Of a stretch of DNA of 33,716 bases, positions 1 to 33,716 are shown in pieces. Both the position numbers and the translations under genes were made by a program. The notes beneath the pieces are model-generated. The model searched no databases. It saw only the letters and a program-made list of their open reading frames with translations, and was not told where the DNA came from. Position 1 is the stretch's first letter; each line of letters opens with the position of its first letter. The stretch is from a virus. The stretch is from the IMG/VR virus record IMGVR_UViG_3300042691_036898, positions 1-33,716 of that record; one strand, written 5' to 3'.

Positions 1-173
1 CGACCGATGATAGACTGATTTTTAAATCGCTCACGATCACGCATTAACTCACCTTTGGTGGGTCTGAGTGATGGAACTTTGGATTTCAACCAGGTACGTG
101 CTTCACGTGACCGTGGTGCATATCCTGATTTTGCAAGGGATTCCTTGATTCTATCGATAAGTCGTTTCGCCAT
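1..173 (-). CDS. Conserved T4-like phage hypothetical protein (N-terminal part)
   Basis: The reading frame starts at an ATG at 173 on the minus strand and is open to the window edge, so about 57 residues are seen and the 3' end is missing. The start reads MAKRLIDRIKESLAKSGYAP and is rich in Lys and Arg, followed by a basic stretch with WLKSK and LRPTKGEL. I recall similar basic N-termini in unnamed proteins next to gp4 in T4-like marine phages, but I cannot assign a function. It begins only 7 bases after the gp4 stop codon, so the two are very likely co-transcribed. No strong ribosome binding site is visible; the upstream sequence is AT-rich. In T4 the genes next to gp4 include the DNA end protector gp2, so a head or DNA-packaging role is possible, but this is inference from position only. 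Confidence 0.6.
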   Translation of the reverse strand, partial: MAKRLIDRIKESLAKSGYAPRSREARTWLKSKVPSLRPTKGELMRDRERFKNQSIIG

Positions 174-180
174 CGAATAT

Positions 181-615
181 TTATCTTATACCAAGGTGCT
201 TTTCAGTCAAAATTAGAAATTGCCAGCCGTGGTCTTTGCAAAATTCAGTAGCGGCATGCCACTTTGCTTTGTTGACTTCATAAGTAATCGCTTCTTGTAG
301 AAACGTTTTGGTCTTGCGTTTCTGTGTAGGTGGCTGAGTTTGTTTTTCGGGCTTAACTTCTATGACATAGGTCATTACGGTACCGTCTGCTTTACGCATT
401 TTGGCAATAAAGTCTGGAAAATAACGATGTTTTTTTCTGTCAACTGGGCTGAGATAAGGTATAGGAAGTTCTTCCGAACCCCACCAAATGACGTTTGGAT
501 TCTCATCTAAATAATTCATCACCTTTATCTCCCACGTAGACCTGTAGATGATGTTGTTCGCATCACCCTTGTACTTTTGAGGGTTTTTCGGTCTAAATCT
601 TCCTTTGTTTGACAT
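181..615 (-). CDS. 4: Head completion protein gp4-like (nuclease fold)
   Basis: At 144 residues it is close to T4 gp4 (also called gp50/gp65), which finishes the head after DNA packaging so that tails can join. The N-terminal pattern (GRFRPKNPQKYKGD, then NIIYRSTWE, then SEELPIPY and RYFPDF) matches what I know of this family. The order E (in RSTWE), PDF and then a conserved E-x-K (VIEVKP, about residues 85-90) is the arrangement of a PD-(D/E)xK-type nuclease core, as reported for this family. It is the only complete minus-strand gene here and is divergent from the baseplate operon. Its start codon lies inside the CATAAATA box that probably drives the plus strand. Its own ribosome binding site is weak. 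A more basal start is unlikely because the N-terminus already aligns with the family. Confidence 0.9.
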   Translation of the reverse strand: MSNKGRFRPKNPQKYKGDANNIIYRSTWEIKVMNYLDENPNVIWWGSEELPIPYLSPVDRKKHRYFPDFIAKMRKADGTVMTYVIEVKPEKQTQPPTQKRKTKTFLQEAITYEVNKAKWHAATEFCKDHGWQFLILTEKHLGIR

Positions 616-620
616 AAATA
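613..620 (+). promoter_or_regulatory. T4-like late promoter box (CATAAATA) for the baseplate operon
   Basis: CATAAATA followed by C differs from the T4 late-promoter consensus TATAAATA at one position. A start of transcription about 6-7 bases downstream would leave a leader of roughly 20 bases, containing AAGGA (640-644) before the ATG at 650. It sits in the only divergent gap of the window. Its first three bases are also the complement of the gp4 start codon. Confidence 0.6.
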
Positions 621-649
621 CTATCTAGTTAAACAAAACAAGGATTCCC

Positions 650-1882
650 ATGGCATTTTTCGGTCTATCAGATATCACCATAGCAAAAGAAGACAATCGC
701 AGAGGACCTCTAGCCGCCCTGTATAAAGGTGATACGAGCAACACATTCAGATATCCTATAGACATTGGTAATTATGATAAAGCCCATTATATGGTTATCA
801 ATGTTTTCAAGCAAAAAAATTCTCAGTATCAGGGTGTTCAGCAAAACAATATCAACAAAATTGGTGACTTTCAAACATCAATTCCAGGACAACAAAATAC
901 ATCTTTTGCCTCAAAAATTAATGGTGCAATTGATAATGCCATAAACAAATTAACTAGCGGTAAAACTTTGTTTGGTAAAAATATTTCTACTAGTTTTGGT
1001 GTACCAGCAAAACAAAGAGCAGCGGTAGATGTTGATCAAAATACTTATATTGACAATGTAAGAAATATTGAAAATCAGTCACTAATCAAAACAACCGAAC
1101 AAACAAATGAAACGATTGTTTTGTATATGCCAGATACTTTACAGTATACTTTTGCACAATCATATTCCGAAGCGGCATTAGGAGATGAACTGGGTGGTAA
1201 AATAGCGGTTGCAGGTAAATCTATTTTAGAAGATTTGAAAAATGGTTTAGATCCTAAGTCTGCCGCTGAAAAGGGTCTTAAAGGTCCAGCAGCTACGGCC
1301 GCAATTCAAAAAGGATTTGAGGCTGCCGGTTCTGCAATTGGTCAAGGCTCGGCTAGATCAGCCGCTTTTTTGGCACTTGGTGGTGTAAACAACCCAATGC
1401 TCGAACTGCTTTATTCGTCACCATCTTTTAGACAGTTTACTTTTGAATTTATGTTTTATCCACGTGATGAAAAAGAAGCATTAGAAGTCCAAAATATTTT
1501 AGAACGTTTAAGATTTCATCAAGCACCAGAAATAGACGGTGGTTCGGCTGGTCTTCTTTTGATACCACCTTCAGAATTTGAACTTGGGTTTTATTATGGC
1601 GGTCGTCCTAACCCAAACTTACCAGGTATAGGTCGTTGTGTTCTCACAAACATTTCAGTCAACTACGCACCTAATGGTTGGTCGGCATATGAAATGTTTG
1701 GTGAAAATGATCCTCGTTTAGGTCGCACAGGTATGCCAACTGCAATTCAACTAACACTCGAATTTAAAGAAACAGTCATTCTTACCAAAGCAAGTATGAT
1801 TCGAGGTACTGGTGGTTATAAAACGACCGAATCTGTTGGTTCTAAAATACAAGAAACTTATAATAGATTTACTGGAAGATAA
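650..1882 (+). CDS. 48: Baseplate tail-tube cap/initiator, gp48-like
   Basis: The 410-residue product resembles the T4 gp48/gp54 group, which caps the central baseplate hub and starts polymerisation of the tail tube. The start contains a motif I know from marine T4-like homologues (FGLSDITIAKE, then RYPIDIGNYDKAHYMVI). The end (IGRCVLTNISVNYAPNG, then PTAIQLTLEFKETVILTKAS) lines up by eye with the T4 gp48 C-terminus, which has the same order of an initial Gly-x-Cys, an APNG-like turn and a final E-x-I-x-L-x-R/K-A-S. The middle has an Ala/Gly-rich segment (about residues 178-240) and a tube-like strand region (FRQFTFEFMFYPRDEKEA). It is slightly longer than T4 gp48 (364). The ribosome site AAGGA precedes the start. 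gp54 is the alternative name, because the two are paralogous and only one is present here. Confidence 0.8.
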   Translation: MAFFGLSDITIAKEDNRRGPLAALYKGDTSNTFRYPIDIGNYDKAHYMVINVFKQKNSQYQGVQQNNINKIGDFQTSIPGQQNTSFASKINGAIDNAINKLTSGKTLFGKNISTSFGVPAKQRAAVDVDQNTYIDNVRNIENQSLIKTTEQTNETIVLYMPDTLQYTFAQSYSEAALGDELGGKIAVAGKSILEDLKNGLDPKSAAEKGLKGPAATAAIQKGFEAAGSAIGQGSARSAAFLALGGVNNPMLELLYSSPSFRQFTFEFMFYPRDEKEALEVQNILERLRFHQAPEIDGGSAGLLLIPPSEFELGFYYGGRPNPNLPGIGRCVLTNISVNYAPNGWSAYEMFGENDPRLGRTGMPTAIQLTLEFKETVILTKASMIRGTGGYKTTESVGSKIQETYNRFTGR

Positions 1883-1885
1883 TTC

Positions 1886-2548
1886 ATGGCCAAGTATTTT
1901 AATTTCTTTCCAAAGACTTTATATTCGTTATCAGATAAGTCATCAACTGCCGATTTAATAACAAACGTTATTGCACGATTTGGTTTTGAAAATGAATTAA
2001 AAGAAAATTCAAATGTTTACTATCCATATGATATTCAAGATGGTGATACACCCGAAACGATTGCAAACAAATATTATGGTTCACCCGAGAGACATTGGAT
2101 AGTTTTGTTGTTCAATGATATTATTGACCCACAATATGACTGGCCGCTTGACCAAAGAACAATTATAAAATACATCAATGAAAAGTATTCGTCGAATGGT
2201 TCTGCTAATGTGACACCACAAACTGGAATTGCTTGGGCACAAACAAACGTAAAGTCTTATTATAAAGTGGTTAAGAGAGTTACAAACAATGCCACACGAA
2301 ACACAATAGAAGAAAAAGTAGAATTAGACGCAAATTCTTATGCTAACGTAGTTATATCTACTTCAACAATAACTCTTCAAAATGGCACAAAAATAACAGA
2401 AACGGTTAGCAAAGAAACCGAAACGTATTATACTTATGAAACAAATTTAAATGAATCGAAGAGAAGAATTAAATTGTTGAGATCAGAAATTGTTTCTCAA
2501 TCTGGTTTACTTGATGAGTTTAAACGAGTGATTAATTCTAAAGAATAA
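1886..2548 (+). CDS. 53: Baseplate wedge protein gp53
   Basis: This 220-residue protein is a clear gp53, which joins neighbouring wedges to the hub in the T4 baseplate. The N-terminal part has FPKTLYSLSD, typical of the family. Residues about 45-75 hold the LysM-like segment (PYDIQDGDTPETIANKYYG, then SPERHWIVLLFN), and then DPQYDWPLD. The C-terminal third is Lys/Glu-rich (ESKRRIKLLRSE), probably helical. Length is near T4 gp53 (196). It starts 3 bases after the gp48 stop, with an AGATAATTC leader, so translation is probably coupled. The LysM-like part is used here for protein contact rather than as a free peptidoglycan-binding module, according to T4 structural knowledge. Confidence 0.93.
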   Translation: MAKYFNFFPKTLYSLSDKSSTADLITNVIARFGFENELKENSNVYYPYDIQDGDTPETIANKYYGSPERHWIVLLFNDIIDPQYDWPLDQRTIIKYINEKYSSNGSANVTPQTGIAWAQTNVKSYYKVVKRVTNNATRNTIEEKVELDANSYANVVISTSTITLQNGTKITETVSKETETYYTYETNLNESKRRIKLLRSEIVSQSGLLDEFKRVINSKE

Positions 2549-2550
2549 CA

Positions 2551-3900
2551 ATGTCAACTGTCGATATACCAGAAACACCGTCAAAGTTTAGTCTCAACGA
2601 ACTTGCCATTGTAACTAAAACTGGCAAGTTAGATATATCTAAACTCTTTCAAGAACTTAATATCTTTGATTCTCTATTGTCACCGGTGATGACGGGTGCC
2701 GTCGTAATCATCGATTCGATTGGTCTTTCTTCCAAATTATTGTTTGATGGCTCAGAAGTTCTTTTGGTAAATATTGGTAAAGATTCAGACTCAGACTCCT
2801 TTAGGTTAAAAAAAGCATTTAGAATATATCGTCAAACAAACCGAGCAGCACTACAACAAAACGCAGAGGCTTACACTCTAGAGTTTGTTTCTGATGAATT
2901 TATTTTTTCGGAACAACAAAAAATAAATCAGTCTTACAAAACAACCTATAGCGATGTTGTTAAGAAAATATTAGTTAATTACTTAAAGACTCCTGAGCAA
3001 AAACTGAACGGAGTTTTTCAAGACACAACAGGTGTTCGTGATTTGGTTATACCAAATTTGAAACCCCTTGAAGCGTTAGAATGGTGTGCCAAAAGAGCCG
3101 TTGATCAAAGAAGATCACCAAATTATGTTTTCTTTGAGAATAATTTGGGTTTTAATTTTGCGTCACTTTCTTATCTTCTCACATCCGATGAATTATTTAA
3201 AATTAAATTTCCGGCCAAAAATTTGGAAGGAGTTAAGTCAAATCAAGAATTGTTGAGTCCAAGACACTTTGAGGTTGTGAATCAATCTGATAAAATTAAA
3301 ACTACCCGAGAGGGTGTGGCTGCTGGTACATTCATTGGTTTTGACCCGATTACTAGAACAATACAAAGTAAGCGTATTGGTTTTGAAGATCACTACAATG
3401 CCATGGATCATGGCAATGATACCGCCAATTTTTCACAGTCCAGAAATCGTGGCGGTGAAAAAGCGACTGAGGCTTACGATTCTAAAAAGGTATTGAACAT
3501 TTTCGGTGCGAATATAAAAAACAGTGCTTACGTTAAAAAATATGATCCGACTTCAATTTCAAAAGTTGAAACACCAGAAGATTTTGTTTTTGCACGAAGA
3601 GCAATATTTGCTAATTTGATGAACAAACGAATTAAACTTGTTATGCCTGGCAATTTTCAGTTGACTTCAGGTTTTAATTTAAACATTCGTGTGCCAGATT
3701 TTTCAAAAAAAGAATCTGGTTCTGAGAATGAAGATCGTTCACTGAGTGGAAAATATTTAATTATTGCTGCAAGACATGTCATCAAATATGATATGCATGA
3801 AACAATTTTAGAACTTGCAACAACTTCAAACGAAACTGATTTTGTACCACAAGGCACATCAGAACAAAACAAGGCGGCAGAAAATTATGGAAGCTACTGA
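2551..3900 (+). CDS. 27: Baseplate central hub protein, gp27-like
   Basis: This 449-residue protein sits between gp53 and the gp5-like spike gene. That is where marine T4-like phages encode the hub protein equivalent to T4 gp27 (391 residues), the trimeric cylinder on which the spike sits. Visible family-like features are an N-terminal strand set (LDISKLFQELNIFDSLLSPV, then GAVVIIDSIGL and GSEVLLVNI) and a middle domain with LVIPNLKPLEALEWCAKRA, which resembles the conserved W-x-W/C segment of tail hub proteins where a peptide search leads to the second tube-like domain. The end is charged and Asn-rich (SNETDFVPQGTSEQNKAAE). The reading frame overlaps the next gene by 14 bases. I am confident it is a hub-type structural protein and less sure of strict orthology to gp27. 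Confidence 0.75.
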   Translation: MSTVDIPETPSKFSLNELAIVTKTGKLDISKLFQELNIFDSLLSPVMTGAVVIIDSIGLSSKLLFDGSEVLLVNIGKDSDSDSFRLKKAFRIYRQTNRAALQQNAEAYTLEFVSDEFIFSEQQKINQSYKTTYSDVVKKILVNYLKTPEQKLNGVFQDTTGVRDLVIPNLKPLEALEWCAKRAVDQRRSPNYVFFENNLGFNFASLSYLLTSDELFKIKFPAKNLEGVKSNQELLSPRHFEVVNQSDKIKTTREGVAAGTFIGFDPITRTIQSKRIGFEDHYNAMDHGNDTANFSQSRNRGGEKATEAYDSKKVLNIFGANIKNSAYVKKYDPTSISKVETPEDFVFARRAIFANLMNKRIKLVMPGNFQLTSGFNLNIRVPDFSKKESGSENEDRSLSGKYLIIAARHVIKYDMHETILELATTSNETDFVPQGTSEQNKAAENYGSY

Positions 3901-4918
3901 AAATAAAGACTTTGCTGGTAAAAATGGTTTTGTGTGGTGGGTTGGTGTTGTTGAAAAAATCAACGACCCATTAAAACTTGGTCGTTGTAGAGTTCGTTGT
4001 GCTGGCTGGCATACAGATAATAAATCTTTATTGCCAACAGATAATCTACCTTGGGCGCAATCATCTTTACCAGTGAACGCTAGAGACACGTACCCACCCC
4101 GTGAGGGTGATATGGTATTTGGTTTTTTCTTTGATGGTGAAAATGCACAACAGCCTGTAATGTTGGGTGTCTTACCAGGCATTCCCCTTGCGGCCGCTAA
4201 TGCACAAAAAGGGTTTAATGATGCAAGAGTTTCTTCCGAACTACAAAGTTCACCAAGAACACCAGCATCAAAAACTTATAGTACAGATGGAAGTGGCATC
4301 AAGATTACAGAAAAGTCTGCTGCTGAATCTTATCCAAGAATATTAGATGAGCCAACAACATCACGACTGGCTCGTAATGATGAGAACATGTCGAGAACTT
4401 TTATACAGGAACGAAAAGATAATGTAGTAAAATCTGTACCAACTGCTACTAGCACTTGGACAGAACCAACAACACAATATGCTGCAAAGTATCCATACAA
4501 TAATGTAACTGAAACTGAATCTGGTCATATTGTGGAGTTTGATGATACGTATGGTAAAGAGCGAATTCATCTTGCACATCGTAACGGATCGTTTCAAGAA
4601 TGGTTTCCTAACGGTGACAAAGTAGAAAAGATTACTAAAGACAACTACGAAATCGTGATGGGTAATGATCGTGTTTATATCATGGGTAAATGTTTTGTGA
4701 CGGTACAAGGTGATGCAGAAGTTTATGTAAAACAGAATGCTACAATTAAAGTCGATAAAAATGTCACCGCAACTATTGGTGAAAACTTGTCAGCGACAGT
4801 AAATAAAAATGCAACTTTGAAAGTCAGCGGAAATTTTCAAGCGGATATTGGAGGTACGTGTAAGATAACATCGGGTGGTAATATGACATTCAAGGCACCT
4901 AGAATCGATCTGAACTAA
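3887..4918 (+). CDS. 5: Baseplate hub spike, gp5-like, without lysozyme domain
   Basis: The start chosen is the ATG at 3887, giving 343 residues beginning MEATENKDF. It has the purine-rich site AAGGCGG just upstream and overlaps the hub gene by 14 bases. A longer frame from 3815 would add 24 residues unlike the family and run deep into the hub gene. Residues about 13-100 are the OB-fold of gp5 (WWVGVVEKINDPLKLGRCRVR, then LPTDNLPWA, GDMVFGFFFDGENAQQPV and MLGVLPG). From about residue 205 (NVTETESGHIVEFDDTYG) to the end is the triple-stranded beta-helix needle with short regular V-x-x-N/G repeats, ending in FKAPRIDLN. Between them is only a linker of about 100 residues, with no lysozyme domain as in T4 gp5. 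It forms the membrane-piercing spike at the hub tip and is followed by a PAAR tip gene. Confidence 0.93.
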   Translation: MEATENKDFAGKNGFVWWVGVVEKINDPLKLGRCRVRCAGWHTDNKSLLPTDNLPWAQSSLPVNARDTYPPREGDMVFGFFFDGENAQQPVMLGVLPGIPLAAANAQKGFNDARVSSELQSSPRTPASKTYSTDGSGIKITEKSAAESYPRILDEPTTSRLARNDENMSRTFIQERKDNVVKSVPTATSTWTEPTTQYAAKYPYNNVTETESGHIVEFDDTYGKERIHLAHRNGSFQEWFPNGDKVEKITKDNYEIVMGNDRVYIMGKCFVTVQGDAEVYVKQNATIKVDKNVTATIGENLSATVNKNATLKVSGNFQADIGGTCKITSGGNMTFKAPRIDLN

Positions 4919-4919
4919 C

Positions 4920-5126
4920 ATGGCACACGAATTTGTAATTCTTGTAAATGGTGAACTGAAAACATATACAAGATATGAAGATATACCAGATAGATTTGAT
5001 AATGTAATTAAGTTTTTACCCGAAATACCTGATGCACCGCATACTCACGAACAGCATGAAGAAATGGATGCTTGGAGTGACAAATTGAGAGAACTAATGA
5101 AAAGAGAAACGAATGCTAACCAGTAA
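4920..5126 (+). CDS. Small acidic conserved hypothetical protein
   Basis: I cannot name this 68-residue protein. It begins MAHEFVILVNGELKTYTRYED, a strand-like start with a Val-Asn-Gly-Glu turn. It ends in a charged, His- and Glu-rich helix (HTHEQHEEMDAWSDKLRELMKRE). There is no signal peptide or membrane segment. It starts 1 base after the gp5 stop and overlaps the next gene by 14 bases, so it is part of the spike operon. Its place between the spike and the PAAR tip suggests a small baseplate or assembly role, but that is inference from position. Confidence 0.7.
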   Translation: MAHEFVILVNGELKTYTRYEDIPDRFDNVIKFLPEIPDAPHTHEQHEEMDAWSDKLRELMKRETNANQ

Positions 5127-5595
5127 TATTAGCATTACTATTTCTCCTGTTGGAGCGTCGAATTCGGAGATACTTCAAACAACTAGAGGAATAAGAAGTG
5201 TAAATGCATTGATAACTGCTAATGCAAATGTAGGAGAAATTTTACAATCCGTAACAGCAACAATAGACACATCGGAACCAGGAGTCAGAATTATTCCAGC
5301 AACGAATTCAGTTTCTATTGTTGGAACTTATGTTGATCCGTTTGAAGATTTTTTTACTTACATAGAAAGAGGTAGTAGCAATTTAATCGAAACACCTAAA
5401 ATTGCTAGAGGTGCATCAAGACTACCTCCAAATAAAGATTTTTACGAACTAGATCAGGACCAAAGATTACTGTCTACAAGAACTTATACGGTTACTGTTT
5501 CTACGAGTTTAGCCACAAACAATTTTACAGTCACACATAATATAATAAACGATTTGGATAGCATTTCTACTTTCGTTGGTTCATACTATAATTAG
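5113..5595 (+). CDS. Hypothetical protein between spike and PAAR tip
   Basis: This 160-residue protein was not recognised. The first 90 residues are Ser/Thr/Ile-rich and strand-like (SNISITISPVGAS, then SVTATIDTSEPGVRIIP, then NSVSIVGTYVDPFEDFFTY). The second half holds a Pro-containing loop (ASRLPPNKDFYELDQDQR) and a final Thr/Val-rich strand pair (TRTYTVTVSTS). No signal peptide or transmembrane segment is seen. The ATG at 5113 lies inside the preceding gene, after the purine-rich AAAAGAGAAACGA. The composition suggests an all-beta structural protein. Its constant company is the spike and the PAAR tip, so a virion or baseplate role is inferred, not shown. Confidence 0.7.
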   Translation: MLTSNISITISPVGASNSEILQTTRGIRSVNALITANANVGEILQSVTATIDTSEPGVRIIPATNSVSIVGTYVDPFEDFFTYIERGSSNLIETPKIARGASRLPPNKDFYELDQDQRLLSTRTYTVTVSTSLATNNFTVTHNIINDLDSISTFVGSYYN

Positions 5596-5603
5596 GAGAG
5601 ACT

Positions 5604-5891
5604 ATGCCTGCTGCAACAAGAATTGGAGACTCAGACGTTGCTCACTGTTCCGGAATGGTAAGAGCAGCCGGTTCAGGGAACGTTTTTGTGAATGGAAGAC
5701 CCTGGTCAAGACAGGGTGATGTGAACACCGTGCATTTATTGCCTGGTTCGCCATGTCCAGCACACGCCGCTGCTATATCTTCAGGTTCTTCAACCGTAAA
5801 AGTCAACGGTAGAGGTGCTGGCCGTGTTGGAGATTCAATATCTGGTTGTACCGCTGTGGCTTCCGGATCATCAAATGTTTTTGCAGGTTGA
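5604..5891 (+). CDS. PAAR-repeat spike tip protein
   Basis: The 95-residue protein is a PAAR protein, the small zinc-binding cone that sharpens the tip of contractile-tail spikes; the T4 counterpart is gp5.4. It has the expected repeats: AATRIGDSDVAHC at the start, VFVNGRPWSRQGDVNTVH, HAAAISSGSSTVKVNGRGAG and RVGDSISGC. Likely zinc ligands are His14, His44, His54 and Cys82, the three-His-plus-one-Cys pattern of the family. A strong ribosome site (TTAGGAGAG) lies 4-5 bases before the ATG, one of the best in the window. The position directly after the gp5-like spike cluster fits its role. Confidence 0.95.
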   Translation: MPAATRIGDSDVAHCSGMVRAAGSGNVFVNGRPWSRQGDVNTVHLLPGSPCPAHAAAISSGSSTVKVNGRGAGRVGDSISGCTAVASGSSNVFAG

Positions 5892-5902
5892 ATAAATAAA
5901 AG

Positions 5903-6325
5903 ATGTCAACTACAATTACGTCTAACGAACCAAAAATTCAGTCCGAACGATCTTATAGAGATTTGGATTTGAATTTTACAGTGCATCCTATAAAGAAGGA
6001 TATAAATCGTCATATAAATGAAAAGGCGATTATCAACTCCGTAAAAAACCTAGTTTCGACTAATTTTTATGAGAGACCTTTTCAGCCAGAGTTGGGGTCA
6101 GCAATTCGGGCTCTATTGTTTGAGCCAGTCGATTCAGTTTTTGGTGCTTCAATAGAAAGACGTTTATTTGATGTTATCAATAACTATGAACCTAGAGTTT
6201 CAGTAGAATCAATCGTTGCGATTCCTGCTCCAGACGAAAATGGTTATAGAGTTTCAATGACTTTTTATATTGTTAATTTGCCTAATCCAATTACAATTAA
6301 TTTCTTTTTAGAGCGTATAAGATAA
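5903..6325 (+). CDS. 25: Baseplate wedge protein gp25
   Basis: At 140 residues it matches T4 gp25 (132), the small sheath-initiator wedge protein that anchors the first sheath ring to gp6. The family marks are RDLDLNFTVHPIKKDI near residues 18-35, NFYERPFQPELGSAIRALLFEP at about 54-75 and the conserved EPR motif in NYEPRVSVESI at about 94-104. The last part forms strands (RVSMTFYIVNL, then TINFFLERIR). It starts 11 bases after the PAAR stop and ends 1 base before gp6, the order also found in T4-like relatives. Confidence 0.95.
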   Translation: MSTTITSNEPKIQSERSYRDLDLNFTVHPIKKDINRHINEKAIINSVKNLVSTNFYERPFQPELGSAIRALLFEPVDSVFGASIERRLFDVINNYEPRVSVESIVAIPAPDENGYRVSMTFYIVNLPNPITINFFLERIR

Positions 6326-6326
6326 A

Positions 6327-8384
6327 ATGGCTGAACCACTACAAGTTACCGAACTTGACTTTGATCAAATCAAACAAAATCTAAAGACCTTCTTAAAAAG
6401 TCAGTCTGAATTTACCGACTATGATTTTGAGGGTTCTGGTCTAAGTGTCTTGTTGGATATTTTGGCATATAACACACATTATAATGCTTACTATCTAAAC
6501 ATGGTTGCTAACGAAGCATTCATGGACACCGCTTTATTACGTGATTCGGTTATATCACACGCTAAAGTCTTAGGGTATGTTCCTTATTCTAGAAAAGCTC
6601 CACGTGCAACAATTAATTTCACTGTTAATACGGCCACAAACGTCGCAAGCACACTAACTGTACCAAAAGGTTTTTCTTTTTTATCGAATGAAATTGATGG
6701 CGTCAGTTACAACTTTGTGACTTTAGAAGAGGTAAGAGTAACTAAATCGAACACAGACTTTTCATTTTTAAATTTACCAATATATGAGGGTCAGTTAGTA
6801 ACATACAATTTTACTCACGACCAGACAACAAATCCAAAACAAATATTTTCACTTCCGGATACAAATGTTGACACATCGACTCTGTTTGTTTCCGTTCGCA
6901 ATTCAATTTCAAATACAGATTCGGAAATTTATACCTTAGCTGAAGATGCCTCGGTTACTACGACAAACTCCAACGTTTTCTATCTACAAGAAAATAGAGG
7001 TGAAAGATATGTAATTTATTTTGGCGATAATGTAATTGGCAAAAAACTGCCTAATGGTGCAGTGGTTAGTGTCACGTATTTGATTACAAATGGCACAGCA
7101 GCAAATAAAGCAAATAACTTTGTCGCCACAGGAGTTCTTGCAGACTCTTTGGGTAATGCACAAACAGATTATATAATTGACCCTGTGAGTGAAGCCTCTG
7201 GTGGTGCTGAAAGAGAATCTGTGGATAATATCAAATTTTCCGCACCATTACAATTTACTACACAAAACCGTTTGGTAACATTTTCTGATTATGAAACATA
7301 CATTCAAAAAAGTTACCCATCTTTAGACTCAGTTTCCGTTTGGGGTGGTGAAGATGAAACACCACCAAAGTTTGGTGTAGTTTATGTTGCGTTAAAACCA
7401 AAAATTAATTATTTCATTTCAGAGGCGGAAAAACAACGCATTGTAGATGATATTATTAAACCAAAAGCAATCGTTGCTATTCAGGCAGTGCTGCGTGATC
7501 CAGAGTACCTATATTTGTTGATTTCACCTACAGTAACTTATAACCCAATCAAAACTATTTTTACTGAAGAACAGTTAAAAACGGCAATAAGAACGGCGAT
7601 TTTAAACTACAAAACTACCAATCTTGATAAGTTTAATTCTCAATTTATTATTTCAAAAGTTCAAGATGCAATTGACTCTGTTGACACAAATGCTATCATT
7701 GGTTCGGGTGTGTCTGTTCGTTTGCAAAAAAGATTTTCACCATCTCTAAACTCTTCTACACCTTACACGATTAACTTTAATACTCAACTGCGTAGAGGTA
7801 CAATTGGTAACAAGTTGTCTTCAACAACATTTACTGTAGCAGATTCACAAGGCATTGATCGTGAAGTTCAGTTTGACGAAATACCACAATCGTTTTCTGG
7901 TATCTCTTCTATTCAAATAACAAATCCTGGTGCCGGGTATTCTTCTCAGCCGATAATTACAATTGAGGGTGACGGCTTTGGTGCTAATGCTTCAGCAACT
8001 ATTGTAAATGGCCAAGTTCAGAGCATTGAGATGATTAATCGTGGGATTGACTACACACGTGCTACTGTTAAAATTACTGGTGGTGGAGGTTCTGGAGCCA
8101 CGGCCGTTGCTGTTATTGATGGTCGCATTGGCACAATTCGTACCGTTTATTATGACTCCTTTGCACAAAGACAAGTTGTTGATGATAATGCTGGAGAAAT
8201 TGATTATGATTCAGGTACTGTTAAGATATCTAATTTACTCATTAAAAACGTTCAGTCGGTTGATGGTGATGTTCGAATTTCAATTGAAGCGGAAAAAGGC
8301 ATTATAAGTACAGTGAAAAACACCATTATTACAATAGATCAAGAAGACCCAATATCAATTAGTACAACATTAGAAACTGTATAA
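6327..8384 (+). CDS. 6: Baseplate wedge protein gp6 (J-like)
   Basis: The 685-residue product corresponds to T4 gp6 (660), the intertwined wedge dimer that forms the inner ring of the baseplate and drives its expansion at infection. The start has DFDQIKQNLKTFLKSQSEF, then DILAYNTHYNAYYLNMVANE and RDSVISHAKVLGYVPYSRKAP, which is highly typical. Residues about 235-300 hold a baseplate J-like segment (GGAERESVDNIKFSAPLQF). In the C-terminal domain, residues about 529-604 carry a GxGY-type repeat (NPGAGYSSQPIITIEGDGFG) that looks inserted. The surrounding text, with FAQRQVVDDNAGEIDYDSGTV after it, is the normal gp6 ending. The last base of the stop codon is the first base of the next ATG (TAATG), so the genes are coupled. 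Confidence 0.95.
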   Translation: MAEPLQVTELDFDQIKQNLKTFLKSQSEFTDYDFEGSGLSVLLDILAYNTHYNAYYLNMVANEAFMDTALLRDSVISHAKVLGYVPYSRKAPRATINFTVNTATNVASTLTVPKGFSFLSNEIDGVSYNFVTLEEVRVTKSNTDFSFLNLPIYEGQLVTYNFTHDQTTNPKQIFSLPDTNVDTSTLFVSVRNSISNTDSEIYTLAEDASVTTTNSNVFYLQENRGERYVIYFGDNVIGKKLPNGAVVSVTYLITNGTAANKANNFVATGVLADSLGNAQTDYIIDPVSEASGGAERESVDNIKFSAPLQFTTQNRLVTFSDYETYIQKSYPSLDSVSVWGGEDETPPKFGVVYVALKPKINYFISEAEKQRIVDDIIKPKAIVAIQAVLRDPEYLYLLISPTVTYNPIKTIFTEEQLKTAIRTAILNYKTTNLDKFNSQFIISKVQDAIDSVDTNAIIGSGVSVRLQKRFSPSLNSSTPYTINFNTQLRRGTIGNKLSSTTFTVADSQGIDREVQFDEIPQSFSGISSIQITNPGAGYSSQPIITIEGDGFGANASATIVNGQVQSIEMINRGIDYTRATVKITGGGGSGATAVAVIDGRIGTIRTVYYDSFAQRQVVDDNAGEIDYDSGTVKISNLLIKNVQSVDGDVRISIEAEKGIISTVKNTIITIDQEDPISISTTLETV
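7911..8139 (+). repeat. GxGY-type repeat domain inserted in gp6
   Basis: Two copies of a short unit are visible: NPGAGYSSQPIITIEGDGFG with ASATIVNGQVQSIEMI, then NRGIDYTRATVKITGGGGSG with ATAVAVIDGRIGTI. Each unit reads Gly-x-Gly/Asp-Tyr, a strand with I-x-I-x-G, a GxG turn, an Ala-rich strand and a Gly-linked final strand. Related units occur in three other baseplate proteins of this window. Confidence 0.75.
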
Positions 8385-11300
8385 TGTCAGTAGATTTAAA
8401 AACATCAATACTTGTAAATCGTCAAGTACCCGAATTCGTTCGTGACGAATACCCAAAGTTTGTCGCCTTTTTAGAAGCGTATTATGAGTTTCTTGAGACT
8501 CAGGCAAATACTGCCATCTCTTCAAACAATTTAGTTACAACTGCAAAAACTTTAAGAAACATTAGAGATGTTGATGATTCTTTGGAGAGATTTGAAAAGA
8601 ATTTTTATAACACCTACGCAACTCTAGTTCCGCTTGAAGTACAGTCAAATAAGGCTCTTCTTTTTAAGCATCTATCTACTCTATACAGAGCAAAAGGTTC
8701 CGAAGGTTCTTTTAAATTATTGTTTCAACTTATTTTTGGTGAAGACATTGATATTATTTTACCTAAAAATAATGTTCTTCGTTCTTCTGCAAGTAAATGG
8801 CAAGTAGACAATATAATAAGAATCAATCCAGATATCTTTACTCGTTATGTTGGTAACGGCACAAACAAAACTTTTTATTTGGCTCAACGAGCAACACAAG
8901 GTGATGTCAATGTTTATGTTAATGATGTGCTTAAAGTTTTTGATCAAGATTACTTCATTAATAAAGAGTATCGTCAATTAAATTTTGTCACCGCACCCGC
9001 AAATGGTGACATAGTAACTGTAAATTATGGTAATTTTGAAATTAATTTACTAAACAACCGTAAAATTACTGGTGTATCATCCAATGCTTCGGCAATTATT
9101 GAAACTTCAAACAAAAGAATTATTTCTGATACACTTAATCTTGGCTTACCTATTGAACTTTCAATCGATCTCAAAACACTCGATGGCGATTTTTTAAACG
9201 GCGAAGAGATTTCAATACCAATTAATGATGAAGTTAATAATATCTCAATAGATGTTCGTGCTTCTACGTTTTCAATTGTTCGCAAGTTTAATGTTATAAA
9301 CTCAGGTAATAATTATAGTGTTGGCGACATTGTTACGGTAAGTGGTGGTAACGCTTCAACAAATGCTTTTGGTACGGTTGAAAGAGTATTTACTGGCCAA
9401 GTTGATTCTGTAAATATTACACATGGCGGTGCTGTATTTACAATTTCTTCACCCATTTCTGTATCCGGAAATGACGCACTCACAACAATGATTGCTGTTG
9501 TTGATGGAATTGATACTTCGGGAGCAAATGCTGCTAATTCATTTAAAGTATCACCTGACGCTATTGCTAATTTAAATATACAATCAGCAATTACGAATTC
9601 TAATTTTGGTTCTGCTTTTTCTAAACCACTCATTAACGCAGCAAATTCAATTTCTGATGCATTAAATTATATTTCATTTCAAGTTGGACCTATCAGTAAT
9701 GTTAAAGTTCTAACCTCTACAATACCACTCACCGAAAAAGATGTAACGATTCTAGATGCTGCTGGTGCTGAATATGGTTCAAACACTGGCAGTTTTGGGT
9801 ATCGTTACTCTAAAAGTTTAAAGTCTGTTGGTAGATACAAAATTAATGATGGTGGTATAAACTATCAGATTGGTGATGAGATTATCTTCGGTGCAAATCC
9901 TCCTGGAACATATGGTCAAATGGCAGCGGCCACTGTTGGCAAAATTGCAGCCAATGGTTATATTTTAAGAATTGATTCTGCAAACAGCCGCATTCGTGGA
10001 ACCGGAACAGTTTTAATTACACAGTTGAATGAAATTGTTGGCACAGGAACATTCTTCACACAAGATTTAAAAATTGGTGACAAAGTAGACATCAACAATG
10101 AATCCAGAACAGTATCATCAATTACTAGCGATTCTGTTGTTGTTGTAAATACCAATTTTGTTTATCCGACAGCAAATAAAAAAATTGGCGTATATGATCG
10201 TTGGCCATTAGGTGGATATGGATATACACAAGGAAAATTTCCAAATCTTTCTGTAAGTTCAACTACGGGTTCTGGTGCAAATGTACAAATTGATTCACTA
10301 ATTGGTGATGGTGAATCATTAGTTCCAACTGGTTTTGGTTCAAACGGACAAATCATTTCAATTGCGGTTATTGATCCGGGTTCAGGTTATGAGTATAGCC
10401 CAATTGTAAACATCTCTGGTGGAGATGGTGCAGCAACGGCAAATGCAGAAATTGAACGTTCATTTACTTCAGCGCCAGGCCGCTGGACTACTTCAGATTC
10501 CATTATTTCTTCGTTTGAAAGAAAGTTACAAGGCGAAGATTATTATATTGATTACTCATATGTTGTTTCATCACGAATTGAATTTAGCAAATACAAATCT
10601 CTGCTAAAACAACTGTTGCATCCAGTTGGATTAATTAATTACGCTTACTATAACAGAGAAAATATTGTTGAACTTACGGATGTTTCTATACAAGGTTCTA
10701 CTTCGAACACAATTTCTGGCACGGTAAACGTTGGTAACGGTAGAATCGTTGTAACAGGAACTAATACCAAATATAACATTGCAAACACAAAAGGTATTCT
10801 GTCATTAGGATCATTAATCGCTGTAGGCAGTGAAGTTAGAAAAATCAACACAATCGTCAGTAATACGGCATTAATTACAACATCAAACATTGCTAACCTT
10901 TTAATTGCAAATGCTGGCTCCGGTTATTCAAACGGTTATCTAATTTTTGCAAATGGTGGTGGCCAGATTACAAGTCTCACAGTTACCGCAAAGGGCTCTG
11001 GCTACGAAAATGGTGTGATGACGTTCTCCAGCACGGATGAAACAATACCTGCTGTTGCAAATGTTGAAGTACATGCATCAAATGGTGCAATTAGAACCGT
11101 CACTTTGATCAGTGGTGGTCTTTATGCTAATGCGCCATTTGCCATACCAGATAGTAATCCTCATCGTGTTGTTCTGTCTAATAGCATTAGTGTCATTTCT
11201 GCTGGTGAAGGTTATTCAAATGGATTCTTGATATTCTCGGGTGGAACACCGTCTCCTACAGGTAGAGATGCAAACGTTGCAGTTGAGGTATATCCAAGTA

Positions 11301-12964
11301 ACGGTTCAATTCGTTCATTTACAGTTAATGATCCAGGGTTATATCAATCAAATCCAACCGCAAGACCTAATTCAAATGCGAACGTTGTCATTTCATCTGT
11401 GGTAATTGCAACTGGCGTTACACAAGTAACTGCAAATGCTGGAAGGGCAGTCAATAGTTTCATAGTTTTCTCTAATAGCGTGGGTGATACTTATACACCA
11501 GCAAATGCACGTGTGTATGTAAACACAGCAGGTTTTGTTGAAAATGTTCAAGTCATTTCAAATGGCTCTTATGCACTTGCTGCTAACATAACTGCAAATG
11601 TTGCCGGATTGAGATATGTCGAAAACAATCAAGTCTTTGATGCAACAACAAATAGTCAGTCGAATGTCACATTCACTATTGGAACATCAAATAAAGGTAA
11701 TGGTTTCTCAAACACTGTGCTAACGCTTTCTGGTGGAACACCAGGAAGAAATGCAAGAGTTCGCATTGAAACTTTCCCACAAAATTCGGCACAAGTTGTT
11801 TCCATCCTTGCAAATGCCCTGTCTTATGGTGTAAACAGTTTTGTAGAATTCTCTGGTGGTGGAGAGATTATACCAGCAAATGCAAGAGTTTATGTCACAT
11901 CTACTGGTCAGGTTAATGGTGTAGTAGTTTTTGATAGTGGATTATACAGAGGCACTCCTACTGCCAATGTCAACGTTGGCAATGTGTCTCTCACTTTGTC
12001 AATGTTGCCACTTGATGGACAAGTTCGTAAGATTACAATCGAAGATTCTGGTTTGTATCAATCAACACCAACTGGCTCTTTGAATACCGTACCTAATTCT
12101 GTAATATCGATAACGTCAAACACTGTTGCAAATACTTTTGTTGGTAGACATATTGCAAATGGTTACTTAATTTTTGAAGGTGGTACACCAGTAAGAACAG
12201 CAAATGCGACATATCAAGTATATCCATCAAATGGTGTTATCAATATGCAGTCGATTGTCATTACTGATGCGGGACTTTATCGTTCACCACCAACTGCTGT
12301 TCGACCTAATATTACACCAGTTTCAATTACAGAAGTTCGCCCACTAATTGGCGGTTCTGGTTATGTCAACGGTAATTTGGTATTTTCAACGACACAAGCA
12401 ACTTCAAATATTGTTGCAAACTGCACAGTTGAAGTCAATGGTGCATTTGGTGCAATTATAAAAACTACCGTGGTCAGTGCTGGTTTATATGCAAACAGTT
12501 CTGATATTATTATTGTTGGCGTTCTTAATCCGGCCACTGCCACATTGCAATCACCAAGCATAGCGGCAAATTTCTTGATACAATCTAGCGCAAATAGAAC
12601 CAACGTTGCTAATCTGATTGTTTCTACAACGGCAAACACAACGCAGACTGCTTTCTTTGGAATTACTGCAAACAGTAACTCACGTACCAATGCTGTGTTT
12701 ACAGTTACACCTTTTGCGAATACACAAACCGTTGCTACAATTTCGGTAGGGTTTACTGGTAGAAACACAGCAGCAAATGCCGCTATTGAAGTTTATCCAG
12801 GAAACGGTGCTATTCGTAAAGTTACACTAAATAGCAATGGCGAATACTATTATACACCAGACGTAAGACCAAACAGTGCTGGTGCGAATGCAGTGTTTAC
12901 CTTCAATCCCGTGTCATGGTACCAGACAGCAAATGCACAAACAGCAGTTATAATTAAGCAATAA
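8384..12964 (+). CDS. Giant baseplate/virion protein in the gp7 position
   Basis: The 1526-residue protein lies between gp6 and gp8, where T4 has gp7 (1032 residues), the wedge protein linking hub and periphery. The first 125 residues (VPEFVRDEYPKFVAFLEAYY, then LSTLYRAKGSEGSFKLLFQL) are typical of the gp7-position structural protein of marine T4-like phages. Residues about 130-760 are mixed and end with a conserved-looking segment (TTSDSIISSFERKLQGEDYY, then LLKQLLHPVGLINYAYYN). In relatives I remember, the protein ends about here. From about residue 840 to the end is a long array of degenerate Asn/Gly/Ser-rich repeats. I use no gene symbol because sequence orthology to T4 gp7 is not evident. 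It is coupled to gp6 by TAATG. Confidence 0.8.
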   Translation: MSVDLKTSILVNRQVPEFVRDEYPKFVAFLEAYYEFLETQANTAISSNNLVTTAKTLRNIRDVDDSLERFEKNFYNTYATLVPLEVQSNKALLFKHLSTLYRAKGSEGSFKLLFQLIFGEDIDIILPKNNVLRSSASKWQVDNIIRINPDIFTRYVGNGTNKTFYLAQRATQGDVNVYVNDVLKVFDQDYFINKEYRQLNFVTAPANGDIVTVNYGNFEINLLNNRKITGVSSNASAIIETSNKRIISDTLNLGLPIELSIDLKTLDGDFLNGEEISIPINDEVNNISIDVRASTFSIVRKFNVINSGNNYSVGDIVTVSGGNASTNAFGTVERVFTGQVDSVNITHGGAVFTISSPISVSGNDALTTMIAVVDGIDTSGANAANSFKVSPDAIANLNIQSAITNSNFGSAFSKPLINAANSISDALNYISFQVGPISNVKVLTSTIPLTEKDVTILDAAGAEYGSNTGSFGYRYSKSLKSVGRYKINDGGINYQIGDEIIFGANPPGTYGQMAAATVGKIAANGYILRIDSANSRIRGTGTVLITQLNEIVGTGTFFTQDLKIGDKVDINNESRTVSSITSDSVVVVNTNFVYPTANKKIGVYDRWPLGGYGYTQGKFPNLSVSSTTGSGANVQIDSLIGDGESLVPTGFGSNGQIISIAVIDPGSGYEYSPIVNISGGDGAATANAEIERSFTSAPGRWTTSDSIISSFERKLQGEDYYIDYSYVVSSRIEFSKYKSLLKQLLHPVGLINYAYYNRENIVELTDVSIQGSTSNTISGTVNVGNGRIVVTGTNTKYNIANTKGILSLGSLIAVGSEVRKINTIVSNTALITTSNIANLLIANAGSGYSNGYLIFANGGGQITSLTVTAKGSGYENGVMTFSSTDETIPAVANVEVHASNGAIRTVTLISGGLYANAPFAIPDSNPHRVVLSNSISVISAGEGYSNGFLIFSGGTPSPTGRDANVAVEVYPSNGSIRSFTVNDPGLYQSNPTARPNSNANVVISSVVIATGVTQVTANAGRAVNSFIVFSNSVGDTYTPANARVYVNTAGFVENVQVISNGSYALAANITANVAGLRYVENNQVFDATTNSQSNVTFTIGTSNKGNGFSNTVLTLSGGTPGRNARVRIETFPQNSAQVVSILANALSYGVNSFVEFSGGGEIIPANARVYVTSTGQVNGVVVFDSGLYRGTPTANVNVGNVSLTLSMLPLDGQVRKITIEDSGLYQSTPTGSLNTVPNSVISITSNTVANTFVGRHIANGYLIFEGGTPVRTANATYQVYPSNGVINMQSIVITDAGLYRSPPTAVRPNITPVSITEVRPLIGGSGYVNGNLVFSTTQATSNIVANCTVEVNGAFGAIIKTTVVSAGLYANSSDIIIVGVLNPATATLQSPSIAANFLIQSSANRTNVANLIVSTTANTTQTAFFGITANSNSRTNAVFTVTPFANTQTVATISVGFTGRNTAANAAIEVYPGNGAIRKVTLNSNGEYYYTPDVRPNSAGANAVFTFNPVSWYQTANAQTAVIIKQ
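10901..12961 (+). repeat. Degenerate GxGY/YPSNG protein repeat array in the gp7-position gene
   Basis: About 690 residues made of roughly 6-8 diverged units of 90-110 residues. Recurring motifs are GSGYSNGYLIF or variants near residues 845, 942, 1105 and 1322; GGTP near 955, 1118 and 1267; NA-x-V/A-x-V-x-YPSNGxI near 890, 965, 1276 and 1466; and GLYxxxPTA near 985, 1186, 1223, 1298 and 1367. The units are coding and too diverged for DNA-level repeats. Confidence 0.75.
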
Positions 12965-12973
12965 ATATATCTT

Positions 12974-14545
12974 ATGACTTCAGTTACAAGTAAAAAAATA
13001 CCATATATCTCTGCGATTCAGTTCAAAGAATCTTTCTACGAGCCTTCACCTGAAGTTGGTTATGTTTTTATTGGCAATCACACACCTTATGCCAATGAAA
13101 GCAGTCCAAATTCCGTTGTAGACTCTGTAAGTGATGAAAAACTTGCATGGGAACAAATGATCGCAGCCAAAAAGATTACGGGTAACGATGTCGAATTAGT
13201 TATACCTAAAATCTCTTGGACTGCAAATACAAAGTACAAACAGTATGATGATTTGATTGAATTGGAAGATTTGCTGACGGGTAACAACTCGTTGAACGTT
13301 AAGCCAATGTATGTCTACACATCCCAGCGTAACGTTTATAAATGTCTGTCGAACAATTACTCTTCAAATTCTACAGTAGAACCCACTGGAGATTACACAT
13401 TCTCTAACGGTAACATTGCTACTTCTGATGGTTACATTTGGAAGTACATGTTTAATGTAAAACCGTCAAATAAGTTTTTAGCCGATGATTGGATTCCAAT
13501 TCCAACTAGTACGAGACAGACAGATTATGGTGTTAATAATATCGGTGTTGTTCCTGGTGAATTAACAACAATCGTTGTAGAGAATTCTGGCGCAGGTTTT
13601 TATGAGAATAATGTATCTGTTATTCCTATTTTCTCAACCGGTTGCACAAGACTAAGTTTAGCAAACACAACAAACGTAGCAGCAAACATGTCTATCTCTG
13701 GTACAGGTATTGCGCCAGGCACCTTTATTAGTCGTGTTGATGTACCAAACAATAATATTTTCTTGTCAACCGTAACAACTGGTGCGGGTGGTGGTGCAAC
13801 AACTGCAAATCAGATTTCTCTGAGAACACGTGTTTTTATTGACGGTGATGGCACTGGTGCTGTGGCTTCAGCCACAATCAATGCTACTGGTTTTTTAACA
13901 AATGTTACTGTAACAACCATTGGAACACAATACAATAGAGCCAATGCCTTCATTTTCGGCACAGGCTCAAATGCGTCTGTTCGTGTAATTCGTGACATGA
14001 AATACGGTCATGCGTTCAATCCAGCAAGAGAATTGGGTGCAAATAGCGTGATGATTGTGTCACGAATTGGTGAAATTGACTCAACAGAAAACGGTAAAAT
14101 ACCAGCAAATACCACTTTTAGACAATATGGTATCTTTGTGAACCCTCATAAATACAGCAATGGAAATGTAATTTCTTCTACAAGTGCTAATGCTGTCATC
14201 TCACAAGCAACTGTTTTGACTTTGACTACGGGTTCTTTATATACAGTGGGTGAGTTTGCGTATCAAGGATTACCAAATGACACTACCGCAGCAAACACTT
14301 TTGCTCATGGTGTAGTTCTAGATCAAACGACAAATCAAGTTAGACTTACAAATGTCAGAGGTACTTTTAGAACAGGTCTTCCATTAAGGGGTGCAAGTTC
14401 TGGTGTAGATGATCGATTGATTGTAACTATCCAAAATCCAGAATTTGAACCCTATTCGGGTGATATTTTGTATACTGAAAACGTAACAAAGATTACAAGA
14501 AGTGAAGGTCAGGCTGAGAATATTCAACTTATTGTTAGATTTTAA
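12974..14545 (+). CDS. 8: Baseplate wedge protein gp8
   Basis: The 523-residue protein is gp8, which in T4 (334 residues) is a wedge dimer linking gp7, gp6 and gp10. Family-like text is clear in the N-terminal 190 residues: a start with an FKESFYEPSPEVGYVFIGN-type segment, KLAWEQMIAAKKITGNDVELVI, YVYTSQRNVYKCLSNN, and TSDGYIWKYMFNVKPSNKFL. The C-terminal 180 residues (HAFNPARELGANSVMI, then FRQYGIFVNPHKY and TKITRSEGQAENIQLIVRF) are also typical. In between, residues about 194-339 hold GxGY-like repeats with a Thr/Ala/Asn-rich extra loop, which explains most of the added length. The start follows the gp7-position stop by 9 bases. Confidence 0.92.
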   Translation: MTSVTSKKIPYISAIQFKESFYEPSPEVGYVFIGNHTPYANESSPNSVVDSVSDEKLAWEQMIAAKKITGNDVELVIPKISWTANTKYKQYDDLIELEDLLTGNNSLNVKPMYVYTSQRNVYKCLSNNYSSNSTVEPTGDYTFSNGNIATSDGYIWKYMFNVKPSNKFLADDWIPIPTSTRQTDYGVNNIGVVPGELTTIVVENSGAGFYENNVSVIPIFSTGCTRLSLANTTNVAANMSISGTGIAPGTFISRVDVPNNNIFLSTVTTGAGGGATTANQISLRTRVFIDGDGTGAVASATINATGFLTNVTVTTIGTQYNRANAFIFGTGSNASVRVIRDMKYGHAFNPARELGANSVMIVSRIGEIDSTENGKIPANTTFRQYGIFVNPHKYSNGNVISSTSANAVISQATVLTLTTGSLYTVGEFAYQGLPNDTTAANTFAHGVVLDQTTNQVRLTNVRGTFRTGLPLRGASSGVDDRLIVTIQNPEFEPYSGDILYTENVTKITRSEGQAENIQLIVRF

Positions 14546-14556
14546 AAGGTTAATAA

Positions 14557-17500
14557 ATGGCGCTTAATACAAATTTTAATGTTGATCCTTACTACGACGA
14601 TTTCGATGAGAACAAAAATTATCATCGTCTTTTGTACAAGCCAGGATTTGCGGTACAATCACGTGAGTTGACACAACTTCAAACAACCTTACAAGATCAA
14701 ATCAAAAAGTTTGGTGATCATATGTTCAGAACCGGTTCTGTTGTAACCGGAGGTTCTATTCTTATTCAAAACACGGCATATCTGAACATCTCTTCAAGTT
14801 ATTCTGGTCAAGATATTAATTATATTAATTTTGACAAGCAAACAATTATTAACACGGCGAATACGAAAAGAGCCTATGTTCTAAAATCATATGCAGCGGA
14901 TGCAATAAATGATGAACCAATCACTTTACTCATCAATCAAAATTACGGTGAACCTTTTGTTGAAAATGAAACCTTCTACACATTAAATACTGACCCAACG
15001 GTCATAACTTACTATGCAAATACCGCATCGGCAAATGCTACTGGTAACAATCAATCTTTTTCTGTAGGTGAAGGTGTATTTTACTATGATGGATTTTTTG
15101 TAAAAACTCAACCCCAAAGTGTTGCAGTAGACAAATACAATCGAAAAGGTAATGCCATCATTGGCTTTACTATTTCTGAAGATATTATTGACTATACTGA
15201 AGATACCACTTTACTTGATCCTGCACAGGGCTCATCTAACTTCCAAGCACCCGGAGCAGATCGTTACAAAGTCTTGATGACTTTGGATACTAGACCTATC
15301 GGTAGTACAGATTTAACTAGATTCATTGAACTTGGAACTATAAGTGAGGGTGTACCTCAAAAGATTGTGGAGACGCCAATTTATGGTCCTATTGCTGATG
15401 AATTTGCTCGTAGAACTAATGATGAATCGGGTGATTATATCATCAAAAATTTTGAAATTACAGTTACCGATAGCGCAGCAAATAATGCATTTATTAACGT
15501 TAGTTTGGGTTCAGGTAAAGCGTATATTAAGGGATATGAATTTGAAACTGGTTTACCAACCATAATTACCATACCGAAACCAAGAACGACACAAGCAATT
15601 ACAAATCGTAGAATTGGTGTTGACTATGGTTATTTTATCTATGCTAATGGCATGTATGGTAATTTTGCTACCAACAATTTTGGTTTAGCAGAATTATCGC
15701 TGTTAAATGCAAATGCTGCAAATGCTTATTTAACTACTGGTCCCACTTTAAGTGGTAACAATGATGTCTATTCAAATACTGTTATTGGAACTACAAGAGT
15801 AAAACTATCTGTTTTTTCAGGACTAAATTCAGATACTCCTAATGATTCTAATACCTACATTTATAAACTTTATGTAACTGATGTTAATACGAGATCAATT
15901 GCTGCAAACAATGGTTATGGTATTAATGCTGTTGGTGGCAATACAACTACAATTACTTTACCACCAGGATTTGCTGCAAACAATGATGTTTATAAAGGAT
16001 TGAATTTAAGAGTCGTTGGTGGTCAAAATGTTTTTGGAGACACGCAAAGACGTATCATTACAAATTATCAAGGTGCCACTAGAAATGCTACAATTTCGCC
16101 GGCATTTGCTGAGACCACTAATGTTGGAACTTTTTCCAATTATAGATTCTTTATAGAAACAGATACCTCAGCAATGGAATCTTTGGTAGTAAGAGGTACT
16201 GGCTCAAGTCTTAATACAGTGATCGCCTCCGCCAATGTTCATCCACTTACTAAAATTCTAGAACTTGGCAAACCTCCGCAAGAACTTTCTTTACTTGGAG
16301 ATTTTGCATATCAACCAGCATATATTCAAGGCTCAGGAAGTGAACCGCTTTTAGTCAGAATTGGTGAGCCAAATATTGCTGATAATACCATTAGAGATTT
16401 TTCCTATGGTTATAAGAGACTGTATCAAACGGTAACCTTTACGGCTGATGTGTCACAAACACTCTCTGTTGGTACAGGCGAAACAATCATTGATGCGGAT
16501 ACGAACGAAGAAAAACTTAAATATTATCAAGTAATTGTAACTGATCCTAAAACCAGCTTTTATGCGAAAGGTCAAACTGTACCCTCACAAGCATTTACTG
16601 TAAATCCTATTGCTCGTACCATTACTGTTACAAATGGTAAAGACATGGTAGCAAACATTTATGCGGTTATAAATGCGTCAGAGCCAACATCAAAAACAAA
16701 AAGATTTATTAAAGCAAACACACAATTCGTGGAGCCTGTAACTGCTAATTCAATTTTTGGTGCCGGTGGTGGTTCTGGTAATACTTCTGTTTATCTTGCC
16801 GCCACTGATGGTCAAGTGCTTATTGCCGAATCTTTCATTCGAAGAACACCCGGTTCTACTCAACACTTGTATGTTACTGATGTACACTCCATCAATGCGA
16901 TTTTTGATTTTAACGGTACAGCAACTACCACAGCGAACTTCAATTCAATTAGAGGTTCTGCGTCAGCAAATGTGACAGGCCGTTACAATTTTAATACAGG
17001 CCAAAGAGATTCCTATTATGATTGGGGTTCGATTAGTTTAAAACCTGGTCAAACCGCACCACGTGGTCCTTTATTGGTACTCTTTAATAGATTTGTTTCA
17101 ACAGGTTCGGGATACTTTGATGTCAGTTCGTACACTAGATTGGGATCACAGCAAAATGGTGGCTCAGGTGTAGATTTTGGCGACATTTCAGTATTTGAAA
17201 CACAAGATGGATCAAAAATTGGATTGGGTGATTACTTAGATTTTAGACCAGCTCGTCGTGATGCAACTACTTTAGCACTTGCGAATACCTTCGTTCTAAA
17301 TGTAGATGAGGCAGTTTTGGGACCTCAAATCGCTGAGCCAGGTCAGGAAATTGTTGCGGACTATGAATATTATTTACCAAGAATTGATCGTGTCGTATTG
17401 AATAAAAGTAGAGATGTTGCTTTTGAAGTTATTCAAGGAACTTCTGCGGTTGGACCTGTTCTGCCTGGTGAACCTGACAATTCAATGACTTTGTACACAC

Positions 17501-20500
17501 TGACATATCCTCCTTATCTAACTTATCCAAGTGCAACCCGTATTGCTAGAAATAATAATCGTCGTTACACGATGAAAGATATCGGAACTCTTGATAAAAG
17601 AATTCGTAGCTTAGAAATTTATACTTCACTATCAATTGCCGAACTTGCTCTTTTGAATAAAAATGATAAACAACTTGTAGATACCAGCACTGGAATAAAC
17701 AGACCAAAAAATGGAATTTTTGTTGATTCTTTTAGTGACAAGAGAAGTGCTGACGTTATAGCACCAGGTTTTGATGCTGCTATTGACGTTATAACAAATA
17801 TCTGCCGTGGTTCTTATAATATTTCTTCAACAAAAATATTTTCTAACACTTCCCCCGCAAATCAAAATGTTGATATTAACGGTCCTTTATTGATGCTTGC
17901 TTCTTCAAACACAACTTTTGTGTTTCAAAATAGAGCATCAAAAACAATGAACATTAATCCATTTAACGTTGTTAATTATTTTGGTACAATTAGACTCGAT
18001 CCAAACTCTGATGTTTGGAAATCAACCACACGTGTAGAAGCACAAAATATTGACTTGTCGGGTGGTGCCGAAGCAAGAGATGCTTGGTCTTCAATTCAAA
18101 GCACAAACTGGCAAAGTTGGAATTCTTCATGGACAAGTGTTATAGACAAAACGTTGGAGGTTCAAAGAAATCCTTTTGGTACGCAAGGGCTTGGGACTTC
18201 ATGGTCAATGGTTGGTAGTGGAAGGTCATTTTCAATGGTACAGACATCAAATCCAATATATAAAGACGCATATGCAGTTAGAGCCGTTGGTGGAGCGATT
18301 GGTGCTGGCAATGCATATCTTGCTGCTGGTGGATATGCTCAAGGAGGATATGCTGCTACTCAATATGCTGACATCGAAGTTACTACCCAAAGATTAGTAG
18401 AAGCAACAGATACACTGTCCGCTTCACGTACAGGTATTCTTTCAAAAATTATTCCAGAAGAATTAACTAAGTCCTTTGGTGATAGACTCATTGACTTTAG
18501 TGTTGTGAGTTTTATGAGAGAAAAAAATATTCTTGTGCTTGCTGAGAAATTCAAACCATTTACAAGACTGTTTTCTTATTTTGATAACGTTCAGGTAACT
18601 GACAAAGTGTCGAAGATAAATCGTTTTGTGATGGACAATAATAATTTGGAATACAGAACCGATCTATCAAATGCGGAAGAAGTTTCAATTTATGCCGCCG
18701 CACAAATTTCTGGTGAAGTGGCAATTGACACTACTAAAAAAATTGGTGTTGGTAAAGTCGTGATGACTTCAAACAACAATGCGTTTATTGTTGGTATACA
18801 AGCCGATCCCACTTATGGTTCTTGGTCGCAATATACCACAGACGGCATTTATATTGTTGGTGATGAAACAGGTAAATCTTACAGAACAACAAAATGGTAT
18901 GTGACAACTGGTAGAGTTGAATCTGCAACTTCAAGTTCAATCACATTACCTCTGAATGCTGGTGGAGCCTCTGAAACCGGCGATTACGTTGGTCAAAGAC
19001 TTTACATACTCAGAGGAACTGGACAGGGACAATCATATACAATTTCAGGTTATAACCCCTCTACAAGAGTCGTTACAATTAATGGTGTCTTCATAACAAC
19101 TCCAGACGCAACTTCGATATTTTCAATTGGTGTTTTGGAAACAACTGCTGAAGGTGCTGTTGCTGGTATCTTCTTCTTACCTGCTGATGTTTTCCGTACA
19201 GGAGACAGAGTTTTCCGTTTGATTGACGATGAGTTTAACAACACAGAAAATTCAAGAACAAATGGTGATGCTAAATTCTTTGCACAGGGTGCCATTGAAA
19301 CAAAACAAGAAACTTCGGTGAGTGTGTTTACACCTTCTGTGCAAAGAAGTTCTGTTTCAGAAAGTTTTTCCGCATCACTCAGTTCAATTAAAACGGTTCG
19401 TGACACTACAGTTATGAAAAACGTTTGCGTTGGATATGCTGACCCGTTGGCACAAACATTCCTGATCAATCCAAACCAATATGGTCAAGGTATTGTTGTC
19501 GATTCAATTCGCATTTGCTTTAAAACAAAAGACCCAACCGAACCAGTGACTTGTCAAATTCGTCCCGTTGTAAATGGATTCCCATCTTCGGCTGTTATAT
19601 ACCCGTTTGCCGAGAAAACTATAACACCAGATAAGGTTAATTTAACTACGATACCTGATTTAACTGATCCGACAAAATACACCGAATTTAAGTTTGATGT
19701 GCCGGTTCTACTGTTACCTGGTGAACACTCATTTGTTCTACAGACTAACAGTAATGGTTATGAAGCGTTTATTGCTGAAATTGGTGCATTCGATTTGAGA
19801 ACTAGTGTGAAGATTTCTGAACAGCCTTACACAGGTTCTTTGTTCTTATCGCAAAACGGCTCTACGTGGGAGCCAGAACAGTTAAGCGATTTGATGTTTA
19901 GTATTCATAAACGAGTGTTTACGACTAATCTCGGTTATGCTTATTTTGAAGCGGATATGTCAGAATACAATGCGAATACCGTATTTGATTTAATGCAATT
20001 AATGTCAACTGATGCAGTTATTGCAAACACCTCCGCTCAATATGAGTTTTCTTCTGAATTAGATTCGGGTGAAGCACACTCACTGTTGCCTATTATACCG
20101 AATATTGATTATTCATGTAATGATGGTTATGGTAGAAGAATATTGAATAAAACAACTGGAAACACTACTTTCCAAGTAAGAGTAACCTTGCAAAGTACCA
20201 ATCCGGATGTTTCACCAATGCTTGATATTAATCGTTTAAACTTGTTAACCATTGAAAACAGGATTAATAATCTACCTCTGCAAAACACAGGATTTGTTAT
20301 TACTAATAGGGGTTCCGGTTATCCTGGAAATACAACAGTTTCAATTACATATCCTAGTGGCACTCTTGGTCAAGGAGATGGAAGTGCTAATGCATACGCC
20401 GAAGTTGTTGGTGGTCAAGTTGTTGCTATTCATTTGACTAGTCCAGGAGCAGGTTATATTACATCACCTAACGTAACAATTTCAGGTTCGTCCGGTTCCG

Positions 20501-20964
20501 GAGCAACTGCTATTTACAATGGTGAAGATAGAGCGGTTGGTGGTAATGCAAATATACGTTACATTACCAAAAAAATTAGATTAGCACCTGGCTTTGAGGC
20601 TGGAGATTTGAGAGTTTATATGGATGCATACCGACCACCAGGTTCAGGTATACTTGTTTATTACAAACTTCTATCTCACTCTGATCCAGCCAGCATTGAT
20701 GATAACAACTGGACTTTGATGACTGAAGATGCAACAACAGCTTCATTTGTTTCTAAAAATGGAGAATTCGCAGAATTAGTTTTTGCTCCAGGTCCTTATG
20801 GTTCAGGAATTGCTGATAATAGAGTTACCTATAGAAAAGGTGACACTACATATCCAAACTTTTATCTTTTCTGTGTTAAAGTTGTGATGTATGGAACAAG
20901 CACAGTTGATGTGCCAATATTTGCACAACTAAGAGTAATTGCTCTTCCTTCTCTTGTGGATTAA
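14557..20964 (+). CDS. Giant virion structural protein (DUF4815-type)
   Basis: The 2135-residue protein opens with NTNFNVDPYYDDFDENKNYH, LLYKPGFAVQSRELTQLQTT and KFGDHMFRTGSVVTGG. This start is very characteristic of the large virion protein after gp8 in cyanophage-like T4 relatives, a family I believe is called DUF4815. It takes the place of T4 gp9/gp10 on the map and is probably a baseplate-peripheral or fibre-connecting protein. A Ser/Trp-rich loop (WSSIQSTNWQSWNSSW) and a Gly/Ala/Tyr-rich loop (GAGNAYLAAGGYAQGGY) occur near residues 1175-1265. Residues about 1912-1989 are a GxGY repeat pair placed just before a conserved ending (YITKKIRLAPGFEAGDLRVY). The start has AAAAGGT 7 bases upstream. 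Confidence 0.85.
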   Translation: MALNTNFNVDPYYDDFDENKNYHRLLYKPGFAVQSRELTQLQTTLQDQIKKFGDHMFRTGSVVTGGSILIQNTAYLNISSSYSGQDINYINFDKQTIINTANTKRAYVLKSYAADAINDEPITLLINQNYGEPFVENETFYTLNTDPTVITYYANTASANATGNNQSFSVGEGVFYYDGFFVKTQPQSVAVDKYNRKGNAIIGFTISEDIIDYTEDTTLLDPAQGSSNFQAPGADRYKVLMTLDTRPIGSTDLTRFIELGTISEGVPQKIVETPIYGPIADEFARRTNDESGDYIIKNFEITVTDSAANNAFINVSLGSGKAYIKGYEFETGLPTIITIPKPRTTQAITNRRIGVDYGYFIYANGMYGNFATNNFGLAELSLLNANAANAYLTTGPTLSGNNDVYSNTVIGTTRVKLSVFSGLNSDTPNDSNTYIYKLYVTDVNTRSIAANNGYGINAVGGNTTTITLPPGFAANNDVYKGLNLRVVGGQNVFGDTQRRIITNYQGATRNATISPAFAETTNVGTFSNYRFFIETDTSAMESLVVRGTGSSLNTVIASANVHPLTKILELGKPPQELSLLGDFAYQPAYIQGSGSEPLLVRIGEPNIADNTIRDFSYGYKRLYQTVTFTADVSQTLSVGTGETIIDADTNEEKLKYYQVIVTDPKTSFYAKGQTVPSQAFTVNPIARTITVTNGKDMVANIYAVINASEPTSKTKRFIKANTQFVEPVTANSIFGAGGGSGNTSVYLAATDGQVLIAESFIRRTPGSTQHLYVTDVHSINAIFDFNGTATTTANFNSIRGSASANVTGRYNFNTGQRDSYYDWGSISLKPGQTAPRGPLLVLFNRFVSTGSGYFDVSSYTRLGSQQNGGSGVDFGDISVFETQDGSKIGLGDYLDFRPARRDATTLALANTFVLNVDEAVLGPQIAEPGQEIVADYEYYLPRIDRVVLNKSRDVAFEVIQGTSAVGPVLPGEPDNSMTLYTLTYPPYLTYPSATRIARNNNRRYTMKDIGTLDKRIRSLEIYTSLSIAELALLNKNDKQLVDTSTGINRPKNGIFVDSFSDKRSADVIAPGFDAAIDVITNICRGSYNISSTKIFSNTSPANQNVDINGPLLMLASSNTTFVFQNRASKTMNINPFNVVNYFGTIRLDPNSDVWKSTTRVEAQNIDLSGGAEARDAWSSIQSTNWQSWNSSWTSVIDKTLEVQRNPFGTQGLGTSWSMVGSGRSFSMVQTSNPIYKDAYAVRAVGGAIGAGNAYLAAGGYAQGGYAATQYADIEVTTQRLVEATDTLSASRTGILSKIIPEELTKSFGDRLIDFSVVSFMREKNILVLAEKFKPFTRLFSYFDNVQVTDKVSKINRFVMDNNNLEYRTDLSNAEEVSIYAAAQISGEVAIDTTKKIGVGKVVMTSNNNAFIVGIQADPTYGSWSQYTTDGIYIVGDETGKSYRTTKWYVTTGRVESATSSSITLPLNAGGASETGDYVGQRLYILRGTGQGQSYTISGYNPSTRVVTINGVFITTPDATSIFSIGVLETTAEGAVAGIFFLPADVFRTGDRVFRLIDDEFNNTENSRTNGDAKFFAQGAIETKQETSVSVFTPSVQRSSVSESFSASLSSIKTVRDTTVMKNVCVGYADPLAQTFLINPNQYGQGIVVDSIRICFKTKDPTEPVTCQIRPVVNGFPSSAVIYPFAEKTITPDKVNLTTIPDLTDPTKYTEFKFDVPVLLLPGEHSFVLQTNSNGYEAFIAEIGAFDLRTSVKISEQPYTGSLFLSQNGSTWEPEQLSDLMFSIHKRVFTTNLGYAYFEADMSEYNANTVFDLMQLMSTDAVIANTSAQYEFSSELDSGEAHSLLPIIPNIDYSCNDGYGRRILNKTTGNTTFQVRVTLQSTNPDVSPMLDINRLNLLTIENRINNLPLQNTGFVITNRGSGYPGNTTVSITYPSGTLGQGDGSANAYAEVVGGQVVAIHLTSPGAGYITSPNVTISGSSGSGATAIYNGEDRAVGGNANIRYITKKIRLAPGFEAGDLRVYMDAYRPPGSGILVYYKLLSHSDPASIDDNNWTLMTEDATTASFVSKNGEFAELVFAPGPYGSGIADNRVTYRKGDTTYPNFYLFCVKVVMYGTSTVDVPIFAQLRVIALPSLVD
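20290..20523 (+). repeat. GxGY-type repeat domain inserted near the end of the giant virion protein
   Basis: Two units are seen, NRGSGYPGNTTVSITYPSG then SPGAGYITSPNVTISGSSGS, each followed by an Ala-rich or Gly-linked strand (GGQVVAIHL between them). The layout is the same as the domain in gp6. It separates RLNLLTIENRINNLPLQ from YITKKIRLAPGFEAGDLRVY, segments that I expect to be closer together in relatives. Confidence 0.7.
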
Positions 20965-20967
20965 GCC

Positions 20968-21189
20968 ATGTTTGTACAAGTAAAAGATCAACAAAATTGG
21001 GTTCGTGATACTGAATCTGGTGCTTTGTTAAATACAGGTCGTGAAGAATTGGAGGCTTATTATGCCAAAAGAGAAATTGCTAAACAAAAAGAAAAAGAGA
21101 AACAAGCATTGGAAAATAAAGTAAATAAATTGGAAGAAGACATAACGCAAATTAAAGAACTTCTTCAACAACTAGTATCGAGAACATAA
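20968..21189 (+). CDS. Small coiled-coil protein
   Basis: This 73-residue protein begins MFVQVKDQQNWVRDTESGAL, a small strand-turn unit with an RD-x-x-SGA motif that I recall in short proteins next to large virion genes of marine T4-like phages. From about residue 27 it is a Lys/Glu-rich helix (EAYYAKREIAKQKEKEKQAL, then ENKVNKLEEDITQIKELLQQ) with heptad-like Leu/Ile/Val spacing, so it probably forms a coiled coil. It lies 3 bases after the giant virion gene and 1 base before the next. A structural or chaperone role is plausible. No function is assigned. Confidence 0.75.
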   Translation: MFVQVKDQQNWVRDTESGALLNTGREELEAYYAKREIAKQKEKEKQALENKVNKLEEDITQIKELLQQLVSRT

Positions 21190-21190
21190 G

Positions 21191-22051
21191 ATGGCAATAG
21201 ATCAAATTTCAACAGCCAATACTTTTGAAGAATGGTTGACCACTACCTCCACTTTGGTGGCGGTGGCCAATAACCTTACTGATAATACAGGTGGTGGGTT
21301 TTATGCCAATTCTTCGATCTTCATCGAAGGTTCCGCTGCTTCTCTGAATGTTCGTACATTAGCAAACATTAATACACTCAGAGCAAATACAGCAAACCTT
21401 GCTAATGTTCTTTTCTTTAATGATGACGTAACAATACCGAGAGATTTGTTGATTGGAAGAAATGCCAATCTAATCGCAAACATAGCTTCGGTTAATGTTA
21501 CCAATCGATTGTTTGTTGGTGGTGATACGTTCTTACACGGTAATTTAACGATATCGGGTAACACCACTTTAGATGCCATTGGCTTTAATGATTTGGCTGT
21601 GGCAGGTAATGCAAGTATTGCTCAAACTTTAGTTATTGTTGGAAGTACATTAGGTTCAAACTTAACACTAAGCGGCAATATTACCACTGCTAATGTAACG
21701 ACAACTTTAAATGTTGGTAGCAGCATTACTACACCAACTGCTAACATAGCAACCCTCAATGTTACAAATGGATTAATCCTTACAGGTAATGCTGCACGTG
21801 TAAATGTCACAAGTAATTTAGCAGTCGGTGGTGATGCGTTCATTTATGGTAATTTGACAATCACTGGTAACACTACTTTAGATTCTATTGGTTTCAACGA
21901 CCTGAGTGTAGCTGGTTCGATTAATGCGGCCAATTTAAATACAAGCACCGGTAATATTACAAACTTAGTTGGCCAAGCAAATACAGCAATTTATGGTGCA
22001 ATTTCGGCGGCGATTGACTCATCAATTGCTTTTTCGATTGCCTTAGGTTGA
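21191..22051 (+). CDS. Tail-fibre-like protein with internal duplication
   Basis: The 286-residue protein starts with STANTFEEWLTTTSTLVAVA, an N-terminal attachment-like helix common in tail-fibre-type proteins of T4-like marine phages. The rest is Asn/Thr/Ala-rich with repeated strands of the form V-x-GN-L-x-I-x-G-NT-x-L. Residues 101-139 and 204-242 are two copies of a 39-residue unit (both contain GNTTLD, then IGFNDL). The last 25 residues form an Ala/Ser-rich hydrophobic tail. The fold is probably a trimeric beta-structured fibre shaft. It is coupled to the coiled-coil gene and ends just before a candidate late promoter. The receptor target is unknown. Confidence 0.75.
   Translation: MAIDQISTANTFEEWLTTTSTLVAVANNLTDNTGGGFYANSSIFIEGSAASLNVRTLANINTLRANTANLANVLFFNDDVTIPRDLLIGRNANLIANIASVNVTNRLFVGGDTFLHGNLTISGNTTLDAIGFNDLAVAGNASIAQTLVIVGSTLGSNLTLSGNITTANVTTTLNVGSSITTPTANIATLNVTNGLILTGNAARVNVTSNLAVGGDAFIYGNLTITGNTTLDSIGFNDLSVAGSINAANLNTSTGNITNLVGQANTAIYGAISAAIDSSIAFSIALG
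21491..21607 (+). repeat. First copy of 39-residue fibre repeat
   Basis: Encodes residues 101-139 (VNVTNRLFVGGDTFLHGNLT onward to DLAVAG). The second copy at 21800-21916 keeps the same length and about 30 of 39 residues, while many third codon positions differ. Confidence 0.8.
21800..21916 (+). repeat. Second copy of 39-residue fibre repeat
   Basis: Encodes residues 204-242 (VNVTSNLAVGGDAFIYGNLT onward to DLSVAG), in register with the first copy 309 bases upstream. Confidence 0.8.
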
Positions 22052-22058
22052 ATAAATA
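22051..22058 (+). promoter_or_regulatory. Candidate T4-like late promoter box (AATAAATA)
   Basis: AATAAATA followed by C, one mismatch to TATAAATA. It overlaps the end of the fibre gene's stop region and lies 22 bases before the next ATG at 22081, with purine-rich GAAGGAAAACAGAGGA between. The spacing leaves a short leader as at the other candidates. It would drive the adhesin region. Confidence 0.5.
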
Positions 22059-22080
22059 CTGAAGGAAAACAGAGGATTTT

Positions 22081-22413
22081 ATGGCAAATACGTTTAGAAA
22101 TCAAACACTCAAAGCCGCTGGAACTACGGCACAAAATGCTTACGCCGCTGGTGCCGGTGTACAAGCAACTGTCATTGGTATGACGATTGCTAATATTACT
22201 AATTCACCCATTTCTGCGAATGTCATTTTAAGTGGTGGAAATATTACTGATAATGTTTACTTAGTTCGAAATGCTACGATTGCTCCGGGTGGTGCATTAG
22301 TGCCCGTTGGTGGTGATCAAAAACTCGTTTTAGAAGCCGGAGATTATTTACAGGTTAATACTTCAATCGCATCTTCTGCTGATGTTATTACCTCAATTCT
22401 GGAGATTACTTAA
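22081..22413 (+). CDS. Small beta-rich virion/fibre-associated protein (paralog 1)
   Basis: This 110-residue protein has a pattern I know from many phage tail genes: VIGMTIANITNSPISANVIL, then VYLVRNATIAPGGALVPVGG, DQKLVLEAGDYLQVNTSIA and VITSILEIT. This points to an all-beta sandwich with a conserved LEAGD-x-(I/L) turn. It probably forms part of the fibre or adhesin complex. Two further small proteins (starting at 22857 and 26644) share the same plan with a final S-x-x-E-I/EEI ending. It is preceded by a candidate late promoter and a good ribosome site (CAGAGGA). It overlaps the next ATG by one base (TAATG). Confidence 0.75.
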   Translation: MANTFRNQTLKAAGTTAQNAYAAGAGVQATVIGMTIANITNSPISANVILSGGNITDNVYLVRNATIAPGGALVPVGGDQKLVLEAGDYLQVNTSIASSADVITSILEIT

Positions 22414-22841
22414 TGGCATACATTGGTAACAATCCTGATGTAAATGCTTTTACAATAACACTTGATAGATTTAGTGGTACTGGTGCTTGCACTCAATTTA
22501 CGCTAACTAGAGATATTGATGATGCTTTAGCAGTTGAAGTGGTTGTAGATGGAGTTATTCAGTCACCTACCATTTCTTACACAGTTTCAAACGGTGTCGT
22601 GACATTTGATGAGGCGCCTATTTTAGGCACGAATAATATTAGTGTTAGATACCTTGCACCTATTGTAGTCACATTTAATCAGGTCACGGCTTCACAAATA
22701 CAACCAAATTCTGTAACACAAACAGCAATCGCAGTAAACTCTGTAACAAACGAAAAAATTGCAAACAACACTGTTACGGGCGAAAAAATCAGTTCACCAG
22801 CAGACATCTTTGATGATGCTTTCTTATTTGGCGGAATGTAA
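22413..22841 (+). CDS. YIGN-type tail-fibre-like protein (cassette copy 1)
   Basis: The 142-residue protein starts MAYIGNNPDVNAFTITLDRF followed by SGTGACTQFTLTRD. The YIGN/YIGQ start with an FSG-x-G-x-x-x-x-F strand is a known beta-rich fibre family in T7-like and T4-like phages. Residues about 95-130 hold SVTQTAIAVNSVT, then NEKIANNTVTGEKI, which belongs to the short S/D-x-V-x-x-x-K-(L/I)-A-(D/N) repeats of fibre shafts. The ending FLFGGM is close to the IFGG ending of the second copy at 26218. It is translationally coupled to the upstream gene (TAATG). Function: probable adaptor or shaft for the adhesin encoded two genes downstream. Confidence 0.75.
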   Translation: MAYIGNNPDVNAFTITLDRFSGTGACTQFTLTRDIDDALAVEVVVDGVIQSPTISYTVSNGVVTFDEAPILGTNNISVRYLAPIVVTFNQVTASQIQPNSVTQTAIAVNSVTNEKIANNTVTGEKISSPADIFDDAFLFGGM

Positions 22842-22856
22842 AAAGGAAAAAATCAA

Positions 22857-23195
22857 ATGGCAAGAGCATATAGAATTTTAGGACAAGTAAATCCATCAGC
22901 AAATGTGTTAAGCACATTGTACACAGTGCCCGCATCAAACTCTGCAATCATTTCATCAATTGTTGTTTCCAACTTAGATGAAAATGTCGGTGGTGGCGCT
23001 TCTTTTAGAATTGCAGCAAACGTTTCTGGTGTTGCTGTTGGTAACTCAAATTACATTGCATATAGTGTAAATGTACCAGCCCGTGATACTGTGACAATGA
23101 CATTGGGTATTACATTAAATGCCGGTTCAATTGTATCCATTAATGCTAATAGTTCTTTGGTAACATTTTCAGCATTTGGTACCGAAATATATTAA
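22857..23195 (+). CDS. Small beta-rich fibre-associated protein (paralog 2, cassette copy 1)
   Basis: The 112-residue product reads ARAYRILGQVNPSANVLSTL, then YTVPASNSAIISSIVVSNLD, VNVPARDTVTMTLGITLNAG and LVTFSAFGTEIY. The VPASNSAIISSI start and the AGSIV-x-I end follow the same plan as the products starting at 22081 and 26644, so the three are probably paralogs of one beta-sandwich family. It is separated from the YIGN gene by 15 bases containing AAAAAGGAAAAAA, a good ribosome site. It is followed by the glycine-rich adhesin gene after 10 bases, the same order as in the second cassette. A head- or fibre-decoration role cannot be excluded. Confidence 0.75.
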   Translation: MARAYRILGQVNPSANVLSTLYTVPASNSAIISSIVVSNLDENVGGGASFRIAANVSGVAVGNSNYIAYSVNVPARDTVTMTLGITLNAGSIVSINANSSLVTFSAFGTEIY

Positions 23196-23205
23196 TGGTA
23201 TTTGA

Positions 23206-25746
23206 ATGAGTCAGCGTAGACTTCAAATAAATCCTGCTTCGTCAAGAAGAATATCTACAAAATCAATCAGAGTTTTACTCTCTTTGAGTAGACTGTCTGT
23301 GCCAGCGTTTGGTGTGATTAGTGCCAGTTACGTAGTCAGTCGAATATTCACAGAAACAACCACATGGGTAGCACCATCTGGTGTAGCACAAGTTGATTAT
23401 CTTGTTGTTGCTGGTGGAGGTGGTGGAAGTGGAGGTGGTGGGGGTGCTGGTGGTTTTAGAACATCACCTTCTCTTACTGTCACTCCGGGTCAAACTTATA
23501 CAATTAGTGTTGGTGCGGGTGGAACAGGAATGAGTGGTGCTACTCCTGCTTATGCCACCAATGGTTCAAATTCTGGAATTTTTTCTTCTTCACCATTCCC
23601 TGCTGTATGGTCATCAGGTGGTGGTCGTGCTGGTACAAATGGTGAAAGTGCGCCGCAAAGTAATGGCAACTCTGGTGGTAGCGGTGGTGGTGGCGGTACG
23701 GATGGTTCACCGGGCACACCAACAAATCAAAGACTTGGTGGACGAGGTAATCTTGGAGCATATACACCCGTAGAAGGTTTTGGTGGTGCTGCTGGAATGT
23801 TTTTTGATGCGTTTGGTGAAGCTGGTGCTGGTGGTGGCGGTGGTGCAGGTGCAAATGGCATAAGTTCGTTTAATTCACCTCCATTTAGTTTTGGTGGAAA
23901 TGGTGGTATAGGATTATTTTCAACAATTTCCGGTGCAAATGTTGGATATAGTGGCGGCGGCGGCGCCGGACTTTATACTGGTTCCCCTGGCGCACCATCA
24001 CCACTGACAAGAATAAAGGGAGAAGGCGCCTATGTTTTTGGTGGTGCAAACGGAGCAACTGCGGGTCAGACTGCTACAACTGCCATTGCTAATCGTGGCG
24101 GAGGTGGTGGAGGAGGTAGAGGTCTTGCTCCAGGATCAATTGGTGGCACCTCTGGTGGCTCTGGTGTCATCATTCTTCGTTATACTGAAACTACTCCTAC
24201 GGTGAATGGCGTTTATGTTTTTGCCAATACGGGTCAATTAAGAATACCTGATGGCATATCAAGAGCCGACATTATGGTGATTGGTGGTGGAGGTTCTGGT
24301 GCATCTGATGCTGGAGGTGGTGCCGGTGGAATGAGATATTTGACCAGTTATCCAGTAAATGGTAATACGCTTTATACAATTACGGTTGGTGCTGGCGGTG
24401 CAGGAAAAACTGGGCAGGGTACTCCTGGAAATCCAGGCTCAGATTCTTCAATAACGGCTGCACCACCGTTTTCAAATGTTTCAGCAAACGGTGGTGGCGC
24501 AGGTGGCGGCGCTGCGACCGGACTCATTGGTGGCTCTGGTGGCGGTGGCGGCGGACCTAATAATGGAGGAGGCTTATCAATTCCTGCTCAAGGGCGTAAT
24601 GGTGGGACTGGTGGTGGTTCACCCGGTCCTGCTGGTGCCCAACCCGCAGGCGGTGGGGGTGGCGGTGCCGGAGGACTTGGCGGAAATGCTTCACCCGGCG
24701 GCGGCACAGGTGGGTTGGGACTATTCTCTTCAATCACGGGCGCTAATGTTGGTTATGCCGGTGGTGGTGGAGGCGGTGCGCCACTTTTTGGTGGGGGTGG
24801 TTCAGCACATCCGCAATTTGGTGGAGCGCCTGGCGCTGTTGGTGGCTACGGATTGAATGGTGTAAGTGCTGCTTCGGGTCAGGGTGGCGGTGGCGGTGGC
24901 GCACCGACAAGTGGTGGTGGTCCCACAGGAAGTATACCTGTTACTGCTGGTTCTGGTGGTTCTGGAATAGTTGTCGTTAAACTTGATACATCGAACAATC
25001 AAAACGGATTAGCAACATTTTATAGTACATCAACGTGGACCGTTCCAACTGGTGTAACTTCAATGCAGTACCTTGTCGTTGCTGGTGGCGGTGGAGCAGG
25101 AGGTGCAGGTGGAGGTGTAAACTATTGGGCTGGCGGTGGTGGAGGTGCTGGTGGGTATAGAGTAAGTCCGTCAATACCAGTAAATCCAGGTACAACATAT
25201 ACTGTTGTTGTCGGCGCTGGTGGTGCTGGCATTACAGAATCAAGTCCAGTTGGAGGCAATGGATCAAACTCTGGATTCTATATTGCTGGAAGTCCATCAA
25301 GCAATGTTTGGTCAACTGGTGGTGGTGGGGGTGGCACTGCTGGTGTATTTGGTGCTGCTGGCGGATCAGGCGGAGGAGGAGGAGGCGGTACTGGCGGATT
25401 ACCTCCTTACACTCAAGGTGGTGGTGCTGGTAACCTTGGTGGTCATACACCCTCTGAAGGAAATGCCGGATCAACTGGTGGCGGACAATACGGTGGTGGA
25501 GGTGGTGGCGGTGCCGCTGGCGCTGGTGGTATACCAAGTCGTGAAATGGGAGGCTTAGGTATATTTAACACAATAACTGGTGCAAATAATTACTATGCTT
25601 TTGGTGGAAATAGCGCATTCTCAACAACTCCAACAACACCACCAAGCACAACATCTGGTACAGGCGGTGGTGGTATTGGTAGTTATTGGCCAGGTGTTCG
25701 TGGTGCTGATGGTGGTTCTGGTATCGTTGTTTTTAAATGGACATAA
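23206..25746 (+). CDS. Glycine-rich adhesin/tail fibre A (three Gly-rich modules)
   Basis: The 846-residue protein has a basic N-terminus (RRLQINPASSRRISTKSIRV) unlike those of the other two adhesins. Three modules follow at residues about 48-327, 337-594 and 602-846. Each opens with a strand pair (TTTWVAPSGVAQVDYLVVAG, LRIPDGISRADIMVIGGGG, STWTVPTGVTSMQYLVVAGG), carries V-x-PG-x-x-YT-I/V-x-VGAGG, continues through poly-Gly runs with GxGxFSxIxGANxGYxGGGG, and ends GGSGxxxxK/R strands (SGIVVFKWT). This is a Gly-rich domain family seen in phage fibres, I believe Pfam Gly_rich_2. By analogy with phage S16 gp38, the Gly runs may form polyglycine-II helices that display receptor-binding loops. Glycine is roughly two-fifths of the modules. 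The ribosome site is weak (ATTTGA). Confidence 0.85.
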   Translation: MSQRRLQINPASSRRISTKSIRVLLSLSRLSVPAFGVISASYVVSRIFTETTTWVAPSGVAQVDYLVVAGGGGGSGGGGGAGGFRTSPSLTVTPGQTYTISVGAGGTGMSGATPAYATNGSNSGIFSSSPFPAVWSSGGGRAGTNGESAPQSNGNSGGSGGGGGTDGSPGTPTNQRLGGRGNLGAYTPVEGFGGAAGMFFDAFGEAGAGGGGGAGANGISSFNSPPFSFGGNGGIGLFSTISGANVGYSGGGGAGLYTGSPGAPSPLTRIKGEGAYVFGGANGATAGQTATTAIANRGGGGGGGRGLAPGSIGGTSGGSGVIILRYTETTPTVNGVYVFANTGQLRIPDGISRADIMVIGGGGSGASDAGGGAGGMRYLTSYPVNGNTLYTITVGAGGAGKTGQGTPGNPGSDSSITAAPPFSNVSANGGGAGGGAATGLIGGSGGGGGGPNNGGGLSIPAQGRNGGTGGGSPGPAGAQPAGGGGGGAGGLGGNASPGGGTGGLGLFSSITGANVGYAGGGGGGAPLFGGGGSAHPQFGGAPGAVGGYGLNGVSAASGQGGGGGGAPTSGGGPTGSIPVTAGSGGSGIVVVKLDTSNNQNGLATFYSTSTWTVPTGVTSMQYLVVAGGGGAGGAGGGVNYWAGGGGGAGGYRVSPSIPVNPGTTYTVVVGAGGAGITESSPVGGNGSNSGFYIAGSPSSNVWSTGGGGGGTAGVFGAAGGSGGGGGGGTGGLPPYTQGGGAGNLGGHTPSEGNAGSTGGGQYGGGGGGGAAGAGGIPSREMGGLGIFNTITGANNYYAFGGNSAFSTTPTTPPSTTSGTGGGGIGSYWPGVRGADGGSGIVVFKWT

Positions 25747-25753
25747 AATACAA

Positions 25754-25761
25754 CATAAATA
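25754..25761 (+). promoter_or_regulatory. T4-like late promoter box (CATAAATA)
   Basis: CATAAATA followed by C, one mismatch to TATAAATA, in the 40-base gap after adhesin A. The next start at 25787 is 25 bases downstream, behind the ribosome site AGAGGTGA (25774-25781). It is identical in eight bases to the box at 613. Confidence 0.6.
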
Positions 25762-25786
25762 CTTTTATTTAATTAGAGGTGATTGA

Positions 25787-26206
25787 ATGAATAACGAACA
25801 AATTTCTTATGCACAGTATTTGGTAGGCAACAATAACAAACTTGTGTGTGGTATTGATACTGCAATTAAAGCACTTAGACCACATGCTCGTTATGATATG
25901 TCGGCATCAGGTGGACATTTTGATTTCACACGATGGGAAGATGAAACGGGTTCGAAGCCACCAACTAGAGAAGAGATTTTTAAAGAATTAGAATATCAGA
26001 ATAGATTTATTGAATACTGGCAGCACTTTATCGATCGTGCTGCAAACTATCCCGATATCGTAAGCATAGTAAATAATTTGTGGGAAGCAATGGACAATAG
26101 TGAGATTCCAGGTAAAGGAACAAAGTTCTATGAGTCAATCAAAGAAGTGAATGACGAGTTTCCTAGACCAGCAGGCGAACCACCAGTAAGACCGACATAC
26201 GAATAA
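25787..26206 (+). CDS. Hypothetical protein between adhesin cassettes
   Basis: I do not recognise this 139-residue protein. It is soluble-looking and charged, without membrane segments. A middle motif, RPHARYDMSASGGHFDFTRW followed by EDETGSKPPTREEIFKELEY, resembles the short W-x-D/E-x-x-x-x-KPT-x-x-E-I pattern of small proteins encoded beside tail fibres, where the second half would be helical. It ends Pro-rich (NDEFPRPAGEPPVRPTYE). It has its own late-promoter box and ribosome site and lies between the two adhesin cassettes. That makes a fibre-assembly helper or a small adhesin partner possible, but nothing in the sequence proves either. Confidence 0.75.
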   Translation: MNNEQISYAQYLVGNNNKLVCGIDTAIKALRPHARYDMSASGGHFDFTRWEDETGSKPPTREEIFKELEYQNRFIEYWQHFIDRAANYPDIVSIVNNLWEAMDNSEIPGKGTKFYESIKEVNDEFPRPAGEPPVRPTYE

Positions 26207-26217
26207 TAGGAAATTAA

Positions 26218-26640
26218 ATGTCATATATTGGCAATCAAGTTACTTCGGTACCACACATAATAGATACATTTAGTGGCAATGGTGTCACAACCTCATTTGG
26301 ACCTTTGGTTCGGGCACCAGCCGGAGTTGCAGCCATTGCAGTATTCATTTCTGGTTCTTATAAAACACCCGGAATAGATTATACAATAAATGGTGATGTT
26401 ATTGTGTTTATGAATGCTCCAGCACCAGGAACAAGTAACATTATTGTTCATCATTTAGGTAACGGAACATCAACTCAAGTTCCTTCTGATGGTTCGGTTA
26501 CGACAATAAAATTGTCGGATGGTTCAGTTAATGGTTCTAAATTGGCAAACAACTCTGTTGGTGCTAATAATTTTTCAACATCAGCAAATTCAAGAATTTT
26601 CAGTTCGGGCGCTGTAGGTGCGCTCATTTTCGGAGGTTAA
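26218..26640 (+). CDS. YIGN-type tail-fibre-like protein (cassette copy 2)
   Basis: The 140-residue protein opens MSYIGNQVTSVPHIIDTFSG followed by NGVTTSFGPLVRAPAG. It matches the protein encoded at 22413 in the YIGN start, the FSG-x-G-x-x-x-x-F strand, the D-Y-x-I/V-x-x-(G/N)-x-V/I-F strand, PAPGTSNIIVHHLG against PILGTNNISVRYLA, the SVTTIKLSDGSVNGSKLANN repeats and the final FGG. Overall identity is low, so the duplication is old. It is followed after 3 bases by a small beta-rich gene and then by a Gly-rich adhesin, as in copy 1. AGGAAATTAA before the ATG is the ribosome site. Confidence 0.75.
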   Translation: MSYIGNQVTSVPHIIDTFSGNGVTTSFGPLVRAPAGVAAIAVFISGSYKTPGIDYTINGDVIVFMNAPAPGTSNIIVHHLGNGTSTQVPSDGSVTTIKLSDGSVNGSKLANNSVGANNFSTSANSRIFSSGAVGALIFGG

Positions 26641-26643
26641 TAA

Positions 26644-27027
26644 ATGGCTGCGCCAAACATTGTTAGCGTATCAAATATTTTAGGTAAAAGTAATGTCGCC
26701 AACGTTACAACAGTTTCTTCTGCTGTAATTGTAAACCCTGTCAATTCAAATAAAGTATTTAAAATTAATACCATAATTATTTCAAATATTGACGGCACAA
26801 ATTCTGGTAATGTATCAGTTGATTTGTTTAAATTTGGCGCACAAAACTCAAGCACAGGCACAGGTAATACAACTTACGCTATCGCTAATGTTATTACAGT
26901 GCCAGCAAAGTCTTCATTAGACATTATTTCAAAAACGCTGTATCTGGAAGAGGGTGATCAAATTAGAGTTAGGGGTGATTCAAACAGTCGCTTAAACTTC
27001 ATTTCATCTTTTGAAGAGATTAGTTAA
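26644..27027 (+). CDS. Small beta-rich fibre-associated protein (paralog 3, cassette copy 2)
   Basis: The 127-residue product (NIVSVSNILGKSNVANVTTV, then VIVNPVNSNKVFKINTIIIS, ITVPAKSSLDIISKTLYLEE and GDQIRVRGDSNSRLNFISSF) shares the strand plan of the proteins starting at 22081 and 22857. It has VPA-x-x-S/D-x-x-x-x-x-x-x-L before LEEGDQI, and it ends EEIS like LEIT. A strong ribosome site (GGAGGT, 26634-26639) overlaps the preceding stop codon. Its stop overlaps the adhesin B start codon by one base (TAATG). It is probably a structural partner of adhesin B. Confidence 0.75.
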   Translation: MAAPNIVSVSNILGKSNVANVTTVSSAVIVNPVNSNKVFKINTIIISNIDGTNSGNVSVDLFKFGAQNSSTGTGNTTYAIANVITVPAKSSLDIISKTLYLEEGDQIRVRGDSNSRLNFISSFEEIS

Positions 27028-29444
27028 TGCCTTTAGGTTTAAATGGTGGCCTTATTGGTCAACCAAACTCACCATCAAGAGTTGGACGAGTATCGGGTGC
27101 TTGGACACTTGATCAAGTACACATCAATAGATTAGCCAATTTATGGCCTCTTGACTTGTCTAATGAATTTTCCACTATACAAACATTTACACAAAGTGGA
27201 ACCTGGACTGCACCACAAGACGTAACATCAGTCGAATATCTTGTTGTTGCCGGTGGAGGTGGTGCTGGTGCTAACTATGGTGGAGGTGGTGGTGCCGGAG
27301 GTGTTCGTGTTTCACCTTCTTATTCGGTGGTACCTGGACAAACATACACAATTACCATTGGTGCTGGTGGATCTGGAGCCACTCCTAGTGTAAGAGGTTC
27401 AAACGGCACAAATTCTGTTTTCGACACAATTTCAGCAACCGGTGGAGGTGGGGGTGGAACTTATACACCTGGTTCAAACGGTGAAGGTAATAGTGGAGGT
27501 TCGGGTGGTGGTGGCGCCTTACTCTTTATTTCACCGTTTGCTGGCTCAATTGGTGGACGTGGCAATTTAGGAAATTATACTCCTGTTGAAGGATTAGGTG
27601 GTGGAACAGGTGCAGGTACACCTGTTTTTGGTTTAGGTGGCGGAGGTGGTGGTTCATCAGCAAACGGAACAAACGCTGTACCAACTGGTGGCAACGGTGG
27701 CATAGGAATCTTTTCAACAATTTCGGGCGCAAATACAGCATATGCTGGTGGCGGTGGTGGTGGAGGTGATTTTCGAGCGCCATCTCCTTTTGGAGGAAGA
27801 GGCGGCGCCGGCGGTGGTGGTAGAGGTGGTAATGGAACTCCAGGTCAAGAAAGTGGCGAAAGAGCAAATACAAACACTGGCGGTGGTGGTGGCGGTGGTG
27901 GTTGGAGTGGATCGATGGGTACATCTGGTGCCGGCGGCTCAGGCGTTGTAATTCTTCGTTATGCGGCGCAACCGCCAAGTCAAAATCTTTACTTCAATTT
28001 CGACACATCAGGTCAGTTCGAAGTTCCGACAGGTTATTCATTAATGGATTACTTCATCATCGCAGGTGGTGGTTCGGGAGGAAATGGACCTTCTGCTGGT
28101 GGCGGTGGTGCAGGTGGTGTGATAACAGGAACTGGTTTTCCTGTAGTTGCAAAACAAAAATATACAGTTGTGGTTGGAGGTGGTGGCGCTAATGCCGCAC
28201 CGTCAGCAGTCGGAACAAGAGGAAGTAATACACTAATTTCTTTTGGAAATACTGTTGATGCAAATGTTCTCTTCTGTGCAGTCGGTGGTGGCGGCGGTGG
28301 CGGTGACGCTGGTGGTGGCACTTCAGGTGGTTCTGGAGGCGGCGGCAATGGCGGTACTGGAGGCGCTGGCGGTGTAGCAGGACAAGGTTTTGCTGGTGGT
28401 GGCGGTAGTGGCGCACCAATGTTTAACATTGGTGGAGGTGGTGGAGGTGCTAGAGGTGCTGGCAACGGAAACGGACTTTCTAACGGTGGTATAGGAATAT
28501 TTTCTACATTTAGCGGCTCTAACGTTGCTTATGCTGGCGGTGGAGGTGGTAGCAATGGATTTGGTGGGGGTGGATACGCATTATATTCAACGGGTGCGCC
28601 ATGGTTGGGCACACCTTTTGGTGGTGGAACTAACGGTTCATCTGCAAACACAAACACTGGTGGTGGCGGTGGACGAATCGCCGCAGGTGGTTCGGGTCTT
28701 GTGTTAATTAGACTCTCTGTGAATCAAAACACTTTTGCCAATGTTACTAACACGACTATATGGCAAGTTCCTGCTGGAGTAACTTCAGTACAATACTTGT
28801 TTGTTGGAGGTGGTGGTGGCGGCGGTGACGCAGGACCTATTTCTGGAGGTGGGGGTGCAGGTGGAGTTTTAACTAGTCCATCATTCCCAGTTACTCCCGG
28901 TGCAATATACACTGTAACAGTAGGTGCTGGTGGTGCTGCTGGTGCAAACGGAGGAAATACTGGAATTTCTGGATCAGATATATCTACTGTTACTGCACTT
29001 GGTGGTGGTCGTGGTGGTGGCACTAGCGGTGGCAGTTTTGGTGCATCTGGGGGTTCAGGTGGCGGCGCACAATCTTCCGGGAGTTTTGGCTTAGGTACCT
29101 CTCCTCAAGGAAACAATGGTGGAAGAGGGTTTGATTTTGCACCAGGCGGTAATACAGTTGGTGGTGGTGGTGGCGGTGCAGGTAGTCCTGGCGTAAATGG
29201 TGGCTCCTTCGGTTCTGGTGGTGGTTCGGGTGGTAGAGGAATTTATAGTTCAATTACCGGTGCTAACACAGGTTACGCCGGAGGTGGCACCGCTACCGGT
29301 AGCGGTGCTGGTAATGACAATAGCACATTCAATTGGTTATACGGCGGTGGTAATTCATTTACTATGGGAGTCGCATCAACTGGCGGTGGAGGAGGCGGCG
29401 CTGTTGCTGGTGGTTCCGGTATTGCTGTTCTTAGATGGGCATAA
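27027..29444 (+). CDS. Glycine-rich adhesin/tail fibre B (three Gly-rich modules)
   Basis: The 805-residue protein starts with an anchor-like N-terminus shared with adhesin C: GGLIGQPN, then SGAWTLDQVHINRLANLWPLD. Three Gly-rich modules follow at residues about 52-313, 321-564 and 570-805, opening with FTQSGTWTAPQDVTSVEYLV, FEVPTGYSLMDYFIIAGGGS and IWQVPAGVTSVQYLFVGGGG, and closing with SGVVILRYA, SGLVLIRLS and SGIAVLRWA. Conserved inner marks are GIGIFSTISGANTAYAGGGG and PGQTYTITIGAGG. The third module is nearly the same as the first module of adhesin C. The most probable role is host recognition at the fibre or baseplate periphery. It overlaps the preceding gene by one base. Confidence 0.85.
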   Translation: MPLGLNGGLIGQPNSPSRVGRVSGAWTLDQVHINRLANLWPLDLSNEFSTIQTFTQSGTWTAPQDVTSVEYLVVAGGGGAGANYGGGGGAGGVRVSPSYSVVPGQTYTITIGAGGSGATPSVRGSNGTNSVFDTISATGGGGGGTYTPGSNGEGNSGGSGGGGALLFISPFAGSIGGRGNLGNYTPVEGLGGGTGAGTPVFGLGGGGGGSSANGTNAVPTGGNGGIGIFSTISGANTAYAGGGGGGGDFRAPSPFGGRGGAGGGGRGGNGTPGQESGERANTNTGGGGGGGGWSGSMGTSGAGGSGVVILRYAAQPPSQNLYFNFDTSGQFEVPTGYSLMDYFIIAGGGSGGNGPSAGGGGAGGVITGTGFPVVAKQKYTVVVGGGGANAAPSAVGTRGSNTLISFGNTVDANVLFCAVGGGGGGGDAGGGTSGGSGGGGNGGTGGAGGVAGQGFAGGGGSGAPMFNIGGGGGGARGAGNGNGLSNGGIGIFSTFSGSNVAYAGGGGGSNGFGGGGYALYSTGAPWLGTPFGGGTNGSSANTNTGGGGGRIAAGGSGLVLIRLSVNQNTFANVTNTTIWQVPAGVTSVQYLFVGGGGGGGDAGPISGGGGAGGVLTSPSFPVTPGAIYTVTVGAGGAAGANGGNTGISGSDISTVTALGGGRGGGTSGGSFGASGGSGGGAQSSGSFGLGTSPQGNNGGRGFDFAPGGNTVGGGGGGAGSPGVNGGSFGSGGGSGGRGIYSSITGANTGYAGGGTATGSGAGNDNSTFNWLYGGGNSFTMGVASTGGGGGGAVAGGSGIAVLRWA
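28989..29357 (+). repeat. Module segment duplicated in the next gene (copy in adhesin B)
   Basis: Encodes residues 655-777 of adhesin B, aligned without gaps to residues 135-257 of adhesin C (29850-30218). By my count about 11 of 123 residues differ. The two copies share a perfect 32-base run (29305-29336 and 30166-30197) but differ at many third codon positions elsewhere. Confidence 0.85.
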
Positions 29445-29447
29445 CAA

Positions 29448-31910
29448 ATGGCGATTAGCAGAAGATTTAACGGTGGTATAATTGGTGTTAGAAACATTGC
29501 CAGTGTGTTTGGTACTACTGGCTTTTGGACACCCGGTGAAGTTCAACTTGCAAGAATGTCTTCAATATGGCCGGCCGATGCTGCACCGTCTGTCGGTGTT
29601 CAAGTTTTTAGAGGAACTTCACCCTGGACTGCTCCACAGGGTGTGACAAACGTAGAGTATCTCGTTATTGGTGGCGGCGGCGGAGGTGGTGATGGAGGAC
29701 CTGCTGGTGGTGGAGGTGCTGGTGGAGTTTTAACAAGTTCATCTTTGACAGTAACGCCGGGAACGACATACACCGTTACAGTTGGTTCAGGTGGCGCCGC
29801 AGCCGCAAATGGAACAAATAGCAGTATCTCCGGAACAGGATTAACTACTGTTACTGCACTTGGTGGCGGTCGTGGCGGTGGTACTACTGGTAGTAGTTTT
29901 GGTGCATCTGGAGGCTCAGGCGGTGGCGCACAGTCTTCTGGAAGTTTTGGATTAGGAACACCCGGTCAAGGAAATAATGGCGGAAGAGGATTTGATACTG
30001 CACCAGGCGGTAATACCGTAGGTGGTGGCGGTGGCGGTGCTGGCAGTGTCGGTGTAAATGGTGGCTCTTTTGGATCTGGTGGTGGCTCTGGTGGTAGAGG
30101 AATTTTCAGTTCAATTTCTGGTGCTAACGTAGGTTATGCTGGAGGTGGTACTTCTACCGGTAGCAGTGCTGGTAATGACAATAGCACATTCAATTGGCTG
30201 TACGGTGGTGGCAATTCAGCAATTTCGGCATCGGAATCAACTGGTAGTGGTGGTGGTGGTACTGCGGCCGGAGGTTCTGGTGTAGTTGTTCTCAAATGGC
30301 GCTTCTTTGATTCGGCGAATCAAATGTTTGTTTTCGCAAATACAGGACAATTTGTAGTGCCTGATGGTGTAACTAGCATTGATTATTTGTTAGTGGCAGG
30401 TGGCGGCGGAACCTCAACTGATGTTGCCGGTGGTGGTGGCGCTGGCGGTTTATTAACAGGTACAAGTTATCCAGTTACTCCAGGCCAATTGTACACAATT
30501 TCAATTGGCGCTGGTGGTTTTAATGCGAATGGCTCTAATTCATTTCTTTCTGCTGGAAACACAGCAAACGCAAGTTTGATTACAGCACTAGGTGGAGGAC
30601 GTGGTGGAACTTGGGCGGAAACTGGCCGATCAGGTGGTTCTGGCGGTGGCGGTGGCGGCAATAATTCAGCAGGTGGTTTAGGAACACCAGGACAAGGAAA
30701 CAATGGTGGAAATGGCACTGCTCCGGTTGGTGCTGGTGGAGGTGGTGGTGCCGGTGGAGTAGGAAGAAATGGTATTGCTGCTCCTGCTGGTGGAGGCGGT
30801 AATGGTGGCATAGGAATTTTCTCAACGATTACAGGATCAAATACAGCATATGCTGGTGGTGGAGGTGGTGGTTCCAATCAAACACCTGAGGGTGTTGTCT
30901 TTGATCATGGTCGTGGCGGCACAGGCGGTGGTGGAATTGGTGCCATTGGTAATGCTGCTACTCCATCTGGGCAACAACGTGCTGCCGCAAATGGTGTTAC
31001 AAATACTGGTGGTGGCGGTGGTGGCAACTATGGAAATGCTGGTGCACCAGCAGGCGGTGCGGGCGGCTCAGGTTTTGCTGTTATCAAAATCTCCGCCACA
31101 CAAAATAAGATTGCAATTTTTTCCAACACATCAACATGGACTGTGCCAACGGGTGTGACAAGTATAGAATATCTCATTGTCGGCGGTGGTGGTGCTGGAG
31201 GTACTGATGGTGGTACGGGTGCTGGATGCGGCGGTGGAGGTGCGGGTGGTTTCAGAACAAGTCCATCTTTAACAGTTACACCCGGTGTAGTAATGACTGT
31301 TAGCGTTGGCGGAGGTGGTGCAGCGGGTGCACCTTCACCTGGCGCACAATCTACAAACGGTTCAAATTCAGGCATTTTTAGTTCTTCGCCATTCCCTGCT
31401 GTATGGTCATCAGGTGGCGGAAGAGGTTCTGGATATTCTGCACCGGCATATTATAGAGCAATGTCGGGTGGTTCTGGTGGCGGCGGTGGTGGTTATCTTG
31501 AATTCTCCGGCGGACTTGGTAATCTTGGTGGTTATTCACCTTCCGAGGGTAGTGCTGGTGGATCAACTCCCGGTGGCGCACAATACGCAGGTGCGGGTGG
31601 CGGTGGTGCCGGTGGTGTTGGACAAAACGGAACCGGTCCCGGTGCTGGTGCTGGCGGCATAGGAGTATTTTCTTCACTCTCTGGTTCAAATACGGGATAT
31701 GCTGCTGGCGGTGGTGGTGGTGGAAGTAATACAGATCAACCCGGTGCCATTGGGGGTATGAACATTGGTGGTCGTGGTGGAACAGGTCCCGCTACAAGTG
31801 GAACTAATGGAGCCATTTTCACGGGTAGTGGTGGCGGTGGTGGTGTTGAAAATCCAGGAACAAGAGGTGGATCGGGTGGATCTGGAATTGTTATTCTCAA
31901 ATGGATATAA
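29448..31910 (+). CDS. Glycine-rich adhesin/tail fibre C (three Gly-rich modules)
   Basis: The 820-residue protein has an N-terminus related to B: FNGGIIGVRN, then TGFWTPGEVQLARMSSIWPAD. The modules lie at residues about 52-285, 293-550 and 556-820. They open with GTSPWTAPQGVTNVEYLVIG, FVVPDGVTSIDYLLVAGGGG and STWTVPTGVTSIEYLIVGGG, and close with SGVVVLKW, SGFAVIKIS and SGIVILKWI. Module 1 is close to module 3 of B. Module 3 shares an exact 24-residue segment (starting TNGSNSGIFSSSPFP) with module 1 of A. It lies 3 bases after B and ends at two tandem late-promoter boxes, the first of which covers its stop codon. It has no YIGN or small beta gene directly before it, so it may be a duplicate of B. 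Confidence 0.85.
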   Translation: MAISRRFNGGIIGVRNIASVFGTTGFWTPGEVQLARMSSIWPADAAPSVGVQVFRGTSPWTAPQGVTNVEYLVIGGGGGGGDGGPAGGGGAGGVLTSSSLTVTPGTTYTVTVGSGGAAAANGTNSSISGTGLTTVTALGGGRGGGTTGSSFGASGGSGGGAQSSGSFGLGTPGQGNNGGRGFDTAPGGNTVGGGGGGAGSVGVNGGSFGSGGGSGGRGIFSSISGANVGYAGGGTSTGSSAGNDNSTFNWLYGGGNSAISASESTGSGGGGTAAGGSGVVVLKWRFFDSANQMFVFANTGQFVVPDGVTSIDYLLVAGGGGTSTDVAGGGGAGGLLTGTSYPVTPGQLYTISIGAGGFNANGSNSFLSAGNTANASLITALGGGRGGTWAETGRSGGSGGGGGGNNSAGGLGTPGQGNNGGNGTAPVGAGGGGGAGGVGRNGIAAPAGGGGNGGIGIFSTITGSNTAYAGGGGGGSNQTPEGVVFDHGRGGTGGGGIGAIGNAATPSGQQRAAANGVTNTGGGGGGNYGNAGAPAGGAGGSGFAVIKISATQNKIAIFSNTSTWTVPTGVTSIEYLIVGGGGAGGTDGGTGAGCGGGGAGGFRTSPSLTVTPGVVMTVSVGGGGAAGAPSPGAQSTNGSNSGIFSSSPFPAVWSSGGGRGSGYSAPAYYRAMSGGSGGGGGGYLEFSGGLGNLGGYSPSEGSAGGSTPGGAQYAGAGGGGAGGVGQNGTGPGAGAGGIGVFSSLSGSNTGYAAGGGGGGSNTDQPGAIGGMNIGGRGGTGPATSGTNGAIFTGSGGGGGVENPGTRGGSGGSGIVILKWI
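29850..30218 (+). repeat. Module segment duplicated from the preceding gene (copy in adhesin C)
   Basis: Encodes residues 135-257 of adhesin C. It is the partner of 28989-29357 in adhesin B, in the same reading frame and 861 bases downstream. Confidence 0.85.
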
Positions 31911-31913
31911 ATA
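31906..31913 (+). promoter_or_regulatory. T4-like late promoter box 1 (TATAAATA)
   Basis: An exact match to the T4 late-promoter consensus TATAAATA. It overlaps the stop codon of adhesin C (31908-31910) and lies 49-56 bases before the next ATG at 31962. A second exact box follows 12 bases later. Confidence 0.65.
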
Positions 31914-31917
31914 GATT

Positions 31918-31925
31918 TATAAATA
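31918..31925 (+). promoter_or_regulatory. T4-like late promoter box 2 (TATAAATA)
   Basis: A second exact TATAAATA, followed by C as at the other candidate boxes. A start of transcription near 31932 would give a leader of about 30 bases with the ribosome site AAGAGGGAG before the ATG at 31962. Confidence 0.7.
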
Positions 31926-31961
31926 CGAAGTAACTTTTTAAACAAAGAGGGAGTTTTACAA

Positions 31962-32351
31962 ATGGCACATTTTGCACAACTTGATGATAACAATGTAGTA
32001 ACACAGGTCATTGTTGTGTCTAACAATGAACTGCTTGACGCTGGTGGTCAAGAACGTGAAGAAATGGGTATTGGTTTTTGCCAAAGATTGTTCGGTGGCA
32101 ATTGGAAGCAAACATCATACAATCATAACTTCCGCAAGCGTTATGCAGGCATCGGTTACACATACAATGCTGAACTTGATGCATTCGTTCCACCTAAACC
32201 ATTTGCTTCATGGGTATTAAACACAGAAGAAGCAAATTGGGAAGCACCTGTACCACAGCCAGCAGACATGGGCATGGGTGAAGGTAAAAAGATGTATACG
32301 TGGGATGAAGAAACGACTTCGTGGAAAGAAGTTGAAGAGCAACCCGCCTAA
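31962..32351 (+). CDS. Conserved marine-phage hypothetical protein in its own transcription unit
   Basis: The 129-residue protein begins MAHFAQLDDNNVVTQVIVVS and continues ELLDAGGQEREEMGIGFCQR, LFGGNWKQTSYNHNFRKRYA, GIGYTYNAELDAFVPPKPFA and SWVLNTEEANWEAPVPQPAD. I recall this layout as a very common uncharacterised protein of aquatic phages, with the RK-x-YAGIGYTY and PPKP-x-x-SW marks. It has a single Cys, no membrane segment and an acidic C-terminus. It stands alone between two late-promoter boxes and a strong terminator, so high, separate late expression is likely. That would suit an abundant virion or tail-associated protein, but the function is unknown. The ribosome site AAGAGGGAG is good. 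Confidence 0.8.
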   Translation: MAHFAQLDDNNVVTQVIVVSNNELLDAGGQEREEMGIGFCQRLFGGNWKQTSYNHNFRKRYAGIGYTYNAELDAFVPPKPFASWVLNTEEANWEAPVPQPADMGMGEGKKMYTWDEETTSWKEVEEQPA

Positions 32352-32373
32352 CATTGTCGTTCATCTATAAAAT

Positions 32374-32398
32374 AAAAACCCCGCTAGTCGGGGTTTTT
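32374..32398 (+). terminator. Strong intrinsic terminator
   Basis: AAAAACCCCG (32374-32383), a five-base loop CTAGT and the exact complement CGGGGTTTTT (32389-32398), continuing into T. The ten-pair stem with GC core and T-run is a textbook rho-independent terminator. It is 22 bases after the stop of the 31962 gene. Confidence 0.93.
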
Positions 32399-32417
32399 TA
32401 TTAGCGGTACAAGATTG

Positions 32418-32425
32418 ACTAAATA
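32418..32425 (+). promoter_or_regulatory. Weak candidate late promoter box (ACTAAATA)
   Basis: ACTAAATA followed by C matches six of eight positions of TATAAATA and lies 22 bases before the TTG start at 32447. It is listed mainly because genes after the terminator at 32374-32398 need a promoter or read-through. Confidence 0.3.
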
Positions 32426-32446
32426 CACGATTAGAAGGAGACAATC

Positions 32447-32782
32447 TTGGCGGCATACGTAGAAATTACCATTGAGCAAGGTGCAAACCTAACATCAACT
32501 GTTACAGTGAACGATACACAAGGTGACTCTGTAAATCTTTCCACATATTCTGCATCGGCTCAATTACGCAAATCATATTATTCTTCATCAGCAAACACTT
32601 TAACAGCAACAATTACTGGCAATGCAAATGGTCAAATTACGCTTTCAATGACCGCTGCAAATACATCAAATTTAACTCCTGGTCGCTACGTGTATGACTT
32701 AATTATTAGAAACTCGGTTGATAACTCTGTGACCCGTGTAGTAGAAGGCACTGCTGTTGTTCTTCCATCAGTTACGAGGTAA
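32447..32782 (+). CDS. Small beta-sandwich virion/fibre-associated protein with TTG start
   Basis: This 111-residue protein starts at TTG: AGAAGGAGACAATC is an excellent ribosome site 7-8 bases before it, and no in-frame ATG fits better. The sequence (AAYVEITIEQGANLTSTVTV, then GDSVNLSTYSASAQLRKSYY, GQITLSMTAANTSNLTPGRY and VYDLIIRN) has the alternating strands of an Ig-like fold. The order I-E-Q-G-A-x-x-x-x-x-V-x-V, then Y-S-A-x-A-x-L-R-K, then G-R-Y-V-Y-D is close to the baseplate-upper-protein-like N-terminal domains found in many phages. It is probably a fibre or baseplate adaptor. It is followed after 3 bases by the next small gene, so both are in one operon. Confidence 0.8.
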   Translation: MAAYVEITIEQGANLTSTVTVNDTQGDSVNLSTYSASAQLRKSYYSSSANTLTATITGNANGQITLSMTAANTSNLTPGRYVYDLIIRNSVDNSVTRVVEGTAVVLPSVTR

Positions 32783-32785
32783 GTC

Positions 32786-33007
32786 ATGCCAGATTTAGGT
32801 AAAGTCACGGTTTTTCAACCAAACAGAACAACGCTTGTATCACCGAATTACAAACCAAAACCAAACGTTACACTAGCAGAAATTAATGATGTGTCCACAG
32901 AAGGTGTTGAAAACGGGTTTTCTTTAGTTTATAATTCGGCCAATAATCGTTTCGAGATGAAAATTGCTACTGCCGTTTTAGAGAAACTTGACGGCGGATT
33001 ATTCTAA
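32786..33007 (+). CDS. Small hypothetical protein upstream of a tail-fibre gene
   Basis: I cannot name this 73-residue protein. It reads MPDLGKVTVFQPNRTTLVSP, then NYKPKPNVTLAEINDVSTEG, VENGFSLVYNSANNRFEMKI and ends LEKLDGGLF. The NDVST/EG-x-x-NG-x-x-L-V-Y-N-x-x-x-x-x-F-E segment is the type often seen as a 'question-strand' repeat in phage fibre proteins, where it precedes trimeric fibre parts. It starts 3 bases after the upstream stop, with a GAGGTAAGTC site, and is followed by a fibre gene. It may be a fibre-associated adaptor. Confidence 0.7.
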   Translation: MPDLGKVTVFQPNRTTLVSPNYKPKPNVTLAEINDVSTEGVENGFSLVYNSANNRFEMKIATAVLEKLDGGLF

Positions 33008-33016
33008 GAATTACAA

Positions 33017-33716
33017 ATGGCAAATACACCAATTCAAATAAAACGTTCGCTAACGTCGAACACGCCAGTAACACTTAATGTAGGCGAACCAGCATACTCT
33101 TATAGCAGTAATACACTATTCATTGGTACGCCAGGTAGTGATGGACCGATTGCTATTGGTGGTTGGGACAATTATATTCGTGGCATTTCTGTATATGATA
33201 AATTAAATACTGCATACGATCATGCAAACTCTTCTTATATTCGTGCAAACAATTCACTAAACGCAAATGTCGGTGGTTTAATTACCGGTGATGTTACAAT
33301 TCAGGGTAATTTAAGTATTATTGGTGGTTCGATTGGTGCTAATGTACCTGTCGTGTTGATTGGTGATAATATTATTTCACTTAACACCGCAATTAGTCAA
33401 TCAGGCGAACCGACATTAAATGCAGGTATTGAAATTGATCGTGGCGCACAACCAAATGTTTATTTGTTATGGAATGAAACTGATAATAAATGGACATTCA
33501 CGAATGATGGTGTAAACTATGATGACTTAGGTGGTTCAGCACCAGCATCATACGCCAACTCTGCATTTGTAAAAGCAAACTCCGCATTCTTACATGCTAA
33601 CTATTCGTTTGATCATGCCAATTCTGGTTTTATTCAAGCCAACTCAGCATTCTTACACGCTAACTTTGCTTTTGCAAATGCGAATGCTGGTCTTGCAATG
33701 GCCAATGCGGCATACA
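33017..33716 (+). CDS. Tail-fibre-like protein (N-terminal part)
   Basis: The ATG at 33017 opens a frame that remains open to the window edge (about 233 residues). The start TPIQIKRSLTSNTPVTLNVG followed by EPAYSYSSNTLFIGTPG is the 'IQIKRS...L..GE.AYS...LFIG' start of large fibre-type virion proteins in marine T4-like phages. Then come GGLITGDVTIQGNLSIIGG, a fibre strand unit related to that in the 21191 gene, and EIDRGAQPNVYLLWNETDNK, a known virion-protein motif. From about residue 175 it becomes a repeat of YANSAFVKANSAFLHAN type. The length and the end are unknown. A receptor-binding or long-fibre role is inferred. Confidence 0.8.
   Translation, partial: MANTPIQIKRSLTSNTPVTLNVGEPAYSYSSNTLFIGTPGSDGPIAIGGWDNYIRGISVYDKLNTAYDHANSSYIRANNSLNANVGGLITGDVTIQGNLSIIGGSIGANVPVVLIGDNIISLNTAISQSGEPTLNAGIEIDRGAQPNVYLLWNETDNKWTFTNDGVNYDDLGGSAPASYANSAFVKANSAFLHANYSFDHANSGFIQANSAFLHANFAFANANAGLAMANAAY
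33538..33716 (+). repeat. Asn/Ala heptad-like fibre repeat
   Basis: Encodes about eight tandem seven-residue units of the form A-N-(S/A)-(A/G/Y)-F-x-(H/K/Q), for example YANSAFVKANSAFLHAN. The period of seven with Ala and aromatic positions suggests a helical coiled-coil shaft. It runs to the window edge. Confidence 0.75.

Follow-up and report, generated by a model that had tools for sequence, protein, structure and literature searches.

We found that a GxGY module of two similar units is shared by four proteins of a viral baseplate cluster, and our results support a model in which its copy in the ring protein gp6 is a lineage-specific insert that marks a wider clade of relatives. The window, by which we mean the whole stretch of DNA analyzed here, is a virus contig of 33,716 bases and carries a T4-type baseplate cluster comprising gp25, gp6, a protein at the gp7 position, gp8, and a DUF4815/VrlC protein. 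The initial annotation had proposed similar GxGY units in the last four of these proteins, and had further proposed that those in gp6 and DUF4815 are inserted between parts that are contiguous in relatives. Both proposals are borne out below, whereas the suggestion that the module is peculiar to wedge proteins, where it would form a shared surface, is not.

All four host genes lie on the plus strand. The baseplate wedge and ring protein gp6 (positions 6327..8384, 685 aa) matches phrog_219 (E 1.9e-161) and the Pfam families Gp6-like_1st and Gp6_C-III, and the wedge protein gp8 (12974..14545, 523 aa) matches phrog_438 (E 8.3e-76) and PF09215. In fold searches, the gp6 model aligned with T4 gp6 (3h2t; Z 22.5, rmsd 3.4, 271 aligned) and the gp8 model with T4 gp8 (1n7z; Z 15.3, rmsd 3.0, 251 aligned). 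The core folds are thus alike, and by family matches and T4 folds these are a true gp6 and gp8. The gp7-position protein (8384..12964, 1526 aa) matches PF23786 at aa 1-41 as well as phrog_26741 and phrog_17744 at its N-terminus; a search with the whole protein returned nothing useful. The DUF4815/VrlC baseplate protein (14557..20964, 2135 aa) matches PF16075 (E 3.1e-56) with 191.3 bits against a cut-off of 30. Several of its stretches are homologous to the DUF4815 baseplate protein of Staphylococcus phage phi812 (PDB 9euf; E 7.4e-38), although the latter has 1152 aa and the matched stretches stop at aa 1798 of 2135, before the site of the module in the window. The cultured records best covered by the window gp6 are those of the Pelagibacter phages Mosig and HTVC008M and the Methylophilales phage Melnitz (approximately 40% identity), all labelled Kyanoviridae. 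In pelagimyophages, VrlC is regarded in one study as an integral component of a baseplate with two layers, where it replaces gp7 (PMC7029224). For T4, PMC3004832 describes gp6 dimers as the only continuous ring of the baseplate, with C-terminal halves that pair between wedges, gp8 as the chaperone and partner needed for gp6 folding, and gp8 together with gp7 as the platform under gp6. Elsewhere in the window, three large glycine-rich proteins (23206-25746, 27027-29444, and 29448-31910) contain similar repeated blocks of the type VTSVxYLVVAGGGG, the first two each preceded by small proteins. These are likely fibre or adhesin proteins, and the long reverse-strand ORFs across their genes look like composition artefacts.

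The unit comprises 38 residues, occurs mostly in pairs, and has the consensus IssIevtNpGsgYttrptVTItGGdGsGAtAtAvvnGr; the window copies show the GxGY turn, I-x-I-x-G strand, Gly-rich turn, and Ala-rich strand that define it. We built a unit profile from the four window units of gp6 and DUF4815, iterated it over relatives of these two proteins only, and searched it against the six-frame ORFs of the window of at least 60 aa, with 1000 shuffles per protein. The top four ORFs by full score were gp6 (107.7 bits), DUF4815 (54.6 bits), the gp7-position protein (27.8 bits), and gp8 (12.4 bits), and the fifth-ranked ORF reached 3.5 bits. All four proteins outscored every shuffle, the highest scores among shuffles above the reporting limit being 11.4 bits for DUF4815, 8.9 for gp8, 8.4 for gp7, and 7.8 for gp6. 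A profile of the pair found the same four proteins in the window (gp6, 5e-37; DUF4815, 1e-19; gp8, 9e-10; gp7, 1e-8 and 2e-7). In profile-profile comparisons, the gp6 pair matched the DUF4815 pair at 99.1% and the gp8 pair at 99.3% over 73 columns, with a module nested in gp8 omitted from the gp8 profile. The gp8 copy is the weakest by unit profile, yet the gp8 family profile phrog_438 matches the gp6 pair at 1e-10. Taken together, the ranking, the pair profile, and the profile-profile matches establish that the units of the four proteins are homologous. The initial annotation had placed them correctly to within about 15 bases and had named the right four proteins, but its inventory missed a second pair in gp7, the split of the gp8 pair, and the composition of the gp7 array as about ten divergent 65-residue pairs.

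The pair in gp6 spans aa 522-601 (7890..8129), with units at aa 526-563 (56.7 bits) and aa 564-600 (57.4 bits) covering bases 7902-8126; by analogy with T4, it lies in the C-terminal half that pairs between wedges. When gp6 is aligned with its counterparts from HTVC008M, Mosig, Melnitz, and S-RSM4, the two strands that flank the pair are directly joined in those four proteins, so that the pair amounts to an insertion of roughly 80 residues. Each of the ten cultured Kyanoviridae gp6 proteins examined lacks the unit at this site, S-SCSM1 having a 4-bit match elsewhere. The pair is present in 94 of 94 distinct gp6 proteins of the window's clade, a sample collected using the window's own gp6 and gp8 as queries, and in 0 of 123 distinct complete gp6 proteins fetched with HTVC008M and S-RSM4 gp6 (top score 6.5 bits), a set from which ORFs shorter than 560 aa were dropped (154 of 160 kept). 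Distinct proteins were counted because in some cases two loci had been cut from the same contig, and the contig counts cover ORFs of at least 600 aa for gp6 and gp7, 480 aa for gp8, and 1700 aa for DUF4815. None of the 80 deposited phage records with a match aligned over 80% of the C-terminal part of gp6 including the insert. In a tree of 106 gp6 proteins built from residues 1-514, and thus excluding the insert, all 33 carriers lie beyond one branch (support 100). A single change suffices to account for presence and absence on this tree of a subset of proteins, the derived side depending on the root; the outgroup T4 falls on the side without the insert.

These results support the pair as a lineage-specific insert marking the window's wider clade, and make gp6 an example of a module entering a core part of a contractile tail in a single change, for which the empty sites of relatives permit comparison. 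The insert is also well conserved, with a mean pairwise identity of 65.5% versus 58.8% and 58.5% for its flanks and a near-invariant N-R-G-x-D-Y-T-R-A motif. A candidate gp6 with insert in Pseudoalteromonas phage XG4 was rejected, since the match sits in the XG4 gp8. Nor do we claim copying from gp8 to gp6: a tree of 92 pairs, again a subset, clusters the copies by host protein, and with few columns and long branches it does not fix where the pair in gp6 came from.

The DUF4815/VrlC pair (aa 1906-1990; 20272..20526) is likewise supported as an insert, here at a site with swappable content. Its units lie at aa 1910-1954 (26.3 bits) and aa 1955-1990 (36.5 bits), or bases 20284-20526. It is present in 32 of 53 distinct relatives; in alignments of relatives without it, including HTVC008M, Mosig, and Melnitz, the sequence is continuous through the site, and in three DUF4815 proteins (L063, L039, and L048) another domain of about 110 aa fills the site instead. 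The VrlC pair has a mean pairwise identity of 52.2%, versus 61.3% and 59.4% for its flanks. With one VrlC pair as query, tblastn returned no phage record at 1e-4, which the low-complexity filter may explain, since a different pair retrieved 15 records at 1e-2 and that of gp6 retrieved 288.

In gp8, the pair (aa 195-342; 13556..13999; best unit stretch 12.4 bits) was identified by the unit and pair profiles and by profile-profile comparison. A small beta-barrel (aa 210-284; 13601..13825), recognized in a fold search of the gp8 model, is nested within its first unit and splits it. The predicted barrel resembles a phage tail tube (9n71; Z 9.9, rmsd 1.9) and the LKA1 tailspike (4ru4; Z 8.9), which identifies it, at the level of the model, as a second and unrelated module like the barrels of phage tail tubes and tailspikes. 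It is missing from the aligned gp8 proteins of HTVC008M, Mosig, Melnitz, S-RSM4, and S-SM2. The GxGY pair itself is found at the matching place in gp8 of HTVC008M, Mosig, S-SM1, S-SM2, and the more distant phage XG4. Judging from this distribution among sequences, the gp8 and gp7 units are older than the gp6 and VrlC inserts, being common to cultured Kyanoviridae and absent in T4. Thus, whether the same units occupy the same places in all T4-like relatives has a divided answer: for gp6 and DUF4815 they do not, while those of gp8 and gp7 are comparably placed across the cultured Kyanoviridae examined but not found in T4.

The gp7-position protein contains a pair at aa 299-375 (9278..9508; pair profile E 1.4e-8) that the initial annotation did not list, one or more units at 10304..10456 (best at aa 657-690, 27.8 bits; pair profile E 2.2e-7), and, directly after a lone unit at aa 839-864, an array of about ten divergent 65-aa pairs (aa 865-1500; 10976..12883) with the consensus ITITNAGSGYSNGVLVFSGGGPTRAANARVEVNPSNGAIRSVTINDNGLYASTPTATPNTSPNSV. 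The pairs of this array, detected with an array profile, follow one another in tandem with no long linkers between them. That profile, built from gp7 proteins only, had the gp6 pair as its next-best protein in the set tried (best stretch 12.6 bits), and profile-profile comparison matched the array to gp6 at 92.9% and to DUF4815 at 95.6%. Protein length tracks the number of array copies, with 0 copies at 801-900 aa and 7-11 copies at 1044-1790 aa, as read from every sixth protein of the set. Among the fetched loci, gp7-position proteins range from about 836 aa without an array to more than 2000 aa, with 0-11 repeats in those shown. The corresponding protein of S-SM1, T4-GC969, has 18 unit stretches and, according to PMC3037559, was detected in purified virions by mass spectrometry. 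In HTVC008M, I899_gp055 (L162 16849-19899) is annotated as 'head closure Hc2' but lies between gp6 and gp8, that is, at the gp7 position; it has 35% identity over 598 aa to the Mosig gp7-position protein and was matched by the real gp14 over short stretches only. This label seems to have travelled with the shared module, which may explain other database labels of this kind.

Structure prediction gives a consistent picture for the two proteins in which the pair was modelled. The gp6 model (66 sequences) has a mean pLDDT of 81.5 and a pTM of 0.48, with means of 74-91 for 10-residue blocks over aa 521-600, and the gp8 model (50 sequences) a mean pLDDT of 78.4 and a pTM of 0.64. In gp6, the predicted strands of the pair are 526-533, 543-548, 551-560, 563-574, 579-584, and 592-597, three per unit; in gp8 they are 195-204, then the nested barrel, and 286-291, 297-302, 308-315, 323-328, and 335-340. 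The strand order is identical, so that a difference in predicted fold, which would have spoken against a common domain, is not seen between these two models. The whole-model fold searches barely probe the pair itself, and the gp6 pair, compared with solved structures both as a single sequence and as a profile, gave chance matches only. Matches to BurrH at E 0.003 were set aside, since BurrH is an unrelated repeat protein and the matches are scattered across numerous weak repeats.

The module is widespread beyond the baseplate wedge. In a profile search of the kind that the initial annotation had suggested, the pair was found at E 0.001 in 15 of 16 whole phage records, T4 being the sole record without it. 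Among the annotated carriers are, in S-RSM4, the neck protein g14, g5 (hub and lysozyme), and a tail fibre frame of 2,924 codons; in S-SM2, gp14; and in Mosig, a tail fibre together with a putative tail-sheath stabiliser. The pair also occurs in several wedge and structural proteins from S-SM1 and S-SM2 and in one hypothetical protein from BUCT-ZZ01. The 31 unit members matched 17 PHROG families, eight of which were matched by all 31. In Pfam, by contrast, these members had no usable match (best E 0.031): no carbohydrate-binding module (CBM) or lectin family was among their matches, and no Ig-like or Big family matched at a usable E, one of the 31 matching IPT/TIG at E 0.032. The inserts had no NCBIfam match, and we found no description of the GxGY module in the open-licence literature. 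Thus, a module that spans 17 PHROG families and sits in four neighbouring baseplate proteins, gp6 included, has no usable counterpart in Pfam or NCBIfam. A scan of bacterial and archaeal genomes yielded seven loci with the unit. Compared with Pfam, six of the bacterial ORFs (L187 left out) comprised four multicopper oxidases, one CrtC/lipocalin-like protein, and one without a match. In L182, L185, L186, and L188, the GxGY units lie within bacterial multicopper oxidases from several phyla. Five of the seven bacterial ORFs have two units and two have four. Because two units are the commonest number and carriers extend beyond the baseplate, the pair is a natural module that is not private to baseplates, and the earlier idea of a feature particular to wedge proteins is not supported in the form proposed.

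What might the module do? The reading we favour, with about even confidence, is that it is a promiscuous, self-folding beta brick whose variable copies decorate the virion and whose fixed copies are structural; exposure, surface binding, and structural contact of the copies are what we infer. Each module would consist of two three-strand units (strand, GxGY turn, strand, Gly-rich GDGxGA turn, Ala-rich strand) and would enter and leave its host domain at one loop. As a brick of virions of Kyanoviridae-type phages that also occurs in secreted bacterial proteins, it would be old in gp8 and at the gp7 position. A pair would have entered a loop of the gp6 C-terminal domain in the ancestor of the uncultured clade and then stayed, another would occupy a VrlC loop where other relatives have either nothing or a different domain, and gp7 would have gained a tail array of diverged pairs with changing copy number. 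We distinguish two classes of copy because the gp6 pair is conserved and universal in the clade, the VrlC pair is less conserved and swappable, and the gp7 array varies. The variable copies, in the gp7 array and VrlC, would most likely decorate the baseplate periphery and, by analogy with the CBM and Ig-like modules of other phages, touch the cell surface weakly at many points, while the fixed copies in gp6 and gp8 would most likely have turned structural, stiffening or touching their neighbours in the ring and wedge. The initial annotation had raised sugar binding. None of 31 pairs, nor the gp7 array, contains a tryptophan, and the units are poor in aromatics, which counts against the usual stacking sugar sites. 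In T4, the ring of gp6 lies high up and on the inside of the dome (PMC3004832), and the gp6 copy may therefore not meet the cell surface. Moreover, since the pair occurs in bacterial multicopper oxidases, host adhesion is not the module's only use.

An alternative is that the modules on gp6, gp7, gp8, and VrlC make contact among themselves and thereby hold adjacent wedge proteins in place. This would suit the chaperone and platform roles of gp8 and gp7 in T4 cited above, the conservation of the gp6 copy above its flanks, and the resemblance of its D-Y-T-R-A to the Y-S-R-A consensus of the second gp8 unit in the clade. Nonetheless, we consider it unlikely, as the module is also carried by neck, hub, and fibre proteins that are far apart and by bacterial oxidases, and HTVC008M and other cultured Kyanoviridae make baseplates without a module in gp6. 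The common Y-x-R-A could also reflect descent or chance, and gp8 of HTVC008M and Mosig has Y-T-F at that point. A more specific version, in which the module is a self-complementary connector, so that the pairs of gp6, gp7, gp8, and VrlC dock and the gp6 insert adds an inter-wedge contact to the sole continuous ring, is in our view quite improbable; if true, a single repeated module would hold the clade's baseplate together.

It is also conceivable, though we rate the chance as low, that the module is a mobile beta domain tolerated in surface loops without any particular function, a role that has been argued for some Ig-like phage domains. Its great promiscuity, the VrlC site that may be empty, pair-filled, or filled by another domain, the varying array length, and its presence in unrelated cellular enzymes are all consistent with such a passenger, but a pair kept in all 94 distinct clade gp6 proteins and conserved at least as well as its flanks is not what neutrality would lead one to expect. 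Finally, that gp7 arrays serve solely as a rigid arm setting the distance of peripheral parts, without binding, would fit tandem pairs whose repeat number sets protein length but leaves the single pairs in gp6, gp8, and VrlC loops unexplained, and is very unlikely.

Several known systems place our favoured reading, that of a promiscuous brick with variable and fixed copies, in context. T4 gp6 and gp8 share the core folds of the window proteins, but the T4 genome has no unit anywhere at E 0.001. Kyanoviridae families (PHROG 438, which is gp8, 2885, 708, 701, 460, and others) carry the unit, in gp8 at the same place as in the window, whereas gp6 of the ten cultured relatives and VrlC of HTVC008M, Mosig, and Melnitz have no pair, unlike the window's clade. 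The CBMs of the 936 lactococcal siphophages and the 'evolved Dit' insertions similarly put a small beta module in or on several structural proteins from neck to baseplate, with variation among relatives. CBMs on the neck, tail tube, and Dit of 936 phages bind host cells (PMC6669499) and a CBM inserted in Dit improves adsorption (PMC10688798). Those modules are recognized CBMs with demonstrated binding, whereas the module described here has no CBM similarity and sits on T4-type wedge proteins. Ig-like domains are likewise promiscuous beta domains found on many phage virion proteins and common in cellular surface proteins. Their promiscuity is similar, but the repeat in the window, with its two three-strand units and GxGY and GDGxGA turns, is not Ig-like in sequence. 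Promiscuous beta modules on phage virions are thus already known as a kind; what is unusual here is that one entered the gp6 ring protein once and then stayed.

Follow-up and report, generated by a model that had tools for sequence, protein, structure and literature searches.

The window, which is the whole stretch of 33,716 nucleotides analysed here (virus record IMGVR_UViG_3300042691_036898), belongs to a T4-like virus and contains an array of putative receptor-binding genes downstream of the gene for the baseplate protein VrlC. The array consists of two units, slot A (22081-25746) and slot B (25787-31910), with the gene order SB110-YIGN-SB112-GR and CH139-YIGN-SB127-GR-GR, respectively, in which GR stands for a glycine-rich adhesin. 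The features of the array and its surroundings are the following:

14557..20964, + strand: VrlC/DUF4815 baseplate protein (PF16075, E 3e-56), the upstream boundary of the array
21191..22051, + strand: P286, a fibre-like, repetitive protein and upstream neighbour, conserved in position and variable in length
22052..22058, + strand: ATAAATA candidate late-promoter motif of the slot A unit, 29 bp 5' of SB110
22081..22413, + strand: SB110, the first slot A member of the SB family of small beta proteins with a predicted jelly roll (PHROG 1276, E 1e-8), a positional orthologue group in the tree
22413..22841, + strand: YIGN-A, with a predicted attachment beta-sandwich, a decapeptide stalk and the end FDDAFLFGGM
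22857..23195, + strand: SB112, small beta protein directly ahead of the slot A adhesin
23206..25746, + strand: slot A glycine-rich adhesin of the slot A anchor class, with the N-terminus MSQRRL...SLSRLSVP followed by three Gly_rich_2 modules (PF21722, E 3e-52)
25755..25761, + strand: ATAAATA candidate late-promoter motif of the slot B unit
25787..26206, + strand: CH139, a conserved protein, for which a role as tail-fibre assembly factor is weakly suggested
26218..26640, + strand: YIGN-B, with a predicted attachment beta-sandwich (AlphaFold model), a decapeptide stalk and the end VGALIFGG
26644..27027, + strand: SB127, small beta protein ahead of the slot B adhesins, predicted to be a single jelly roll
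27027..29444, + strand: slot B adhesin 1, with the N-terminus PLGLNGGLIG...LANLWP followed by three modules (PF21722, E 7e-53)
29448..31910, + strand: slot B adhesin 2, with the N-terminus RRFNGGIIG...WTPGEV followed by three modules (PF21722, E 2e-59)
31907..31925, + strand: two candidate late-promoter motifs (31907 and 31919) after the slot B unit and 5' of F129
31962..32351, + strand: F129, the downstream boundary gene, whose family is also found behind glycine-rich adhesins in Melnitz and HTVC008M
32447..32782, + strand: LT111, L-shaped tail fibre assembly (PHROG 3304), an anchor outside the array that was used for unbiased sampling

The profile of VrlC is also matched by the 'VrlC protein' of HTVC008M and by VrlC of Mosig (E <= 1e-254). 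The end of the window falls inside the next fibre gene after the array. A preliminary description of this DNA had reported a three-gene cassette that is present twice. The coordinates and order of its six open reading frames were confirmed, and the partners are homologous and follow each other in the same order; however, a third member of the SB family, SB110 ahead of YIGN-A, and a third three-module adhesin had been overlooked. As the latter lies right behind the second, slot B has two adhesins and the array three, and together with the extra SB110 this means that the layout is not a clean repeat of three genes.

YIGN-A and YIGN-B can be aligned over their full length with 51 identities in 148 columns, which is 23 SD above shuffled sequences and was equalled by none of 200 shuffles. 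The overall similarity of the two proteins had been described as low; their identity within one genome is indeed 34%, but the homology is clear nonetheless. The identity between YIGN-A and YIGN-B of different genomes is 34% as well, thus the duplication predates this group. In the YIGN tree, the slot labels A and B require a single change. The AlphaFold model of YIGN-B resembles the N-terminal domain of the T7 tail fibre (Z 9.4, rmsd 2.3, 68 residues), and this predicted fold spans YIGN residues 13-81. Further matches were obtained with LME-1 (Z 9.0), with residues 187-250 of CBA120 TSP4 (Z 8.8) and, weakly, with one T4 baseplate chain (Z 5.8); most chains at the top of the ranking belong to tail fibres, tailspikes or tail/neck proteins, and Foldseek alone reached an E-value of only 0.056. 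The model suggests that YIGN proteins carry an attachment domain like that of T7 gp17 on a stalk. In contrast to T7 gp17, which is one long fibre, YIGN is a small separate protein, and neither YIGN protein is matched by PF03906 at E 1; sequence evidence of a gp10-like XD domain, the type of domain that links several receptor-binding proteins in the branched complex of the Ackermannviridae, was not found. The stalks differ in ten-residue steps, the slot A stalk lengths being equal modulo 10 in 22 of 23 cases, and the slot-specific tips are conserved. Stalk lengths of YIGN-A and YIGN-B co-vary (Spearman 0.80, n=16), a correlation that is weak and only suggestive once corrected by phylogenetic contrasts (r 0.53, p 0.05).

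An SB gene comes next in all 42 cases in which a YIGN protein ends in FGG or FGA. The small proteins encoded at 22857 and 26644 score 6.7 SD above shuffled sequences, with none of 200 shuffles equal. In the SB tree, the types SB110, SB112 and SB127 require two changes, which is the minimum, and each type keeps its position; a class B adhesin comes after SB127 in 20 of 21 cases. The model of SB127 (pLDDT 85) matches jelly-roll proteins with Z 8-9.5, and a sequence search of the PDB with SB gave nothing significant. The fold matches, among them nucleoplasmin, turret and cement proteins, represent the common jelly roll, and no function was read from them. Since this fold is very common, it is the gene linkage that points to a role of the SB proteins as adhesin adaptors.

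The adhesins encoded at 23206 and 27027 share 394 identities in 844 columns (about 50 SD). All three adhesins contain three PF21722 Gly_rich_2 stretches each and score 178, 180 and 202 bits, which is above the curated cut-off of 24.3 bits. Their composition is glycine-rich and their arrangement adhesin-like, which may point to the S16 gp38 type, in which a polyglycine distal domain is docked on a fibre tip, and the protein family suggests that they bind receptors; a sequence search against the PDB matched no solved adhesin. The top phmmer match of one adhesin, an antibody single chain, was dismissed as a glycine-linker artefact. With leave-one-out profiles built from residues 1-55, all 28 slot A adhesins, including those that are not glycine-rich, were assigned to class A, and none of the slot B proteins was. 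A lectin-like protein (Laminin_G_3, DUF7483) of a sister group bears the slot A N-terminus and is followed by a gene for a PF16778-type chaperone; the lectin type was observed in slot A only.

The distal parts of the adhesins are exchanged. As the glycine-rich composition inflates the identity between modules (median 47%), only long DNA matches of high identity were counted as exchange. Module 1 of the slot A adhesin of 34106_003785 is 87% identical over 823 nt to module 3 of a slot B adhesin of 08116_000393, and in the window, module 1 of slot B adhesin 2 is 80.7% identical over 555 nt to module 3 of the 27027 gene. The exchange is not free, since best matches are mostly found at the same position within the gene. 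Recent gene conversion between the slots was considered and rejected, as no match of at least 90 nt at 85% was found within the window; the only sharing left there is older and involves the two slot B adhesins. Judged by these sequences, distal modules move between slots and genomes, and the N-termini stay slot-specific.

The gene at 25787 had been regarded as an unknown gene with its own candidate late promoter. The promoter assignment holds, as the ATAAATA motif at 25755 is conserved in position in relatives, but the gene belongs to a highly conserved family: of the relatives that were retrieved with CH139 as query, most have the protein at 72-93% identity, and the lectin group has it at about 50%. 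Neither CH139 nor its variants matched Pfam, including PF16778 (Phage_tail_APC), and a profile comparison with PF16778-type proteins was negative, so that its identification as a PF16778 chaperone was rejected. Matches to PHROG were weak and unnamed, and a PDB sequence search gave a chance-level match only (E 0.024). From its position and from a similarly laid-out protein of 98 amino acids in 37963_001728, one might guess at a role in assembly. ATAAATA was counted in relatives within 90 bp upstream of genes. It is located 5' of SB110 in all 28 relatives (0.019 expected per gene), 5' of CH139 in 17 of 27, 5' of YIGN-B in 9 of 27 and 5' of F129 in 12 of 14 relatives; it was found ahead of none of 63 glycine-rich adhesins, 31 SB112 and 21 SB127 genes. 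TATAAATA by itself occurs at chance level in the window, and ATAAATA is informative only through its position upstream of genes. The conserved motif predicts that each slot is under the control of its own late promoter.

About 50 viral contigs, nearly all of them metagenomic, were compared. The first relatives were chosen with YIGN or CH139 as query, and the resulting bias was checked with LT111, the anchor outside the array (at least 79% LT111 identity and at least 7 kb of upstream sequence). Nearly all related contigs have the order DUF4815-s473-P286-SB110-YIGN-SB112-adhesin-CH139-YIGN-SB127-adhesin(s)-F129-LT111, which also holds for the sample drawn with LT111, and CH139 is followed by a YIGN gene in 25 of 25 LT111-anchored loci (about 18 non-redundant), which bears out that the genes occur as a set. 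Extra SB112 or adhesin genes are present in three contigs (21963_000038, L127 and L144), SB genes and slot adhesins are missing in two (17774 and 10885), slot B is replaced in 46007, and 32093_000267 has SB112 and lacks the slot A adhesin. More distant relatives (L146, L147, L151, L155 and L160) have a single large gene between s473 and LT111. The preliminary description had also envisaged cassettes of variable copy number and a switching over time. Apart from the few variants, every contig has the two slots, and their order does not change. Evidence of programmed switching was not found, nor were invertible repeats that bracket the units; the only pair (21 nt, 81%) lies inside the adhesin genes. 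It is the adhesin that varies, not the cassette. Slots A and B are old paralogous units, whose order is fixed and whose number is fixed, too, with few exceptions.

We propose that the region is probably a receptor-binding array of two sockets, which are permanent and carry exchangeable adhesins, and that it is located inside the host recognition cluster after VrlC. Each socket would be an ancient paralogous unit with its own late promoter and would consist of a YIGN fibre, comprising the T7-gp17-like attachment domain, a stalk of ten-residue repeats and a short tip, and of a small jelly-roll protein. Behind each socket, one or two large glycine-rich adhesins with a socket-specific N-terminus would be encoded. 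The sockets would be permanent, and recombination would swap distal adhesin modules between slots and between phages, so that the host range could shift without rebuilding the attachment. Two fibre types and three adhesins would, as we infer, co-assemble and be carried simultaneously by one virion. It is rather doubtful that the region goes as far as to form a heritable platform, in which two permanently diverged sockets are length-tuned together in ten-residue steps and display two or three interchangeable adhesins per virion, and a phage lineage samples receptor space by swaps of distal modules between sockets and genomes with the attachment untouched.

Instead of equivalent sockets, the slots could encode two fibres that differ in function and divide the labour, e.g., between reversible and irreversible attachment or between two positions at the baseplate, and that each use a separate class of adhesin. 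This is a serious alternative, to which we give somewhat less than an even chance. It is in line with the conserved slot-specific N-termini and tips, with two adhesins in slot B and one in slot A, with the observation of the lectin type in slot A only and with the co-variation of the stalk lengths, which would be expected if both fibres must reach the same surface together; however, this co-variation is weak after correction, and the crossing of distal modules between slots suggests overlapping binding roles. That the tandem duplication is recent, with a copy number that varies and allows the switching or co-display initially suggested, is improbable: although the units are homologous and in tandem, extra SB112 or adhesin copies occur in three contigs and the slot B adhesins share a module, this reading is largely refuted by the trees, in which YIGN splits by slot with one change, and by the identities, which show no excess A-B similarity within genomes, and the second unit is present in all 25 LT111-anchored close relatives and inverted repeats of note are absent. 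A piling-up of unlinked structural genes in a hypervariable cluster without unit-level organisation would agree with the different order and number of the same families in Melnitz and with the single large gene of the distant relatives, but is just as improbable in this lineage, which keeps its gene order, its orthology by slot, its promoter positions and its N-termini constant.

Large T4-like phages that infect aquatic bacteria are abundant. Most of their genes for host recognition carry a hypothetical annotation, and these genes have been described as a hypervariable island. If this island follows a fixed grammar, with two slots, slot-specific N-termini and exchangeable modules, host-range genes would become readable from metagenomes, sockets could be told from adhesins, and the parts in which changes are expected would be marked; whether two fibres must match in length likewise becomes testable. 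A heritable two-socket platform, if true, would be a distinct way of building a multi-adhesin tail. Phages with several adhesins are already known, and the fixed two-slot organisation is a variant of these. The suggestion that T4-like tails with such a duplicated cassette are not a named system was too strong: the region is the site of the host recognition cluster (PMC7029224) and phages with multiple receptor-binding proteins have been described (PMC11414711). The cluster of pelagimyophages and cyanomyophages, which are T4-like phages, lies directly behind VrlC, is hypervariable and was described as non-syntenic; in the pelagimyophage type, it is bounded downstream by the neck gene gp14 (PMC7029224). 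Both the cluster and the array have variable tail fibre genes directly downstream of VrlC; unlike the described cluster, the array is made of two slots whose order does not change, each with a predicted promoter of its own and with N-termini specific to the slot, and the downstream neck gene is outside the window.

The branched tailspike complex of the Ackermannviridae provides several receptor-binding proteins per phage, whose N-terminal docking parts are conserved (PMC11414711), and shares with the array the conserved N-terminal docking and the exchange of distal parts. In the array, however, no tailspikes were recognised, the adhesins are glycine-rich or lectin-like, and the sockets are separate paralogous small proteins. 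Glycine-rich adhesins have been described for S16 (gp38) and the myocyanophage Pam3 (gp24 with the chaperone gp25) (PMC9608196). These have in common with the array a glycine-rich distal receptor-binding domain on or beside a fibre, but Pam3 gp24 has one such domain, whereas the array has three PF21722 modules in each of three proteins. In the Methylophilales phage Melnitz (MZ577098; PMC9004378), which has an OM43 laboratory host and is the nearest isolate with these families, the YIGN, SB, glycine-rich and F129 families are also located between VrlC and LT111. The annotation of most of its genes is hypothetical, and a slot analysis of Melnitz was not found; it has four YIGN, two SB and several glycine-rich and F129 genes, in an order that differs from that of the array.

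The window, a virus record 33,716 bases long, contains a T4-like baseplate region with homologues of gp6, gp8 and VrlC/DUF4815, and an array of two related units, slot A (22081-25746) and slot B (25787-31910), which is arranged as follows:

21191, + strand: P286, downstream of VrlC
22081, + strand: SB110, small beta protein matching PHROG 1276
22413-22841, + strand: YIGN-A, fibre-like protein starting YIGN, homologous to YIGN-B
22857, + strand: SB112, small beta protein matching PHROG 1276
23206, + strand: slot A glycine-rich adhesin, three modules (PF21722)
25787, + strand: CH139, conserved protein
26218-26640, + strand: YIGN-B, homologous to YIGN-A
26644, + strand: SB127, small beta protein matching PHROG 1276
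27027, + strand: first slot B glycine-rich adhesin, three modules (PF21722)
29448, + strand: second slot B glycine-rich adhesin, three modules (PF21722)
31962-32351, + strand: F129, after the slot B adhesins

Homology far above shuffled controls was found for the YIGN pair, the small beta proteins and the adhesins. The preliminary description, in which a three-gene set occurs twice, paired the homologues correctly but overlooked the third adhesin (29448) and the third small protein. The array has the location of the pelagimyophage host recognition cluster, which sits between VrlC and a neck gene (PMC7029224); in the isolate Melnitz, the same families are arranged differently. Phages that carry several RBPs, with docking parts conserved and distal parts exchanged, have been described, best in Ackermannviridae (PMC11414711), and S16 gp38 and Pam3 gp24 are known glycine-rich adhesins (PMC9608196); searches of open-licence papers turned up no account of a fixed two-slot layout. 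The array proteins would have attachment, adaptor and receptor roles, and may be present simultaneously on one virion.

Viral contigs were scanned three times, with YIGN-B, YIGN-A and CH139 as queries; merging left 49 stretches, whose gene maps showed a single gene order with few exceptions. Because these queries select for the array, relatives were sampled again with LT111, a downstream gene outside the array; CH139 was followed by a YIGN gene in 25 of 25 loci (~18 non-redundant) with at least 79% LT111 identity and at least 7 kb upstream. More distant LT111 relatives carry unrelated genes, or a single large gene (550-1680 aa; L146, L147, L151, L155, L160) in place of the whole array, between the upstream gene s473 and LT111. 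At L069:9638-10411 (contig 32093_000267), SB112 is directly followed by CH139, the slot A adhesin being absent; P286 upstream has grown to 672 aa, as though it had replaced that adhesin. In L030 (contig 46007_006572), an unrelated block encoding proteins of 468, 468, 716 and 451 aa replaces slot B after YIGN-B at 8001; the 451-aa product gives the impression that it may be a glycosyltransferase.

The slot split requires one change in the YIGN tree, and SB110, SB112 and SB127 are separated with two changes, the minimum, in the SB tree. YIGN-A and YIGN-B share a mean identity of 34% within one genome and the same across genomes. On this evidence, the two units diverged anciently as paralogues and are orthologous by position between genomes; they are not a recent or concerted pair.

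YIGN proteins begin with a conserved N-terminal domain, continue as a stalk of ten-residue repeats and close with a conserved sequence (slot A FDDxFLFGGM, slot B IFGG). In 22 of 23 cases, the slot A stalk lengths are a whole number of repeats apart. The predicted YIGN-B fold (residues 11-80, block pLDDT 86-94) resembles the N-terminal domain of the T7 tail fibre (Z 9.4), and also LME-1 and CBA120 TSP4; by analogy, a role in virion attachment would be expected. At the sequence level, the YIGN profile also matches a cyanophage fibre, that of P-SCSP1u (E 4e-5). An SB gene, SB127 being a predicted jelly roll (pLDDT 85), comes next after YIGN genes with an FGG/FGA end (42/42), and a class B adhesin, named for the slot B N-terminus, after SB127 (20/21). 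Where the YIGN protein is longer and lacks this end, the next gene mostly encodes an adhesin with a third class of N-terminus. The stalks of the two paralogues co-vary in length across 16 genomes (Spearman 0.80; r 0.53, p 0.05 after phylogenetic contrasts), a linkage that is a lead only.

Leave-one-out profiles of the first 55 adhesin residues assigned class A to 28/28 adhesins after SB112 and to zero slot B proteins. The class A N-terminus is found as well on non-glycine-rich proteins (681-1420 aa); one of these, with 1171 aa, matches Laminin_G_3 and DUF7483. The genes for these proteins are followed by a gene of 152-159 aa, one scanned member belonging to the PF16778 chaperone family. The modules have been exchanged between slots and genomes: module 1 of the 34106_003785 slot A adhesin is 87% identical over 823 nt to slot B module 3 of 08116_000393, and 83% over 1076 nt to the start of the 46010_005479 slot B adhesin. 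The two slot B adhesins of the window show such sharing too, at 80.7% over 555 nt between module 3 of 27027 and module 1 of 29448. Nearest modules mostly occupy the same position within the gene.

ATAAATA, the core of the T4 late consensus, occurs in the window at 22052, 25755 and 31907/31919. Among relatives, it lies within 90 bp upstream of SB110 (28/28), CH139 (17/27), YIGN-B (9/27), F129 (12/14) and gp8 (9/9), against a background expectation of 0.019 per gene, and upstream of 0/63 glycine-rich adhesins, 0/31 SB112 and 0/21 SB127 genes. Given these positions, slots A and B are probably transcribed as separate late units, and the candidate late promoter proposed before 25787 is borne out by the site at 25755 and its recurrence upstream of CH139; by analogy with T4 (late sequence TATAAAT in PMC3037559) and its relatives, the motif would be a working promoter.

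L058:1-2472 (43395_002731) and L056 (47546_002519) represent a second locus with glycine-rich, F129-like and CH139 genes, the latter 84% identical to CH139 of the window; tens of kb separate this locus from the main array in 43395_002731. L001:7121-7986 (contig 42905_003911) carries tandem CH139 genes, 50% and 89% identical to that of the window, as if one derived from each sister group. Extra copies also occur outside the close group: the divergent L026 (contig 21963_000038) has four SB112-type and seven single-module glycine-rich genes. The recurrent position of the F129 family downstream of glycine-rich adhesin genes (window 31962-32351; L073:3706, 15313, 21001; L074:22825), seen likewise in isolates Melnitz and HTVC008M, suggests an adhesin partner or chaperone.
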